A stretch of DNA of 64,000 nt from Acidobacteriota bacterium. Lineage in GTDB: Bacteria; Acidobacteriota; Terriglobia; Terriglobales; Acidobacteriaceae. Below, one piece after another: positions 1 to 64,000 of the stretch (within the stretch, counting starts at the first letter, position 1; every line of letters starts with the position of its first letter). The notes beneath the pieces are model-generated. The model did no database searches, was not told the DNA's origin, and saw only the letters and a list, made by a program, of their open reading frames with translations. The translations under genes were made by a program, and so were the position numbers. The DNA lies in assembly GCA_003225555.1 (NCBI GenBank), contig QIAM01000065.1, positions 1 to 64,000 of the forward strand, read 5' to 3'.

Positions 1-538
1 CAGACAGTATTTGTCATCTCTCACTTCGTTCTTTAACACAATAATCCCAACCGGCATTGTAGTTCACCACACGGCGGTTCTTCCGGATGAAGGTGCGCCG
101 CCACGGAATGAGAAAGAAGTTGACAAATATCACGCCACAAAAGGTTTCGAAATCAACTGTTTCGGTCATGTTTATCACATCGCTTATCATTACCTGATCC
201 TGACGAGTGGACGAATTCAAAAAGGACGACCGGAGCGATGCGAGGGAGCACACGCGAAGAACTACAACTCCTACCTGGGGATTTCCGTCGTAGGTGATTT
301 CGACAGTCGCGACAATCCTAAGGGTGAAAAAGGTCCAACGCAGCCGAATCCAAAGCAGATGGCTGCGCTCGTTCGCCTCTCCCATCAGCTAATGCTGCGC
401 TACCACATTCCCGTGAGCCACGTCGTTCGGCACAGTGATATCGCTGCGACCCGCTGTCCAGGTGACCGACTCCCATTTGGCGCATTGTTACGGAAACTCA
501 AAACACCAGGACTGAAAAGCAGTTCCCGAGCACGGTAG
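1..538 (+). CDS. N-acetylmuramoyl-L-alanine amidase / PGRP-like protein (5' partial)
   Basis: The translation is an Amidase_2/PGRP fold. It has an early GIVVHHTAV segment (first zinc histidine), an H-S-D motif late in the domain, and a TRCPGD motif carrying the zinc cysteine. These match the His/His/Cys zinc site of amidases that cleave the MurNAc-L-Ala bond of peptidoglycan. The frame is open to base 2, so the gene probably starts before the window. A TTG at 11 is a possible but unconvincing start. The short basic tail after the domain suggests a single-domain protein. No signal peptide can be judged. It could equally be a phage-type lysin, which would fit the remnant-rich region that follows. 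Confidence 0.75.
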   Translation, partial: RQYLSSLTSFFNTIIPTGIVVHHTAVLPDEGAPPRNEKEVDKYHATKGFEINCFGHVYHIAYHYLILTSGRIQKGRPERCEGAHAKNYNSYLGISVVGDFDSRDNPKGEKGPTQPNPKQMAALVRLSHQLMLRYHIPVSHVVRHSDIAATRCPGDRLPFGALLRKLKTPGLKSSSRAR

Positions 539-658
539 ACCACTCATCGAGGCCAGCAAACTTTCTCCCCGAAAAAAGGAGCAGCAACTTATTGCGGAAG
601 AGTTGCCGGCCATTCGCCCAGAATACGCCGAGGTAGGTGAGAGGCAAGGAGGAACTGA

Positions 659-1008
659 TTACGTGCGACGGTCGGCGGGTGGCGATCCAGTTTTGTTCTC
701 CATCAGTTCGGAGCACCGCTCCGCTACTTCTTTCACAAGAAAACCCATTTTCGGATGACTGGGTCCATGTCCACAGCAATGCCTTGGTGCCGCAACTCTG
801 CGGAGGCAACCGGGCCAACGGATCCGACGACGACGCGCGACAGGCGACTAATCATGTCCTCCCGAAGATTCATCTCCTCGGCGATCTGAAGCAGGTGCCG
901 TATCTGGACGGCCTAGGTCACGAGGAGGACATCGATCTCGCCGAGAGCAACTGCGTGGACGGCCTTGCGCAGTGGAGCCGTGTCTTCCGGCAGGCTCCAA
1001 AAGATCGA
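659..1008 (-). pseudogene. Uroporphyrinogen-III synthase (HemD-like) C-terminal remnant
   Basis: Read on the minus strand, this gives a recognisable HemD C-terminal half: LPEDTAPLRKAV, then GEIDVLLVT, then AVQIRHLLQIAEEMNL, VVGSVGPVASAELRHQGI and HPKMGFLVKE. Two lesions are visible. There is an in-frame TAG at 913-915, where HemD homologues have Ser or Thr before the VQ motif. A one-base frameshift near 757-760 (DP|SHPKMG) must be bridged to reach the stop at 659-661. The N-terminal half is missing. The family normally has about 250 residues and makes uroporphyrinogen III from hydroxymethylbilane for haem. This copy cannot be functional. Confidence 0.72.
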
Positions 1009-1122
1009 ACATGGCAGGCAGCATGAAAGCTTGGGAATTGAACGGTTTTGGCTTGGAACACTGGAAGTGGCCGAGAATCTCTCGTCGTACCTCGTTACGG
1101 GTGAACAAGTCGGCACCCCGCG

Positions 1123-2271
1123 CTAATTCTCCGAGTAACGATCCGGAGACCGCCGTCGCTGCTTCTCAAGTTCCACCAGAAACTGCTCCTTAGGCAGTAA
1201 GGCTCCTGTTCGGAGTAACTCCAATAGAGGGTCCTCCAGCTCTTCCGTTTCCGTGGGAACGGCTGATTCTTCCCGCAAGGCCTCGACATTGTTGCCCCAA
1301 TCAAGTCCTTCCGGCTCGACCAGCACCTCAGGCACAAGATCTTCAGTCAGAGTCAGTCGACCGATGACCTCTTCCATTAGGCTCCGGTGCTCCGGCGTCT
1401 TGCTGGCGAACTCAACTCCCATGCCGAACTCGGGATGCATGACCCGTATCTTGCCTTCCGTTCTAACTCTACAGTCCGCCACACACAAGAACAGTTCGAC
1501 GCTCGTGTCTATCGGAAAAGGTGAATCTGTCCGAAGAAAACATCCGCCCGAACTTATGTCCGTAATGATGCAGCGGATTGGAGGATCGGCTTTTTCTCCC
1601 GACTTCATGCGCAGCCACTCTTTCAGGCTCCCGCGTGCACCGTCGGAAAGTTTCGTAAACCGGACGCCCGCTCGGGCGTGGCCGTCGGAATTGTGCCAAG
1701 CGATCAAACCAGTCGCTTCGATCTGGGTCGTCGCACCCGGTGGCGTGAAGCACAAGCCGACGATGCCGGAGTTTCTACACGGAAGGTTAGATTCGAGCGA
1801 GATCCCGCCTTCGCTCAAACCGGAAATGAAGGCCTGTTCACCTTCTCCATTTTGGAATCTAAGGGAAACGGGGATGCGAACCGGCACCCGTAGAGACCGG
1901 CGCCGCTCTCGTTTCATGAGAGCTTTAGCCGCTCGGAAACTCGACTTGGCCCGCTCACAAGAAATCGGCTTGTAGATCACGAAATGGGCACCCATCTCGA
2001 ATGCTCGGCGCAGAGCCGTCTCCTGGTCGATGATAGCTACTGCCACTGATTTCTTGTTGTGTTGCCCCTCATGAACGCTCTTCAGCAACGAAAGACTGTG
2101 CTCGGCTGTGCAGTCTACGATCACCGCCTCGAAAGTCTGACGTGCAAGCTTCTTTGCCGCCGGAGGTGGGTGGGCACAATGTTCCACCCCGATTTCCAAC
2201 TCATCCAGAACCTGCCGTAGGACACGAACCGTCCGGTCGTCCGAGCAGACGAGAAGTGACTGGAGGTTCAT
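1123..2271 (-). CDS. Receiver-like protein with two PilZ domains
   Basis: The 382-residue protein starts with a degenerate receiver fold: LLVCSDDRTVRVLRQVL, then FEAVIVDC and a Lys-Pro late in the fold. A PilZ domain follows, opening with basic RRRSLRVPVRIPVSL and continuing with LSEGGISLE. A second PilZ-like domain has DISSGGCFLRT but no clear RxxxR. PilZ domains bind cyclic di-GMP, and RxxxR plus (D/N)xSxxG form the site, so the first domain is the better candidate binder. The ATG at 2271 was chosen over a more upstream codon because the receiver fold begins right after it. The acidic C-terminal tail is unassigned. It probably acts as a c-di-GMP effector in motility, polysaccharide or stress control. 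Confidence 0.72.
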   Translation of the reverse strand: MNLQSLLVCSDDRTVRVLRQVLDELEIGVEHCAHPPPAAKKLARQTFEAVIVDCTAEHSLSLLKSVHEGQHNKKSVAVAIIDQETALRRAFEMGAHFVIYKPISCERAKSSFRAAKALMKRERRRSLRVPVRIPVSLRFQNGEGEQAFISGLSEGGISLESNLPCRNSGIVGLCFTPPGATTQIEATGLIAWHNSDGHARAGVRFTKLSDGARGSLKEWLRMKSGEKADPPIRCIITDISSGGCFLRTDSPFPIDTSVELFLCVADCRVRTEGKIRVMHPEFGMGVEFASKTPEHRSLMEEVIGRLTLTEDLVPEVLVEPEGLDWGNNVEALREESAVPTETEELEDPLLELLRTGALLPKEQFLVELEKQRRRSPDRYSEN

Positions 2272-2339
2272 GGAGAGATAGTAAATGGTAGGACCAAGGC
2301 GAGAAGCGGCCCAAGTTACTGGTGTAATCCACAACAGTT

Positions 2340-2650
2340 ACCACCGGCAACGGAAGCGTCCAGACCTTTCGACTTCCGAAGCCGCAGGGCAGCCGGTTTG
2401 TCTACAGACCGCATGCATTTTGTCCGTGGCCGAGCCAGGGTGGAGCAAATAGTGTTCACCCCAGGAGGCATCTCGCGGAATTTCCGGATCAAATCCCCGA
2501 TCTTTCAGATGATTCCAGAGGGCGTCCACATCCGTAACGTAGAAGATCAAGCGCCCCCAGCGAGTCACCCGGTCGCCCCGTTCCAGATTGAGGATCGCAG
2601 ATTGTGTGTCTTTGGCGCGCAGGGAAGAGAAACTCGCGTTCTCCCACCAT
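2340..2650 (-). pseudogene. VOC/glyoxalase-family fragment
   Basis: The minus strand encodes AILNLERGDRVTRWGRLIFYVTDVDALWNHLKDRGF followed by a broken end; the run is given in part only as the key match. This is the betaalphabetabetabeta module of vicinal-oxygen-chelate proteins (glyoxalase I, dioxygenases). The usual C-terminal DPDGH-type strand is lost: after ASWGEHY the frame drifts, and a Gly-His pair appears only in another frame. The N-terminal strand is also degenerate. It abuts a fragment of an unrelated gene on the other strand, which supports decay. Confidence 0.55.
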
Positions 2651-2651
2651 A

Positions 2652-2763
2652 AAGAAGCTGCCACAAGTGTGGGAATCGATGGCAGCACTGCACGCCAACA
2701 CGATTGAGGCGCCGGTCTACTGGAAGCAGTTCGAACCGGAGGAAGGACACTTCGACTTCACAA
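2652..2763 (+). pseudogene. N-terminal fragment of a GH35/GH42-type beta-galactosidase
   Basis: About 37 codons read LPQVWESMAALHANTIEAP, then VYWKQFEPEEGHFDFTN. This is the conserved early barrel strand of GH35/GH42-like glycoside hydrolases, where the protein reads 'ANT..APVYW..FEPEEG.FDFT'. The match breaks off sharply after TN at about 2763. No start codon, no catalytic glutamates and no downstream domain remain. The sharp end, about 130 bases before a partial tRNA gene, suggests truncation by recombination. Confidence 0.6.
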
Positions 2764-2894
2764 ACGAGAGGCCGGATTCCGGGCACCCTCCGGGCACCCA
2801 GACCGATGTCTTGTTGGTATCTCATTGATTTTGTTGTGTCGTGCATGGAGTACGCTGGACGTGCAAGTTGTTGTTTGTAATTGTGTTGGCGACC

Positions 2895-2939
2895 CCTTTA
2901 AGGCATGGGTCGCAGGTTCGAATCCTGCCGCGCTCACCA
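2895..2939 (+). other. 3' half of a tRNA-Lys gene (probable att remnant)
   Basis: The segment can be laid out as tRNA positions 32-76. The anticodon loop is CCTTTAA (anticodon TTT, with C instead of U at position 33). The 3' anticodon strand is GGCAT, the variable loop GGGTC, the T stem GCAGG/CCTGC with loop TTCGAAT, the acceptor strand CGCGCTC, the discriminator A, and an encoded CCA. Upstream bases do not supply ATGCC, a D arm or a GAGCGCG acceptor partner, so the 5' half is absent. A break at the anticodon loop is typical of tyrosine-integrase attachment sites. It is not a functional tRNA. Confidence 0.62.
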
Positions 2940-3000
2940 GATCACTGTTTGACGGCTTTACCCGGGAGTCGCCCGTGCCCACATGGTCGGTGCCCTCTAG

Positions 3001-4428
3001 TTAAAAGCGGTTCCAGAGGAACTGATTGTAGACATCGTGGTGGTACTGCACTTCGGGCACCTTCACAAAAGTTCCCAGCAGGCGGGGACAACGATCGGCG
3101 GCGGCTTGTTTCAGATCGGCGTACCTTCCCTTCACGTCTTCACCGAGCAGTTCTGTAGTCCACTTTGCCTCGCGGAAATTTGCAATGGCATCGTAGATAT
3201 TGTCGGGCAAGTAGCGCTCGGCTTGGCGCAGGTTCTTGATCTCGGCAGTCTCTCCATCCAAGCCGGTTTTGAAAATCGAATACATGACCAGGTAGGGATT
3301 CGCGTCAGGAGAAACGGAGCGAACCTCGACGCGCATGCTCTTCTCGTTGCCGATAGGGATACGGATCATGGAGCCACGGTCGACCGGCGATGCCTTGATC
3401 TGGTTGGGCGCCTCGAAGTGAGGATCGAGACGGCGGTAAGCGTTGACGCTGGCGTTCAGCATCAGGCAAATGTCGTTCCCGTGCGTGAGGATGCGATCGA
3501 GAAACGCCCAACCTGCCTTGCTCAGTTTCTCCTCGCCCTTGGGATCCCAAAAGAGATTCTTGCCGTTACTCACTGAGACGTTTGTGTGCATGCCACTGCC
3601 GTTCACGCCGACAACTGGTTTGGGCAGGAACGAAGCTGTGAGTCCCATGTTGGTCGCCACCTGGCGGCAGATCAGCTTGTAGAGTTGAATCTGGTCGGCG
3701 GCGGCTACGACTTCGCCGTAGCCGTAATTGATTTCAAACTGTGACGGCGCAACCTCCGGATGGTCTTTCTCGTTCTGGAAGCCCATGGCCCGTTGCACTT
3801 CGGCAGTCGTGTCGATGAACGTACGCAGAGGATCGCCGGGCAGCGAGTGATAGTATCCGCCGGTGTTGACGTACTCGAACTCGCCGGTTTCGTGATAGCG
3901 GCGCTCGGCATCGGGCCCTTTGAACAGGAAGCCTTCGATTTCGTTGGCGGCGTTGAGCGTGTAGCCCTTCTCTTTATGGAGTTCGGCTGCGAATTTCTTC
4001 AGGATGCCGCGAATGTCAGCGCTGTAAGGCTCTCCACTTTTGTCTATTACATCGCCGAAGACCAGGACTTTGCCGGAACCGAAGACATCGGCTGGCGCCC
4101 AGTAGAACGCTGCCCAGTCAATGCCAAGCCTCAGGTCGCTTTCGCGTTGGGCGGTGAATCCGCGGATGGACGAGCCGTCGAAGGTGAGGTTGTCCCAGCT
4201 CTTGAGCAGAAATTTCTTGTCGTAGTCGAGCATGTGCAGACGGCCTTCAAGGTCGCTGAAGAGAACGGTCACGGCTTTGATCCGCTTCTCGTCAGACAAG
4301 TACTTGAGACGATCTTCCCGAACCTTGTCAGCAGCTACGTGGTTCTGGCGTTGCTCTTTGGCTTTCAGGTTCAACTGCTCGAGTTCGTCATACGAGAGCG
4401 CAAGAAAATCCCGCAATTCTGAGGGCAT
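3001..4428 (-). CDS. glnA: Glutamine synthetase, type I
   Basis: This cytoplasmic enzyme makes glutamine from glutamate, ammonia and ATP. At 475 residues it has GSI length. Seen motifs include the Asp/Ser loop FDGSSIRGF, the metal-binding NEIEGFLF, the ATP/metal segment VNGSGMHTNVSVS, and arginine-rich NEKSMRVEVRS. The usual adenylylation segment (KNLYDLP) is not obvious near LPDNIYDAI, so control by adenylylation is doubtful. The start is supported by a strong GAAGGAGAT ribosome site. A sigma-54-like promoter lies about 70 bases upstream. It sits head-to-head with a porin and near amt and the P-II gene, which marks a nitrogen-assimilation block. Confidence 0.95.
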   Translation of the reverse strand: MPSELRDFLALSYDELEQLNLKAKEQRQNHVAADKVREDRLKYLSDEKRIKAVTVLFSDLEGRLHMLDYDKKFLLKSWDNLTFDGSSIRGFTAQRESDLRLGIDWAAFYWAPADVFGSGKVLVFGDVIDKSGEPYSADIRGILKKFAAELHKEKGYTLNAANEIEGFLFKGPDAERRYHETGEFEYVNTGGYYHSLPGDPLRTFIDTTAEVQRAMGFQNEKDHPEVAPSQFEINYGYGEVVAAADQIQLYKLICRQVATNMGLTASFLPKPVVGVNGSGMHTNVSVSNGKNLFWDPKGEEKLSKAGWAFLDRILTHGNDICLMLNASVNAYRRLDPHFEAPNQIKASPVDRGSMIRIPIGNEKSMRVEVRSVSPDANPYLVMYSIFKTGLDGETAEIKNLRQAERYLPDNIYDAIANFREAKWTTELLGEDVKGRYADLKQAAADRCPRLLGTFVKVPEVQYHHDVYNQFLWNRF

Positions 4429-4498
4429 ATATCTCCTTCAACGAGCCGGCCGAGCGCAAGTTTCTCGGACCGGCAAGATGAGCGACAGGATAATGTGT

Positions 4499-4515
4499 CG
4501 CGTACTCGCTGCCAA
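4499..4515 (-). promoter_or_regulatory. Candidate sigma-54 promoter of glnA
   Basis: The minus strand reads TTGGCAGCGAGTACGCG. It has GG and GC separated by exactly 10 bases, as in the -24/-12 consensus TGGCAC-N5-TTGC. The -24 half is near perfect and the -12 half is weaker. Transcription would start near 4487, about 60 bases before glnA. A nearly identical element faces the other way at 4838-4853. Between the two sites (4516-4837) I see no gene. Confidence 0.45.
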
Positions 4516-4837
4516 GAGTTTGCGGCATGAAAAAAATCAATCAGACCTATAAGCTGATGAAATAGGTCCGCGAGTTTTGAGCACGGCGGCAATGGCTGCG
4601 TGCCGCAACTTTTCTTCTGTTGCGCCAGAAGCAGAATTCGCGATATCTCTTTCAGCGAGGCCTGAAGGCGCGGCGTTTGCGCACACCAGATCTGTCCCCT
4701 TTTGCATCCGCAACGGCAATTCGGCGATAAATTCGATTTATTGTCCGCATAAGCTCTGCTTCTCAATGAACTTTCGATACGGCGCAGAAAAAGTATGCGT
4801 TGGACTAGTGCCCGATATATCGCTAAGGTTCGCGTGC

Positions 4838-4853
4838 TGGCAGCGGATGCGCA
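4838..4853 (+). promoter_or_regulatory. Candidate sigma-54 promoter of the porin gene
   Basis: TGGCAGCGGATGCGCA matches the -24/-12 layout (GG-N10-GC). It differs from the glnA-side element only in the N positions and the last base. It lies about 45 bases before the porin start codon, a normal distance. Confidence 0.42.
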
Positions 4854-4897
4854 CGGTCATTCACTGCATGCACCAGGGGAGAAAGCAGGAAACCTAG

Positions 4898-6235
4898 ATG
4901 AACCGCTCCCATACAGGGGCCGCGATTGTATTCATGTTGTTCGTGTCTTTGAGTTATGGGCAGGATCAGGCAAGTGCTGCTCCGCCGGCCAACGATGCGA
5001 TCGTCCACCACATGGAAGAACTGGAAGAGCAGGTGAAAGCACTCCGCGCTGAGGTCGCGGCATTAAAGGGCAGTGACAAGGCAGCGCCAGCAGCCACCGT
5101 GGCGACAGTTCCTGCGGCTGCACAGAGCAATGTAGTAACCGGCGCAGCCGCGCCTAGTGCGGCGCCTGCCGGACCGTCCCTGGCAGGATTATTGGGACCT
5201 ACTACGCTGAGCGGGTTCGTAGACGTTTACTACGGGCAAAACTTCAACAATCCCGCGTCGCAGACCAATGGCTTCCGCTTCTTCGACGGAGCCACCAACT
5301 CGTTCGGCCTGAACCTCGTGGAACTGGTGGTAGACAAGGCGCCGGACGTCACCAACAGCCGTACTGGATATCACGTGGCTCTTGGATTTGGACAGGCGAT
5401 AAACACCGTCAATGGTTCCGAGCCAAAGGCGGGCCTGGGTTTTGATCAGTACCTCAAGGAGGCGTACTTCTCCTACCTGGCGCCTGTCGGTAAAGGATTG
5501 CAAGTGGATGTCGGCAAGTTCGTGACTCCAGCCGGCGGCGAGGTTATCGAAACCAAGGACAACTGGAACTATTCTCGCGGCCTGCTGTTCACTTGGTCCA
5601 TTCCGTACTACCACTTCGGGATGCGCGCGAAATACGCGTTCAACGACAAATATTCGCTCACTGGCTTTTTCGTGAATGGCTGGAACAACGTCATAAGCAA
5701 CAACACGGGGAAGACTTACGGGATGACTTTCGGGTGGAATCCGAATAAGAAATTCGGCATTGCCCAGACCTATCTCGGGGGCCCGCAGGAAAACAGCAAC
5801 ACCTCCAACTGGCGTCACCTCAGCGATACCGTTATTACCTATTCTCCGACCAGCAAATTGTCGTTCATGGTCAACGGCGATTATGCGCGCGGGGACCGCA
5901 TGCTGAATTCGGAGACCGGAATTTTCTCTCCGCCGGTTTACTGGACGGGCGTGGGCGGCTATGTTCGCTATGCCCTGAGTGCGAATTCCGCGTTCGCCAC
6001 TCGCTACGAATATTTCCTTGATCCCAATGGCTTTGCCACGGGGACAGCTCAGCACATGAACGAATTCACCACAACTCTGGAGCGGACGGTGGCGCACCAC
6101 ATCATCAGCCGCTTCGAGTTCCGGCGCGACTTTTCCAACGAGCCGGTCTTTTTCAAAGGTGTGACACCGGTGGTCGCGCAGAACACTATGACAGGTGGAC
6201 TGGTGTTTACCTTCGACAGCCGGGAGGCGAAGTAG
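4898..6235 (+). CDS. Outer-membrane porin (BBP2/OmpL-like beta-barrel)
   Basis: The 445-residue protein has a signal peptide (positively charged start, hydrophobic stretch, SYGQDQ). A short coiled coil (HHMEELEEQVKALRAEVAAL) and an Ala/Pro linker follow. From LSGFVDVYYG to the final aromatic-rich strand it reads as alternating beta strands. Such proteins form outer-membrane channels; the coiled coil probably contacts peptidoglycan or trimerises. The ribosome site is GGGGAGAAAGCAGG. Its divergence from glnA with a matching sigma-54-like promoter, and the amt gene downstream, suggest it passes nitrogenous solutes. The substrate is inferred only from context. Confidence 0.8.
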   Translation: MNRSHTGAAIVFMLFVSLSYGQDQASAAPPANDAIVHHMEELEEQVKALRAEVAALKGSDKAAPAATVATVPAAAQSNVVTGAAAPSAAPAGPSLAGLLGPTTLSGFVDVYYGQNFNNPASQTNGFRFFDGATNSFGLNLVELVVDKAPDVTNSRTGYHVALGFGQAINTVNGSEPKAGLGFDQYLKEAYFSYLAPVGKGLQVDVGKFVTPAGGEVIETKDNWNYSRGLLFTWSIPYYHFGMRAKYAFNDKYSLTGFFVNGWNNVISNNTGKTYGMTFGWNPNKKFGIAQTYLGGPQENSNTSNWRHLSDTVITYSPTSKLSFMVNGDYARGDRMLNSETGIFSPPVYWTGVGGYVRYALSANSAFATRYEYFLDPNGFATGTAQHMNEFTTTLERTVAHHIISRFEFRRDFSNEPVFFKGVTPVVAQNTMTGGLVFTFDSREAK

Positions 6236-6440
6236 CCATGGGGGTTGGCAACGGGAAGTTTTTCGGGCAGCCAGAACCTGGGTTGCTCGCCATATGGGGA
6301 TCAGCGGCTTGGGCACAAACCCAACTAACCCCTGGTGTCAGCGTCCTCGCCGCCCCCCGCCTCAGTATATGACATGGGTGCAATACGCCTGTGAGGAAGA
6401 GAAGAGTAGTTAGACATAACGAAGGGAAGGGAGCAAACAC

Positions 6441-6614
6441 ATGGCAGCGGTTCGACAACAAGGCACCTATTTGGGAACGACTCTGACCGGTTTTACGGCT
6501 TTTGTTGGTGGGCTCTATGGCGGCGGGGGGAGCGGAATCTTCATCGCCATCGTAGGCGCGGCATTGTTGATGTATTCCGCAGTCGGTTTTTACCGGACGA
6601 AGAGTGTGGCATAG
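6441..6614 (+). CDS. Small two-helix membrane protein (57 aa)
   Basis: The ATG at 6441 follows GAAGGGAAGGGAG, a good ribosome site. The peptide has two likely membrane spans separated by a glycine-rich turn (GGLYGGGGSG) and ends with the basic FYRTKSVA. I do not recognise the family. It lies between the porin and the ammonium transporter, in the same direction as both and as the next small membrane protein, and probably shares their transcript. A role as a small transporter accessory is possible but not shown. Confidence 0.6.
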   Translation: MAAVRQQGTYLGTTLTGFTAFVGGLYGGGGSGIFIAIVGAALLMYSAVGFYRTKSVA

Positions 6615-6667
6615 GAAAGACCGATCGTGATCTCAAAACCATCCTGACTTGGAAGAGGAGAGGGAAC

Positions 6668-6850
6668 ATGAAGCTACTTGGACTGGTAATGGCCCTGTTG
6701 GGTTGGCTGATTCCGGTGGCGGCTCTGACGATGACACAGTCGACCGCAGCCCGCATGGTCGTGACCCTGCTTGGAATCGCAATCTCGCTGGTGGGAATCC
6801 TGGTTGTTCTGAACAAGGCCCATCTCAAGAAGGCGATCTGGAAACCGTAG
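6668..6850 (+). CDS. Small membrane protein (60 aa)
   Basis: The ATG follows GAGGAGAGGGAAC, a strong ribosome site. The peptide has a first hydrophobic span (LLGLVMALLGWLIPVAAL) and a second (VVTLLGIAISLVGILVVL), ending in the basic HLKKAIWKP. Family unknown. It ends 77 bases before the amt start. Its length and topology resemble the preceding small gene, though their sequences do not clearly align. Confidence 0.62.
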   Translation: MKLLGLVMALLGWLIPVAALTMTQSTAARMVVTLLGIAISLVGILVVLNKAHLKKAIWKP

Positions 6851-6927
6851 TCGGTCGCCGAGTGGAATCAAGTCTGTTCGCGAAGCATAGCGTCGAAAAC
6901 ACATCAATTGTCTTCAAGGAGACAGAA

Positions 6928-8667
6928 ATGATCAGAATGGGTGAAGGTCTGAAGCGATTTTCCTGGATTGTATTGGCGTTGCTGTTGCTGTGCGGGCTTC
7001 CCGCCTGGGCGCAAAGCCAAAGCGCCGCCAGCAGCGCACCAGCCGCAGCCGCACCACCTCCGGGTCCGGCCATGGATGCGCCCTTGAACGTAAAGGCGGC
7101 GCAGCCGCCGTCGGCCGATGATTTGGCCAAGGGTGACCCCAGCGGAACGAAGACCGGGACCGTGAACGATGTCGTGATCTCGGACCCGAACAAGGGGTTG
7201 ACCCTGGCCGATACGGTAAATCAGGTTGGGCAGAACCGGATTGCCATCAACTTCGTGTGGACCCTTGTTACCGGCTTCCTCGTTATGTTCATGCAGGCCG
7301 GGTTTGCCATCGTGGAAACAGGACTGTGCCGCGCGAAGAATGCGAATCACACCATGATGATGAACTTCATGGTCTATGGTTTCGGGCTGTTTGCGTTCTG
7401 GGTGTGCGGGTTCGCTCTGCAGATGGGTGGCGTCGCTCCAGCTGGAACGTTGGGTGGCGCGATGCCCCTGAATTCCGAGCACACCCTTTCGCTGCTTGGC
7501 AAGACGTGGGGAATTTTCGGGTCTCGCGGCTTCTTCCTGAGCGGAACCACGTACGACGTCGCCATCATGGTGCTGTTCCTCTTCCAGATGGTGTTCATGG
7601 ACACGGCACTCACGATCGTTACAGGAGCGGCCGCGGAGCGCTGGAAGTACGTCGCCTTTGCCGTGTCCTCGGTGGTCCTGGGCGCGCTCACCTATCCCTT
7701 GTTCGCAAACTGGGCGTGGGGTGGAGGTTGGCTTTCGCAGCTGGGAGTTAACTTCGGTCTTGGTCACGGTTACGCGGACTTTGCCGGCTCCGGTGTCGTC
7801 CATGCCGTGGGCGGTCTCACGGCGCTGGCAGTCGCGATGATCATTGGGCCACGAATCGGCAAGTACAACCGCAATGGTACGCCGAACGCTATGCCGGGTC
7901 ATGACATTGTGATCGTTCTGACCGGTTGCTTCATCCTGGCCTTCGGCTGGTTTGGGTTCAATCCCGGCAGCACCCTGGCGGCCTCCGGCAATGGGGCCCT
8001 GCGCATCGGTTCCATCGCGGTCAACACCATGCTCGCTGGATGCACTGGGTCATTCGGCGCTCTGCTGTACATGTGGATGAGATACGGCAAGCCCGATGCC
8101 TCGATGAGCGGTAACGGGTTGCTCGCCGGTCTGGTCGCGATTACCGCTCCCAGCGGCTTCGTGAACACGGTGTCGTCCGCGATCATTGGTCTGGTAGCGG
8201 GCGTTCTTGTCTGCCTCAGCGTGGAGTTTGTAGAACGCGTGCTCAAGGTGGATGATCCCGTGGGCGCAATTTCGGTGCATGGGACTAACGGGTTGTGGGG
8301 AGTAATCTCGGTGGGCCTGTTTGCAGATGGTGCCTCCAACTATGGTGGAAGCTGGAATGGGGTGAGTGGTCCGGTTCGTGGACTGTTCTACGGTGATGCC
8401 ACCCAACTGATTGCGCAGTTGATTGGCGTAGGGACGCTGATCGGCTTCGTTTTCGGCCTGTCGTACGCGGCCAATTTCCTCATTGATTTGGTGGTTGGTC
8501 AACGAGTAAGCGCCGAAGATGAGCTTGCTGGACTGGACATCCCGGAAATGGGTGCGCTCTGCTATCCGGAGTTCGTACTCAAGCCGGATTCCATGCCCCT
8601 CGGCGTGGCGATGAGCAAGGCAACCGAGATGGCGAGCCCGATGCGAGTTGCTCAGGAGACGGCGTAA
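6928..8667 (+). CDS. amt: Ammonium transporter (Amt/AmtB)
   Basis: The ATG at 6928 is set by the AAGGAGA ribosome site; the frame is open further upstream but not as Amt. The protein (579 aa) has a cleavable signal peptide ending GLPAWAQS and an Ala/Pro-rich segment. The eleven-helix Amt core follows, starting at IAINFVWTLVTGFLVMFMQAG. The pore histidine pair is present in FAGSGVVHAVGGLTAL and ISVHGTNGLWG. It conducts ammonia/ammonium across the inner membrane and is classically gated by GlnK, whose gene lies about 2.2 kb downstream. The stop codon overlaps the next gene (TAATG). Confidence 0.93.
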   Translation: MIRMGEGLKRFSWIVLALLLLCGLPAWAQSQSAASSAPAAAAPPPGPAMDAPLNVKAAQPPSADDLAKGDPSGTKTGTVNDVVISDPNKGLTLADTVNQVGQNRIAINFVWTLVTGFLVMFMQAGFAIVETGLCRAKNANHTMMMNFMVYGFGLFAFWVCGFALQMGGVAPAGTLGGAMPLNSEHTLSLLGKTWGIFGSRGFFLSGTTYDVAIMVLFLFQMVFMDTALTIVTGAAAERWKYVAFAVSSVVLGALTYPLFANWAWGGGWLSQLGVNFGLGHGYADFAGSGVVHAVGGLTALAVAMIIGPRIGKYNRNGTPNAMPGHDIVIVLTGCFILAFGWFGFNPGSTLAASGNGALRIGSIAVNTMLAGCTGSFGALLYMWMRYGKPDASMSGNGLLAGLVAITAPSGFVNTVSSAIIGLVAGVLVCLSVEFVERVLKVDDPVGAISVHGTNGLWGVISVGLFADGASNYGGSWNGVSGPVRGLFYGDATQLIAQLIGVGTLIGFVFGLSYAANFLIDLVVGQRVSAEDELAGLDIPEMGALCYPEFVLKPDSMPLGVAMSKATEMASPMRVAQETA

Positions 8668-9281
8668 TGACAGACTACGGCATGGTTCTGCAGCAGGATC
8701 TCGCGGAGCGGTGCATGGCCGTTGACTCCAGGCTTTCACAGCCTGTGCCGCCGGAAGCAATGGAGTGTTTCCGCGAAGGACTGCTGCATTTTCAAGCGGG
8801 AGACCCGGGAGCGGCGTTGTCGGCCTTCTCCCGGAGCGTCCTGCAAGCGCCCGAGTTCGGGGAGGCACATATCTTTCTCGGATTGGCTAACGCGCTCACC
8901 TGCAACATCTATCCGGCGTTCGATCACCTCGAGAAGGCGGCCGAGCTTCAGCCCGACAGCTTTGCGGCACACTTTACGCTCGCGCAGCTTAATTTCAAGC
9001 TGCGCATTCCACAGAAGGGCTACGACGCGGCACATGAAGCGTTGCGTTGTGCGACAACTCTGGAGCAACGCGCTATGCTGACCCAGTTGCTTAAAGAGGA
9101 GCGCGCGCGAGAGCGGAACGGGATCGCGCGGCCATGGTTCAACAAACCCTGGTTCCCTCGGTCTTGGTTTGATAAACCCTGGTTCAACAAGGCTGGGTTG
9201 AAGAAGCAACTGCCGGCTCTGGTGGTGGCAGGCAGCGGCCTGGTTGCGGCTGTGATCGCTCTGATCGTGCATGTGCGTTAG
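8667..9281 (+). CDS. TPR protein with PWF repeats and a C-terminal membrane anchor
   Basis: The 204-residue protein starts inside the amt stop codon (TAATG), so translation is probably coupled. Residues about 30-150 form three TPR units (FQAGDPGAALSAFSRSVLQAP, FLGLANALTCNIYPAFDHLEKA, FTLAQLNFKL). A short repeat of (P/S)WF triplets follows: RPWFNKPWFPRSWFDKPWFNK, given here as its spacing pattern. A single C-terminal span (LVVAGSGLVAAVIALIV) comes last. The topology suggests a tail-anchored cytoplasmic scaffold. Its partner may be Amt or GlnK; this is inference from coupling. Confidence 0.7.
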   Translation: MTDYGMVLQQDLAERCMAVDSRLSQPVPPEAMECFREGLLHFQAGDPGAALSAFSRSVLQAPEFGEAHIFLGLANALTCNIYPAFDHLEKAAELQPDSFAAHFTLAQLNFKLRIPQKGYDAAHEALRCATTLEQRAMLTQLLKEERARERNGIARPWFNKPWFPRSWFDKPWFNKAGLKKQLPALVVAGSGLVAAVIALIVHVR

Positions 9282-9294
9282 CTGAGGTGGACTG

Positions 9295-9483
9295 ATGATA
9301 AAAACTGTATTCGAAGTAGCAAAACGGCAACGGGTGGCCTGGTCTTGCGCTCTTCTGGTGGGACTGTTTCTCACCGTGTACGGCCATGCGCCGGCACTTC
9401 CGGTAGCGGCGGGTTGCATTCTGGCTATTGGCTTTGCCGTTTTGCGGGCGTGGCCCCGCGCGGACGCTCGAGACAGCAAGTGA
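9295..9483 (+). CDS. Small membrane protein (62 aa)
   Basis: The ATG follows GAGGTGGACTG. The peptide has two hydrophobic spans (WSCALLVGLFLTVYG and LPVAAGCILAIGFAVLRAW) and a charged tail. Its TGA overlaps the GTG start of the antiporter (AGTGA), so the two are translationally coupled. No family is recognised. It may be an accessory subunit of the antiporter. Confidence 0.6.
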   Translation: MIKTVFEVAKRQRVAWSCALLVGLFLTVYGHAPALPVAAGCILAIGFAVLRAWPRADARDSK

Positions 9484-10781
9484 ACATATCGCTCCAGATT
9501 CTGTTATGCATTGCGGTCGTGATTGTGACCGCGAAGCTAGCAGCCACAGTCGCGTCGCGACTCGGGTTGCCGCTGGTTCTCGGGGAGCTGCTCGCCGGCG
9601 TACTCCTCGGCCCTTCGCTGCTCAACGTTTGGGGACTGCATTGGCTGGCTCCAGCGACGGCCAATGCCGTTTCGGTGTCAAGCATATTCAAGATCCTTGC
9701 CGACCTGGGAGTTGTCTTGCTGATGTTCGTAGCTGGAGTCGAAACTGACATCAGCATGATGCGCCGCACCGTGGCTCCCGCCTTCTGGGCGGCAACGGGA
9801 GGAGTCGTCCTGCCCATGGCGGGTGGCTACCTGTTGTCGAAGAGCTTCGGCTTCAGCACCGTCGAAGCAGTTTTCATCGGCACCATTCTTACTGCTACGA
9901 GCGTCACGATCACGGCACAGGCGTTGATGAATCTCAACCAGCTTCGCTCGAAGGTAGGATCGACCATCCTGGGAGCGGCGGTGATTGACGATGTGCTCGG
10001 GCTCATCGTTCTCTCTGGGGTGATTGCCCTGGCTCCGATACTGGCTGCTTCTGGAACCAAGGCGGGGGAAGCCTCATGGAATGGCCTGGCCTGGATTCTG
10101 GGGCGCATGGTCGTTTGCCTCGTCACCATGGGTTTGTTTGGGCCCTTCCTGACTCGCTGGGCTTTGAAGCAGGCGACACGCCTGCACGGGCATCACACTG
10201 AGGTCGCGGTGGCGCTCGCAATCGCCCTGCTTCTGGCGTTTGATGCGCAGTGGTTGGGCGGCATGGCAGCGATCACCGGTGCATACTTGGCCGGCCTTTT
10301 CGTAGCGATGGCGCCGAACCGTCAGAAAGTTAGTGAAGAACTCCATCCCATGCTGAACTCGTTCTTTGGGCCTGTATTCTTCGTATCGATCGGCATGGAA
10401 GTGAATGCGTGGCACGTCGGCGGGCGAGTAACTTTCTTCTTGTTGCTCTTGGCGATTGCCGTCGTCGGCAAAATTCTCGGTTGCGGCCTGGGCGCTTATG
10501 GCAATGGGTTTTCCGGGCGGGATTCGTTGAGTGTGGGAGTGGGTATGATTCCCCGTGGGGAGGTTGGGCTGATCACGGCCAGCCTTGGTTGGACAGCGGG
10601 ACTCGTCACACGTGATGTCTACATCCAGGCGGTCGCACTTGTCCTGCTTACGACACTGATTACGCCCGGCCTGCTCCGCTACTGCTTTCCCAAGGCGACG
10701 CTAGCCGAGCCGAAGTCCACCGGTGTACTTGCTGGTCTGCCCGGCATTGCTACCAACGCCCGCGAACTGAGCGACGCATGA
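9480..10781 (+). CDS. CPA2-family cation:proton antiporter
   Basis: This 433-residue membrane protein of the NapA/KefB class exchanges Na+ or K+ for H+. The GTG start at 9480 overlaps the previous stop; the frame is open further upstream, but that part overlaps the small gene. About 12 spans are seen. LGELLAGVLLGPSLL is the typical first re-entrant helix, and AAVIDDVLGLIVL carries the Asp-Asp motif that binds the ion in electrogenic CPA2 carriers. GVGMIPRGEVGLI is the conserved late helix with Arg-Gly-Glu. There is no RCK/TrkA domain. Its place between amt and the P-II gene is unusual. Confidence 0.85.
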   Translation: MNISLQILLCIAVVIVTAKLAATVASRLGLPLVLGELLAGVLLGPSLLNVWGLHWLAPATANAVSVSSIFKILADLGVVLLMFVAGVETDISMMRRTVAPAFWAATGGVVLPMAGGYLLSKSFGFSTVEAVFIGTILTATSVTITAQALMNLNQLRSKVGSTILGAAVIDDVLGLIVLSGVIALAPILAASGTKAGEASWNGLAWILGRMVVCLVTMGLFGPFLTRWALKQATRLHGHHTEVAVALAIALLLAFDAQWLGGMAAITGAYLAGLFVAMAPNRQKVSEELHPMLNSFFGPVFFVSIGMEVNAWHVGGRVTFFLLLLAIAVVGKILGCGLGAYGNGFSGRDSLSVGVGMIPRGEVGLITASLGWTAGLVTRDVYIQAVALVLLTTLITPGLLRYCFPKATLAEPKSTGVLAGLPGIATNARELSDA

Positions 10782-10850
10782 AAATGCACTTCGTAAGTCA
10801 GTGATGTGGAACGCTGGATCCAAATCTCTGTAGTGAGAAGGAAGCGATCA

Positions 10851-11192
10851 ATGATGACCAAAGTGGAAGCAATTATTCAGCCATCCAAACTGGAAGCGGT
10901 GAAGGACGTTCTTTCCAGACTCGGCATTGACGGGCTGACCATTTCAGAGGTGCGCGGCCACGGCCGCCAGAAAGGCCACACCGAGATGTACCGTGGCCAG
11001 GAATATTCAGTCGACCTATTGCCGAAAATCAAGATTGAATCCGTCATGAACGACAATCTGGTCGATGCCGCGGTCCAGGCCATCCTGGAAACCGCTGCAA
11101 CTGGCAAGATTGGAGATGGGAAAATCTTCCTCACAAAAGTGGAGGAAGCGATCCGCATTCGAAACCAGGAACGGGGCGTGACGGCTCTCTAA
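10851..11192 (+). CDS. glnB/glnK: P-II nitrogen regulatory protein
   Basis: This 112/113-residue trimeric sensor of 2-oxoglutarate, ATP/ADP and energy binds Amt and other partners through its T-loop. The sequence shows the two P-II signatures: the T-loop YRGQEYSVDLLPK with the uridylylation tyrosine (Y51 if the second Met is used), and the B-loop TGKIGDGKIF. The ribosome site GAGAAGGAAG precedes two adjacent ATG codons. Its neighbours suggest a GlnK role. Confidence 0.93.
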   Translation: MMTKVEAIIQPSKLEAVKDVLSRLGIDGLTISEVRGHGRQKGHTEMYRGQEYSVDLLPKIKIESVMNDNLVDAAVQAILETAATGKIGDGKIFLTKVEEAIRIRNQERGVTAL

Positions 11193-11331
11193 AGAACAAC
11201 TTGTCGCCGACCGCCGAAGTCTGAGTTTGCTTTGCTCCGCCACGGAAATGGCGCAGGCAGAACGATGACCTGCCGCTGAGTAAACTCGTCGTTGTGGAAA
11301 CCCAGCGGAATTGTAGCGGGCTCCGCATCGT

Positions 11332-11694
11332 ATGAGAAACCTTCTTGAGCACATCGTCGCGCACCGGAGTGGCACTCTCCTTATTCTTACACTGGCGGTT
11401 TTTCTGGAGGCTTACGGCGATTCCAGCTTTCAGATGGCTCTCTATCGTTCCTCCGGGATGAGCCGGGCGATCGCTATCATGGGCGGGATCGCCTCTCTCG
11501 TTGCCTATGGATTGGTGGTCAACGCCGCGCGTTGGGATTTCGGTAAACTGCTTGGAGCGTATGTGGTTGTGTTCTTTCTTCTAGCCCAGATTGTCGCACG
11601 CGTTCGGTTCGGTCAGACTCCAACCCTGCCGATTTACCTGGGCGGAACGCTGATTGTGGCGGGAGGTCTGATCATTTCGATTTGCGGCGAGTAA
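11332..11694 (+). CDS. Four-helix membrane protein, SMR/DMT-like
   Basis: The 120-residue protein has four predicted spans. It resembles small multidrug resistance proteins: an early glutamate in FLEAYGDSSFQMAL (position of the catalytic SMR Glu), a Ser-Ser-Gly turn, and a last helix IYLGGTLIVAGGLIIS typical of the superfamily. If functional it would be a proton-coupled exporter. The identity to SMR is low, so the substrate is open. The ribosome site is weak. It follows the P-II gene by about 140 bases and may be separate from that operon. Confidence 0.55.
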   Translation: MRNLLEHIVAHRSGTLLILTLAVFLEAYGDSSFQMALYRSSGMSRAIAIMGGIASLVAYGLVVNAARWDFGKLLGAYVVVFFLLAQIVARVRFGQTPTLPIYLGGTLIVAGGLIISICGE

Positions 11695-11809
11695 AGTCTG
11701 CTGGGCTCAGCCTGGAATTCGCGACACTCTCGACAATCGTTCGTGATTGTTAGTCCTGTTGTATACTTCCGAAAGCTTGTGTTTGATTTCGTTTTGGCTT
11801 GAGGGACTC

Positions 11810-14101
11810 ATGAGCGGAAACGTGTCTTGCAACGGGAAGTGCGGAGGAGGGAATCAAGACCGCGTCAGGCGCGGATTTTTACGGGGTGTAACGACGACTG
11901 TTCTTTGCGGAGTCGCGCTGCTGGTATTAAGTTGTTCCCGAAGGACGGCTCAGCCGACTCACCCTGCTTCCCGGCCATCAGACATCAAGGTGGAGGTGCG
12001 AGACGGCGGGCCGGTCGTGCTCACGACGGGTACGGCGGAGTTCGAAGTGTCTCCGGCGGGATTTGTGCAGGCGTTTCTTTTGAAGGAAGGGAAGAAGCTG
12101 ACGATCGATGAGCCGGGGATTGGATCCACGGCAGGCAGCGATTACCTGATTCATGACGGACAGGAGCTGCAGTTCACGCCAGACTTCGGTCAGACCAAAG
12201 TCCTGGAGGCGATTGGAAAATTAGGACGCGGGAAGCGAGTAGAAATTCCGGCGCGTCCGCTGGCGCCTTCGGGGATAGACGTTCAGCGGATGCTGGCGAT
12301 CGAAGTCTATGACGACTTCCCGAATATTGCGCTGGTGAGCGTTGCCTACAAGAACATGGGAACGAGCGACTTCAAGATTGATCAAGTGGTAGTGCAGCAG
12401 CATCGCTTCAATGCGGGACTTGCGGATGCGAAGGCGCAGCCTTACGACATGTGGTCCTTTCAGGGGTCTAGTTATGACTGGGGGAAGGATGATGTACAGA
12501 GGCTGACGCGCACTTCGTCGCAACCGAATTTGATGGGCGAAGCCGTGAAGGGCGGATATGGCGGTGGAATTCCGGTGGCAGCGTTCTGGACGGCGTCGGT
12601 AGGAGAGGCGATTGGGCATGTGGAGACTTTGCCGTGGACGTTGTCCATTCCGGTAAAGGTCGATTCGGACGGACGAGTGAAGGCGAGCGTGACTGTTCCG
12701 GCGAGCACCGTGCTCAAGGCGGGAGAGAGATATTCGCCTCCGCGGAGTTTTGTGGCGGTGTACAGCGGAGATTTCTATGAGCCGCTGCGGATGTGGTCAA
12801 GTGTGCTGCAGAAAGAAGGATGGGAGATTCCCAAGCCTTCTAACGAAGCGTACAACGTGAGCTGGTGCGGGTGGGGATACGAGTTCAACGTCACGCCGTC
12901 GCAGATGTTGGGGACGGTGCCGAAGCTGAAGGAGTTGGGAATCAAGTGGGCAACGCTGGATGATCGCTGGTTCGATACTTACGGGGATTGGAATCCGCGG
13001 AAGGAGACATTTCCCCGAGATTCGATCAAGCAGATGGTAGACGACTTTCACAAGCAGGGAATTCTCGCGCAGCTCTGGTGGCTGCCGCTGGGAGTGGAGG
13101 ATGGACAGAACAAGTGGGAGTCGCATAAGTACGTCGTGTCGAAGGTGGTGCAGGAGCATCCGGAGTGGCTGATTCTGGATAAGGACGGCAAACATGCGCG
13201 GATGACGCGCGGGCTGGCGGCGCTGTGTCCTGCTGTGCCTGAGGTGCAGGCTTATCACAAGCAGCTTACGGAAAGATTTATCCGCGAGTGGGGATTTGAC
13301 GGGTCGAAGCTGGACAACATTTACAGCGTGCCCGCTTGCTATAACCCGGCACATCACCACAAGTCGCCGCAGGACTCCGTCAACGCCATGGGCGAAGTTT
13401 ACAAGACGATCTTTCAGACGACGCGGGCAATCAAGCCGGAGAGCGTGACCCAGGCATGTCCGTGCGGGACGCCACCGTCGCTGGCGTGGCTGCCATTTAT
13501 CGATCAGGCGGTCACGGCGGATCCGGTGGGAGGCGTGCAGGTGCGGCGGCGGATCAAAATGTATAAGGCGCTGCTCGGGCCGCAGGCGGCGGTGTATGGG
13601 GATCATGTGGAGCTTTCGGAGATGACGCGCGTGGGCGCCAGTGGGTGGAGCGAGCACGGGAGCGATTTTGCGTCGACTCTGGGCACGGGGGGCGTGCTGG
13701 GGACGAAATTCGTGTGGCCGGATCCGGGCCCGAAGTTCAAGCCGGTGGCGCTGACTCGCGAGAAGGACGCTCACTGGAAAAAATGGATTGGGTTGTACAA
13801 CGAGAAGATGTTGTCGAAGGGCAACTTTCTGGATCTTTATGTGTACGGATATGACTCGCCAGAGGCGTATGCGATCGAGAAGGATGGAAAGATGTATTAC
13901 GCATTCTTTGCGCCGAAAGAGAACTTGTTGTTCAAGGGCGAGATTGAACTGCGCGGGTTGAAACCAGGATTCTATACGGTTGTGGATTATGTCGACGGGA
14001 AGGACTTGGGCGTCCTCGGGGTAGATGGAAAGAAGACTCCCACAAAGACGATCGAGTTTAAGGATCACTTGTTGCTGGAACTGACCAAGAAGTCGCTGTA
14101 A
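11810..14101 (+). CDS. GH36-like alpha-galactosidase lipoprotein
   Basis: The ATG at 11810 follows GAGGGA. It gives a lipoprotein signal with lipobox VLSC (Cys about residue 42), so the 763-aa protein is probably anchored in a membrane. A beta-sandwich N-terminus leads to a TIM barrel with WATLDDRWFD, LAQLWWLPLG and GFDGSKLDN. The KLD aspartate is the expected nucleophile of clan GH-D. A later Asp in TADPVGG is a candidate acid/base. The family cleaves alpha-galactosides from oligosaccharides. A PfkB kinase and a DeoR regulator lie downstream on the opposite strand. Confidence 0.75.
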   Translation: MSGNVSCNGKCGGGNQDRVRRGFLRGVTTTVLCGVALLVLSCSRRTAQPTHPASRPSDIKVEVRDGGPVVLTTGTAEFEVSPAGFVQAFLLKEGKKLTIDEPGIGSTAGSDYLIHDGQELQFTPDFGQTKVLEAIGKLGRGKRVEIPARPLAPSGIDVQRMLAIEVYDDFPNIALVSVAYKNMGTSDFKIDQVVVQQHRFNAGLADAKAQPYDMWSFQGSSYDWGKDDVQRLTRTSSQPNLMGEAVKGGYGGGIPVAAFWTASVGEAIGHVETLPWTLSIPVKVDSDGRVKASVTVPASTVLKAGERYSPPRSFVAVYSGDFYEPLRMWSSVLQKEGWEIPKPSNEAYNVSWCGWGYEFNVTPSQMLGTVPKLKELGIKWATLDDRWFDTYGDWNPRKETFPRDSIKQMVDDFHKQGILAQLWWLPLGVEDGQNKWESHKYVVSKVVQEHPEWLILDKDGKHARMTRGLAALCPAVPEVQAYHKQLTERFIREWGFDGSKLDNIYSVPACYNPAHHHKSPQDSVNAMGEVYKTIFQTTRAIKPESVTQACPCGTPPSLAWLPFIDQAVTADPVGGVQVRRRIKMYKALLGPQAAVYGDHVELSEMTRVGASGWSEHGSDFASTLGTGGVLGTKFVWPDPGPKFKPVALTREKDAHWKKWIGLYNEKMLSKGNFLDLYVYGYDSPEAYAIEKDGKMYYAFFAPKENLLFKGEIELRGLKPGFYTVVDYVDGKDLGVLGVDGKKTPTKTIEFKDHLLLELTKKSL

Positions 14102-14146
14102 AGGTAAAGGACCTTGCCTGGATTCGGCCCGGCGTTTGGGTGGCCG

Positions 14147-14176
14147 CTGGACAGCCGAGGCGGCTGTCGCTACGTG
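14147..14176. repeat. 30-bp palindromic repeat, copy 1
   Basis: This element contains ACAGCCGAGGCGGCTGT, an inverted repeat (ACAGCC/GGCTGT), plus flanks CTGG and CGCTACGTG. An identical 30-base copy is at 28407-28436. This copy sits between the convergent GH36-like and PfkB genes, just beyond the PfkB stop. Confidence 0.8.
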
Positions 14177-14182
14177 AGCATC

Positions 14183-15118
14183 TCAGCGCACGCGGTCATA
14201 CAAGAATCTTTTCCGGTAGTCGGCATCGCGGAAGGCTTCAGTGCCGCCGGGACGCGTCGTCGAGAGCGCGCCGACTAAGTTGCCGCTGGCCAGGCACGTG
14301 GGTAGGTCGGCGCCGTGGACGAACTGGTGGAGGAAGCCGGCATCGAAGCTGTCTCCGGCGCCTACGGTGTCGACAGCTACTACTGTTTGTGCGGGGCTGA
14401 GGAAGCGCTCGCTTCCTCGTTGGGCTAGCGCGCCTTCACGTCCCAGTTTTACGACCACGAGTGGAACCAGTTCCGCTAACTTCCTAATCGCATCTTCCAA
14501 ATCTTCTGTCCCCGCGGCTTTCCGGGCCTCGCGCTCGTTAGGGAGGAAGACGTCGACGTGGCTCAGGACGTCGTGCAGTCCGCCTTCCCACTGGTCGTCG
14601 GGATCGTCATTGGTGTCGAGGGAGATGGTGAGTCCTGCGGATTTGAGATGCCGGAATAATTCCGGAACGCGGGGGCGCAGGCCTTTCTGCAGGTAATAAG
14701 AAGATAGGTGGAAGTGGCGGGAGTCGCCGAGATAGTTGAGGTCGAGATCGTCCCACGATAATTCGGCAATCGTTCCTGCGTAGGTGAGGATGTTGCGCCA
14801 GGCTTCGTGGTAGAGGATGACGGTGAGTCCGGTAGGGGTTGCACCTGCGACGCGTCGGATGCGGGAGATATCGACTCCGCATTGCTGCAATCGTTCGAGC
14901 GCGATCTGACCGAGAGGGTCGTCCCCGATGCGGGATTGAAAGCCGACGCGGCTGCCCAGAGCGGCGACATTGTGCGCCACGATGGCGGAGGAAGCGCCGA
15001 GAGTGAGGGTCATGCGGTCGGCGAGCAGTTCGCGCTCGGGGGTGAGAGTCTCGGGAAGGCCGTAGAGAATCAAGTCGAGATTGAGTTCGCCGGCGATAGT
15101 GATGTCGAAGCGTGGCAT
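14183..15118 (-). CDS. PfkB-family carbohydrate kinase
   Basis: The protein (311 aa) uses the ATG at 15118 (MPRFDITIAGELNLDL), which starts the ribokinase fold. It has the PfkB N-terminal Gly-rich segment, a substrate pocket with LGASSAIVAHNVAALG, and the C-terminal signature DTVGAGDSFDAGF, whose Asp is the catalytic base. It phosphorylates a sugar with ATP in the cytoplasm. The exact sugar is unknown. It lies downstream of a DeoR regulator on the same strand, 171 bases away, which suggests co-regulation. Confidence 0.85.
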   Translation of the reverse strand: MPRFDITIAGELNLDLILYGLPETLTPERELLADRMTLTLGASSAIVAHNVAALGSRVGFQSRIGDDPLGQIALERLQQCGVDISRIRRVAGATPTGLTVILYHEAWRNILTYAGTIAELSWDDLDLNYLGDSRHFHLSSYYLQKGLRPRVPELFRHLKSAGLTISLDTNDDPDDQWEGGLHDVLSHVDVFLPNEREARKAAGTEDLEDAIRKLAELVPLVVVKLGREGALAQRGSERFLSPAQTVVAVDTVGAGDSFDAGFLHQFVHGADLPTCLASGNLVGALSTTRPGGTEAFRDADYRKRFLYDRVR

Positions 15119-15203
15119 TTGCGTTATTTCCCTATTTCCTGTCGTGTGGTACGCAAACGACACGGGCGCTGTTTACAAGCGTCGGGCAGTTGCTGGTGTA
15201 GGG

Positions 15204-15260
15204 ATCCTTCGACTGCGCGCGGCCCGCGCTCTGCTTGGGCCACGCTTCGCTCAGGATGAC
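15204..15260. repeat. Dispersed intergenic repeat (ATCCTTCGACT ... CGCTCAGGATGAC)
   Basis: The DeoR-PfkB gap contains ATCCTTCGACTGCGC and, about 30 bases on, CTTCGCTCAGGATGAC. This outline is common between genes in Acidobacteria and other soil bacteria. The assignment rests on recall of that pattern; there is no second copy in this window. Confidence 0.3.
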
Positions 15261-15289
15261 AACTCTCTGGGGTGTGCTGCTCATGATGT

Positions 15290-16051
15290 TCATACGAGCG
15301 TGACGTCGATTCCGGCTTGCTTCAGCACGCGGAGGTCGGATTTTGGGATGCCTCGGTCGGTGATGATCTCGTGCAGGGCGGAGGGCGGGGCGATCAGGGA
15401 GAGGCTGCGGCGTCCGAACTTGCTGGAGTCGCACACTACGACCGTGCGCTTGGCGATCTCGACCATGACTCTGTTGACTTTGGCTTCGAGCAAGTTGGGG
15501 GTGCTCAGGCCGAAGTGAACGTCGAAGCCATCGACGCCCAGAAAAAGTAGATCGGCACTAAGCCGTCGCAGGGTCTCCTCCGCGATAGGTCCGACTAACG
15601 AAAACGAATTCTTGCGCAACGTGCCGCCGGTGAGAATTACTTCTACCGATGTTCCTGCCAACTCAGCGGCAATGTTCAACGCATTGGTCACGATGGTCAG
15701 ACTGCGAAAATTGCGCAGGGCGCGGGCGATGGCCGAAGTGGTGGTGCCGGAGTCGAGAATGATGACCTGACCTTCCTTGACTTTTCCCGCGGCGCTTTCG
15801 GCGATCCGCATTTTTTCCTGACGGTGAAGTTTTTCCTTCTCGCGCAACGTGGGATCTTCGAGAGCGCCTTCACGGGCGGGAAGCGCGCCGCCATGGGTAC
15901 GGTGGACAAGCCCGTGCGCATGGAGAATTTCGAGATCCTTGCGAATCGTGACCTGCGAGGTTTCAAAAGTGCGGGAGAGTTCGGTGACGAGAACGCGACC
16001 CTGGCGGGTAAGCAGATCGAGAATGGCACGGCGACGTTCTTCGTTCAACAC
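15290..16051 (-). CDS. DeoR-family transcriptional repressor
   Basis: The 253-residue protein has an N-terminal helix-turn-helix (ERRRAILDLLTRQGRVLVTE, then TSQVTIRKDLEILHAHG). A DeoR sensor domain follows with ILDSGTTTSAIARAL and ILTGGTLRKNSFSLVGP, which binds a phosphosugar. It probably represses itself and the PfkB gene and releases on sugar-phosphate. Two direct repeats lie about 50-90 bases upstream of its start. Confidence 0.92.
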   Translation of the reverse strand: MLNEERRRAILDLLTRQGRVLVTELSRTFETSQVTIRKDLEILHAHGLVHRTHGGALPAREGALEDPTLREKEKLHRQEKMRIAESAAGKVKEGQVIILDSGTTTSAIARALRNFRSLTIVTNALNIAAELAGTSVEVILTGGTLRKNSFSLVGPIAEETLRRLSADLLFLGVDGFDVHFGLSTPNLLEAKVNRVMVEIAKRTVVVCDSSKFGRRSLSLIAPPSALHEIITDRGIPKSDLRVLKQAGIDVTLV

Positions 16052-16102
16052 GAGATTAGCTTGCTGGCAGCTCGACGCGCGGAAGTTTGTACGCGCGACG
16101 GT

Positions 16103-16141
16103 GTTTTGTTTCGTATTTCTTTTTATAGCGTTTTATTTCGT
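16103..16141. promoter_or_regulatory. Direct-repeat operator candidate for DeoR
   Basis: GTTTTGTTTCGT (16103-16114) and GTTTTATTTCGT (16130-16141) are 11-of-12 identical and spaced 27 bases start to start. T-rich half-sites with TTTCG are typical of DeoR-family operators. The rest of this intergenic stretch (16052-16373) shows no gene. Confidence 0.42.
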
Positions 16142-16373
16142 TTGTCCACTGGAAAAACTAGTGAGTTGACGATCCACTGCTGGGCTGACTGAAGGCCCAC
16201 GAATGAGTCCTCGCTTCTCTGCGGTGCAAAGTTGCTCCGGTAACCCCTGTTTTTGTGGACAGTTGGAACCAACCGTGTTGATAACCAATGCAGTACCTAC
16301 CCTGCAGAGAGATTGCGTTATAGGACGCCTTCTGACGTAATCTCAAATTGGGATTTTAAAGGGGCGGGTTTCG

Positions 16374-16778
16374 ATGAGCAGTGAATGTTACGAAAACCGA
16401 ACAAAGGAAAATTCTGGCCAGGTAGACATGGAGCAGCAAGTGTTTTTCCGGTCGCAATCCGTCGTTTCGCGAATAGTAGCGGGCGAGACTTTGATCGTTC
16501 CAATACGCGGACGGGTGGGAGATCTAGCGTCGATTTACAGCTTCAACGGAACCGGCTCGCTGATCTGGCAGATGTTGGAATCGCCGAGGACGGTCGTCGA
16601 GCTGGTTGAAGCAGTAGCCCAAGAGTTTGACGTGGAACGTGCGCGAGCCGAAAAGGATGTGAAGCGGTTTGTGAGAGAGATGATTGCGGTTTGTCTGGTC
16701 GAGGTCTCAACGTTTGTGGCTGCCGGGACTGAAGGACCAGTGGGGCGGGAAGGACTGGCGGCAGCGGGCGCGAGGTAA
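16374..16778 (+). CDS. PqqD-family peptide chaperone (RRE protein)
   Basis: The 134-residue protein carries the PqqD fold: FRSQSVVSRIVAGETLIVPI, then SIYSFNGTGSLIWQMLESPRTVVELVEAV, and a helical end. PqqD proteins are RiPP recognition elements. They bind a leader peptide and present it to a radical SAM enzyme, here the next gene (32 bases away). The start follows a GGGGCGGG ribosome site; a second Met at 16428 is possible. It opens a five-gene operon. Confidence 0.83.
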   Translation: MSSECYENRTKENSGQVDMEQQVFFRSQSVVSRIVAGETLIVPIRGRVGDLASIYSFNGTGSLIWQMLESPRTVVELVEAVAQEFDVERARAEKDVKRFVREMIAVCLVEVSTFVAAGTEGPVGREGLAAAGAR

Positions 16779-16810
16779 ACGCGTCCGCTGCTTTCAGATA
16801 TAGGAGGCGT

Positions 16811-18073
16811 GTGGATCAGTTAAGCTACGGGGCCTTCAGCGCGGATTTGCACCAGCGGCAAGCCGGAACGCGGTCGCCGATGCAAGTTTCCATCGAAGTT
16901 ACGCGGCGCTGTCCGTTGGCGTGCTTGCACTGTTATAACAACTTGCCCATGGGCGACATGGACGCCAGGCGGCGTGAGATGAGCAAGGAAGAACATTTCC
17001 AACTGCTCGACGAACTGGCGGAGATGGGAACTTTCTGGCTGCTCTACACGGGCGGGGAAGTCTTCGCGCGCAAAGATTTTTTGGAGATCTACACCTACGC
17101 CAAGAAAAAAGGATTTCTGATCACGCTGTTCACCAACGGCACGATCATCACGGAAGAGATTGCGGACTACTTGGCGGAGTGGCCTCCGTTTGCCATCGAG
17201 ATTACGTTGTACGGGCGGACCAGGGAGACGTACGAGGCGCTGACGGCGGTTCCGGGCTCTTATGATCGATGCCTGCGCGGAATTAGATTGCTACAAGAAC
17301 GAGGCCTGCCGCTCAAGCTGAAGACGGTGGCGACCAGTGTGAACAAGCACGAAGTCCTGGCGATGAAGCATTTTGCAGAGGAAGAATTAGGCGTTGAGTT
17401 CAAGACAGACGGGCAAATCAATCCGCGCATCGACTGCTCGCAGAGTCCGCTAGCGGTGCGGCTTGCGCCGGAGGAAGTCGTCGCCCTCGACCTGCATTCT
17501 CCCAAGGAAGTAAGCGAGTATCGCAGGCTGGCCAAGCGCGATGCGGAGAATCCCCCCAACTTAGCGGAGAACGAGAGCGTGTATTTTTGCGGCGGAGGAA
17601 TGAACTCGTTTGCGATTAATGCTTACGGGGAGATGGGAATTTGCGTGATCTCGCAGCAGGAAACCTTCAGCATTCGCGGGGTTGAAGTCAAGCAAGTCTG
17701 GGATGGTTATCTGCAAGAGTTGCGAACCCGAAAGCGCACACGCATAACAAAATGCATTGAGTGCCGTATCCAGTCACTCTGTGGGATGTGTCCGGCGAAT
17801 GGTGAACTGGAAAACGGGGACCGGGAGAGTCCCGTGTCGTTTCTTTGCAACGTCGCGCACCTGCGGGCGGCCGTAATTGGAGCCGAGATTCCGGCTCATG
17901 GGGACTGCGAATTCTGCGTTGGCGGAAGTGAGCATGAGGCATTGTTGGAGTCGGCTCGGCGGATTGCAAGTAAGGAAATCGATGTGGAGAGCTGGGCAGG
18001 ACCTCAACAAGTTCTGCCGATCCTCAACAATCCGAGTGTGGGTGTGGGGGCGTGCGGAAGTTGCGGCCACTGA
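16811..18073 (+). CDS. Radical SAM/SPASM peptide-modifying enzyme
   Basis: The GTG at 16811 follows TAGGAGG. The radical SAM cluster motif is C34-x3-C38-x2-C41 (RRCPLACLHC), with a Gly-Gly-Glu (YTGGEV) for SAM binding. A SPASM-type C-terminus carries multiple Cys: YFCGGG, CVISQ, KCIECRIQSLCGMCPANG and FLCN, which would hold auxiliary 4Fe-4S clusters. A Cys/Gly-rich tail (ACGSCGH) follows. Such enzymes install thioether or C-C links in ribosomal peptides. The target is very likely the 56-residue peptide encoded next. Confidence 0.88.
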   Translation: MDQLSYGAFSADLHQRQAGTRSPMQVSIEVTRRCPLACLHCYNNLPMGDMDARRREMSKEEHFQLLDELAEMGTFWLLYTGGEVFARKDFLEIYTYAKKKGFLITLFTNGTIITEEIADYLAEWPPFAIEITLYGRTRETYEALTAVPGSYDRCLRGIRLLQERGLPLKLKTVATSVNKHEVLAMKHFAEEELGVEFKTDGQINPRIDCSQSPLAVRLAPEEVVALDLHSPKEVSEYRRLAKRDAENPPNLAENESVYFCGGGMNSFAINAYGEMGICVISQQETFSIRGVEVKQVWDGYLQELRTRKRTRITKCIECRIQSLCGMCPANGELENGDRESPVSFLCNVAHLRAAVIGAEIPAHGDCEFCVGGSEHEALLESARRIASKEIDVESWAGPQQVLPILNNPSVGVGACGSCGH

Positions 18074-18098
18074 GGGGACGACAACAGCAGGAGGCTGA

Positions 18099-18269
18099 AT
18101 GAATCAGGAATTGAACCAGGCCGACGGCAAGAAGCCGTATGAGCCACCACAACTGACGACGATCAGCCTGCGCCCGGAGGAGGCGGTTCTCGGGCATTGC
18201 AAGACTTCTGGGTCGAGTTTTCCGGGCTTTCCTTGCACCGCATTTGTTTGCCAGAACGTTGGATCGTAA
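18099..18269 (+). CDS. Candidate RiPP precursor peptide (56 aa, three Cys)
   Basis: The ATG follows GCAGGAGGCTGA. The N-terminal half is charged and has Y14-E-P-P17-Q-L19. This YxxPxL motif is known from leaders bound by PqqD-type RREs. Then come SLRPEEAVLG and a core with C34, C46 and C51: HCKTSGSSFPG, FPCTAF, VCQNVGS. The gene lies between the radical SAM enzyme and the HprK-like kinase, with gaps of about 25 and 30 bases. The processing site and modification are unknown. It is too short to have been scored as a gene by common length cut-offs. Confidence 0.75.
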   Translation: MNQELNQADGKKPYEPPQLTTISLRPEEAVLGHCKTSGSSFPGFPCTAFVCQNVGS

Positions 18270-18299
18270 GGAATCCAGAGCCGAGGCATCTCAGGCAAG

Positions 18300-19229
18300 A
18301 TGAAAGGCGACCTTGAGGGTGTACTGCCGCTGGAGTTCGAAGAACTGGGCGCTGCACATTGCAGCCGGTTCCGAATAGGTGGGGTGTCGGTGGAGGTCGC
18401 AGGTGATCGCGACTCGGACGTTGCTCTAGTACCCTCGTTGCTTCCGTTTCGCGTCGAAGCCGGTGTTTCTGACATTAATATTCAAGTCAAATGGGCGGAC
18501 AGCCTTACTCCAAGGGCAGGGCGGCAGCTCTTCGACTCCGGAACCACTTGGCGCGTATACGAAGACGAAGCCGGATTTCAGTTCGATTTCAATTCCCCGG
18601 TTTTTGGTAAGCGGCCGTATAAGAGATTGCATGTGGATAAGCGCTTCCGCCAGGCAGCGCTTCACATGAGCGAGGAGTCTTTTGCTGGATTTCCCAATGT
18701 AGCGGAGCCTTTGGAGTATCCGCTGGATGAGCTCCTGATCATGCATCGGCTCACGCAGGAGCAGGCGGTTGAGTTGCACAGTTGCGGAATCGTGAGCTCT
18801 GATGGAACCGGTAACTTGTTCGTCGGGCATTCGGGGGCTGGCAAGAGCACGACGACGCGGTTGTGGACTTCACTCGAGGACGTGGAAATTCTAAGTGATG
18901 ACCGAATCATCGTTCGGAGGGAACATGGCGAGATCGTCATGTACGGGACACCATGGCACGGGGAGGCGGCGTTTGCGTCTCCTGCGAGTGCACCGCTTTC
19001 GAGAATTTTCATTCTGGAGCATGGACTCGGAAATACGCCGGTGAGACTCTCTCCCAGCCAGGCGGTTGCGGAACTGTTTGCGCGCAGCTTTGTGCCGTTT
19101 CACCGGCACGAGTACGTGAACTCGGCGCTGGAGTTTTTGCAGGATGTTGTGAACGTCGTGCCTTGTTACCGCTACACGTTCGAGCCGGACGAGAGAGCGG
19201 TCGAGAGAATTCTCAATTTCCATGACTAG
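18300..19229 (+). CDS. HprK-related kinase
   Basis: The 309-residue protein has an N-terminal domain and a C-terminal kinase with P-loop GHSGAGKSTTTRL, as in HPr kinase/phosphorylase and its non-PTS relatives. The SDDRIIVRREHG segment supplies acidic residues after it. HprK relatives in RiPP-type loci are known; the substrate is usually unproven. Its last 8 bases overlap the giant downstream gene (CATGACTAG), so the two are translationally coupled. The ribosome site for its ATG is weak. Confidence 0.75.
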   Translation: MKGDLEGVLPLEFEELGAAHCSRFRIGGVSVEVAGDRDSDVALVPSLLPFRVEAGVSDINIQVKWADSLTPRAGRQLFDSGTTWRVYEDEAGFQFDFNSPVFGKRPYKRLHVDKRFRQAALHMSEESFAGFPNVAEPLEYPLDELLIMHRLTQEQAVELHSCGIVSSDGTGNLFVGHSGAGKSTTTRLWTSLEDVEILSDDRIIVRREHGEIVMYGTPWHGEAAFASPASAPLSRIFILEHGLGNTPVRLSPSQAVAELFARSFVPFHRHEYVNSALEFLQDVVNVVPCYRYTFEPDERAVERILNFHD

Positions 19230-22200
19230 TCGCGGTTCTCATTCAGAGATGTTCGAGGCCCTTAGCCGCGAACTGCTGAAGGCTGGAGTGTGCGTCCGTT
19301 TCGAGGCGCGCGGCGGAAGCATGTCACCGAGTATTCGCGACGGCGAGATTGTCCATGTTACTCCCGTAATCGTGAGCAAATTACGAAAGGGCGATATCGT
19401 TTTAACCAAAAGCGACAGCGGCTTCCGCGTCCACAGACTTGTAATTGTCGAGTGTGAAAAGAATGTATTCGTCACACGCGGAGATTGCGGACTGCAGGAT
19501 GACCCGGCGGTACGGGGCGAGGAGATTCTGGGAGTTGCGGAAGCCAAAGAGGTGCAGGTGGGACGGAGAATGGTGCGGGCGAAGCTGAGAGGAATCGGCG
19601 GGCGGGCGCTGCAGTGTGCGGCGAGAGCCGAGGTCCTCCTAAGCAAACTCGGCAAAGTGGCGCGAATTACGTGGAGCCAGCGCAGGGTTTTATCGAAGGC
19701 AGCGCGCGAAGCGCCGCCAAGTCTGGTGTGTGCTCTGGGACTCCTTCTCTTATTATTGATTGGCTCGACCCAGGCTGCGGCCCAGGTTTTGGTGGATGCT
19801 TCAACATCAGGGACCGCCCTGATCACCGGCACCGGTACTGGAACTGTTAACTTCAACCACACAACGACCGCCACCGCGAACCGCCTTCTGCTTGTCGGTG
19901 TGTCCATCAACCTTACGAATTCAAACGGCGCGGCAGTGACCGGCGTGACGTATAACGGCACGGCTCTGAATTTCGTGGGAGCACACAACGACGCCGGAAA
20001 TACGCGCAGGGTGGAGGTGTGGTCGCGTCTCAATCCGGTTGCCGGTGCGAATCTTCCTATCGTTGTCACGGTAAATGTCCCGACAGCCGGAGCGACGGTT
20101 GGTGTCGTAGCGGGAGGGACGACGTTTACCGGCGTAGATCAGACAGTGCCGCTAGGCAATTTCGTTTCTGCGGATGGTGCGGCTGCGTTCAATTCGCAAC
20201 TGGATGTTCCCGGCGTAGTCAATGGGATGGTGTTCGATACGCTGGCCATCGCAGGAAACCGGACGATCACGGTGCCTGCTCCGCAGGTTCAGCAATGGAA
20301 TGCAGTCAGCGGTGGCAGCGGGACTCGGGATCCGCGAGCCAGTGGCAGTACGAGGGCCGGTGCACCGAGCGTGCCGATTTCAGAGACGTTTAATGGTGCA
20401 TCCAACTGGTCGTTGGGAGCAGTTTCCATCAATCCGACGACCGCAGACATTGCGGTCACCACCAGCGTTGTGAGTGCGGTCTTTCTAGGTCAGAACACGA
20501 CGTACAACATTACGGTCACCAACAACGGCCCTTCTCCGGCGAATTCAGTCACGCTTACCGACACACTGGCGGCTGGGTTGACGCTGGTGTCAGTAACGCC
20601 GAGCGCGGGAACAACCTGCGTCGGGGCCGGACCAATTAATTGCACGCTCCCGACTCCCCTGAACAGTGGAGCAACTGCAACGGTCTCTGTAGTGGTAACG
20701 GCGATTGTTGCCGGACAGTATCCCAACACCGCCACCATTGCGGACTCCGGTACGCCTCCCGATCCCAACCTTGGCAACAACTCGTTCACCGCCGTAGCTA
20801 CGGTGCAGTCTGCAGCATGTGCCTCACCGACTTCCGGAGGCAATGGAGTGGGGCTGACGGGAGTAATCAATACCTACTATCCGGGCACGGCCAACGTAGC
20901 GGCCGGTGCCACGTCGATCCCGGTGGGCGCCCCGACGGGTGCGGGGACGCCCATAGCTAGTGGTGATCTCCTGCTGGTCATCCAGATGCAGGATGCCACC
21001 ATTAACACTAGCAACAATGTGAGCTACGGAAACGGCAGCACGGGTGCGGGATTCACTGCCCTCAATCAAGCTGGCAACTTCGAGTTTGTCACGGCCACAG
21101 GAGCAGTCGCCGCAGGTGCGGTCCCCGTTTCTGGCGCGGGCGCCGGCGGTGGTCTCGTCTTTAACTACAACAATTCGGCCTCGGGAGCCACCAAGGGGCA
21201 AAGCACTTATCAGGTCATCCGTGTGCCTCAATACGCGACGGCGAGCCTGGGTGCGGCGTTGACGGCGTCTGCCTGGAATGGCTCAACGGGCGGTGTACTC
21301 GTTGTGGATGTTGCCGGTGCTCTCACTCTAGGGGGACAAACTGTCAGAGTGGACGGGTTCGGATTTCGTGGCGGTGCGGGCATGCAGTTGAACGGCAATG
21401 CGGGAGGAAGCAATGCTGACTTCCGGCAGGTCGCACCAGCAGCCTATGCGGGCGCGGTGGTTGCCGGCTTTGACGCGCCGAAGGGGGAGGGAATCGCTGG
21501 CACTCCGCTTTGGCTGGAGTCAGGTGGGACATTTGCCAACACAGGCACGCACTATCCTAGCGGCGTGGCTGGTACCGACGGCACCATGGCGCGCGGAGCG
21601 CCGGGCAGTGGCGGCGGTGGTGGCACGGATGGTAATCCCACTGCCAACGACCAAAATGCCGGCGGAGGTGGCGGCGGCAACGGCGGCTCAGGAGGCTTTG
21701 GCGGCGATTCGTGGAATACGAATCTTAGTACGGGAGGCGAAGGTGGTGGGCCTTTTCCGGCGACAGTGAACCGTGTTGCCATGGGCGGCGGAGGCGGCGG
21801 CGGTTCGCGAAATAATTCACCAGGAGACAATCAGGCCAGCGCCGGCGCAGCGGGCGGCGGCGTCATTATTATTCGTGCCGGCAGTCTGGCGGGAACGGCA
21901 ACCGTCACCGCCAACGGAGCCGCGGCCTATAACGGGACGCTTAACGACGCGGGTGGTGGCGGCGGAGCCGGCGGCAGCATCGTCATCCTTTCGGCCGGTG
22001 GCGGAGAAGGCGGTCTTACCGTGCAAGCCCAGGGCGGCCGAGGCGGCGATGCTTGGGATATCCAGGCATTTACTCTCGCCAATCGTCACGGCCCGGGCGG
22101 TGGCGGCGGTGGCGGTGCTGTGATTCTTTCAGGGGCTGCTGCAAGCATCAGCGTCGGCGGAGGAGCCAGTGGGACGACATTGAACCCGGGAGCCCCATAC

Positions 22201-25200
22201 GGGGCCACTGCCGGGAACGCAGGAACGACCATCACCAATGCATCGATCACCCAGACTTCGGGAACCCAATCCGGTGCTGGTTGTGTTCCCGACATGACGC
22301 TAGGCAAGAGCCATGTGGGCAATTTCGTTCGGGGATCGGCGGCGAGCTACACAATTCCGGTTCAGAATGTGAGTCCATTTGGGCCAAGCAGCGGAATCGT
22401 TACGATTAACGACACTCTGCCCACGGGGGTTACTCCGACGAGCGCGAGTGGGACGGGGTGGGCCTGCGGAGTGGCGTCGCAGACCGTGAGTTGTACACGT
22501 TCCGACAGTCTGGCGGCCGGAGGAAGCTTTTATCCGTCGATCACGATCAATGTCAATGTGACGCAGACGGCCCCAGCGACGGTGACGAACACTGCGGTGG
22601 TGGGCGGTGGAGGCGAGATCAATTTAGCGAACGATACCGCGACGGACGTGGCGAATGTGGTGTCGAGCGCGGACATGAGCGTGACCGACGCGGGAGCGCC
22701 GAATCCGGTTGCCGCGGGCAGCAACATCACTTATACGCAAGTTGTAACCAACAGCGGTCCGAGCGCGGCGGACAATGCGACGCTGGTGGCTACGGTCCCG
22801 GCGAACACGACGTTTGTTTCGATTGCATCGCCGGCGGGATGGACGTGCGTCACGCCCGGTGTGGGCGGGACCGGGAACGTGGTGTGCAGCATCTCGAACA
22901 TGCTGGGGTCGACGGCCGGCACGTTCACGCTGGTGGTCAAAGTAAACAACGGCACCGCGAACGGAACGGTCATAACAGAAACCGCTTCGGTGAGTTCCTC
23001 GGCGAGCGATCCTAATTCCACGAACAACACGGCGACGGTAAACACAATCGTCGGGGCGACGGCGGGGGCGGACTTGTCGGTGTCGAATGCGGCATCACCG
23101 AATCCGGTGATCGCGGGCAACAATATTACTTATACGCAGGTGGTCACGAATACTGGATCGGCTGCGGCTACGTCAGCTACGTTCACCGAGGCGACACCTG
23201 CGAACACAACGTTTGTCTCCATCACACCGCCGGCTGGTTGGACTTGCGCCGGCTTCCCGCCTACTTGTACGAACCCGAGCGTGGCGGCCGGAGCGAGTGG
23301 AGCGTTTACTGTGGTTTACAAGGTGAACGCGGGCACGGCGAGCGGCACGGTGATTATCGATACTGTGACCGTCAACGCGACCAACGACTCTTTTGCCGGA
23401 GACAATACTGCCACTGCGACCGATGTCGTCGCCACAGCCATACAAGCCGACCTGGCGCTAAGCACGGTGGCTACTCCGAGTGCAGTATTCGCGGGCAACA
23501 ACATCACATACACGCAAACGGTTACGAACAACGGTCCTGCGGCGGCTTCGAACGTCAGCTTCACGGAGGTGATCCCGGCCAATACTACGTTTGTTTCCGT
23601 GGGAGCGCCGGCGGGCTGGTCCTGCACTGTGACCGCCTCGGTGACTTGTACCAATCCAAGCATGAACGCCAGTTCGACGGCGGACATCATTGTCGTTGTG
23701 AACGTCGGACCGGCGGTGGCAGTGGCGTCGATCACGGCGAACTCTTCGGTCACCGCCTCGACGAGTGATCCTGCGTTGTCGAACAACAGCACAACGGTGG
23801 TTACAAGCGTCAGCGTTGCGTGCGATCTGACCGTAACGAACAGCGGTGCTCCGAATCCGGTTGCAGCGGGAAACAACATTACTTATACGCAGACGGTGAC
23901 GAATGGGGGTCCGAGCAATTGCAGCACAGCGACGTTCAGTGAGCCCACGCCAGCGAATACGACGTTTGTGTCGGTCTCGGTGGTAACGAGCGGAGGCGGG
24001 ACGTGGACTTGTCCGAACTCTGCGCCGGTGAGTTGCACCAATCCGAGTGTACCCCCGGGATCGACAGGAACAATCACAGCTATCTATACGGTGAATGCGG
24101 GGACCGCTGCAGGGACGATCATCGCCGACACAGCGTCAGCGACAACGACCTCGCGCGACACGAACCTGAACGACAATTCCGCGACGGTAAATATAGCGGT
24201 GGCGGGCGCTGCCCAGGCTGATTTGCGGGTCACGAACTCGGGCAGTCCGAATCCTGTCACGGCCGGCAACAACATTACCTACACGCAGACGGTGACGAAC
24301 GGCGGACCGGCTACGGCCAATACGATTACTTTCAGTGATCCGGTTCCAGCCAATACGACGGTCGTTTCATTGACGGGTCCGGCGGGATGGACATGCAGCA
24401 TCGTTAGCGTGCCACCTGCTTGTACGATTGCCAGTCTGGCAGCGAATACCACGGCGAATTTCACTTTCGTGGTGAAAGTGAATAACAATGTGGCCTCTGG
24501 CACGACCATCACGCAGACGGACTCAGTTTCGGCGACGACCGGCGACCCGACCTTGGGGAACAACAGCGCATCGGCGAGTGTCGTAGTCGGGAATTCGGCA
24601 GATCTTTCTATTACAAACTCGGCCAGTCCGGTTCCGGTGCAGGCGAATAACAATATTACGTACACGCAGGTTGTAAGCAACCCAGGGCCGAGCGCAGCGA
24701 GCAGTGTCACAGTGACGGAGACCCTGCCCGCAAATACGACGGCTCAGTCCTTGACCGGACCAGCCGGATGGACTTGCGTTCTGGGAACACTGACCTGCAC
24801 GAACCCGAGCCTGGCCATTGGCAGTGCGACGATCACTTTCGTCGTTAAAGTGAATGCTGGAACGGCTGCCGGAACTGCCATCAACGACACGGTAACGGTG
24901 AACTCCTCGACCACCGATCCGAACGCGGGGAATAACATTGCGACCGCCGCGGACGTTGTGGCTACGGCGACGCAGGCGGATCTGATCACGACGAACTTGG
25001 CTGCTCCGACATCGGTGGCAGCGGGAAGCAATGTCACTTATACGCAGAGCGTGACCAACAACGGTCCATCTGCAACGACCGCACCGACGACACTGACGCA
25101 AAGCACTCCGCCGAATACGAACTTCCAATCGATTACATTCCCGGCGGGATGGTCGTGCGTTACGCCTGCCGTCGGGGGCACTGGGACCATCACATGTACG

Positions 25201-28200
25201 GACGCGGGCAGCCTGGGAGTGAATGCCACGGCGAACTTCACCTTGGTGCTACAAGTGAATGCGGGGACGCCTTCCGGTACAAATATCTCCGAAACGGCGA
25301 CCGCGAGCGCCGGCAACATTGTTCCGGGCCTTACGACTAACAGCGCTACGGCAACGGTCGTGGTCGCTAATGCCAACAGCGCGGATATTGCGATCACAAA
25401 GACGGCAACGCCGAATCCGGTGCTGCAGGGCGATACTTTGACCTACACGCTGACGGTGGTCAACAACGGGCCGGCGTCGGCAACTAATGTCACCGTCACG
25501 GATACGCTACCTTCTTCGGTAACTTTCCTTTCCGTCACCACAAACACTGGGACGTGCTCCGAAGCGGGTGGAACCGTAACTTGTCTGCTGGGGACGATGG
25601 CTAATGCGGCGACGGCCACGGTGACGATTCTGACGATTGCGGGGACGCCGGGCATCGTGTCCAATACGGCGACTGTGACCGCGGATCAGACTGATCCGAT
25701 CCCAGCCAATAATTCATCGACGCAGATGGAGACCATCACCGCTGCGACCATGGTTCGATTGCGCTCCTTCACGGCACAAGCCGGGCAAGACAAGAATGGC
25801 GCAAATCGCGTGGTGCTAACGTGGAAGACGGGCGGTGAGGCGCATAACTTAGGCTTCAACGTGTACCGCGAGATGAATGGGAACCGGGTGCGGCTGAATC
25901 CGTCGCTAATTGCGGGCTCCGCGTTGCTGATGCGCGGGTCGCTGCCCCAGCACGCGGCTAAGACGTATGCATGGATCGATCCGTCGGCGGGTGTGGCCGA
26001 GGGTGAGTATTGGCTCGAAGATGTGGACGTGAATGGGAGTCGGACAATGCACGGGCCCGCTTCAGTACACGCCGCCACCGCGGGAACGATTGCCGAAGCC
26101 GCGGCTTCAGCAGCGACGTTTGCCCAGTTGAGCCAGGCCCAGCCTGCGGCATTGTCAGGCGAGAGTCGCGCGGTCGAGGCGGTGGCGCCAGAGTTGATTC
26201 GGACGAGTGATCAGATCCAGCGCCAATTTGAGCTTGCGGCTCATCCAGCGGTCAAAATTCTGGTCCGCCACGAGGGCTGGTATCGAGTGACGCAGCCGGA
26301 GTTGGTCAAGGCGGGCTTGGATCCAAGTGTGGATCCGGCTGCGCTGCGATTGTTTGCGGAGACCTTGGAGCAGCCCATCCAGATCACGGGCGCGACCGCC
26401 GGACGCGGTGGATTCGGGCCGCAAGCTGCGATCAATTTCTACGGGACTGGGATCGATACTCTCTATTCGGGGACGCGAGTTTACTGGCTGGTGGCGCGGG
26501 AAGGGAATGGCAAGCGAATTCATCGCCTGCCGCCATCTTCCGGATCGAACCTGCCGCCGGCTAGCTTCCCCTACGCTGTAGAGTTGCGGCAACGCTCGAC
26601 TTACTTTGCGGCGCTGATTACGCCGAATGGGGACAACTTCTTCGGCGCCTTCATCTCGTCTGTGCCGGTGGATCAGGTGTTGCACGCGGCTCATCTGGAT
26701 AAGGCTTCAACGGAGCCGGTCCATCTTGAGGTGTCGCTGCAAGGAATCATTACCGGCATTCCGCACGACGTGTCGGTAGTGCTGAACGGAACTTCGGTCG
26801 GAGACGTTACATTTACCGGACAGGCCAAGGGAACGTTGCGCGTGAGTGTGCCTCCGGGATTGCTGCTCGAAGGCGCCAACACGGTCACGCTCACGGGACA
26901 GAATGGGTTGTATGACCCCAGCTTGGTGGATTACATCCGCATCGTGTATCCGCATTTGTATGTGGCCGATTCGGACCAATTGAAGTTCAGGGCACGCGCG
27001 GGCGAGCAAATCCACCTGAGCGGATTCGCGACCTTGCCTTCTTCGGTGCTGGATATTGCCGATCCGGAGCGGCCGGTACAACTTACTCCTCACGTCGTAT
27101 CGAAGAATGGCGAGTACGCGATTGAAGTCCAAGTGCCGTGGACCACGACGAGTGATCCAGATTCGCGGATGCACACGCTGCTGGCGGTAGGCGAGGCGAG
27201 AATGGCGACGGCCGCGGGCGTGAGGGCGAATCATCCATCGCAATGGCACAGTGTGCAGGCGGGGGCGGAAATCGCGATGGTGGCACATGAGGGATTCGTT
27301 TCAGCACTGGCGCCGTTACTGCGATCCCATGCGGAGCAGGGAAAATCGTCTGCGGTGGTGCTGGTCGGCGACTTGTATGACGAGTTCAACTTCGGGGAAC
27401 GGAGCCCGAATGCGCTTCGCCAGTTCCTGTTGTATGCGAACAAGAACTGGAAAACGGCGCCGAAGTATTTGCTGCTGCACGGGCGCGCCTCGCTCGATCC
27501 TCGCAACTTTCTGGGCTTCGGGCACCTGGATTTCGTGCCGACAAAGATTGTCCCAACCAGCAGCCTGATGACGGCGTCGGACGATTGGTTCTCAGATTTC
27601 AACGACAGGGGCTTGCCGACGATTGCAACGGGACGCCTGCCGGTGAGCACGGTGGATGAGGCCGATACGGTCGTAGGAAAGATTGCAGCTTACGAAGGGA
27701 AGTCGACGAATGGCCCGTGGACGGACCGGGCGATGATGGTGGCGGATCAGGACGATATTGAGAACTTCACGCAAGATGCACAGAAGGTGCAGTCGCAATT
27801 GTCAGGGTCAATACACGTAACTGACGTATTCACGGGCACTGTAGGAGCTCCCACAGCGCGGCAGCAGATTCTGGATGGCATCAACTCGGGACAGGTGCTG
27901 GTGAACTATCTGGGGCACGGGTCAGAAGAGGAGTGGTCAGGTACGAATCTGTTCAATACGAACTCCGTGCCGTCGTTGACCAATGGCACAGCGCTGCCGG
28001 TGTTCCTCATCATGGATTGCCTGAATGGATTCTTCCAGGATGTTTACGCGCAGCCGCTTGGGGTCACGCTGATGTTGGCTCCGAATGGAGGCGCGGTGGC
28101 GGTGCTGGCATCTTCTGGGCTAAACCTGCCCACGCCGCAGACTCAGCTGGACTTGCGTGTGGTGCAGAATGCTTTCAGCACGCCACGGCCCGCGCTTGGC

Positions 28201-28317
28201 GATGCGATTGTGGAGGCGAAGTCACACGTCTCCGACATCGATGTGCGTAAGACGTACGTGCTGTTTGGCGATCCCGCGATGCAGATCAAGGCCACCGGGA
28301 GCGCCGCGGGCCACTGA
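19222..28317 (+). CDS. Giant protein: signal peptidase-like domain + DUF11 repeats + gingipain-like protease
   Basis: This 3031-residue single frame has several parts. Residues about 20-110 form an S24/S26 signal-peptidase-like domain: Ser33 in GGSMSPSIRDGE, His71 in FRVHRLV and Asp88 in TRGDCG, a Ser-His-Asp set like Sec11/SipW (no Lys base). Residues 167-188 form a hydrophobic segment with an AAAQ end, like an internal signal peptide. A first DUF11 repeat (about 408-530), a Gly-rich stretch (about 787-993), nine more DUF11 repeats (about 1025-2176) and an FN3-like domain follow. The C-terminus is peptidase C25, with His2899 in NYLGHGSE and Cys2933 in LIMDCLNG, a gingipain-like spacing. A GTG at 19657 could start the exported part alone. 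The protein probably works with the RiPP genes upstream. Confidence 0.8.
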   Translation: MTSRGSHSEMFEALSRELLKAGVCVRFEARGGSMSPSIRDGEIVHVTPVIVSKLRKGDIVLTKSDSGFRVHRLVIVECEKNVFVTRGDCGLQDDPAVRGEEILGVAEAKEVQVGRRMVRAKLRGIGGRALQCAARAEVLLSKLGKVARITWSQRRVLSKAAREAPPSLVCALGLLLLLLIGSTQAAAQVLVDASTSGTALITGTGTGTVNFNHTTTATANRLLLVGVSINLTNSNGAAVTGVTYNGTALNFVGAHNDAGNTRRVEVWSRLNPVAGANLPIVVTVNVPTAGATVGVVAGGTTFTGVDQTVPLGNFVSADGAAAFNSQLDVPGVVNGMVFDTLAIAGNRTITVPAPQVQQWNAVSGGSGTRDPRASGSTRAGAPSVPISETFNGASNWSLGAVSINPTTADIAVTTSVVSAVFLGQNTTYNITVTNNGPSPANSVTLTDTLAAGLTLVSVTPSAGTTCVGAGPINCTLPTPLNSGATATVSVVVTAIVAGQYPNTATIADSGTPPDPNLGNNSFTAVATVQSAACASPTSGGNGVGLTGVINTYYPGTANVAAGATSIPVGAPTGAGTPIASGDLLLVIQMQDATINTSNNVSYGNGSTGAGFTALNQAGNFEFVTATGAVAAGAVPVSGAGAGGGLVFNYNNSASGATKGQSTYQVIRVPQYATASLGAALTASAWNGSTGGVLVVDVAGALTLGGQTVRVDGFGFRGGAGMQLNGNAGGSNADFRQVAPAAYAGAVVAGFDAPKGEGIAGTPLWLESGGTFANTGTHYPSGVAGTDGTMARGAPGSGGGGGTDGNPTANDQNAGGGGGGNGGSGGFGGDSWNTNLSTGGEGGGPFPATVNRVAMGGGGGGGSRNNSPGDNQASAGAAGGGVIIIRAGSLAGTATVTANGAAAYNGTLNDAGGGGGAGGSIVILSAGGGEGGLTVQAQGGRGGDAWDIQAFTLANRHGPGGGGGGGAVILSGAAASISVGGGASGTTLNPGAPYGATAGNAGTTITNASITQTSGTQSGAGCVPDMTLGKSHVGNFVRGSAASYTIPVQNVSPFGPSSGIVTINDTLPTGVTPTSASGTGWACGVASQTVSCTRSDSLAAGGSFYPSITINVNVTQTAPATVTNTAVVGGGGEINLANDTATDVANVVSSADMSVTDAGAPNPVAAGSNITYTQVVTNSGPSAADNATLVATVPANTTFVSIASPAGWTCVTPGVGGTGNVVCSISNMLGSTAGTFTLVVKVNNGTANGTVITETASVSSSASDPNSTNNTATVNTIVGATAGADLSVSNAASPNPVIAGNNITYTQVVTNTGSAAATSATFTEATPANTTFVSITPPAGWTCAGFPPTCTNPSVAAGASGAFTVVYKVNAGTASGTVIIDTVTVNATNDSFAGDNTATATDVVATAIQADLALSTVATPSAVFAGNNITYTQTVTNNGPAAASNVSFTEVIPANTTFVSVGAPAGWSCTVTASVTCTNPSMNASSTADIIVVVNVGPAVAVASITANSSVTASTSDPALSNNSTTVVTSVSVACDLTVTNSGAPNPVAAGNNITYTQTVTNGGPSNCSTATFSEPTPANTTFVSVSVVTSGGGTWTCPNSAPVSCTNPSVPPGSTGTITAIYTVNAGTAAGTIIADTASATTTSRDTNLNDNSATVNIAVAGAAQADLRVTNSGSPNPVTAGNNITYTQTVTNGGPATANTITFSDPVPANTTVVSLTGPAGWTCSIVSVPPACTIASLAANTTANFTFVVKVNNNVASGTTITQTDSVSATTGDPTLGNNSASASVVVGNSADLSITNSASPVPVQANNNITYTQVVSNPGPSAASSVTVTETLPANTTAQSLTGPAGWTCVLGTLTCTNPSLAIGSATITFVVKVNAGTAAGTAINDTVTVNSSTTDPNAGNNIATAADVVATATQADLITTNLAAPTSVAAGSNVTYTQSVTNNGPSATTAPTTLTQSTPPNTNFQSITFPAGWSCVTPAVGGTGTITCTDAGSLGVNATANFTLVLQVNAGTPSGTNISETATASAGNIVPGLTTNSATATVVVANANSADIAITKTATPNPVLQGDTLTYTLTVVNNGPASATNVTVTDTLPSSVTFLSVTTNTGTCSEAGGTVTCLLGTMANAATATVTILTIAGTPGIVSNTATVTADQTDPIPANNSSTQMETITAATMVRLRSFTAQAGQDKNGANRVVLTWKTGGEAHNLGFNVYREMNGNRVRLNPSLIAGSALLMRGSLPQHAAKTYAWIDPSAGVAEGEYWLEDVDVNGSRTMHGPASVHAATAGTIAEAAASAATFAQLSQAQPAALSGESRAVEAVAPELIRTSDQIQRQFELAAHPAVKILVRHEGWYRVTQPELVKAGLDPSVDPAALRLFAETLEQPIQITGATAGRGGFGPQAAINFYGTGIDTLYSGTRVYWLVAREGNGKRIHRLPPSSGSNLPPASFPYAVELRQRSTYFAALITPNGDNFFGAFISSVPVDQVLHAAHLDKASTEPVHLEVSLQGIITGIPHDVSVVLNGTSVGDVTFTGQAKGTLRVSVPPGLLLEGANTVTLTGQNGLYDPSLVDYIRIVYPHLYVADSDQLKFRARAGEQIHLSGFATLPSSVLDIADPERPVQLTPHVVSKNGEYAIEVQVPWTTTSDPDSRMHTLLAVGEARMATAAGVRANHPSQWHSVQAGAEIAMVAHEGFVSALAPLLRSHAEQGKSSAVVLVGDLYDEFNFGERSPNALRQFLLYANKNWKTAPKYLLLHGRASLDPRNFLGFGHLDFVPTKIVPTSSLMTASDDWFSDFNDRGLPTIATGRLPVSTVDEADTVVGKIAAYEGKSTNGPWTDRAMMVADQDDIENFTQDAQKVQSQLSGSIHVTDVFTGTVGAPTARQQILDGINSGQVLVNYLGHGSEEEWSGTNLFNTNSVPSLTNGTALPVFLIMDCLNGFFQDVYAQPLGVTLMLAPNGGAVAVLASSGLNLPTPQTQLDLRVVQNAFSTPRPALGDAIVEAKSHVSDIDVRKTYVLFGDPAMQIKATGSAAGH

Positions 28318-28379
28318 ATGATTCCAGCCGCGGCTGTTTTATGACCATCCCCCTCATCTGAAGGCACGTCCGTTTCAAC

Positions 28380-29441
28380 TCACGCTGACTTGCGACCTGA
28401 ACCTGACTGGACAGCCGAGGCGGCTGTCGCTACGTGGGTGCTGACAGTCCGCAGGGGTTCCGCCAGGCCTCGCATTACTCTCTCGAATCCTGCGAAGTCT
28501 AGAGACTGAGGGCCGTCCGAGAGGGCGCGCTCGGGGCAGGGATGGACTTCGATGATCAAGCCATCGGCTCCAACGGCTACGGCGGCGCGGGAAACTGCGG
28601 CGATCAGGCTCTGCTTGCCAGTGCCATGAGATGGGTCGGCGATCACGGGAAGATGGGATAGATCGCGGGCCAAGGCTACGGCAGCGAGGTCGATGGTGTT
28701 GCGAGTTTCCGTCTCGAACGTCTTGATGCCGCGTTCGCATAGAACGACCTGACGATTGCCGCCGGAGAGCAGGTACTCGGCAGCGAGCAACCATTCTTTT
28801 ACGGTGGCAGATGGGCCGCGTTTGAGCAGGACGGGCTTGTTGATCACGGCCAGACGGCGCAGGAGAGCGAAGTTCTGCATATTGCGGGCGCCGACCTGTA
28901 GCATGTCGGCGTATTCGCAGATGATGTCGATGTCCTCGGTGCTCATCACTTCGGTGACCACGGGCAGTCCGGTTTCTTCCCGAGCTTCACGCAGAATCTT
29001 CAGCGCCTCAAGGCCCAAGCCCTGGAAGTCGTAGGGAGACGTGCGGGGCTTGTAAGCGCCGCCGCGAAGGATGGTGGCGCCGGCACGCTTGATGGCATGA
29101 GCGGTCTCGATGAGCTGTTCGCGGGATTCGACAGAGCATGGGCCGGCGATGACAACCACTTCCGGACCGCCAATGTCTACCCCGTTGACGGAAACAATGG
29201 AGCGGTCAGGTTTGACCTGGCGGCTTACCAGTTTGAAAGGCTGGGCGATGGCGACGACGTTATCGACCCCGGGAGCGACCTGCAGGGCTTCAATTTCGTG
29301 GCGCCGGCCGCTGCCGACGGCGGCCACAATCGTGCGTTCGGTGCCCCGCGTGACGTGAGGCTGGTAGCCGGCCTCCCGGACGCGGTCGATGACATGGTTG
29401 ATCTCGGCTTCGGTGGCCTTCTCGGACATGTTGACGATCAT
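28380..29441 (-). CDS. aroF: 3-deoxy-7-phosphoheptulonate synthase (DAHP synthase)
   Basis: This 353-residue enzyme is the first step of aromatic amino acid synthesis (PEP plus erythrose-4-phosphate). The ATG at 29441 follows AGGGAGAC. An N-terminal FDX-like domain ([21 protein letters not shown]) precedes the barrel, which has [22 protein letters not shown] and ADPSHGTGK. This matches the type I-beta class. The last about 10 codons ([10 protein letters not shown]) are encoded by a copy of a 30-bp palindromic repeat, so the C-terminus was extended or replaced by the repeat. An attenuator leader lies upstream. Confidence 0.93.
28407..28436. repeat. 30-bp palindromic repeat, copy 2 (inside the aroF 3' end)
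   Basis: This is an exact match of the element at 14147-14176, with ACAGCCGAGGCGGCTGT at its core. Here it lies within the last codons of aroF, on the non-coding strand, near the end of the convergent giant gene. Confidence 0.8.
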
Positions 29442-29474
29442 GACGTTGTCTCCCTGAGGTTGATTTGCGACGAC

Positions 29475-29508
29475 AAAAAACAAGAGCCGCGACTCTGCAT
29501 CGCGGCTC
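29475..29508 (-). terminator. Intrinsic terminator/attenuator before aroF
   Basis: On the minus strand GAGCCGCGA pairs perfectly over 9 bp with TCGCGGCTC around a 7-base loop, followed by TTG and a run of six T. It lies 34 bases before the aroF start codon and after the leader ORF. It would stop transcription before aroF. The 5' arm (AGCCGC) can also pair with GCGGCT in the leader (29569-29574), a possible antiterminator. Confidence 0.72.
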
Positions 29509-29538
29509 CGACTCAATCTTGGTGAATCCAGGTGATCC

Positions 29539-29631
29539 TTAGTGACCCGATCCTCCAAGTTTCGCCGCAGCCGCCGCCCCACTAAACCAGTAGTAGGGAA
29601 AGCATGCGATGTTGGAAGTAAATCGAGTCAT
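29539..29631 (-). CDS. Aromatic leader peptide of aroF (30 aa)
   Basis: The ATG at 29631 gives a 30-residue frame whose centre reads Phe-Pro-Tyr-Tyr-Trp-Phe (29601-29584), followed by Ser-Gly and five alanines, ending GHTAA (stop at 29539-29541). Four aromatic codons within six, just before a terminator and the aromatic-pathway gene, are the hallmark of ribosome-mediated attenuation as in trp and phe operons. The ribosome site is weak, so the start is uncertain. The peptide itself has no expected function. Confidence 0.7.
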
Positions 29632-29698
29632 CTATATCACTCTATACAGCTCAGACTTGCGTAGACGAAGTGATCTGCAAACGACTTCAACCGCCTGG

Positions 29699-29863
29699 TT
29701 ACTGAATCGAGCTGGCCGCGCTGGAGAACACATTATTTGCGTTCGTACCGATGAGGCGAATCGTCCCCACGACCAGCACCAGAATGACGGCCAGCATCAC
29801 GGCGTATTCGGCGATGTCTTGTCCCGCATCGTCCGACCACAGCTTGCGAATCAACTTGTGCAT
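29699..29863 (-). CDS. Flp/Fap-type pilin (54 aa)
   Basis: The ATG at 29863 follows AGAGGAGAG, a strong ribosome site. The peptide has a charged start (HKLIRKLWSDDAGQDIAEYA), then a hydrophobic helix (VMLAVILVLVVGTIRLIG) and a small polar tail. The G-Q-D-x-x-E-Y-A motif is typical of type IVb Flp pilins after their prepilin cleavage site. No tad secretion genes lie nearby, so it is an orphan here. Confidence 0.8.
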   Translation of the reverse strand: MHKLIRKLWSDDAGQDIAEYAVMLAVILVLVVGTIRLIGTNANNVFSSAASSIQ

Positions 29864-29925
29864 TCACTCTCCTCTAGGCCGCTGCCCGTTCCCCCATTGG
29901 GAGGAACCGGTTTCAGGTCCACCCA

Positions 29926-29954
29926 TGATGCATGTGGTCTAAGCACCTTGTCAA
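29926..29954 (-). promoter_or_regulatory. Candidate promoter of the Flp pilin gene
   Basis: The minus strand has TTGACA (29954-29949), a 17-base spacer and CATCAT (29931-29926, four of six matches to TATAAT). It would start about 55 bases upstream of the pilin gene. It lies after the nuoN stop. Confidence 0.4.
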
Positions 29955-29992
29955 TTGCGGGTTCGGGAAATTTCCACAGAAAACTCACTGCC

Positions 29993-31527
29993 CTAAAAGG
30001 TATCTGGTTTCCGCAAGGATTGCGTGTCGGGTTGTGCGTGCCCGGGATGCTGAATCAGCGCCTGCGCGGAATCCAGCGTGTAGCGCAGGACCCGATTGGG
30101 AAGGATGCCGAGATAAATCGTTGCAATCACACTGATGGCTAGTGCGATCCCCAGAGCAGCCGGGATGCGCGTGACGGGGACTTCTTTGCGCGGCTCGCGC
30201 ATGTACATCATGACGACCATTCGGAGGTAGTAGTACGCGCCTATGGCGCTGTTGACGACGCCGATCAGAGGGAGCCAAATCAGGTTCGCCTTCAGAGCGG
30301 TACTGAACACGTAAAACTTTGCGAAAAAGCCGCCAGTTATCGGAATTCCGATCAGGGACAGCAAAAAAATGGTTAGCGTCGCGGCCAACAGAGGTGACGT
30401 GCGGCCCAGGCCTTCGTAGTCTTCGAGGGTGACATAGCGTTCGCCGGCGTTGGCGAAATGGCTGACCACGGCGAACGCGCCGACATTCATAGCAGCGTAG
30501 GCGGCGGTATAGAACATCGCAGCGGAAATTCCGGTGACGGAGTCCTGCGGCGTCAGCATTCCGAACGCTACCAACAGATATCCCGCATGGGCGATCGAGG
30601 AGTAGGCGAGGAGTCGCTTCACATTGGACTGAACCAGCGCGCCGACGTTGCCCAAGGTCATGGAAAGAGCCGCGGAAACCCAGACCAGCCAGAAGCGTCC
30701 CGGGGCATTGATGGCGAAGACGATTCGCAGCAAAACCGCGAAGGCTGCGGCTTTGGGGGCCGTGGACATAAATCCGACGATGGGAGCCGGTGCGCCTTCA
30801 TACACGTCGGGGGTCCAGATGTGGAACGGAGCGGCGGCGACCTTGAAGCCGAGGCCCACGAACATCAGGGCGACGGCGACGTAGACAAGTACCTCGACAG
30901 GCCCGGTTTGGAGTACACCGCTGATGATGTCGATGTTGGTGGATCCAGTGGCTCCGAAGATGAGGGCAACGCCATAGAGGAAGAAGGCGGTCGCAAACGA
31001 GCCAAGCAGGAAGTACTTCAGCGAGGATTCGGTACTGGAGGCGTCTTGGGGGCGGAATCCGGCAAGGATGTAAGACGAGATGGAAGAGATTTCGAGAGCG
31101 ATGAAGATCAGAACAAGTTCGACCGCCGACGTCATCAAGCCCATGCCAACCACGCCGAATAAAATCAGGCCGTAGTATTCTCCCGCGCGTATTTTCTGGA
31201 CCGTCATGTATTCGTACGAAGTAAGGATGATGACGGCAGCGATGGCAATGACCAGGACGTGGAAGAAGATGCTGAAGCCATCAACGCGCACCATGTTGGA
31301 GAAGGCTAGGCCCGGAAATTCCGCCATATACCAAGTCGAAGCCAGAGCAGCCAAGGCGCCGACGAAGGCGATGAGGCCGAGAGTCTTCTGACTCGTCTCC
31401 TCGTCAAGGACGGGGTCGAGAAGCATGATGGTGACGCCGAACGCAGCGAGCACAAGTTCGGGCAGGGCGCGAATGTATTCAGTGCCCGAAGGGATAGCCT
31501 GCGAAACCGCGGCGGCCAGGGTTGCGG

Positions 31528-31531
<4 letters not shown>
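29993..31531 (-). CDS. nuoN: NADH-quinone oxidoreductase subunit N
   Basis: This 512-residue antiporter-like membrane subunit of complex I has about 14 spans. It shows VAAAPFHIWTPDVYEGAP with the conserved Lys/His of the family, and LLAYSSIAHAGYLLVAFGM. It is the last gene of the operon; its start overlaps the nuoM stop (ATGA). No terminator was found directly after it. Confidence 0.93.
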
Positions 31532-33041
<1,510 letters not shown>

Positions 33042-33045
<4 letters not shown>

Positions 33046-35012
33046 CGTCCCACCCCAAGCCAGACCATGTAGGCGATCACGCCTGCGGCACCGGCGGCAA
33101 TCCATCCCGCGTAGGAGCGCACATTCCCGGACTGCATGTGGCGGACTTCGTCGGAGACATGCCGGGCGCCGTCGGCAGCATTGTTGACCGTGTCGTCGAT
33201 CACTTTGCGGTCGACGCCCTGCCAGAGGATGTGAGTTGAACCGTCGATCAGCGGCTTGACGAAGAGGCTCGCATAAAGCTCATCCACGTAGTACTTGTTT
33301 ACCACTGCGACGTAGAGGCCATTCAGGCTATCGGCAATTCTCTGGGGAAGATACGGTCTGCTCACGTACAACACATAGGCAAGGATGAAGCCCAAAATTG
33401 CCACGCCAATCGAAACGCCCATGAGCACGTATTCGGCGAAGCGACTGGCAGTTTCCCCGGCGGCTTCGGAGACTTCGACGGAACCAAAGAGCGGGGCCAG
33501 AAAGTCTTCAAAGCGGTTGCCGATGCCGACCAGGCCGCCGACCAGCGAAAGCACTGCAAGGATCATCAGCGGGACAAGCATTACCATCGGGCTCTCATGC
33601 GGCTCGCCATGTGCGTGGTTATCGTGGCCTCGTCGGCGCGAGACGCGACCGTGGGCGTCAACCTTGGATCCGTGATATTCGCCGAAGAACGTCATGAACA
33701 GCAGGCGGAACATGTAGAACGAGGTGATGAAGGCGGTGACTATGCCGATCAGCCAGAAGACCCAGCTTCCGTGTGGGCCGGAGTATGCCTTCCAGAGGAT
33801 TTCGTCCTTGCTCCAAAAGCCCGCCAGGGGCGGGATTCCGGCGATGGCGAGGGTGGCGATACCCATGGTCAGGAACGTCCATGGAATGTAGGAGCGCAGG
33901 CCGCCCATCTTGCGCATGTCCTGTTCGCCGTCGACGGCATGGATGACGGATCCGGCCGCGAGGAAGAGGAGGCCCTTGAAGAAAGCGTGGGTCATCAGGT
34001 GAAAGATTCCGGCAGAGAAGGCTCCGACGCCGCAGGCCATGAACATGTAGCCGAGCTGTGAGACAGTGGAGTAGGCGAGGACTTTCTTGATGTCGGTTTG
34101 CGCGATGCCGATAGTAGCTGCGAAGAATGCGGTCAGGGTTCCGATGATCGCGACCACTGTTAAGGCAGAAGGCGCGCGTTCAAAGATGACGTGGGACCGG
34201 GCGACCATGTACACGCCGGCGGTCACCATGGTAGCAGCGTGGATCAGCGCGGAGACCGGAGTGGGGCCTTCCATGGCGTCGGGAAGCCAGACGTAGAGCG
34301 GGATTTGGGCAGACTTGCCGCAGGCGCCGACCATCAACAGAATTCCGATCGTCGTCAGCAAACTTTCGGTTCCGGCTCCTGCAGGAAGATGTGTGACCGA
34401 AACGAATACCTTTGCGAAGTCCAGCGAGTTGAAGTGCTGGATCAGCAGAAACAAGCCAATCAGGAATCCGAAGTCGCCGATGCGGTTAACGATGAATGCT
34501 TTTTTCCCAGCAGACGCGGCCGAATCCTTGGTGAACCAGAAGCCGATCAGCAGGTATGACGCGAGGCCTACGCCCTCCCAGCCGATAAACATCAGCAGAT
34601 AGTTGTTCGCCAGAACCAGCGTCAGCATGAAGAACATGAACAGGTTCAAGTAGGCGAAGAAGCGGTAGTAACCGGGATCGTCCCACATGTAGCCGACGGA
34701 GTAGATGTGGATGAGGAATCCCACGCCAGTAACGACCAGTAGCATCACGAGGGAAAGTTGGTCGAGGTAGAGGGCGAAATCGGCCGTGAAGCTGCCGGAA
34801 CGAATCCAGTGCGCGATGAACTCCTGGTAGGGAAGTGAGGGCGAAGAAAAGTGCGCGGCGACCCACAGCGCCCAGGCGAGGGCTGCGCCAGGGAAGAGGA
34901 GTCCGACGACGCTGACAGTTTGCTTCGAGGACCTCTTCCCGAAGAAGCCATTGATCGCGGCACCCGCCAGCGGCAGGATCGGGATCAGCCAGAGATTGAA
35001 GAAGGGGTTCAT
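33042..35012 (-). CDS. nuoL: NADH-quinone oxidoreductase subunit L
   Basis: This 656-residue subunit is the largest antiporter-like one. It has [21 protein letters not shown], then [18 protein letters not shown], and a C-terminal lateral helix region after the antiporter core. The start overlaps the nuoK stop (ATGA). Confidence 0.95.
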
Positions 35013-35311
35013 AGTTTGAGCAAGTTCACCTGGTCAATGTTCAAAGTCTCGCGCGTGCGGTACACAGCGATGATAATGGCCAAGCCCACCGCGGCTTCCG
35101 CGGCTGCGACGACCATGACGAAAAAGACGAACACCTGGCCCGCCAGCGAGTGCCAATGCGCGGCGAAGGCGACGAAAGAGAGATTTACGCCGTTCAGCAT
35201 GAGTTCAATCGACATGAAGATGGTGATGATGTTGCGCTTAATGAGGAATCCAACCATTCCACAGGAAAACAGGATTCCGCTGAGCACAAGGTAGTAGGAA
35301 AGAGGCACCAT
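35009..35311 (-). CDS. nuoK: NADH-quinone oxidoreductase subunit K
   Basis: At 100 residues with three spans it has the usual NuoK length. It has the two conserved membrane glutamates in [13 protein letters not shown] and [13 protein letters not shown]. The start overlaps the nuoJ stop as TGATG. Confidence 0.95.
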
Positions 35312-35832
35312 CAGTGTGCTCTCCTTTTCTGGACGGCTTGAGGCTTACTGGCCAGCACGACGGCGCCCATGATAGCGATCAGAATCAGGACTGACGTGAT
35401 TTCAAACGGCAGCAGGAAGTCGTGAAACAGCAACTGCCCGATGGTCTTGGGATCGCCGAGGAGCGCGCCAATGGCCACGGAACCCGTTCCGGAGTGTTTC
35501 AGTACTACCCATGCTACCAGGACACTACCCAGCAACATCCCGGGGACGCCCAGCAGGACCGCGACACGGCTGCCTTTGGTGCGTTCTTCTTCTCCCGCGT
35601 TTAAGAGCATGATGGTGAAAACGAAGAGCACCATGATCGCGCCGGCGTAGACGATGACTTGCACGGCGGCGACGAACTCGGCGCCGAGCAACAAATATTC
35701 GCCGGCAAGCGCGGCCATGACCACGATCAGCGAGAGGGCGCTATTGATGGGATGAGTCTGTGCCAGCAGGTTGATTGCGCCGGCGACGCAGACGGCTCCG
35801 AAAGCCAGAAATAAAATCAGATGCAGGCTCAT
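35311..35832 (-). CDS. nuoJ: NADH-quinone oxidoreductase subunit J
   Basis: The 173-residue membrane subunit has about five spans and the conserved segment [20 protein letters not shown], where NuoJ has its pi-bulge helix. Upstream of it, where nuoI usually lies, there are only about 100 bases with repeats before nuoH. Confidence 0.93.
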
Positions 35833-35845
35833 GAAGTCAGTTCTC

Positions 35846-35926
35846 AGTTGTCAGTTCTCAGTAGCAGCCGCTGAGCTGGCAGCATCTCAGCCGGCGATCT
35901 CTTGCCGGTACTGTGAACTGAGAACT
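35846..35926. repeat. Inverted repeat in the nuoJ-nuoH gap
   Basis: CAGTTCTCAGT occurs twice near 35840-35863, and ACTGAGAACT is its inverted form near 35917-35926, so the gap can fold back on itself. This is where nuoI would be expected. Confidence 0.55.
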
Positions 35927-35934
35927 TTATTTCC

Positions 35935-36972
35935 CTACCATGCCACGGCAATCGCTGTGGCCATCAGATTTACCAGTGAGAGCGGCAGCAGGAACTTCCA
36001 GCCAAACGCCATCAACTGGTCGTAACGGAAGCGGGGCAGCGTGCCGCGCACCCAAATATAGATAAAGAGAAATAGGAAAACTTTGGCGATAAACCAGAAC
36101 ACAGGCAGCAGTACTTGCAACGCACGTGGGCCGAAGATGGGGCCGTGCCATCCGCCGAAGAATAAGAGCGTCGCGAGACAGGCAACGGTGATCATGTTGG
36201 CGTATTCAGCCATGAAAAACATGGCGAACTTCATGGCGCTGTACTCGGTGTGGTATCCGGCGACCAGCTCGGTTTCTGCTTCGGGCAGGTCAAATGGAAT
36301 CCGGTTGGTTTCAGCGTAGGCGGCCATCAGGTAGCAGAAAAAGCCGATGATCTGGCCGTGGAATATATTCCATCGCGGGATGAATCCCCAGAAGTGTCCG
36401 GCCTGGGAGTCGACGATCTCGCGCAGGCTGAAGCTGCCCGCCATGATGAGGACGCCGACGAGGGAGAGGCCGAGAGAAATCTCGTAGCTCACCATCTGGG
36501 CGCTGGCGCGAAGTCCGCCAAGCAGGGAGTACTTATTGTTCGAGGACCATCCAGCGAGGGCTACGCCGTAGACGCCCATCGAGGTCACGCCAAGGATTAG
36601 CAGCAGTCCGATGTTGACATCGGTGATCTGCAATGGAATCGGGTGATCGCCAATCCAGAAGGAATTCCCAATGGGGATCACGGAAATCGACGTCAGCGCG
36701 AAGATGACTGCCATCATGGGAGCCGCGATGAACAGCGGCTTGTACACATGGGGTGGAGTCAGGTCTTCTTTGAACAAAAACTTAATACCGTCTGCGGCCG
36801 GTTGCAGCAGGCCAAATGGGCCGACCCGCGTAGGTCCCCAGCGATTCTGCATGTGGCCGACGACCTTGCGCTCGAGCCAGACGGTGTAGGCGACGGCAGT
36901 CAGCAGGATGAACAACGTGATCCCGGACTTGATCACGGATACGATCACGAATGTAAGGGTGTCTAGCGGCAT
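35935..36972 (-). CDS. nuoH: NADH-quinone oxidoreductase subunit H
   Basis: This 345-residue quinone-site subunit uses the ATG at 36972 (MPLDTLTFVIVSV), after which Nuo similarity begins. It has about eight spans. It shows ERKVVGHMQNRWGPTRVGP (the strongly conserved loop), GWSSNNKYSLLGGLRASAQMVSYE and FDLPEAETELVAGYHTEYS. Confidence 0.94.
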   Translation of the reverse strand: MPLDTLTFVIVSVIKSGITLFILLTAVAYTVWLERKVVGHMQNRWGPTRVGPFGLLQPAADGIKFLFKEDLTPPHVYKPLFIAAPMMAVIFALTSISVIPIGNSFWIGDHPIPLQITDVNIGLLLILGVTSMGVYGVALAGWSSNNKYSLLGGLRASAQMVSYEISLGLSLVGVLIMAGSFSLREIVDSQAGHFWGFIPRWNIFHGQIIGFFCYLMAAYAETNRIPFDLPEAETELVAGYHTEYSAMKFAMFFMAEYANMITVACLATLLFFGGWHGPIFGPRALQVLLPVFWFIAKVFLFLFIYIWVRGTLPRFRYDQLMAFGWKFLLPLSLVNLMATAIAVAW

Positions 36973-37021
36973 GTTCTTTCTATCAGCCGTGAAACAGTTC
37001 AGGAGAGATGTGCAGTCACCG

Positions 37022-37103
37022 TTCTCCGTCTTTCGCCCCTTCGGGGCTTTGCTACTTTTTCTGAACTCCCCCACGGCTTGCGCCGTGGGCTGCATTCTTT
37101 CGC
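37022..37103. repeat. Two palindromes in the nuoH-nuoG gap
   Basis: GCCCCTTCGGGGC and CCCACGGCTTGCGCCGTGGG are perfect or near perfect inverted repeats. They lie in a 170-base gap inside the operon. They could be processing or partial termination sites, or REP-like insertions. Confidence 0.6.
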
Positions 37104-37142
37104 CGCCTCGCAGCTGATTGCCTGTCACACGTTGCCGCTATG

Positions 37143-39491
37143 CTAGTCGGCGGCGACTTCTGCCGGCTTGATTTCATGGGCCTCGATTACGGAATTCAAG
37201 GCACGGGAATAACGTCCCAGCGTGCCGGACGTAAACAGGGTATCGTTTGCCGGGAGAATCGGTCCCGGTTGTTGCGGAACAGCAGCGCCAGTCTTGTCCA
37301 GCCTCGTGTGCTCGCTGTTGCCGGCCAGCAGGTTCATTCGCGAAACGTCGTATCCGGGTACCAGGCGCTGAATTTCATCGAGAATGGCCATGGGGTCGAG
37401 CGGGCTGAGCTTGGGCTCGAGGCCGTGCATTTCGAGCCACACAGCGTGACGGTCGGCTTCGCCGGACTGGGCCCCGCGGGACTGTCCCATATCGGCGTGC
37501 ATGCCCCCGCCGAATGGAATCAGCTTCTTGATATCAAATCCCATGGCATCGGCGATGCGGACGATGACTTCGAAATCAGCCTTCGTGCCGGACACGTCGC
37601 CCGCCTTCTTCACGAGTTGGAGATCGCCGCAGGTGTTGGTGAACGTGCCTGTCTTTTCGTAGGCATTGGCAGCAGGCAGAACTACGTCAGCGATAGCGGC
37701 CGTTTCGGTGAGAAACATGTCCTGTACCACGAGAAAGGCCTTCGAGAATCCGAATGGATTGAGGTTGAGGCGTCCTATGGGATTGGAGCCGACTACGTAG
37801 AGCGCCTTCAGTTTATTCTCTTTTGCCGCGGTAAACATTTCGCTGGTGGGAAGGCCCGCAGTATCCGGAACGCCCCATTCTTCGTGCAGTGGACTGCGTC
37901 CAGCGATTGCGTGATAACCGGGGAGCAGATCAGGGTACAAACCCATGTCTGCGGCGCCTCGCGAATTGGCGTAGTCCGCCAGGCAGATGAACTTGGCCTG
38001 CGGCAGAGCTGCGATCAAGCTGGTGACACTGATCCCCTGAATCTCAGAACCGAAGACCACAAGCAGATCCTTTACACTCCGCAAGGTCTCGCGAAGCTTC
38101 TCCAGCACGCCGGTTGTTGTGCCGCTCATTCCCAACGGCTCCGGCGCTGGATTGTTCTTGGAGAGGAAATCGACAAATGCCGCTTCGCCGTTGTCCTCTG
38201 ACACCTGGGCGAACACCGTCGCCTGACGACGAAGTTTGATTGGCCGGGAATTGACTACGTATAGCCGCGAACGGTGCAGACGAACGTTGTTGCGAATCTG
38301 GTAGGCGAGCAGAGGATGCTGCTCGGTCGGATCATTGCCGATCAGAAGAATTGCCGGGGCGGCAAAAACATCTGCCATGCTGGCAGTCGCTTCTGGCTTG
38401 TCGCGCAGTGCGGCAGCGAAAGCAGGGAAGTCGGCCGTGCTGTGGTGGTCAACGTTGTTCGTTTTCAACACTAGGCGGGCGAACTTGGAGAGCAGATAAG
38501 ACTCTTCGTTCGTCGTGCGCGTCGAGCCGATTACGCCGATTGCCTGGCCGCCATCCCTGTCGCGGACTTCGGCGAATTTCTTTCCGATCAGCTCAAACGC
38601 TTCTTCCCATGTCGCGGGGCTGAGTTTTCCATCTTTGCGGATAAGGGGTTGCGTCAGCCGGTATTCGTGATTGGCGAAATCGAAGCCGTATCGGCCCTTG
38701 ATGCAGAGGAAATCGCTGTTCGTGCCGCTCTTGTCGCGATTGTCGCCACGAACGATTTCCATGCCAGTGTCGGAGCGCCGCACGCCGAGCGTCGTCTTGC
38801 AGCCGTCACCGCAGTGGGTGCAGATCGTGCCGACATGCTTCATCTCCCACGGACGCGTTTTGTACCGATACGCGCCAGATGTGAGCGCGCCCACAGGGCA
38901 GATGTCGATGCACATGCCGCACTCTTCGCACTCCAGATGATCTTGTTTATTGGGTGCGATGACGGAACTCACGCCGCGATTCTGTACGCCGAGCGCCCAC
39001 ACGTCCATGGCCTCGCCGCACACGCGCACACAGCGGTAGCAGAGAATGCAGCGCGGACGATCGAAGAAAACTACCGGCGACCATTGCTGCTCATCCTTGT
39101 GGTTCTTGGCCTCCATGAATTTCGACTCAGCCGCACCATAGGAAAACGTCATGTCCTGTAGTTCGCACTCACCGCCTGCGTCGCAGACCGGGCAATCCAA
39201 CGGATGATTGCCGAGCAGCATCTCAACCATGGACTTGCGAGCCTGCCGAATCTCGTCACTGTCGCTGGTGACGACCATGCCCTCGCCGACCACAGTTGTG
39301 CAGGCGGTCTGTAACTTGGGCATCTTCTCGACCTTCACAAGGCACATGCGACAAGCGCCTTGCAGCGAAAGGTTGGGGTAGTAGCAGAACGAAGGCACTT
39401 CAATGCCCACGTTCTTGCAAGCCTCAATAAGCAGCGTCCCCGCAGGAGCCGCAATCTTCTTGCCGTCGACAGTAAGTGTTAAGTCAGCCAT
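37143..39491 (-). CDS. nuoG: NADH-quinone oxidoreductase subunit G
   Basis: This 782-residue iron-sulfur subunit has an N-terminal 2Fe-2S domain (SFCYYPNLSLQGACRMCLVKVE), then HPLDCPVCDAGGECELQD, a ferredoxin-like CILCYRCVRVCGEAMD and LECEECGMCIDICPVGALT. A molybdopterin-oxidoreductase-like half starts at CTHCGDGC. It passes electrons from NuoEF towards the quinone arm. Confidence 0.93.
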   Translation of the reverse strand: MADLTLTVDGKKIAAPAGTLLIEACKNVGIEVPSFCYYPNLSLQGACRMCLVKVEKMPKLQTACTTVVGEGMVVTSDSDEIRQARKSMVEMLLGNHPLDCPVCDAGGECELQDMTFSYGAAESKFMEAKNHKDEQQWSPVVFFDRPRCILCYRCVRVCGEAMDVWALGVQNRGVSSVIAPNKQDHLECEECGMCIDICPVGALTSGAYRYKTRPWEMKHVGTICTHCGDGCKTTLGVRRSDTGMEIVRGDNRDKSGTNSDFLCIKGRYGFDFANHEYRLTQPLIRKDGKLSPATWEEAFELIGKKFAEVRDRDGGQAIGVIGSTRTTNEESYLLSKFARLVLKTNNVDHHSTADFPAFAAALRDKPEATASMADVFAAPAILLIGNDPTEQHPLLAYQIRNNVRLHRSRLYVVNSRPIKLRRQATVFAQVSEDNGEAAFVDFLSKNNPAPEPLGMSGTTTGVLEKLRETLRSVKDLLVVFGSEIQGISVTSLIAALPQAKFICLADYANSRGAADMGLYPDLLPGYHAIAGRSPLHEEWGVPDTAGLPTSEMFTAAKENKLKALYVVGSNPIGRLNLNPFGFSKAFLVVQDMFLTETAAIADVVLPAANAYEKTGTFTNTCGDLQLVKKAGDVSGTKADFEVIVRIADAMGFDIKKLIPFGGGMHADMGQSRGAQSGEADRHAVWLEMHGLEPKLSPLDPMAILDEIQRLVPGYDVSRMNLLAGNSEHTRLDKTGAAVPQQPGPILPANDTLFTSGTLGRYSRALNSVIEAHEIKPAEVAAD

Positions 39492-39498
39492 ATCCGTA

Positions 39499-39546
39499 GC
39501 GCCGGCGTCCCGGCGGCTGTAGCGAGGGCGTCTCGCCCTCGCCCCG
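39499..39546. repeat. REP-like palindrome in the nuoG-nuoF gap
   Basis: The gap includes GCCGGCGTCCCGGCGGC and GAGGGCGTCTCGCCCTCGC, the latter a near-perfect inverted repeat (GAGGGCG/CGCCCTC). It resembles palindromes common between genes in Acidobacteria. Confidence 0.55.
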
Positions 39547-39597
39547 TACCAATAATTTCAACCCCCCCGGCATTCGGCCGACTTCGGGCCGTCGCCG

Positions 39598-40917
39598 CTA
39601 TGCCATCACGGGCAATTGCTCGATCGCACCCTCTTTTTGATACGGGCACGGGCGGCCATCCAGGTGATCTTCAAACTCTTGACGAAACTTTTTTATGAAG
39701 CCCATGGTCGGCATGGCGGCAGCATCGCCCAGCGGGCAGAATGTCCGGCCCAGCATGTTTTCCGACAGGTAGTACATGTTGTCGATGTCTTTCTTCAGTC
39801 CGCCGCCAGCATGAAAACGTTGCAGCGTCTTCTTCAGCCAGTCGGTGCCTTCGCGGCAGGGGATGCACCATCCGCAACTCTCGTGCTGGTAGAACTTCAT
39901 CGTACGCAGGGCGAATTTCACGATGCACTGCGCGTCGTCGACCACCACTACGCCACCAGAACCGAGCATCGATCCAGCTTTTGCGACCGAATCGAAATCC
40001 ATGTTGATGTCGATTTCATCGGACGTAAGGCACGGAGTCGAAGAACCTCCGGGGACGACGGCTTTCAGCTCGCGTCCGTCGGGAATGCCGCCGCCAACTT
40101 CGTAGATCATTTTCTTCAGGCTGTAGCCCATGGGCAGTTCGTAGACCCCGGGCTTCGCGAGATTGCCGCTCAGGCAAAACAGACGTGTGCCACCGTTTTT
40201 TGGCGGTCCGAGCTTGGCGTACCAATCGGCGCCACCCAGGATGATGTGGGGAACACTCGCAAGCGTCTCAGCATTATTGATGACGGTGGGGCCGCCCCAG
40301 AGGCCCACGACAGCAGGGAACGGCGGCCGGATGCGGGGGATGCCGCGTTTGCCTTCGAGCGACTCCATCAGCGCAGATTCTTCGCCGACTTCATATGCGC
40401 CGGCCCCGCCGTGCCAGTAGACCTCGAAGTCGCGTCCGCTGCCGAAGATGTTTTTGCCAAGGAAGCCTTTGGCATAGGCATCGCGGATCGCTTTCTGCAT
40501 GATTACCGAGAGATAGCGGTACTCACCGCGGATGTAAATGTAGCCGCTGGTCGCGCCCACCGCCAATCCTGCGATGATGACGCCTTCGATGACGGCGTGC
40601 GGATCGTGCTCGAAGATCAGGCGGTCTTTGCAGGTGCCGGGCTCGCTTTCGTCGCCGTTGCAGAGAACATATTTCGGTTTGGCCGACTGCTTGGGCACGA
40701 ACGACCACTTCATGCCCGTGGAGAATCCCGCGCCGCCGCGTCCGCGGAGGGCGGAGTTCTTGACCTCGTTGATGATGGCGTCCGGCTCCATGGCGAGCGC
40801 CTTCTGCACGGCTTTATAGCCGTCAAGTTCGAGATAGCGCTCGAGGCTGGCCGCGCCCTGGCCGAAGCGCCGGGAGACGACTCTTACCTCATCGGGATGG
40901 GAAACCAAGTCAGCCAT
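39598..40917 (-). CDS. nuoF: NADH-quinone oxidoreductase subunit F
   Basis: This NADH- and FMN-binding subunit (439 aa) uses the ATG at 40917. The FMN/NADH segment is GRGGAGFSTGMKWSF, then ICNGDE-like LCNGDESEPGTCKDR. The 4Fe-4S cluster is at ESCGWCIPCREG plus a later Cys. Confidence 0.95.
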   Translation of the reverse strand: MADLVSHPDEVRVVSRRFGQGAASLERYLELDGYKAVQKALAMEPDAIINEVKNSALRGRGGAGFSTGMKWSFVPKQSAKPKYVLCNGDESEPGTCKDRLIFEHDPHAVIEGVIIAGLAVGATSGYIYIRGEYRYLSVIMQKAIRDAYAKGFLGKNIFGSGRDFEVYWHGGAGAYEVGEESALMESLEGKRGIPRIRPPFPAVVGLWGGPTVINNAETLASVPHIILGGADWYAKLGPPKNGGTRLFCLSGNLAKPGVYELPMGYSLKKMIYEVGGGIPDGRELKAVVPGGSSTPCLTSDEIDINMDFDSVAKAGSMLGSGGVVVVDDAQCIVKFALRTMKFYQHESCGWCIPCREGTDWLKKTLQRFHAGGGLKKDIDNMYYLSENMLGRTFCPLGDAAAMPTMGFIKKFRQEFEDHLDGRPCPYQKEGAIEQLPVMA

Positions 40918-40921
40918 GGGC

Positions 40922-41010
40922 GAATTGTTGATTGTTGATTTCCTGATTTTGATTGAGATTCGCTCGATCCGATTTCGACTCAACAATCGACAATCACGAA
41001 ATTAACAATT
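40922..41010. repeat. AT-rich inverted repeat in the nuoF-nuoE gap
   Basis: GAATTGTTGATTGTTGATTT on one side pairs with repeats of CAACAATCGACAATCACGAAATT and AACAATTC on the other. The gap has no coding sequence. Similar AATTG-rich inverted repeats lie upstream of 43872. Confidence 0.5.
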
Positions 41011-41012
41011 CT

Positions 41013-41495
41013 TTATTGCATTGCCTTCTTCTTGTAGTTATCGAGAATCCCGTCCATTTTTTCGGGCGTCAGGTTCTCGTGAAAGTCGTAATTTACCTGT
41101 GCCGCCGGAGCCCAGCTGCAGGCGCCGATGCATTCCACTTCTTCCAGCGTGAACAGGCCATCTGCGGTGGTGTGTTTATGGCCTATACCGAGCTTCGTGG
41201 CGCAGTGGTGCAGGATTTCTTCCCCGCCGCGGACCATGCAGCTGATGTTGGTGCAAACCTGCACGTTGAACTTGCCGCGTGGCTTCGTAGTCAGCATGGA
41301 GTAGTAGCTGATCACGTTGCGGACCTCGAGTTCGGTCAGGTCGAGCCGGGCAGCGATTTCGGCGATCACGTCGTCGGACAGGAAGCCCACCTCATCTTGC
41401 GCGTACAAGAGCGTCGGGACGAGCGCAGAGCGTTTGGTCGGATAGTGCGGGACCATCTCGGCAAAGCGTTGTTCGAATTCGTCCGAAAACTTCAT
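41013..41495 (-). CDS. nuoE: NADH-quinone oxidoreductase subunit E
   Basis: This 160-residue 2Fe-2S subunit uses the ATG at 41495 (preferred to an upstream TTG). The cluster ligands are in VCTNISCMVRGG and VECIGACSWAPAAQVN. Its start lies 31 bases from the nuoD stop. Confidence 0.94.
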   Translation of the reverse strand: MKFSDEFEQRFAEMVPHYPTKRSALVPTLLYAQDEVGFLSDDVIAEIAARLDLTELEVRNVISYYSMLTTKPRGKFNVQVCTNISCMVRGGEEILHHCATKLGIGHKHTTADGLFTLEEVECIGACSWAPAAQVNYDFHENLTPEKMDGILDNYKKKAMQ

Positions 41496-41526
41496 GCGCG
41501 GTTTGCGGTCCCCCGGGCCTTCCTGA

Positions 41527-42732
41527 CTACCGATCAATTTCTCCCAGCACGATGTCGATGCTGCCGATGGCCGCCACTACGTCGGCGAGCAGCCTGCCTT
41601 CGCACATGGTTGGCAGCGTTTGCAGATTGGCCAGGCACGCGGCACGCATATGGACGCGGTAGGGTTTGGCGGTGCCGTCGCTCACGATGTAGTAGCCCAT
41701 TTCGCCCCGCGGGGACTCGACTGCCTGGTAGACCTCGCCGGCTGGAACTGCGAAGCCCTCCGTGATGATCTTGAAGTGGTAGATGAGGGCTTCCATCTGG
41801 GTCTTCATTTTTTCGCGGTCGGGAAGCACCACCTTCGGAGCATCAGCCTTGATGGGGCCTTCCGGCATGCCGTCAAGGGCCTGACGGACGATGCCGATCG
41901 ACTCGCGCAGTTCCTGCACGCGGCACATGTAACGCGCGAAGACGTCGCCCTCAGTTGCGATTGGCACCCTGAACTGGAACTTTTCGTAGCTCGAATAGGG
42001 CATATCGCGACGCAGGTCGATATCAACGCCGCTCCCCCGCAGCGTGGGGCCGCTGGCGCTCAGCGCAATGGCGTCTTCCGCGGTAATGATCGCGACGCCT
42101 TTGGTGCGCATGCCCCAAATGGGGTTTTCCGTTAGCAGATTCTCGTACTCGTCGACCTTCTCAGGGAAATACCCAGCGAAGTCGCGCACGCGATCGAAGA
42201 AGCCGAGTGGGGGCTCGAGCGCGATTCCTCCGATGCGGAAGTAGGAGGTCATCATGCGCTGTCCGCTGACTATTTCGAAGATTTTCAGGATCTCTTCACG
42301 CTCGCGGAAGCAGTACAAAAATACTGTCATCGCCCCGATGTCGAGCGCGTGCGTTCCCAGCCAGACAAGATGCGAATTGATGCGCGTGAGTTCGTTGAGC
42401 AGCACGCGCAGCCACTGTGCTTTCGGCGGAATTTCGAGCCCCAGGAGTTTTTCCACGGCCAGCACGTAGCAGAGGTTGTTGGTCATGGGGCAGAGATAGT
42501 CGATCCGGTCTGTCAGGGGCACGACCTGCTGGTAGAACTTGGCCTCGCAGGTTTTCTCGATCCCGGTATGCAGGTAACCGATGTCAGGCATGATGCGGAC
42601 GATGTTTTCGCCGTCGATCTCGAGAATGACGCGCAGCACGCCGTGAGTCGAAGGATGTTGCGGCCCCATGTTCAGGATCATGGTGCGGTCCTGCCCGGGC
42701 TCGATAACGGGAGTGGGGGCGAGATGCGCCAT
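41527..42732 (-). CDS. nuoD: NADH-quinone oxidoreductase subunit D
   Basis: This 401-residue quinone-binding arm subunit uses the ATG at 42732 (MAHLAPTPV). It has MGPQHPSTHGVLRVILEIDGE, then PDIGYLHTGIEKTCE and RTGIDYL-like TDRIDYLCPM. Canonical conserved His and Tyr of the quinone pocket are present. It lies one base from nuoC. Confidence 0.95.
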   Translation of the reverse strand: MAHLAPTPVIEPGQDRTMILNMGPQHPSTHGVLRVILEIDGENIVRIMPDIGYLHTGIEKTCEAKFYQQVVPLTDRIDYLCPMTNNLCYVLAVEKLLGLEIPPKAQWLRVLLNELTRINSHLVWLGTHALDIGAMTVFLYCFREREEILKIFEIVSGQRMMTSYFRIGGIALEPPLGFFDRVRDFAGYFPEKVDEYENLLTENPIWGMRTKGVAIITAEDAIALSASGPTLRGSGVDIDLRRDMPYSSYEKFQFRVPIATEGDVFARYMCRVQELRESIGIVRQALDGMPEGPIKADAPKVVLPDREKMKTQMEALIYHFKIITEGFAVPAGEVYQAVESPRGEMGYYIVSDGTAKPYRVHMRAACLANLQTLPTMCEGRLLADVVAAIGSIDIVLGEIDR

Positions 42733-42733
42733 G

Positions 42734-43231
42734 CTAGCGATAGCCCTCCACGGGATAATCTTTGCGAAGAGGGTGGCCTTCCCAGTCTTCCGGCATCTGG
42801 ATGCGTCGTAGGTAAGGATGTCCGGAGAAGCGGATTCCGAACAGGTCGAAAACTTCGCACTCAAAGAAATTGGCGCCGGGCCAGACCGAAGTCACCGATT
42901 CGACCACCGGGTTGGCGCTCCCCAGGCGAACTTTCAGGCGAACGCGCTCTTTCTTCGAAATCGACAGCAGATGATAAACGACTTCGAAGCGGGGCTCGGC
43001 CGGAGTCCAGTCGACGCAGGTAACGTCGGAGAGGAAGTTGAAAGCGCATTCGCGATCATCGCGCAGAATAACGCACGCTTCGCGAAGGTGGGCGCTGTCG
43101 AGATAGATCGTCATCTCGTCACGGTCGAACTTGACTCCCTGGACTGCAGCGGGGTTCCACGCGGTTAGGCACGCCACGGCGGGGTGGCTTTTCAACTCCT
43201 CAAGATCCGTAATGGCGGGGGAGAGGGCCAT
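42734..43231 (-). CDS. nuoC: NADH-quinone oxidoreductase subunit C
   Basis: This 165-residue 30-kDa-type subunit uses the ATG at 43231, which overlaps the nuoA stop as TGATG. Diagnostic segments are FNFLSDVTCVDW, NFFECEVFDLFGI and GHPLRKDYPVEGY. No nuoB gene separates it from nuoA, although nuoB normally does. Confidence 0.93.
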   Translation of the reverse strand: MALSPAITDLEELKSHPAVACLTAWNPAAVQGVKFDRDEMTIYLDSAHLREACVILRDDRECAFNFLSDVTCVDWTPAEPRFEVVYHLLSISKKERVRLKVRLGSANPVVESVTSVWPGANFFECEVFDLFGIRFSGHPYLRRIQMPEDWEGHPLRKDYPVEGYR

Positions 43232-43626
43232 CAAAAGTCCTCCCGCTTCATCGAGGCGGCGCCCCAGTCGAGCACGCCTTTCTTCCATACATAGAAGAAG
43301 CCCACGAGAAAGATGCCGATGTACACCAGCATTTCCCACAGCCCGAAGTGCTTCAGATCGCGGAGAATAATGGCCCAGGGATAGATGAAAACCGCCTCTA
43401 CATCGAACAAAATGAAGAGCATGGCAACCAGATAGAACTTCACGGAAAAGCGCTCGCGGGAGTCCCCAATCGGGGTCATGCCGCACTCGTAGGGAGAAAG
43501 CTTGGCGCGGGTAGGTTTACGCTGTCCGATAAGCCAGGAAAGCACGACAATCGCAGTCGCAATACCGCCGGCCAGCAGAATGTGAATCAAAAACGGCAGG
43601 TAGCGTGCGAAGTAATTGTCGGGCAT
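43231..43626 (-). CDS. nuoA: NADH-quinone oxidoreductase subunit A
   Basis: This first gene of the operon encodes a 131-residue, three-span subunit with YECGMTPIGDSRERFSVKFYLVAMLFILFDVEAVF, shown in part; Cys, Glu and Asp of the quinone-arm contact are conserved. The upstream stretch is AT-rich (TATATATA), a possible -10 region. Confidence 0.92.
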   Translation of the reverse strand: MPDNYFARYLPFLIHILLAGGIATAIVVLSWLIGQRKPTRAKLSPYECGMTPIGDSRERFSVKFYLVAMLFILFDVEAVFIYPWAIILRDLKHFGLWEMLVYIGIFLVGFFYVWKKGVLDWGAASMKREDF

Positions 43627-43871
43627 AGGACGAGGTATATATAATTCACGCGAAACACTGCTTAAACGTTCTAGATTATGGGGTTAGAGTCGGGAGTGTC
43701 AAGGGAACGGGCCTGCATTTTGTCGATTTGGGGAAGAAATGTCGTGAGTGAGTAATCCGCCAATTTGGTAATTGAAAAAATGCGGCTTGGATGGTTGTCT
43801 GTTAGAGTCGGAGCGCAGGCCTGTTTGATTTTCAATTGCGAAATTGCCAATCACAAAATTAGAAATTATCT

Positions 43872-44456
43872 ATGATTTTTGGCTTCAATACGGACGTAAA
43901 ACACGGTGACACCATCTACCACGTGCAGAGTGAGGCGCGTGAAGGTGAGCTGTTGCTGCAGACGCAAGTTTTCGTGCGTGGACGCTGCGTGGGCAAGAGG
44001 GCAGTTTCCTACGCGGCCACGGCAGGGCAGGCACAACTCGGAGACACGCAGCGGGAGCAGCAGCTACGCGAGCAGCATCGCCAGGTGCTGGACGCGATCC
44101 GGGAAGGGAAGCTGGAGAACATTCTGGACCATCCGGAACCGGAGGCGCTGGCAGGGGTCAAGGAACTCGAAGTGCAATGGCTGAACGCTGAGTCGGTGCA
44201 CGCGGATCGGAATTTGACCATGCAACTACGCGTCACCGAGGGCGGCTCGGCTGCGCCTGGCGCTCGCCTAACCTTTCGCTTTGCCCGGCGGGAAGCCGCT
44301 CCTTTCTATGCTCAGGCCGTCACCGGTGCTGGCGGCACTGCCGAAATCAATGTCGAAGTTGATCAAGCGGACTTGCCCGACTCTTCCGTCCTCGTTCAGG
44401 CGAACTACGAAGGCCGCACGGCCACGCGAAAGTTTCTTCTGCGACGAGCGGAATAG
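43872..44456 (+). CDS. Conserved hypothetical protein (MIFGFNTDVK start)
   Basis: The 194-residue soluble protein opens with MIFGFNTDVKHGDTIYHVQSE. A charged helix in the centre (GDTQREQQLREQHRQVLDAI) and a C-terminal beta-rich Ig-like half (LRVTEGGSAAPGARLTFRF, then AEINVEVDQADLP) follow. I recall similar N-termini in Acidobacteria but no function. It may be a c-type or stress-related protein; not assigned. It is preceded by an AATTG-rich inverted repeat and stands alone. Confidence 0.6.
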   Translation: MIFGFNTDVKHGDTIYHVQSEAREGELLLQTQVFVRGRCVGKRAVSYAATAGQAQLGDTQREQQLREQHRQVLDAIREGKLENILDHPEPEALAGVKELEVQWLNAESVHADRNLTMQLRVTEGGSAAPGARLTFRFARREAAPFYAQAVTGAGGTAEINVEVDQADLPDSSVLVQANYEGRTATRKFLLRRAE

Positions 44457-44614
44457 CTGGGCAGAGTAGTCGTAGATCAAACATACTTGCGTCCGGGGAA
44501 CTAAACATACTTGTCATCCCCAGCGTAACGAGGGATCTCGGTTCTTGCCTGAGCCACCGGAATCGCCGGAGGACACTCCTGAACCCAAGCTCTGATAGCG
44601 AGCCTCCACCTGCG

Positions 44615-44863
44615 ATGAAGCTCCAGATTAATGGCGAAGAGCGCAGTTTTGACGATGCTGCACCGTCATTCACGCTCGCGGCGCTTGTGGAGGTTCTCGG
44701 CGTGAAGGCCGACCGCGTGGCGTTTGAGTTGAATCGCGAGATTGTGCCGCGGGACCGCTGGGCCGAGACCAATCTTGCCGAAGGCGACCGGCTTGAGATC
44801 GTCCACTTCGTGGGTGGCGGCACGGCAAGTCCATCGCCTGGTCACTGCCAGGAACTCTCCTAG
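44615..44863 (+). CDS. thiS: ThiS-like sulfur carrier with C-terminal extension
   Basis: The ubiquitin-fold MKLQINGEERSF, then AFELNREIVPRDRW and EGDRLEIVHFVGGG match ThiS. ThiS carries sulfur on a C-terminal Gly-Gly for thiazole synthesis. Here GGG is followed by about 13 more residues (TASPSPGHCQELS), so the carrier tail would need trimming or the protein is another MoaD/ThiS-type factor. A repeat-like stretch with AAACATACTTG in two copies lies upstream. Confidence 0.7.
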   Translation: MKLQINGEERSFDDAAPSFTLAALVEVLGVKADRVAFELNREIVPRDRWAETNLAEGDRLEIVHFVGGGTASPSPGHCQELS

Positions 44864-44889
44864 TCACCCCTGCTGCTCCGATTCTTTGC

Positions 44890-44917
44890 TTGACTCATCC
44901 CTTCCCATGCCTACAAT
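44890..44917 (+). promoter_or_regulatory. Sigma-70 promoter of the MerR gene
   Basis: TTGACT, 16 bases, then TACAAT form a good housekeeping promoter. Its -10 end overlaps the first palindromic operator. Confidence 0.62.
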
Positions 44918-44954
44918 GTTTCAAACATTTTGATCGCAGATTGTTTCAAACATT
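44915..44954. promoter_or_regulatory. Two tandem palindromic operators before MerR
   Basis: AATGTTTCAAACATT (44915-44929) is a perfect 15-bp palindrome. ATTGTTTCAAACATT (44940-44954) repeats it with one change. Spacing is 25 bases. The sites follow the -10 box and end 11 bases before the MerR start, so they probably mediate autorepression. Confidence 0.6.
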
Positions 44955-44965
44955 ATTGGGGAATC

Positions 44966-45439
44966 ATGCGGAATTTGTTTACATCGCGCGATGTCATGGT
45001 TCTGACCGGAATTACGGCGCGCCAGCTGCAATGGTGGGACGAGCGGGGAGTGGTAAAGCCGGAGCGGGAAGGGCACCGGCGCCTGTATTCGATGAACCAT
45101 CTGACTGAGGTCGCGGTGATTTACGAGTTGCGGCGCAAGGGCTTCTCGCTGCAAGGCGTGCGCAAGGTGATGCGCTTCCTGGACCGCGAGTTCGGCAAGG
45201 GCTTGGCCGAGATCGTGAGCCGGAACTCCGAATACCATCTGCTCACCGACGGCAAACATCTTTACCTGGAAACGTCGGCCCGTCAGATCGTGGACATCTT
45301 GAAAAACTCGAGCCAGCCCATCCTGGGAATCTGTCTGAGCGATGCGGTGCGACAGGTGCGGGCACAGGTCGTCTCCCGGAAGGCGAATACTTCGGTAACT
45401 TCATCGGATTACCGCAAGCGTGCTAGAAAGGCTTCATAG
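44966..45439 (+). CDS. MerR-family transcriptional regulator
   Basis: The ATG at 44966 starts MRNLFTSRDVMVLTGITARQLQWWDERG, shown in part, a winged helix with the MerR Arg-Gln-Leu-x-x-W-x-x-x-G pattern. A wing (GHRRLYSMNHLTEVAVIYELRR) and a helix follow; there is no Cys-rich metal loop. The C-terminal part is a small domain. It is probably an autoregulator (see the palindromes upstream). The next gene lies 37 bases downstream and may be in the same operon. Confidence 0.8.
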   Translation: MRNLFTSRDVMVLTGITARQLQWWDERGVVKPEREGHRRLYSMNHLTEVAVIYELRRKGFSLQGVRKVMRFLDREFGKGLAEIVSRNSEYHLLTDGKHLYLETSARQIVDILKNSSQPILGICLSDAVRQVRAQVVSRKANTSVTSSDYRKRARKAS

Positions 45440-45476
45440 GCAGGGAAGTTTGGTTCACGGAACACAGGAGGAAGAC

Positions 45477-45740
45477 ATGGTCGGCGAACTGGACTTGCTC
45501 AGTGAATGGATCCCGGAGCAGATGGCTCCTGGCACGGTTTTTGTGCTGGAAAACGCCGGAGAGGTTGGCGAGAAGGAAGATCCCTATTGGGCCGTGCTCT
45601 CCTGCCCATCGTGTGGCATGCTGGGCCTGATCACGCGCAAACAGATCAACGGACTCCTGCCGGTGATTTGCGGCTCCGAGAGTTGCTCGGCACAGTTCTT
45701 TATTCGTGACGCCGAAGTCGTGGTGCGTAAACCGTTCTAA
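45477..45740 (+). CDS. Small zinc-ribbon-like protein
   Basis: The ATG follows AGGAGGAAGAC, a strong ribosome site. The 87-residue protein has two Cys pairs (CPSCGM and CGSESC), which look like a zinc ribbon. There is no known family. It is likely cotranscribed with the MerR gene; a regulatory or binding role is possible. Confidence 0.6.
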   Translation: MVGELDLLSEWIPEQMAPGTVFVLENAGEVGEKEDPYWAVLSCPSCGMLGLITRKQINGLLPVICGSESCSAQFFIRDAEVVVRKPF

Positions 45741-45752
45741 GGTCGCAGTCTC

Positions 45753-46278
45753 TTGTCAAAACCAGAACGAATAACAAAATTACAAGCAGCAGAACGCCAA
45801 CTGACGATAGCTACGGAGCCGTACTTTCGCGATTCTGATACCGTAAAATTCATTCTTTGGTCGCAGCTTCCTACAACATCATTCGCGACCTATCTAAGCA
45901 ACTGGGTGCACCAGCCATGGCCATTAAGGATTTCTTGGTGACCACTGTCTCGCCGTCAAAGCAGAAGCAAGTAGCGGACTGGATTAACAGCTTCGAGAAT
46001 TTCTTCAAACACACAGATCGTGACCAAACAACGAGATCGAGTTCAACTCTGCGATAACGGAACTGATGCTCATGGATGCTTGGGCACAATATGAAAGACT
46101 CGGCGGAAGCCTCTCAGAGGCTGGAAAAATATTCAAGCTTTGGTCGGGCAACCTTAAGGACAGTGCCCCTGAGGTGATTGAACGTTTGGCCTCTCTGCTC
46201 AAAGGGCTTGGAAAGCAGCAATTCTACGAAGTGCTAACCGCTTGGATGCGGTCTGGAACGGCGCAGCCTTCGCGTTAA
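45753..46278 (+). pseudogene. Frameshifted hypothetical gene
   Basis: Three successive segments in different frames join into one protein: SKPERITKLQAAERQLTIA, then LVAASYNIIRDLSKQLGAP with DWINSFENFFKHTDRDQ, then EIEFNSAITELMLMDAW and LAERVIERLASLLKG-like text. Two frameshifts are needed, near 45840 and 46025. The function is unknown. Continuous similarity across frames marks it as a recent pseudogene or as sequence error. Confidence 0.6.
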
Positions 46279-47447
46279 CCCTTCCCAGCTTTTGCACCGC
46301 TTAATTCGACCGGAACCTGCTCCACAATCTCAATCCCAAACCCCTCCAGCGCAGCAACCTTCTTCGGACGGTTCGTAAGCAGACGGATTCGCCTCAAATT
46401 CAGATCGGAAAGAATCTGCGCTCCGATGCCGATTTCGCGCTGCGTTTGTCTTTCGTTGTCGAGCTGGGAAGGTAGTTTGCTGCTGCCGCGGTGGAAGCTC
46501 AGCGCATTGCGCTCCCCAGCGCGCTCGATGGAAAATCCCTTGGAAGTCTGGTGAAGATAAATCAGTGCACCGCGTCCCGCCGCGGAGATGCGCCGCAGTG
46601 CGCCGTCCAGCGTGGCATGGCATTCGCATCCCGTCGAGCCGAACACGTCGCCCATCAGGCAGTGCGCATGCATGCGCACCAGCACGGGAGAATCGCTGTG
46701 CTCAACATCTCCGCGAATCAAGGCAACGTGCGATTCGCCGCCGTCAATCTCGCTCTCGTACGCGATGAGGCGGAACTCCCCGAAATGCGTATTTACTAGG
46801 GCCTCGCCCACCCGATGCACATAGCGCTCGTGGGCCATGCGGTAGCGAATGAGTTCGGCCACGGTCAGCATCTTGAGCTTGTGCTCGCGACAGAACTCGG
46901 TCAGGTCGGCGATACGGGCCATGCTCCCATCGTCCTTCATGATTTCGCAGATGATTCCGGCTGGAACCATCCCCGCCAGTCGCGCCAGATCGACCGAAGC
47001 CTCAGTCTGCCCGGCTCGCACCAGGACGCCGCCCTTCCGCGCCCGGAGAGGGAACACATGCCCGGGACGCGCCAGGTCGGCGGGCTTGGTAGCAGGATCA
47101 ATCGCAACCTGGATGGTACGGGCCCGGTCATGGGCCGAAATGCCGGTCGTGACACCGGTTCGCGCGTCAATTGCCTCGCAGAACGCGGTCCCGTATTGAG
47201 AAGTGTTTTCCGCGGACATGGGCCCAAGACGCAGGTGTTCGAGGCGCTCCTCGGTCATGGTCAGGCAGACCAGTCCGCGCCCATACTTGGCCATGAAGTT
47301 GATGGCCTCGGGAGTAACTTTCTCCGCGGCCAGAGTCAGATCACCTTCGTTTTCACGATCCTCGTCGTCGACAATGACGATCATGCGTCCTGCGCGGAAT
47401 TCCTCGATCGCGTCGGGAACGTTGCTGAATGGCGATTCGGGGCTCAT
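46275..47447 (-). CDS. ribB: RibBA-like 3,4-dihydroxy-2-butanone-4-phosphate synthase with degenerate GTP cyclohydrolase II
   Basis: The first 200 residues are canonical Rib[31 protein letters not shown] and [25 protein letters not shown]. It makes the four-carbon unit of riboflavin. The second half has the GCH2 fold and zinc Cys ([16 protein letters not shown]), but the catalytic QEGRGIGL is replaced by [10 protein letters not shown], the DTVEAN segment is absent and the DxRxYG aspartate is a Thr. So GTP cyclohydrolase activity is unlikely, and another RibA would be needed. Confidence 0.85.
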
Positions 47448-47533
47448 CCTGAGCGCGATTGTAGCAAAAGGAGCCCTACGAAATCGTATCGAGTCAGGAC
47501 AACGCCCGTAGGTTGACAGTGATCTTATCCGGA

Positions 47534-48289
47534 CTAGCTAAGAACCAGTGCCACCGAAAGTGCGGCAATCAACAACTTGACGAGCCATCCCATTGCGTAG
47601 GAGGCCGCAATCGGAGCAGACAATTTCATCCAGATGCTGTTAGCGACGAGCATCGGCAGAGGCGCCACGAACACATAGCCACTGCCAACCCGAAAGTTGA
47701 GCGATAGGACAAGAGGTGGTGGTGAACGCAGACGAAGTCAAACACGCCGCAAGTGAGGAAGGGTAGCGCGGTCGACCACGCAATCGCTTTCGACTCTCCC
47801 TTGGCCCCCAGGAAACCGCCAGATTTCTGGGTGTCTGTCGAAGCGCTTATATAGAAGATCGCCCATGAAGAGCCAATCCGTCATGGACGACACGATTCCG
47901 CCGGTAATACCGCGAGTGCGAAGCGAGTCCAACTCATAGGCGCTCCGTCGGAGACTGTAGCCTACACTCGGTATCAAACAGCGCCACTTCGGCAGAAAAC
48001 TTGCCCAGGCAGGAAGGTTCAAGCGCCGAGTTCCCGCTCGGCACCGCGAAACAGAGCGCGCAGAGTCCGGATTATCCCAGCCGATCAGCATGATGATCAT
48101 GAGGGCAAATGCTGCTGCAATCGTCCCCGCTATGTAAAGTTGTCGCTTCGCCAGCCAGGTCAGACCTGCCGCCAGAACATCCTCAGCCAGGCTGAGCATG
48201 ACGTTGGAAAACGCGGAAACGGTAGAGGGAAAGACAATCAGAGCCAGGCAAAGAACAACCGATCGCTTACTTGCGCACATCAAAAACAT
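47534..48289 (-). pseudogene. Decayed membrane protein gene
   Basis: The minus strand begins with a membrane-type start (MFLMCASKRSVVLCLALIVF, then LIGWDN). It continues through WLFMGDLLYKRFDRHPEIWRF. The expected continuation (GGFLGAKGESKAIAWSTALP) is in another frame, and the last helix (MGWLVKLLIAALSVALVLS) in a third. At least two frameshifts, near 47815 and 47690. The protein family is not recognised; the ending looks like a four-span membrane protein. Confidence 0.55.
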
Positions 48290-48324
48290 CCTGTGCGCAA
48301 TAGTGTAGGGCGGACGTTGGATGC

Positions 48325-48349
48325 AAAAAACGAAGGCCGGGTATCCCGG
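48325..48349 (-). terminator. Weak intrinsic terminator after the M48 gene
   Basis: On the minus strand CCGGGATACCCGG (5-bp stem) is followed a few bases later by TTTTTT. It lies about 80-100 bases after the M48 stop. The stem is short and the T run is 6 bases away, so the call is tentative. Confidence 0.3.
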
Positions 48350-48427
48350 AAGGATGTTCCGGATCCCAGCCCACGTCTTCCATCAACTTGTGGTTAGATT
48401 CTAAGTTCGAACCCTGCTCGCTGTCCG

Positions 48428-50206
48428 TTAGTTGCCGGTGTTCGAAGCTGCGGTTGTCGGAGCGGCAGCCGGCGCCTGATTCCCAGCCCCAAATCGCGCC
48501 AACCGAGGGAAGAACGGCGTGACTTCAAACGGCATCTTGTCGCGCGCCGAGGTGATCGCGACCGGAGCCGTCTTCACCATCTCCGCCTTGTCGTCCCACG
48601 GATTGATCTTCACGCGCCCGCCCAACGGCAGGGCCGCGATCTGATCCAGTTTGTTCATATCGAGCGCCGGACCCTGCGTTGCCAGAGCGCTCAGCCGGTT
48701 GACTGCGCCTGCCTCGGCCAGCGGATTTCCCAAGTGCGTGGTCAGCAGCGCGTTAAGCTGCCCCGCACGTATCTGCAGCATCTTGAGGAACAGCCCGACG
48801 TTGTCTAACTTCTGTGCGTAAGGCGAGTTCTTCAGAAGATCCACAGCCTTTTTGTCGGCCGCCTGCTCTTCTTCCGGGATGTGCTTGAAGCCCAGGTTCT
48901 GATACGTGGAATCATCCGAGAACAGCATGCGGTCGTTGAAGGCATACTTGCTGCCCAGATTGTGTCCGAGCACGATGTGCGCCAGTTCATGCGATAGAAC
49001 AGCCGCAAGGCTGGCCTCATCCGGAAGCACGTCCACCAGGCCACGGCTGATGACAATGGTGTTGCCCACGCTGAAAGTCTCCAGGGGCGCCGTCAGCAGC
49101 ACGCGCGTGCGCACCGGCCGCGGCAGATCGATGTTGTTGGTGACCTCCAGGTTGTTGACCACGGTCTGGAGAATCCGGTCCACGTCGCCTTCAGGCGCGA
49201 CCAGCCCCGCACCGGTCAGACGCTCAATAACGTTGTCTTCCGCCTGCTGCTGCCATACTCGCTCAGCCTGCAGGGGAGACGCGTCTTGCGCCGTCGGACT
49301 CTCGTCCTTCACCGAGTCCACGCGGATCTGAGTCAATTCGTCGGCCTCGCCACCCTTCTTAAGGTCATAGCCCCAGATGCGCGTCTGCGCTTTAAAGGCC
49401 AGCCTGTTCTTTACTCCAGCGCTGAAGTCGCCTTCTTCGCTGTAAATATAGGACGGGACCCAATATCCCGGCACCAGATTCAGGCGCCAGCTATCCATGT
49501 GGAAGAAAAACGTATTCCGCCCCGCGCGACTGTACGTTCCATTCAAACGCACAATGTTGAAATCCTGATCCTCAACCCAGATGCGCCCCAGGAAGCGGCC
49601 TCTGCCCGCGTCCTTTTTCGGCGTAATGTCAAACACCAGGCAACGCACGTCGCCCAGGAACTCGCGCCGCACGTAGTGAAAGTCGTAGTGCGCGCGGTCG
49701 AAGTCGGTGCGGTCCGCATAAACCATCCAGGAAAAGCCCATGGGCTGGTACTGCACCTTGTAGAGCTTCTGGAAGCCGCCCAGCAGGCGGTTCTGCATGG
49801 TCTTTTCTTGTTCTTTCAGATAGTCCGTACGATCCGCGGTCTCGCCCATATCCATGCGGCCGAGGAAATAGCGGTCGTCGCTCGGAACCGGACCCAGCTG
49901 GGGATCCGCCGTCAGATTCTGCAGATAGGTCTCGACCACGGGCGTGCGGTTCGCCAGCATCTTGATCAGCCCGTGCTCCCGTTCGATGAACAGGTTCACC
50001 ACCTGGTCCATGGTCGTGGGCGTTGCCACGGGCGGCGGAGGCGCCTGCGTCGGCTGCGGAGCCGGTGCACTCGCTTGCGGTTGTGCCGTCTGTGTGGCAT
50101 CGTTCGCCGCCGGCTGTGCGGACGGTTGTGGTCCCCCCGCTTGCTGCGCGGCTGCGCTCATCGCTACCAGCAGAGCCGCGGTTGTCATCCAGTTCCAGGT
50201 TCGCAT
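48428..50206 (-). CDS. M48-family metalloprotease
   Basis: The ATG at 50206 follows GGAGATGAG and gives a signal peptide (WMTTAALLVAMSAAAQQ) and a Pro/Gln/Ala-rich linker. The zinc site is LSHELAHIVLGH (HExxH), with a downstream Glu candidate (EEEQAADKKAVDLL). The N-terminal about 250 residues resemble an outer-membrane lipoprotein carrier-like beta domain. The protein (592 aa) is likely periplasmic and acts in envelope quality control. Confidence 0.82.
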   Translation of the reverse strand: MRTWNWMTTAALLVAMSAAAQQAGGPQPSAQPAANDATQTAQPQASAPAPQPTQAPPPPVATPTTMDQVVNLFIEREHGLIKMLANRTPVVETYLQNLTADPQLGPVPSDDRYFLGRMDMGETADRTDYLKEQEKTMQNRLLGGFQKLYKVQYQPMGFSWMVYADRTDFDRAHYDFHYVRREFLGDVRCLVFDITPKKDAGRGRFLGRIWVEDQDFNIVRLNGTYSRAGRNTFFFHMDSWRLNLVPGYWVPSYIYSEEGDFSAGVKNRLAFKAQTRIWGYDLKKGGEADELTQIRVDSVKDESPTAQDASPLQAERVWQQQAEDNVIERLTGAGLVAPEGDVDRILQTVVNNLEVTNNIDLPRPVRTRVLLTAPLETFSVGNTIVISRGLVDVLPDEASLAAVLSHELAHIVLGHNLGSKYAFNDRMLFSDDSTYQNLGFKHIPEEEQAADKKAVDLLKNSPYAQKLDNVGLFLKMLQIRAGQLNALLTTHLGNPLAEAGAVNRLSALATQGPALDMNKLDQIAALPLGGRVKINPWDDKAEMVKTAPVAITSARDKMPFEVTPFFPRLARFGAGNQAPAAAPTTAASNTGN

Positions 50207-50307
50207 GACTCTCATCTCCAATTTCTGTGACCCAGTTTTCTTACCCGAATCGTTGACTTCGCCAAGTTCAGCTGCGGAAACTTGCGTCTCCGTATTTCCA
50301 AAATCAT

Positions 50308-51354
50308 TTAGTACGCCATCTGGAACACGACGTGTACGATCGCCGTCGAATCCACCGGCTGCCCGTTGCGCAACGCGGGCTTGAACCGCATCTTGTTCGC
50401 CGCCGCCATCGCGGCTTCATCCAGCCCATGACCTAGACCGCGCACCACTCGGTTCACGCGTAGCGCGCCGTTGGCGCCGAAATTGACTTCCAACAGCACT
50501 TCGCCTTCCAGCTTCAGACTGCGCGCTTCATCCGTGTATGCCGGATTCGGCTTGTACGTAATCTCCACCGGGGTGGTTGGCGGTCCCGTTTCCAGCGGCG
50601 TCACCTTAGGCCCGCTGTTTTGCGCGACTTGCTGAGAGCCAAAGCCTCCGGTCGAAATTCCATTGCCACGCCCGTTGCTGCGTCCGTCGCCATTGCCACC
50701 CGTGGCGATGCCATTTCCAAAATCGGCGCTGGCCACTGTTCCTTTAATTCCTTTTGCCCCCCCCGTTCCGTTGCCCTGTCCCGGGCCGACCGGCATGTCA
50801 AAGCCTCCGGCTGCGGCCGCGTAGAGCTTCGCGCCCTGCTTGCCTTCGCCCTTCAGGCCATTAGGATCGCCAAAGCCACCGGTCTGCACCTTCTGCACAG
50901 CCGCATTCACCGTCGGAACTTGCGAGCTGCCGGCATTGAAATCTCCCGTATGCACCAGCTGCGGACGCGCTCCGCCTGCCGCCACCATCTTCAGCTGCGG
51001 AGCCGCAAACTGGTTTACCACTACCTTCGGAGCATCTTCCGGCCGGAGCGGTTCGCGCCTCACCTCGCGCGGAACCACCAGCTTCGGTTGCTCGAACACT
51101 GGCAACCTCACCGCGGGCAGCAGCTTCTTCATCGGCGGAGGCCGCTTGATCGGCTCCGGTACCGGCCTCAGGGCCGGCATGGGAATCAGCTCGGTCACGT
51201 GGTAGTGCCTCAGCTCCAGCCGTTCCGGTATCAGTAAATTGAGATTGATGGCGATCAGTAACAGCAGCACCACCAGGCTGTAGCTGGCTGCCAACGCACG
51301 CCGGTTAATCTTGCGTTCGGGCAGCAGTCCTAATTGAAATCCACGTTGAGCCAT
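50308..51354 (-). CDS. TonB-family energy transducer
   Basis: The ATG at 51354 is supported by GGAGAG. The protein has a basic cytoplasmic N-terminus, one span (SLVVLLLLIAINLNLL), a Pro/Arg-rich periplasmic region, a Gly/Asn-rich stretch and a C-terminal TonB domain (PNPAYTDEARSLKLEGEVLL, then MRFKPALRNGQPV). It would couple the proton motive force to outer-membrane transporters such as the receptor at 57395. No exbB or exbD lies next to it. Confidence 0.85.
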   Translation of the reverse strand: MAQRGFQLGLLPERKINRRALAASYSLVVLLLLIAINLNLLIPERLELRHYHVTELIPMPALRPVPEPIKRPPPMKKLLPAVRLPVFEQPKLVVPREVRREPLRPEDAPKVVVNQFAAPQLKMVAAGGARPQLVHTGDFNAGSSQVPTVNAAVQKVQTGGFGDPNGLKGEGKQGAKLYAAAAGGFDMPVGPGQGNGTGGAKGIKGTVASADFGNGIATGGNGDGRSNGRGNGISTGGFGSQQVAQNSGPKVTPLETGPPTTPVEITYKPNPAYTDEARSLKLEGEVLLEVNFGANGALRVNRVVRGLGHGLDEAAMAAANKMRFKPALRNGQPVDSTAIVHVVFQMAY

Positions 51355-51746
51355 TGCATTTCTCTCCATGGGGACCCAGCGGGGAGAGGCCGGGACTTGG
51401 AGTCTCAAAAATACGGGAGATAGGACAGGGGGTAAACGTGTCCACGGCTCTTGACCTTAGGTAACCAGGCAGATGACGCTTTCGGGAAACAGCCCAAAAC
51501 AGGCGAGGGGCGCGCCGTACGACCGATAAAACTCGGAACTGGCGGCAAGAACAGCCGCAAACACCCAAAACTGCACGTATTTGAAAATGGGGATTGGCGT
51601 TCCGACTTTCGGCAACATCCGGTGATTGCTGCTATCGGGAATGACGCCGTTCCTCAGGCAAAGTGAAGAGCCTGCCGGTGAGTAACTTTGGTCTCAAGCT
51701 GACAGGTTCTGGTTTGTTGGGCCGGCTGTCGCACACTTTCCCGGAT
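51355..51746. other. Intergenic stretch without recognisable gene
   Basis: About 390 bases between the TonB gene and the DUF1080 gene, both on the minus strand. I see no coding frame with family similarity, no RNA gene and no clear repeat. It probably holds the TonB promoter. Confidence 0.5.
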
Positions 51747-52415
51747 CTACTTAGATAGAGGCTCTATCGAAACTTCCTTGAAGTAAACCTGGGACCCGGG
51801 ATGGTTTTGAAGACCGATGTAGCCCGAGTCCTGCCGCCGCCCGCGATCGGGATCAGAAGATCTGGGATGTTTCGGTGGCACTGGCTGTCCCTCCGTAAAG
51901 TCGGTGACTTTTATCCCGTTGAGATACACAATCGTGCGCGGCCCATCAATCGTTATCTTCAAAAGATTCCACTCGCCAATTGGCTTGATCGGGCGCGCCA
52001 GAGCTTTTGTGAACGTGTAAAGCACGCCGGTGCATGAATAATCGTCGGGCCAGTCGCCAATTTCAACCTCGTAACCCCGGTTGACCGGCATCCACGGCTC
52101 TGTTGGCGGTTTAGGTATGCGAATGAAGACTCCAGAATCTGATTGCTTCCCAGGGAGCTTGAAGACAACGCGAATAGTCGCATGTCCAATCTTTTCGTGC
52201 GCGTACCAAAGCAGACCCATTCCACCGCGTGTCTTCATCATCCCGTTTTCTACAACGAAAGAGCCGGGACCGACGTGTTGCCAGCCGTCAAGGTCCTTTC
52301 CATTAAACAAAGCCCGCTTCGAATCTTGAGCCCATAGGGCAGGCGTAATCGCGACGATGAACAAGGCCATCGCCATTCCAAGCGTATTAGACTTCCGCCA
52401 ATAGCCTGGGATCAT
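51747..52415 (-). CDS. DUF1080 (3-keto-disaccharide hydrolase) domain protein
   Basis: The 222-residue protein has a signal peptide ending PALWAQDSK and a lectin-like jelly roll: LFNGKDLDGWQHVGPGSF, then FKLPGKQSDSGVFIRIP and RDSGYIGLQNHPG-like QDSGYIGLQNHPGSQV. Members hydrolyse 3-keto-glycosides made by glycoside 3-dehydrogenases. Its position next to the GSU3/GMC pair on the other strand supports that role. The ribosome site is GAGAAGGG. Confidence 0.85.
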   Translation of the reverse strand: MIPGYWRKSNTLGMAMALFIVAITPALWAQDSKRALFNGKDLDGWQHVGPGSFVVENGMMKTRGGMGLLWYAHEKIGHATIRVVFKLPGKQSDSGVFIRIPKPPTEPWMPVNRGYEVEIGDWPDDYSCTGVLYTFTKALARPIKPIGEWNLLKITIDGPRTIVYLNGIKVTDFTEGQPVPPKHPRSSDPDRGRRQDSGYIGLQNHPGSQVYFKEVSIEPLSK

Positions 52416-52649
52416 TGGCCCTTCTCATGTTGATGACGGCTCCATGAATCAGTATCACGGGGTATGACATCGAGCGTCAATCTGCGCATGGCTCGATTGA
52501 TCCGCAACAATTGGCATTTTGCATGCATGCCGGGTACTGTCTTAAACACCTAAGCCACTACCGCATGCCGCCCTTGCTTGACACCGCATTCCGGGCGGTG
52601 CTACAAGGCGCAAAGCACCCGCAACCAGCGACTGCATCAGGAGTTTCGA

Positions 52650-53354
52650 ATGGGCGGACAAGGAATGGAGCGTCGGGAAATCCTCCGCTTCATCGGCATT
52701 GCGTCTGTGGCTGCGACCTTTCCTGGATTCCATCAATGGGTGTTCGCTTGCGCCCATCATCAGGCACCGACTGCCTCGGCGACTAATACAAGTGCTTACA
52801 ACCCGCTTTTTTTCTCTCCCCAACAATTCAAAATGGTTGAGCATCTCGCCGAGATGATCATCCCGGAAGACGACACTCCAGGAGCAAAGACGGCGGGCGT
52901 GGCGGAGTTCATCGATTTCATGGTGGCCAACCGAGTTCCGGTGAGTGCATCCCGCGACGTTCGTTCGACCGAGGATGCCATTGAATTAGGAAATGAGACG
53001 CAACGCCGGTTTCTGGCAGGGCTCTCCTGGATGAATGCACGCAGCCATTCAGAATTTGGCCGAGAGTTCATGGACTGCACTCGCGAACAGGAGAACGCTC
53101 TGCTAGAGGAACTGGCTTACAAGGCGAAGTTCAAGCCCACGATGGAGAGTGGTCGCGCGTTCTTTCAGATGATGCGGGATTACACGGTAGTCGGTTACTA
53201 CACAACCCAGATTGGATTAGAGAGCCTGGGTTATCCCGGGCTGCGGACAGTATGGCCAAGGATGCCCGGCTGCCCGCATCGTGATGATCCCGAACACGCG
53301 AATCTTCGTGAACCGGAAAGTCCCGGTGCTTCGACTCCAACCGGCGAGAACTAG
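52650..53354 (+). CDS. Gluconate 2-dehydrogenase subunit 3-like small subunit (Tat-exported)
   Basis: The ATG at 52650 follows CAGGAG. A twin-arginine signal (RREILRFIGIASVAATFPG) precedes the PF13618-type domain: FFSPQQFKMVEHLAEMIIPEDDTPGAKTAGVAEFID and MMRDYTVVGYYT, given in part. Such subunits carry the GMC partner out through Tat, piggyback. The partner gene lies 26 bases downstream. This pairing matches bacterial glucoside 3-dehydrogenases. Confidence 0.82.
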   Translation: MGGQGMERREILRFIGIASVAATFPGFHQWVFACAHHQAPTASATNTSAYNPLFFSPQQFKMVEHLAEMIIPEDDTPGAKTAGVAEFIDFMVANRVPVSASRDVRSTEDAIELGNETQRRFLAGLSWMNARSHSEFGREFMDCTREQENALLEELAYKAKFKPTMESGRAFFQMMRDYTVVGYYTTQIGLESLGYPGLRTVWPRMPGCPHRDDPEHANLREPESPGASTPTGEN

Positions 53355-53380
53355 ACAGGGAAGGCCAAAGGAGGGCTGGT

Positions 53381-55078
53381 TTGACGACAAGAATCTATGA
53401 CGCAATTGTGGTAGGAACCGGCGCAGGCGGCGGTACTGCCATGAAGATCCTGTGCGAAGCAGGCCTGCAAGTGTGCGCCATCAACTCGGGTCCGCGCACC
53501 GATCCCACAGAGGATTATCGGCAGCACCGGCAAGTTTACGACCTCAAGTTTCGAGGATACGGCAATCCCCGGCGTCTCGAAGGCAAGGCGCACCAAGAGC
53601 CTTACTCGGTGGAAGAATCCGAATACAGCGAAGGCAGGGATCTGTTCGAACACGATGTTGCTTATTCCAACGCCCCTGGTACTGATTGGTATTGGAAGCG
53701 CTGCAAAGCGACCGGCGGGAAGGCCAACTTCTGGGGCCGCTCCTCGGCACGTTTCGGTGATATCGATTTCAAGGCCGCAGATCTCGATGGGTTCGGCGAG
53801 AACTGGCCGGTCGACTACGCGGAGATTTCGCGTTGGTTTTCGAAGGCCGAACGATACATGGGAGTAGCCAGCACCATTCAGAACCGGCCCAGCAATCCCG
53901 ATGGCGAGTATTTGCCACCAATGCCTTGGCGTTGCATTGATTACATTATCCAGAAGGGCGCGGAAAGGATTGGGGTTCCCTATTTGCCGGACCGCTGCGC
54001 CCAACTGACGGTCGACCACAACAATCATCCTGCGTGTCACTACTGCGGGAATTGCAGCCGTGGGTGTGATGTCGGATCCTTTTTCTCTCCCACGTGGTTC
54101 ACCATTCCGGAAGCCGAAGCCACTAAGAATCTCACGTTACTTTCGAACGCTCTGGTAAGAGGTGTGATTACTGACGAAAGCGGCTTGGCGAGAGGAGTCG
54201 CCTACATCGACCGCGGCACCCGGCAGGAAGTGGAGGTTTACGCCAAGGTGGTTGTACTTGCGGCTTCCTGCGTGGAGACCGCGCATATCATGTTGAATTC
54301 GAAGTCGCGCCACTGGCCTACGGGAATCGCGAATTCCAGCGGACAGCTCGGGCGCAATCTATGCGATCATTTGTACGGTTCCCCGGGATACGGATACTTG
54401 CCGAAGCTGCTTGGACAGCCTGCGACTCCCGACAATATTGCGGACTCTACGGTCGCCTGGATGCCGCGCTGGCAGAATTTGAAGAATCCACACGAAGAGA
54501 AATTTATCCGAGGCTACTCGGTTTACATGGGGGGCGGTTGTGGAGAGTTCCCGGGATACTACGGGCAGATCGAGGGATTCGGATCGCAATTCAAACGCGA
54601 CATCAAGCGCTATTACCCGACCGGCATCGGAGCCCTGATCCAGGCACCCTCGCTCCCCAGCCCGGCCAACTATGTCGACATTGATCCGGACAAAAAAGAC
54701 ATTTTCGGAATTCCTCAACTCCGATTTCATTTTCAATGGGGTCAGAACGAGCTCCTGATGTGGGAACACTCAAAACGGGTGATGACGGATCTCTTCAAGG
54801 CAATGGGTGGAGCGATGTGGGGTATGGACGACGAGCCTAACCGTCCAGGAACCAGTTTGCACGAAACCGGAGTATGCCGGTTTGGAAATGATTCGAAGAC
54901 GTCGGTTACGAACAAGTGGGCGCAGACTCACGACGTGCCGAATCTTTACATCTGCGACGCCAGCATCTTCCCTAGCCCGACCGATAAGACCACGACCATG
55001 CCAATCATTGCCTTTACCATGCGGACGTGTGATCGCATGCTGAACAATTTCAAGCAGGGCATTCACAAGCGCGCATAA
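53381..55078 (+). CDS. GMC-family FAD oxidoreductase (probable glycoside 3-dehydrogenase)
   Basis: The TTG start gives a dinucleotide-binding GTGAGGGTAM at residues about 12-21, and the GMC C-terminus with LHETGVCRFG (catalytic His) and PSPTDKTTTMPIIAFTMR. A cysteine set CHYCGNCSRGC could bind a 3Fe-4S cluster, as in FAD-dependent glucose dehydrogenases. At 565 residues it has the expected length. No cytochrome c gene is adjacent. The pair is likely to oxidise C3 of sugars and pass electrons to the membrane. Confidence 0.85.
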   Translation: MTTRIYDAIVVGTGAGGGTAMKILCEAGLQVCAINSGPRTDPTEDYRQHRQVYDLKFRGYGNPRRLEGKAHQEPYSVEESEYSEGRDLFEHDVAYSNAPGTDWYWKRCKATGGKANFWGRSSARFGDIDFKAADLDGFGENWPVDYAEISRWFSKAERYMGVASTIQNRPSNPDGEYLPPMPWRCIDYIIQKGAERIGVPYLPDRCAQLTVDHNNHPACHYCGNCSRGCDVGSFFSPTWFTIPEAEATKNLTLLSNALVRGVITDESGLARGVAYIDRGTRQEVEVYAKVVVLAASCVETAHIMLNSKSRHWPTGIANSSGQLGRNLCDHLYGSPGYGYLPKLLGQPATPDNIADSTVAWMPRWQNLKNPHEEKFIRGYSVYMGGGCGEFPGYYGQIEGFGSQFKRDIKRYYPTGIGALIQAPSLPSPANYVDIDPDKKDIFGIPQLRFHFQWGQNELLMWEHSKRVMTDLFKAMGGAMWGMDDEPNRPGTSLHETGVCRFGNDSKTSVTNKWAQTHDVPNLYICDASIFPSPTDKTTTMPIIAFTMRTCDRMLNNFKQGIHKRA

Positions 55079-55110
55079 GAGGTAAAAGTTGCCTTGGAGT
55101 AACACCTTCC

Positions 55111-57159
55111 ATGATGAAGCGAACAAGTTCGCGACAACGTGTTCTGCCATGGCGCCTGCTATTTCTGCTGACTTGCGTCTGGCAAGTGACGGCCCAGGAG
55201 AACCACAAGCCCACCGTCGTCCGCGTTGATGCGGCGAACACACTTCACAAGATCCCGCGATCAATATTTGGCACATTTCTCGAACCGATCGGCAACTCCA
55301 TCTATGGTGGTCTTTGGGCACAGATTCTCCAGAACCCCAGCCTTGAAGCGAATCTGTGGGAGGCCAAGCAAATTGCAGACATGGTTAAGAACCGTCCGGA
55401 ATTAGCTCGAGCCTCAGGCATGGCCCTGCCATTACCCTGGGAGCCATTGGATTATGCGCAGGGTTCGCGCTACGCCCCCGAGTGGGACCACCCGGCAAAC
55501 TCACATCAGTCATTGTTGCTTATGGCTCTCCCCGACGAGCAGACCGGTATTCGCCAGAAGGTTTACCTGCCACTCCGCAGCACGGCCAAATATGTTGGCA
55601 GCCTCTATTTGAAAACGTTGGAGGGTCCAAAGGAAGTTGAGGTCTCGATACACAAGAGAAATGAGAAGAGTGAGGTTCTCGCAGCTCAAGTGATACATCC
55701 TTCTGGTTCCGATTGGGGGCGTTACGAATTCGAGCTCGAAGTTTCACGCAAGCAATTGATGCCGCTCGAGGCCGCGGACTTTGTAATCGGGGCGAGCCAC
55801 GGAACTCGGGTGCTGATTGACCAGGTTTCTCTCTTACCTGCCAATCATGTGGAAGGCATGGATCCTGAGATGATTGCGATGGCGCGTGCCCTGAGAACAC
55901 CGATTATGCGCTTTGGCGGGAATTTCACGTCGGCGTATCACTGGCGTGATGGAATCGGTCTACAGGACCAGCGTGTCAGCGTGTTGAATACTGCCTGGGG
56001 GATGCCTGAGTACAACCAGTTCGGTACCGACGAGTTCCTTGCGTTTTGCCGTCTCATCGGGGCGCAGCCCCAGATTGCGTTGAATCTCGGCACCGGCACA
56101 CCGGAGGAAGCCGCTGGGTGGGTCAAGTATGTCAATTCGCGGTGGGGTGACCACCGGGGAGGGGAACTCTGGGAACTGGGGAATGAGCTTTGGGGCAACT
56201 TCCAAGTTGGATATCCGACCATATCTGGCATCGCAGGGCGCACAAAAGACTTCAGCACGGCTGTGAAGCAGGTTGATCCCAGGGCGCAGTTGATTGTCAC
56301 GGGTGCGGATCCCGACAAATTCAAAGACTGGAATGCCGCTCAGCTTTCCAATGCTCCCGTTACCTTTCAGTATCTTTCCACGCATTTCGTCGTGACCACT
56401 GGAGAAGTCGTATCCAAGAATCCATCTCCAGACTTCATTACCAAGTCTACTTTCGCATTGCCCATCGGTATCGAGCGGCACCTCCAGGAGATGCATGAGC
56501 AGTTTCAGCACTCGCCCGGCAGAAACTCCATCAAGACAGCGTTCACGGAGTGGCTTTTCTGGGCGCCCGATGACACGTACCCGCGATACGACAACATGGG
56601 AGGCGCGGTCGCGGCCGGCGGATTTCTCAACATGCTTCTGCGCAATTCACAGATCGTCCCCATTGCCGATATGACAGGGATCATCGAGTTTGGTGGTATC
56701 TGGAAAAAGCGCGGACAAGTCTACGCGGTTCCCGCATATTGGGCCTTTCGAATGTACTCCACCGCCGATGCTACGAGGCTGGTAGACACGACTGTGGAGG
56801 GAGAGACTTACGATGTGGAGCAAGGCTCGGTACGGATTCCGACGATTCCTAAGGTGCCCTATCTCGACGTCGTCGCGTCACTCAATGACTCCGGCAACAG
56901 ACTGACTCTTTTTTGCGTTAACCGGGATACTTCGCGTGATCTGCAGACGGACATCAAGATCCTAGGCTTCGCAGGTGCCAAGCCAGCCGTGGTACACGCA
57001 CTGAGCGCGGAGAGCATCTACGAAAAGAATGACGAGACCGCTCCGGAGCACATCCTTCCCCACGAGAGTTACCTCGACGTAAATTCTGACGGGTTCCAAT
57101 ACACATTTCGTCACGCCAGCGTCACGGTCGTTGCACTGACGCGGGCAGGAGTTCATTAG
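55111..57159 (+). CDS. GH51-type alpha-L-arabinofuranosidase
   Basis: The 682-residue protein has a signal peptide (LLFLLTCVWQVTAQE), then a GH51 core. The acid/base is in LWELGNELWGNF (Asn-Glu) and the nucleophile in KTAFTEWLFWAPDD. A C-terminal jelly roll follows. It would release arabinose from arabinan or arabinoxylan in the periplasm or outside. It lies 32 bases from the GMC gene and may be cotranscribed. Confidence 0.85.
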   Translation: MMKRTSSRQRVLPWRLLFLLTCVWQVTAQENHKPTVVRVDAANTLHKIPRSIFGTFLEPIGNSIYGGLWAQILQNPSLEANLWEAKQIADMVKNRPELARASGMALPLPWEPLDYAQGSRYAPEWDHPANSHQSLLLMALPDEQTGIRQKVYLPLRSTAKYVGSLYLKTLEGPKEVEVSIHKRNEKSEVLAAQVIHPSGSDWGRYEFELEVSRKQLMPLEAADFVIGASHGTRVLIDQVSLLPANHVEGMDPEMIAMARALRTPIMRFGGNFTSAYHWRDGIGLQDQRVSVLNTAWGMPEYNQFGTDEFLAFCRLIGAQPQIALNLGTGTPEEAAGWVKYVNSRWGDHRGGELWELGNELWGNFQVGYPTISGIAGRTKDFSTAVKQVDPRAQLIVTGADPDKFKDWNAAQLSNAPVTFQYLSTHFVVTTGEVVSKNPSPDFITKSTFALPIGIERHLQEMHEQFQHSPGRNSIKTAFTEWLFWAPDDTYPRYDNMGGAVAAGGFLNMLLRNSQIVPIADMTGIIEFGGIWKKRGQVYAVPAYWAFRMYSTADATRLVDTTVEGETYDVEQGSVRIPTIPKVPYLDVVASLNDSGNRLTLFCVNRDTSRDLQTDIKILGFAGAKPAVVHALSAESIYEKNDETAPEHILPHESYLDVNSDGFQYTFRHASVTVVALTRAGVH

Positions 57160-57269
57160 AAATAGCAGGGCAAGACTGAGGAACGACTCCGTTATTCTCC
57201 CGGCAAACGTTCTCTGGGCAGCCCTCGGGGCGCTTCGGACGCACTAATACAAAAACACTACTTTTTTTC

Positions 57270-57299
57270 TTGACAACCCACCCGACTCCCGAATAATTT
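57270..57299 (+). promoter_or_regulatory. Sigma-70 promoter of the TonB-dependent receptor
   Basis: TTGACA at 57270, an 18-base spacer and TAATTT form a good promoter. It lies about 95 bases before the receptor start. Confidence 0.5.
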
Positions 57300-57313
57300 G
57301 ACCCAACGGGTCA

Positions 57314-57325
57314 GAAAACGTTTAC
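57314..57325. promoter_or_regulatory. LacI-type operator candidate
   Basis: GAAAACGTTTAC is centred on a CG step with A/T-rich arms, the form of LacI-family operators. It sits just downstream of the promoter, where a repressor would block the receptor gene. No lacI gene is in the window. Confidence 0.35.
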
Positions 57326-57394
57326 GCGTTACCACATTTCTGCGTGTAATCGCCCCGCTGCTGTGCAACGGCAAGCGAGCCATTGGGGGCTAAG

Positions 57395-60300
57395 ATGAAG
57401 AGAACCTACCTTGTAGTGGGGCTTCTTTCAGTTCTCGGGTTGGGCATTCCGCTTTTTGCGCAACGATCCGATCGAGGAATCATCACCGGCATCGTCACCG
57501 ACTCGTCGGGTTCCAGTGTTGCGGGCGCAACCGTCAAAGTCCGCAATGAAGGAACGGCTGTCGAGACCGTCCTCACCACGAATGATGCTGGAGCCTATTC
57601 CACCCCGCCGCTAGTGTTGGGCAGTTATTCCGTTACCGTCGACCATACCGGATTTAAGACCTCGGTGAATTCCGGCGTCCAGCTTCAGGGGGCAGAAACG
57701 ATTCGCAAGGACGTTACTCTGGCAGTTGGCGCCGTTTCCGAGACGGTTGAAGTCAAAGCCGGGGCGGAGCAACTCAACGTTACCACGCCCGATGTCAGCC
57801 ACGTCGTGGACGAGAAGTATTACCAGGATCTACCCACCATCACTGCCGCCGATGTTCGCCTTGCCGAGTCCATGTTGCAGATTCAGCCTGGCTATCTCCC
57901 CATGAAGCCGAATGGCGATCCGATGTTCCGCGGCAGCCAGTTCAACTCGCGCATCAACGGCGGCCAGACCATGGCGACGGAGAATTTCTTCGACGGCGCC
58001 GCCTTTGGTTACGCGGTCGGTCACCAGCAGAGCCATGAAAGCACGCCACCTCTCGAAAGCATTCAGGAGATGAAGGTTATTACCACCACCTATACCGCGC
58101 AGTATGGCCACACCAGCGGAGGATTCATCGAGTACACCTCGAAATCGGGAACGAACAAGCTTCACGGAACCGCCTATGAGTACTTTGCCAACGATGCGCT
58201 CAACGCACGCGGGTTTTTCGACGCAGATTGCAACTCGGTAACGGGCGTATGTACGCCCCGTAAGAAGACCCCGCTACGCAATAACAGTTTTGGGTTTACG
58301 GCAGGTGGTCCAGTTGTTATCCCCAAGATCTACAACGGTCACCAGAAGACATTCTTCTTTACCAATTTTGACTGGGCCCGTCTGCGTTCAGGTGTCTTGC
58401 CGGGATTCGGCAACACCACACCGACTGACGCGTTCCGTGGCTGCATCCTTTCCACAACCGGGGTTTGCGATTTCAGCGAATATGCGGGACAGATTTATAA
58501 TCCTTTCAGCACAGCGACGAATCCTCAACGCGATCCGTTCATGTGTGACGGCGCGCTTAATCCGATCACTCCCAACCCCGACGGAACCCAGACCGGCGGA
58601 ACACCCTGTAACAAGATTCCGACCTCGCTGATCAGCGGTGCATCGAGCAGGATAGCGGCTCTGATGGTTCACCCGGATCGGGCAGGAATCGGTAACAACG
58701 TTGCGGGTAATCCAGCCGGTGACCAGACCTGGCTGTTGAACGCCCGTAACATCGAGTTCCGAGTAGACCACAACTTCACGCCCAATTTCCGCATGAGTGA
58801 AACGTTCTACTGGAACCATAGGCCGTCCATCCGCAACTGCGGCGAAGTGGCGGGCTGCACGACGCAGTTTGACGGTGAAAAATCGCCTCAAAAGAACACA
58901 AACTACTACGGGAACGGCTTTTACCAGCGGATTGTTACGCACCATACGCACACCCAGTTCGACTGGATTATTCGTAACAACCTGGTGAACCACAGCACGA
59001 TCGCCTGGGATCGCTGGTTTATGGGTGGAAATCCGTTATCGGCAGGGGCAGGCTGGCCCAACATACTCTGGAATGGGCTTCCTGGAGCAACTCAGCCGCA
59101 GGGCGTTGGAGGCCTGGTGACTCAGGACGCAGGACCGCCATTGATCGACTTTGGAGGTGACAACCACCCGGAGTACAACTCACTCGGCACGTACGGTTGG
59201 GGTAAGTTTGGCTTCCTGACAAACAATCGTTGGCAGTTCTCCGATGACCTGTCGTGGGTAAAAGGGAAGCACACCATCAAAGTCGGGGCTGAATACCGTT
59301 GGCACCAGTTCCCCTTCGTGGGCTGGGCAAACTTCGCCGAAGCCGGTGAGTTCCGCTTTGATCGAAGAGGGACAGCCGCTTACGATAGCTCGAACAATCC
59401 CGTCCCTGGCACGGGGGAAGCATTCGCCTCTTTCTTGCTGGGACAGGTAGATTCTTCAACTCAAACTCTGCCTTTCCATCCCATGTTTTACGAGGCGTAC
59501 ACGGCACCATGGATCAACGACGAATTCAAGGCCACGAGTCGACTCACACTGACGTTCGGGCTGCGGTTCGATTATCAGTTCGCGCGCACCGAGAGCCGTA
59601 ATCAATACTCAACTTTCGATCCCAACACAACGAATCCCGGAGCTGGGAATCTTCCAGGTGCCGTGATCTTTGCAGGAAAATGCGCGGGATGCAGTGGACG
59701 CACCACGTTTGAAAACCCGAAGCATGATGCCTGGGGTCCGCGGCTCGGGTTCGCTTATCGTCTCGGGGACAAGACCGCAATCCGAGGCGGCTACGGAATG
59801 TATTACTCGGGGATCTCGTTTGATCAGTTTATTGGCCAGCCGACCATGGGCTATACGTCGAATCCGACCGTTTCGAATATATCTAACGGGCAATTTCCGG
59901 CGTTCCAGTTCGACAACGGCTTCCCAAACTCGGATCCGGCTTGCGGCGGGCCCTGCATTAAGAAGCCGCCCTTTATTCTTCCGACGATTGCGAATAACGG
60001 CTCGGTGATAGCTGTCGCCAAGAATGGATTGACGCTACCGCGCTACCAGAACTGGTCGCTCACATTTGAACGGGAACTCACTAGAAATATGCGCCTGGAC
60101 ATCTCCTATATAGCGAACCGCGGAACGCGCCTTACGGCGGACTGGCAGAAGGCGGGTGTCGGAGCAAACATGAATGATCCTGCCCTGCTGACGAAATACC
60201 CTGGCATTCTGGGTAAGGACATCACCGATCCAGCCGTTGTGGCGGCTGGGATTACTCCACCTTATGCCGGTTTCGCGGGAACCGCGGCGCAAGCTTTGCG

Positions 60301-61102
60301 ACCGTTCCCGCAGTATCAGAATATCCTGTGGCGAGACCTTCCGATTGGAAGCAGCATGTATAACGCCTTAGAGGTGGTGGTAGAACAGCGCGTCTCGCGT
60401 GGACTCCAATTTCGTGTGGGCTACACTTACTCGAGACTGAACAACGATGGATCCGAAACTGGACAAGGTGGCGATGGCACGAACGGTAGAGTTCAAAACC
60501 CGGCGTGTCCGCATACTTGCGAGTGGGGACTCAGTCAAGACGACACGCCCCATGTGTTTCTCGTAGGTTTTACGTATGAGTTGCCTGGCGCTAAGAGATT
60601 TAAGGGTGCGAGCGGGGCGCTGCTCGGTGGTTGGAACCTGAGCGGGATTTTGCGGTATGAAAGCGGGCGGCCTCTAAACATCGTAACGGACAACGGCGCG
60701 TTCGGTGGGATCTTGTTCAACGGCCAGAGGCGTCCGGATCGGGTAAAGGGAAAGAGTGCGATAGCGAAGACTCAGGGTTCCTTCTACAATCCGCTTCGCC
60801 AAAACTACTTCAACGTCGATGCATGGTCCGATCCTACAGGGCCGTTTGGCAATGCACCGCGCGCGGACGGAACAGCCCGCGGCTTCCCGACGTACAGCGA
60901 AGACATGAGTCTGTTCAAAGTTCTTAAGCTTCGTGAACAGCTCGATATGAAGTTCGAAGCAGACTTTGGCAACATCTTCAACCGCACGGACTTCTGCAAC
61001 CCGAATACCTTCTGGACCCCTGGAAGTCCGAGTTTCGGGTCTATCGGTACTCAGTGCAACCAGCCGCGTTCGATTCAGTTTGGCTTGAAGTTTAGTTATT
61101 AG
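57395..61102 (+). CDS. TonB-dependent receptor with carboxypeptidase-regulatory N-terminus (Oar-like)
   Basis: The ATG at 57395 gives a signal peptide (LVVGLLSVLGLGIPLFAQ). A carboxypeptidase-regulatory-like Ig domain (GIVTDSSGSSVAGATVKVRN), a plug domain and a long outer-membrane barrel ending RSIQFGLKFSY follow. At 1235 residues it matches the Acidobacterial Oar-like transporters that import oligosaccharides. The TonB gene lies 6 kb upstream. Its promoter carries a LacI-like site. Confidence 0.88.
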   Translation: MKRTYLVVGLLSVLGLGIPLFAQRSDRGIITGIVTDSSGSSVAGATVKVRNEGTAVETVLTTNDAGAYSTPPLVLGSYSVTVDHTGFKTSVNSGVQLQGAETIRKDVTLAVGAVSETVEVKAGAEQLNVTTPDVSHVVDEKYYQDLPTITAADVRLAESMLQIQPGYLPMKPNGDPMFRGSQFNSRINGGQTMATENFFDGAAFGYAVGHQQSHESTPPLESIQEMKVITTTYTAQYGHTSGGFIEYTSKSGTNKLHGTAYEYFANDALNARGFFDADCNSVTGVCTPRKKTPLRNNSFGFTAGGPVVIPKIYNGHQKTFFFTNFDWARLRSGVLPGFGNTTPTDAFRGCILSTTGVCDFSEYAGQIYNPFSTATNPQRDPFMCDGALNPITPNPDGTQTGGTPCNKIPTSLISGASSRIAALMVHPDRAGIGNNVAGNPAGDQTWLLNARNIEFRVDHNFTPNFRMSETFYWNHRPSIRNCGEVAGCTTQFDGEKSPQKNTNYYGNGFYQRIVTHHTHTQFDWIIRNNLVNHSTIAWDRWFMGGNPLSAGAGWPNILWNGLPGATQPQGVGGLVTQDAGPPLIDFGGDNHPEYNSLGTYGWGKFGFLTNNRWQFSDDLSWVKGKHTIKVGAEYRWHQFPFVGWANFAEAGEFRFDRRGTAAYDSSNNPVPGTGEAFASFLLGQVDSSTQTLPFHPMFYEAYTAPWINDEFKATSRLTLTFGLRFDYQFARTESRNQYSTFDPNTTNPGAGNLPGAVIFAGKCAGCSGRTTFENPKHDAWGPRLGFAYRLGDKTAIRGGYGMYYSGISFDQFIGQPTMGYTSNPTVSNISNGQFPAFQFDNGFPNSDPACGGPCIKKPPFILPTIANNGSVIAVAKNGLTLPRYQNWSLTFERELTRNMRLDISYIANRGTRLTADWQKAGVGANMNDPALLTKYPGILGKDITDPAVVAAGITPPYAGFAGTAAQALRPFPQYQNILWRDLPIGSSMYNALEVVVEQRVSRGLQFRVGYTYSRLNNDGSETGQGGDGTNGRVQNPACPHTCEWGLSQDDTPHVFLVGFTYELPGAKRFKGASGALLGGWNLSGILRYESGRPLNIVTDNGAFGGILFNGQRRPDRVKGKSAIAKTQGSFYNPLRQNYFNVDAWSDPTGPFGNAPRADGTARGFPTYSEDMSLFKVLKLREQLDMKFEADFGNIFNRTDFCNPNTFWTPGSPSFGSIGTQCNQPRSIQFGLKFSY

Positions 61103-61157
61103 TGATAATGAGTGCCAGGCTTCGCCTATCGGAAATGGCGGAGCTTGGGAGCAATCG

Positions 61158-62744
61158 GTGACCGGCAGTTATCATAGGGGCAGGTTCTGGCGGATGGCTT
61201 CGTCCCCCGCAGCAGCCTTGCTATGCGCGTCCTTGCTCCTGAGCACAGCGGCCAAGCTGACAGGCGATTCACGAACTGCTCTCCAAAGGGCCGCCGAGTT
61301 GGTTCAGCAAGGGCGTCTGGACGAAGCTGACCAACAGGCACGCCTCGCGCTCTCCGATCCACAGACTCGGGCCGTCGCCTGTTCCGTCCTGGGCACAATT
61401 CGTTTTCAGCAGAAGCGACTGAAAGAGAGTGCCGACTTTCTGCAGGAGGCGATCCGTCTGGAGCCCCGCCTTGTAGGTGCCCGGCTTAGCCTCGCCGAGG
61501 TTTACACGCTTCAGCAGAAGCCGGAACTTGCGTTTGGGCTCTTTCGTCAAGTTCTGAAGCTGGATCCTTCTAATGCCAGTGCAAGGTTAGCTCTTGCACG
61601 CTCCGAAGCGGAGAAGGGAAATTACCGGCAGTCGCTGGAATTTGCGAAGCCTGCGCTTCCCGCGTTGAGGCAGTCCGCTGACGGATTGCTCGTCTTGGCG
61701 ACTGACTACATAAGCCTTGACGATCGCGTTGGGACTGCCGGATTGGCCAGCGATTGGATCAAGATGGAGAACATCGCGCCTGCGTGGTCGATCAGGTTTG
61801 CGCTGCTGCTGGCTAAAGGTGGGATCGTTCCCGAAGCAATCGATGTCCTGGAAAATGCCAAACACAACCAGCCGGTCTCGTACGATCTTGCGTTCAATTT
61901 GGCGGGCATGTACCTGCTCAAAAACGATACCACTCACGCATTGGAGAATTATGACTTGGCCATCACCCGGAATCCGGTGTCGGTAGCTGCATTCCGCCAG
62001 GCCGCCACTGTGGCTGAGGGGCACGGTGAACTTGAGCGGGCCCTTTCCTACTGGATGAAAGCGAAGAAGCTTGAGCCGGAGAATCCTGAGATCCTTTTGG
62101 GCTTTGGCCGGGTCTGCCTGAAAATGGATCTACTGGATGACGCAGAAACCGCCCTGACGAGAGCGGCCGGTCTGCGGCCCGATGATCCGTCGTACCAATA
62201 CACGCTGGCTTCTGCCAAGGTGGGGAAGAAGCAGTTCGAAGTGGCCCAATCCATTCTGGAAGGGCTCATTACGAAACAGCCGCAGGATGCGCATCTTCAC
62301 TATGCCTTGGGCTCGGTCTTGTATCTGGAAGGGCATCTTAACGAGGCGGCAACCCATCTGCGCGAGAGTGTCCGCTTGCAGCCCGATCAACAGGCGGCCT
62401 ACTATTACTCGGCTCTGGTGGCTCGAGATCAGGGAAGAGAGGCGGAAGCGATTCGACTCCTCGAGGAGTTGCTGCGACGGTACCCTGACCACGCTCTCTC
62501 CTGCGAGGTCTTGGGTGGGATGCTGATGAGTGCCCACCGGTATTCCGAGGCGCAGAAGAGCCTGCAAAAAGCTATAAGCCTGAATCCCCAATCCGTCAAG
62601 GCCAATTACCAGCTCGGATTGTTGCTCGCGCGCATGGGAGAGAAGGACGAATCAGACAAACAGCTTCGCCTTGCGCATTCGCTTCGTGTAGAGGACGAAA
62701 CTAATTCTCGGTTGCAACTTCGACTATTAGATCCCGATCGATGA
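61158..62744 (+). CDS. TPR-repeat protein
   Basis: The 528-residue protein starts at a GTG, with a hydrophobic N-terminal segment (AALLCASLLLSTAAKL) that may be a signal or anchor. About 12 TPR units follow, such as ESADFLQEAIRLEPRLVGAR and AQKSLQKAISLNPQSVKANY. TPR arrays bind proteins. It follows the receptor by 55 bases and probably belongs to that operon; function unknown. Confidence 0.75.
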   Translation: MTGSYHRGRFWRMASSPAAALLCASLLLSTAAKLTGDSRTALQRAAELVQQGRLDEADQQARLALSDPQTRAVACSVLGTIRFQQKRLKESADFLQEAIRLEPRLVGARLSLAEVYTLQQKPELAFGLFRQVLKLDPSNASARLALARSEAEKGNYRQSLEFAKPALPALRQSADGLLVLATDYISLDDRVGTAGLASDWIKMENIAPAWSIRFALLLAKGGIVPEAIDVLENAKHNQPVSYDLAFNLAGMYLLKNDTTHALENYDLAITRNPVSVAAFRQAATVAEGHGELERALSYWMKAKKLEPENPEILLGFGRVCLKMDLLDDAETALTRAAGLRPDDPSYQYTLASAKVGKKQFEVAQSILEGLITKQPQDAHLHYALGSVLYLEGHLNEAATHLRESVRLQPDQQAAYYYSALVARDQGREAEAIRLLEELLRRYPDHALSCEVLGGMLMSAHRYSEAQKSLQKAISLNPQSVKANYQLGLLLARMGEKDESDKQLRLAHSLRVEDETNSRLQLRLLDPDR

Positions 62745-62751
62745 GCGTTGA

Positions 62752-64000
62752 ATGACTTCTCGATGTTGGGCTATTTCGGTTCTGACGCTGGCTTTGATCG
62801 CTCCCGTCCTTGGGCAGAAGCAGAGCAGTTCCATCCCTTCCTTGAACGACATCGAGAGCGCGATCAAGCGCGATCCCGGAAATCCCACACTTTACGTGAA
62901 GCTAGGGCTGGCGTATTGGGACCGCAACGACTATGCGCACGCCCTTACCGCATTTCAACATGCGGTGAAGGTCGGACCGAGATCCGCCGAGGCGCACAAC
63001 TGGCTCGGAGTCGCCATCCTGGAGAAGGCGGACTTACCGGGTGCGATCGCAGAATTCAGAAAGGCGGTGGAACTCGATCCGAAAAGCACGCGAGCTCAGA
63101 CCAATCTCGGCTCAGCTCTTGCCAAAAGTGGAGAAACCAACGAAGCCGTTGAAGTGTTTAAAAAAGCGCTTGCGCTTGAACCAAACAGCTTGCCCGCGCA
63201 TATGAATCTGGGAGTGGCTCTGCGTGAGAAGGGAGATGCAGATGCCGCGCTGGCGCATATTCGCCTCGTAGCCAATTCAGAGCCCAACAACCCAAACGTG
63301 CAATACCAACTCGCACAGACGCTCCGTCAAAACGGGGACAACCGTGGAGCGGTTGAAGCCTTTGAAAAGGCAGTACAAATCGATCCTGAGTTGAGGGAAG
63401 GCTATTACGGCCTCGGCTTAGCTTTGAAGAAGGAGAGCGCATTACTACCCAAAGCTGCTGCGTCTTCTGAGAGCCAGGCAGATGCCCTGTTCAAACAAGC
63501 CCAAGAATCCGCTGCGCGCGGTGACCTGGACTCCGCGAAGGAGAAAGTCAAGCAGGCGCTTCAACTGGATGATCGACACGCGGAGGCACATAACCTGCTG
63601 GGCTTCATCCTGGGGCAACAACGAGAGTTAGCGCCCGCCTTAGTTCATCTGGAGAAGTCTGTGGCTTTGCGACCGGAATCCGCGGATGCACACTACAACT
63701 TGGGAGTCGCGCTCTGGTACAGCGGTTCGATGGAACGAGCGCTCTCGGAATTACGCAGAAGTGTTCAACTCGAGCCCGCTTCCGGAACGACCGATGCATT
63801 CCTCGGCATGGCTCTTCGTGAAACGGGCGACCTGGGTGGCGCGCAACTCAGCTTGCAACGCGCTGTGGCACTCCTGCCTCCAGTCACGGCAGTGTATGTG
63901 GACCTTGCAGTTGTCTTCCTGCGTAAGGGTGAACTCGATCACGCGCTGGCGCAGCTACAGACTGGATTGAGTGCTTCTGCGGTTGGAGTTCCTCTGCCGG
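62752..64000 (+). CDS. TPR-repeat protein (3' partial)
   Basis: The ATG at 62752 starts MTSRCWAISVLTLALIAPVLG, a signal peptide. It continues in frame to the window end (at least 416 residues) through TPR units such as AYWDRNDYAHALTAFQHAVK, AIAEFRKAVELDPKSTRAQ and AVEVFKKALALEPNSL. It begins 8 bases after the previous stop. A shorter frame over the same start in another phase is an artefact. Confidence 0.8.
   Translation, partial: MTSRCWAISVLTLALIAPVLGQKQSSSIPSLNDIESAIKRDPGNPTLYVKLGLAYWDRNDYAHALTAFQHAVKVGPRSAEAHNWLGVAILEKADLPGAIAEFRKAVELDPKSTRAQTNLGSALAKSGETNEAVEVFKKALALEPNSLPAHMNLGVALREKGDADAALAHIRLVANSEPNNPNVQYQLAQTLRQNGDNRGAVEAFEKAVQIDPELREGYYGLGLALKKESALLPKAAASSESQADALFKQAQESAARGDLDSAKEKVKQALQLDDRHAEAHNLLGFILGQQRELAPALVHLEKSVALRPESADAHYNLGVALWYSGSMERALSELRRSVQLEPASGTTDAFLGMALRETGDLGGAQLSLQRAVALLPPVTAVYVDLAVVFLRKGELDHALAQLQTGLSASAVGVPLP

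Follow-up and report, generated by a model that had tools for sequence, protein, structure and literature searches.

A putative radical SAM peptide-maturation cassette with an S26 leader peptidase and a linked C25 protease in Acidobacteriota

The window, which means here the whole stretch of 64,000 nucleotides that was analysed, carries a compact cassette of five genes lying head to tail on the + strand, as seen from the open reading frames and their translations. The first gene encodes a PqqD-family RiPP recognition element (RRE) of 134 aa (16374..16778; Pfam PF05402, 3.3e-16). It is followed by genes for a radical SAM/SPASM maturase of 420 aa (16811..18073), a precursor peptide of 56 aa (18099..18269), an HprK-like peptide kinase of 309 aa (18300..19229), and a fused protein of 3031 aa (19222..28317), in which an S26 leader peptidase, a signal sequence, a Gly-rich/DUF11 region, and a C25 protease succeed one another. 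The intergenic gaps are 32, 25, and 30 nt from 5' to 3', and the kinase and giant reading frames overlap by 8 nt; the one-directional operon with short gaps and one overlap, proposed by a sequence-only reading of this DNA, is thus borne out. Scans of 16040-19300 for promoter-like sites and of 28200-28500 for terminator-like sites gave no match, and no tRNA was found within the window. An ordinary PQQ operon was also considered and rejected, as contig 13 has its own separate PqqB/C/D/E-like operon (names assigned by eye).

The precursor peptide, whose ATG is preceded by AGGAGG, is matched by no Pfam or NCBIfam family. Its leader holds YxxP and LRPEEAVLG and its core, with three Cys, reads HCK...C...C...GS, the border between the two being a guess. 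YxxP and CK are present in all 66 peptides compared, counts that are partly circular because the search model itself contains both motifs, and two further Cys are found in 65 of the 66. Ser is the last residue in 66/66 peptides, as against 12/162 for the PqqD, radical SAM, and HprK proteins of the class and phylum loci. Moreover, the leader from YxxP to LRPEEAVLG is conserved in the aligned peptides (20 aligned of 24 class loci), and the peptide is found in all 24 class loci; a precursor with a conserved leader beside a modifying enzyme is what characterizes a RiPP cluster.

The maturase shows a clear Radical_SAM domain (PF04055, 3.2e-21) and a SPASM match that remains sub-threshold in Pfam (16.2 vs 21.5 bits). 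The CxxxCxxC motif (C34, C38, C41) and further Cys of SPASM type (C260, C278, C315, C318, C324, C327, and C346) are invariant in 15 chosen orthologues, and the protein's scores fall well short of every cut-off among the 25 families listed (74 matched). The kinase matches HprK-related kinase B at 2e-5, scoring 23.8 bits where the cut-off is 200. Because this family score is so far below the cut-off, its identity rests mainly on the P-loop GHSGAGKST (176-184) and the DD motif LSDD (198-201), of which GKST and S199-D201 are invariant in 21 aligned sequences (of 24). HPr kinase is its best match among solved structures (E 9e-4). The scores of the kinase, the S26 domain, and the PorU-like region all fall below curated cut-offs.

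The giant protein begins with an S26 domain of the archaeal/SipW signal peptidase type (19222..19560; TIGR02228, 6e-9, below cut-off), whose triad Ser33-His71-Asp88 is kept in 24/24 class loci. An internal Sec-like signal sequence follows at residues 164-187 (19711..19782), with a hydrophobic peak and a possible cut AAA|Q after residue 187, placed by eye. Downstream lie a Gly-rich region resembling the N-terminal portion of AgmC (residues 547-974, 20860..22143; NF047640, 5e-23, below cut-off), the main DUF11 repeat stretch (residues 1051-2167, 22372..25722; borders drawn by eye, with ten matching stretches in the whole protein), and a PorU-like region (residues 2339-3023, 26236..28290) with Peptidase_C25 at 2686-3021. 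Both a signal-peptidase domain and a gingipain-like part had been claimed for this protein, and both were confirmed: the former is N-terminal, ahead of the signal-like sequence, and the latter resembles PorU and gingipains and retains both His2899 and Cys2933. These catalytic residues are invariant in 17/17 sequences and in 18/19 class rows, namely the 18 that reach them. A type IX sortase is not supported, as the protein scores 226 bits against the curated PorU cut-off of 420. SprA searches matched 0/6 genomes, but the controls gave no match either.

An in-frame run from S26 into the signal-like sequence is found in 23/24 class loci, and a single frame is common to S26 and C25 in 20 loci (19 distinct). 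Relatives show the same signal-sequence features as the window, except that L037 has no A-x-A|Q-like site. In 12 of the 23 fused loci the stretch linking S26 to the signal sequence contains no start codon with an SD-like motif; in L048 it contains no start codon of any kind. The other 11, including the window with three, have linker start codons with SD-like motifs, so that a separate start is possible in these loci. A sequencing or start-site artefact is unlikely, given an open frame in 19 distinct loci and an L048 linker devoid of start codons. The 3031-aa protein looks like a later fusion of S26 and C25 parts. Seven C25-bearing loci gave no match to the S26 model.

The four maturation genes and the peptide were followed across a class sample of 399 genomes, in which a kinase orthologue was taken as a match of at least 227 bits; the next match had 75 bits, and 78 genomes gave some match. 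Full-length orthologues occur in 24/399 genomes, with the peptide directly upstream in all 24. Searched alone, the peptide gives a strong match in 25/399 genomes, which are these 24 and G226, where the contig ends. The gene order repeats in 23 other class genomes as far as their contigs reach, with the exception of G349, which retains every cassette part but C25. The window's genus is represented by six sampled genomes: kinase orthologue, peptide, and C25 occur together in three and are all missing from the other three. The kinase family spans 16 family codes of the phylum sample. Among the matches listed, other members of the phylum and a few differently labelled MAGs have related cassettes in which S26 and C25 are separate, often rearranged genes; in other families the leader peptidase and the C25 protease are likewise separate cassette genes. 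A further 35 phylum genomes have the kinase, and 30 of these were examined (left out were G438, G461, G538, G634, and G695), and two phylum genomes, G557 and G710, carry two cassettes each. The sequence-only reading had named a lack of joint conservation, leaving mere proximity, as the outcome that would refute it. The orthologue searches did not refute it: the peptide and the four maturation genes stay together across phylum families, so that mere proximity is rejected for them; for C25 it is still a rival.

Taken together, the cassette probably represents a new type of radical SAM RiPP pathway with an S26 leader peptidase and a linked, exported C25 protease, a reading to which we assign a probability of about 0.6. 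Its likely biosynthetic logic, as suggested by sequence, is as follows. The PqqD protein would bind YxxP of the leader as an RRE and deliver the precursor, and the SPASM radical SAM enzyme would then modify the Cys-containing core, with thioether cross-links as the most likely outcome. The HprK-like kinase may subsequently phosphorylate the C-terminal Ser. With the help of the RRE, the N-terminal S26 domain would remove the leader on the cytosolic side, perhaps after ...AVLG. Since the giant polypeptide has an internal Sec signal, the nascent protein would be split by the host signal peptidase at A-x-A|Q into the leader peptidase and a secreted DUF11-C25 protease. Finally, beyond the inner membrane, this protease may serve the same pathway by acting either on the peptide once exported or on the peptide's target. 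The first four steps draw on homology to tested enzymes and on conservation, the fifth on the protein sequence, and the sixth, the weakest, on linkage only. The earlier suggestion that such a locus could make, phosphorylate, and cleave a peptide is consistent with the enzyme families and with the conserved YxxP leader, terminal Ser, and S26 triad.

The principal rival holds that the maturation cassette is real and C25 is a passenger, i.e. a general secreted protease that shares the operon by coincidence, its fusion in one class having been fixed through neutral joining of genes. This is unlikely, but much of the C25 distribution bears on it. C25 lies near the cassette in 41/67 examined loci, whether as a fusion, as a separate gene, upstream, or at a distance of up to 11 kb. 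Apart from G349, where C25 is missing, 11 loci with at least 4 kb 3' of the kinase show none; seven of these belong to f31, and in the seven f31 genomes a C25 match exists elsewhere in three and nowhere in four. Furthermore, among the 124 phylum genomes with a C25 match, 97 lack any kinase match at E <= 1e-30, 13 of 20 examined C25 regions have no radical SAM, kinase, or peptide match in the stretch, and G386 holds a second, unlinked C25 without S26. Against a passenger, however, C25 regions in the class sample occur in 23/399 genomes and only alongside the cassette; they share its contig in 19 of the 23, and in the other four the cassette contig stops inside the giant gene. The linkage also persists despite reordering (upstream, separate, or beside divergent genes), and in all but one of the class loci the frame continues from S26 into the exported part. 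On the C25 tree the cassette-linked rows are clustered, with 6 changes against a shuffled mean of 13.1, yet they sit in several places, so the link between C25 and the cassette either arose more than once or is old.

It is quite unlikely that the peptide is instead a modified regulator or subunit of C25 (an inhibitor, activator, or prosthetic peptide), comparable to enzymes served by peptide-derived groups, rather than a released product. Genomes of the class sample with the peptide have a single, strongly conserved match, the protease is the sole large partner, and no further gene cluster, exporter included, is shared by more than 7 of 28 loci. However, a peptide of the same pattern occurs in 10 of the 11 C25-less loci that extend at least 4 kb past the kinase (the exception is L187, with no match at E <= 1e-3), G557 and G710 hold two cassettes each, and there is no sign of a route from the peptide to the exported protease.

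Slimmer still are the chances of a two-compartment maturase, in which cytosolic S26 frees a phosphorylated, radical-SAM-modified peptide and the exported PorU-like C25 ligates or displays it at the surface, as in a sortase-type polyprotein with RiPP cargo, cut by signal peptidase. The surface display or processing envisaged earlier is not supported: no anchor was recognised, no conserved exporter gene was found in 28 loci, and C25 is absent near the cassettes of G349 and the seven f31 genomes. That S26 instead serves as a conventional signal peptidase, processing the giant protein or other substrates in the membrane, is highly doubtful, for although it matches a signal-peptidase family with an intact triad and a signal-peptidase-like site stands further along the same chain, no hydrophobic segment precedes the domain, which would hence be cytosolic, it stands alone in G349 without such a segment and as a separate ORF in other families, and LppS, to which it is related, has been proven to be a leader peptidase (PMC13381572).

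The pathway type proposed above also appears to be new as a combination: in agreement with the earlier claim, no description of such a cassette united with a DUF11-repeat C25 protein was found in the open-licence literature, among the matches listed. If the proposal is true, it adds a radical SAM branch, outside Bacillota, to the kinase/S26 RiPP group of 2026 and gives a lead that such peptides act together with a secreted C25 protease. The fusion of leader peptidase and exported protease through an internal signal would be a direct handle on the roles of phosphorylated RiPPs.

Several known systems share parts of this cassette. PorU, the type IX secretion sortase, and the gingipains resemble the giant protein in the PorU-like N-terminal part and the C25 domain with catalytic His and Cys, but the window protein carries fused DUF11 repeats and S26 and reaches only about half the PorU cut-off score. 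The SynChlorMet cassette (ScmC/D/E/F, NCBIfam names) has HprK-like, PqqD-like, and radical SAM members; the window proteins, however, lie far below the cut-offs of its families, and we know of no S26-C25 there. The pathways to sactipeptides, ranthipeptides, PQQ, and mycofactocin likewise combine a peptide precursor with a SPASM enzyme, which often has a PqqD-like domain or partner, but to our knowledge they have no kinase, S26, or C25. Phosphorylated lasso peptides of the paeninodin type are similar in their HprK-like kinase, conserved last Ser, and discrete PqqD-like B1, and in the paeninodin precursor it is the C-terminal Ser that PadeK phosphorylates (PMC9266682). In contrast, lasso systems have a lasso cyclase and a B2 cysteine leader peptidase, and no such gene recurs with window-type cassettes (28 loci) or stands among the window's ten scanned flanking genes. 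Radical SAM, S26, and C25 are absent from paeninodin-type systems as far as we know.

Linear polyphosphorylated peptides (LPP; LppA/K/B/S/D/N) offer the broadest comparison. They are said to be restricted to Bacillota, and their roles, like those of paeninodins, are stated as unknown in the Discussion of the LPP paper (Popov et al. 2026, PMC13381572). LPP systems have an MsbA-like exporter and an NTP transferase, whereas neither recurs with window-type cassettes (28 loci) or lies among the same ten flanking genes. The main text of PMC13381572 does not contain the word radical, and the parts of it consulted give no fusion and no C25 for LPP. The LPP leader consensus is YxxPxVLxHQxIxFETxxS (PMC13381572); by eye, only YxxP is common to both leaders, the remainder of the window type being LRPEEAVLG. 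Additionally, the phosphorylated residue of LPP is Ser3 of the core, not the last residue (PMC13381572). By sequence, the two systems are nevertheless alike in a discrete RRE, an HprK-like kinase, and an archaeal-type S26 leader peptidase (kinase and S26 below cut-offs), together with YxxP. They also share the same triad: S29/H68/D93 of LppS, mutation of which stops RRE-dependent leader cleavage (PMC13381572), correspond to Ser33/His71/Asp88 of the S26 domain in the window.

The window covers positions 1-64000 of contig number 56 of 114 in a genome of 4.42 Mb, which its named relatives suggest belongs to Acidobacteriota, class Terriglobia. It carries an operon of five forward-strand ORFs, whose positions in the sequence-only reading were borne out by the ORF calls. 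The operon encodes a PqqD-like protein (16374-16778), a radical SAM (rSAM)/SPASM enzyme (16811-18073), a peptide of 56 aa (18099-18269), an HprK-like kinase (18300-19229) and, last, a giant protein of 3031 aa (19222-28317), with spacings of 32, 25, 30 and -8 nt between successive ORFs. It is flanked on the opposite strand by DeoR-type and PfkB-type genes upstream and a DAHP synthase gene downstream, and a consensus scan of 16040-19300 gave no sigma-70-like promoter at the operon. The giant protein begins with an S26 signal-peptidase-like domain of archaeal/SipW type (TIGR02228, 6e-9, under the curated cut-off). A linker rich in Arg leads from there to a hydrophobic stretch and, as read by eye, an A-x-A|Q site. 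Beyond these, Gly-rich AgmC-like sequence precedes the DUF11 repeats, and the C-terminus is a PorU-like C25 peptidase. The signal-peptidase domain, DUF11 repeats and gingipain-like protease ascribed earlier to this protein were all recovered as family matches, S26 being N-terminal.

Within the class, the cassette was traced through its kinase. Among 399 class genomes, the kinase search gave some match in 78, with 24, including the window's genome, at 227 bits or more and the next best at 75 bits. Regions round the kinase were fetched in all 23 other genomes, and the gene order (PqqD, rSAM, peptide, HprK, S26) is unchanged in the class loci up to contig limits; PqqD is truncated or beyond the contig in two loci (L039, L054) and rSAM is split over two frames in L056. 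The peptide is present in 24/24 class loci, and as sole query it matched strongly in 25/399 genomes (these 24 and G226, where the contig ends shortly past the peptide) and weakly in two others. A C25 region occurs in 23/399 genomes, every one within the 24 kinase genomes; it lies on the cassette contig in 19, and in the remaining four that contig stops within the giant gene. The class genome G349 has the cassette and no C25, its S26 being a stand-alone protein of ~154 residues without the hydrophobic segment. Beside the cassette genes, the most frequent gene cluster (ORFs of at least 90 aa, fetched stretches) reaches 7/28 loci and shifts place and strand. Separately, contig 13 of the window's own genome holds a PQQ-type operon (L057, 4238-7505) with PqqB/C/D/E-like genes in order, named by eye.

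The precursor peptide was tallied in 66 loci with 64 distinct tails. The YxxP leader motif and the CK motif occur in 66/66, a partly circular result as the search model contains both motifs, and two further Cys occur in 65/66. The last residue is Ser in every peptide (55 GS, 11 AS), a stop right after Ser being no requirement of the tally; among control PqqD, rSAM and HprK frames from class and phylum, Ser is last in 12/162, the ends of the phylum frames being unconfirmed as stops. At E <= 1e-3 no peptide was found in 10 of 76 loci (L058, L069-L076, L187). L058 (4964-7988, minus strand, contig 9 of the window's own genome) is a second cassette of peptide, S26, HprK-like kinase, PqqD and radical SAM, with a gene for 393 aa alongside (3504-4685). 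Ser is again the last residue of its 54-aa peptide, which the peptide model missed.

Beyond the class, the kinase was found at E <= 1e-30 in 36/386 phylum genomes from 16 family codes, and regions were fetched for 30 of the 35 others. Adding the loci of the class and the nearest named records among the matches listed gave 67 examined loci, L065 being the same contig as L050. C25 lies near the cassette in 41 of them: fused to S26 in 20, on a different ORF from S26 in 14 (including class loci L038 and L052, where the frame is broken) and without detected S26 in seven. S26 only was seen in 22, neither domain in three, and in one the kinase is absent through the contig end. The 26 loci without C25 nearby comprise 11 with at least 4 kb past the kinase, 14 ending within 4 kb, and L131 without kinase. 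C25 placement varies: after S26 (L062, L166, L167, L171, L172, L174, L191), upstream of PqqD (L237, L239, L183, L184, L240, L188), directly after the kinase (L165, L168, L170, L180), before S26 (L189) or at a distance of 11 kb (L169). Among the matches listed, Nitrospirae-, Planctomycetes-, Aminicenantes- and Deltaproteobacteria/Syntrophaceae-labelled MAGs also carry related cassettes, not all of them complete; in the Nitrospirae-labelled MAG, S26 and C25 are separate genes, the C25 start being signal-like by eye. In L066, the search models found neither rSAM nor S26. Since S26 and C25 are separate and C25 is variously placed outside the class, linkage of C25 to the cassette seems older than the S26-C25 fusion.

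Some loci depart from this arrangement. Those of family f31 (L176, L177, L178, L179, L186, L192, L193) hold a cassette variant with no C25 nearby, and in L177 the kinase and S26 are separated by two genes, one response-regulator-like by eye and one of 783 aa. In two Desulfobulbaceae-type loci (L069, 8522-10546; L070, 8519-10504), a single open frame matches both radical SAM and HprK models and adjoins further radical SAM genes.

The catalytic residues of the giant protein are retained: the S26 triad Ser33-His71-Asp88 in 24/24 aligned sequences, including the stand-alone S26 of G349, and the C25 His and Cys in 17/17 sequences (phylum and one Nitrospirae-labelled MAG). A signal-peptidase-like site is present in 22 of 23 relatives inspected, L037 being the exception. 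The linker between S26 and the signal sequence has no SD-preceded start codon in 12/23 fused loci; the other 11, window included, have an SD-like motif and start codon. The L048 linker lacks any start codon, and therefore the exported part there can be made solely through the S26 domain. Size varies among relatives: the G386 protein has no DUF11 match, and that of L061 is similarly short (1289 aa).

The C25 family is itself widespread, occurring at E <= 1e-20 in 124/386 phylum genomes, 97 of them without a kinase match at E <= 1e-30. It is found in 27/36 phylum kinase genomes versus ~11.6 expected from totals with relatedness ignored. Among 20 further C25 regions fetched, three were already-seen cassettes (L237, L239, L240), three were cut by contig ends (L233, L241, L242) and 13 gave no match to rSAM, kinase or peptide, L227 having a weak PqqD-model match and L231 an S26-model match. 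L241 begins at one end of a contig that bears the same genome's cassette at its other end, and so may be linked. The remaining region, L238 (2177-10079, G604), has a C25 gene and, ~3 kb from it on the opposite strand, a different rSAM-PqqD-HprK-S26 cluster. With 44 C25 domains, L180 being a long branch, the tree needs six linked/unlinked changes versus a shuffled mean of 13.1 (5-7 across bootstrap trees; well-supported branches force at least four). Linked rows make up the whole of one group of six, 18 rows in a group of 20 and parts of two small mixed groups. G386 also has a second same-family C25 protein (L128, 5843-11545) with a signal-like start, without S26 and away from the cassette.

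For the PqqD, S26 and kinase steps of the proposed pathway, experimental precedents exist, by analogy, in work on linear polyphosphorylated peptides (LPP; Popov et al. 2026) and on paeninodin, a phosphorylated lasso peptide. According to the LPP paper (PMC13381572), the archaeal-type signal-peptidase homologue LppS cuts the precursor leader only with the RRE LppB, S29A, H68A and D93A abolish this cutting, RRE binding needs YxxP in the leader, and HprK-like LppK adds several phosphates to core Ser3. PadeK is reported to phosphorylate the paeninodin precursor at its C-terminal Ser (PMC9266682). In the window's proposed pathway, the radical SAM enzyme would act on the peptide, as membership of the SPASM family and the conservation of three Cys suggest; the leader, judging by its conserved end, might be cut after AVLG. 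The giant protein, going by its sequence, would be split by signal peptidase, and its C25 part may serve the pathway to which it is linked.

Searches of open-licence full text listed no paper that combines HPr kinase and PqqD with radical SAM, or RiPPs with C25, and 'radical' and 'Acidobacter' are absent from the main text of the LPP paper (PMC13381572). Precursor handling resembles that of LPP- and paeninodin-type pathways, whereas the LPP exporter, NTP transferase and leader consensus, and the lasso cyclase and B2 of paeninodin, are absent near window-type cassettes. Because these hallmarks are missing nearby, the window cassette is filed under neither LPP nor paeninodin.
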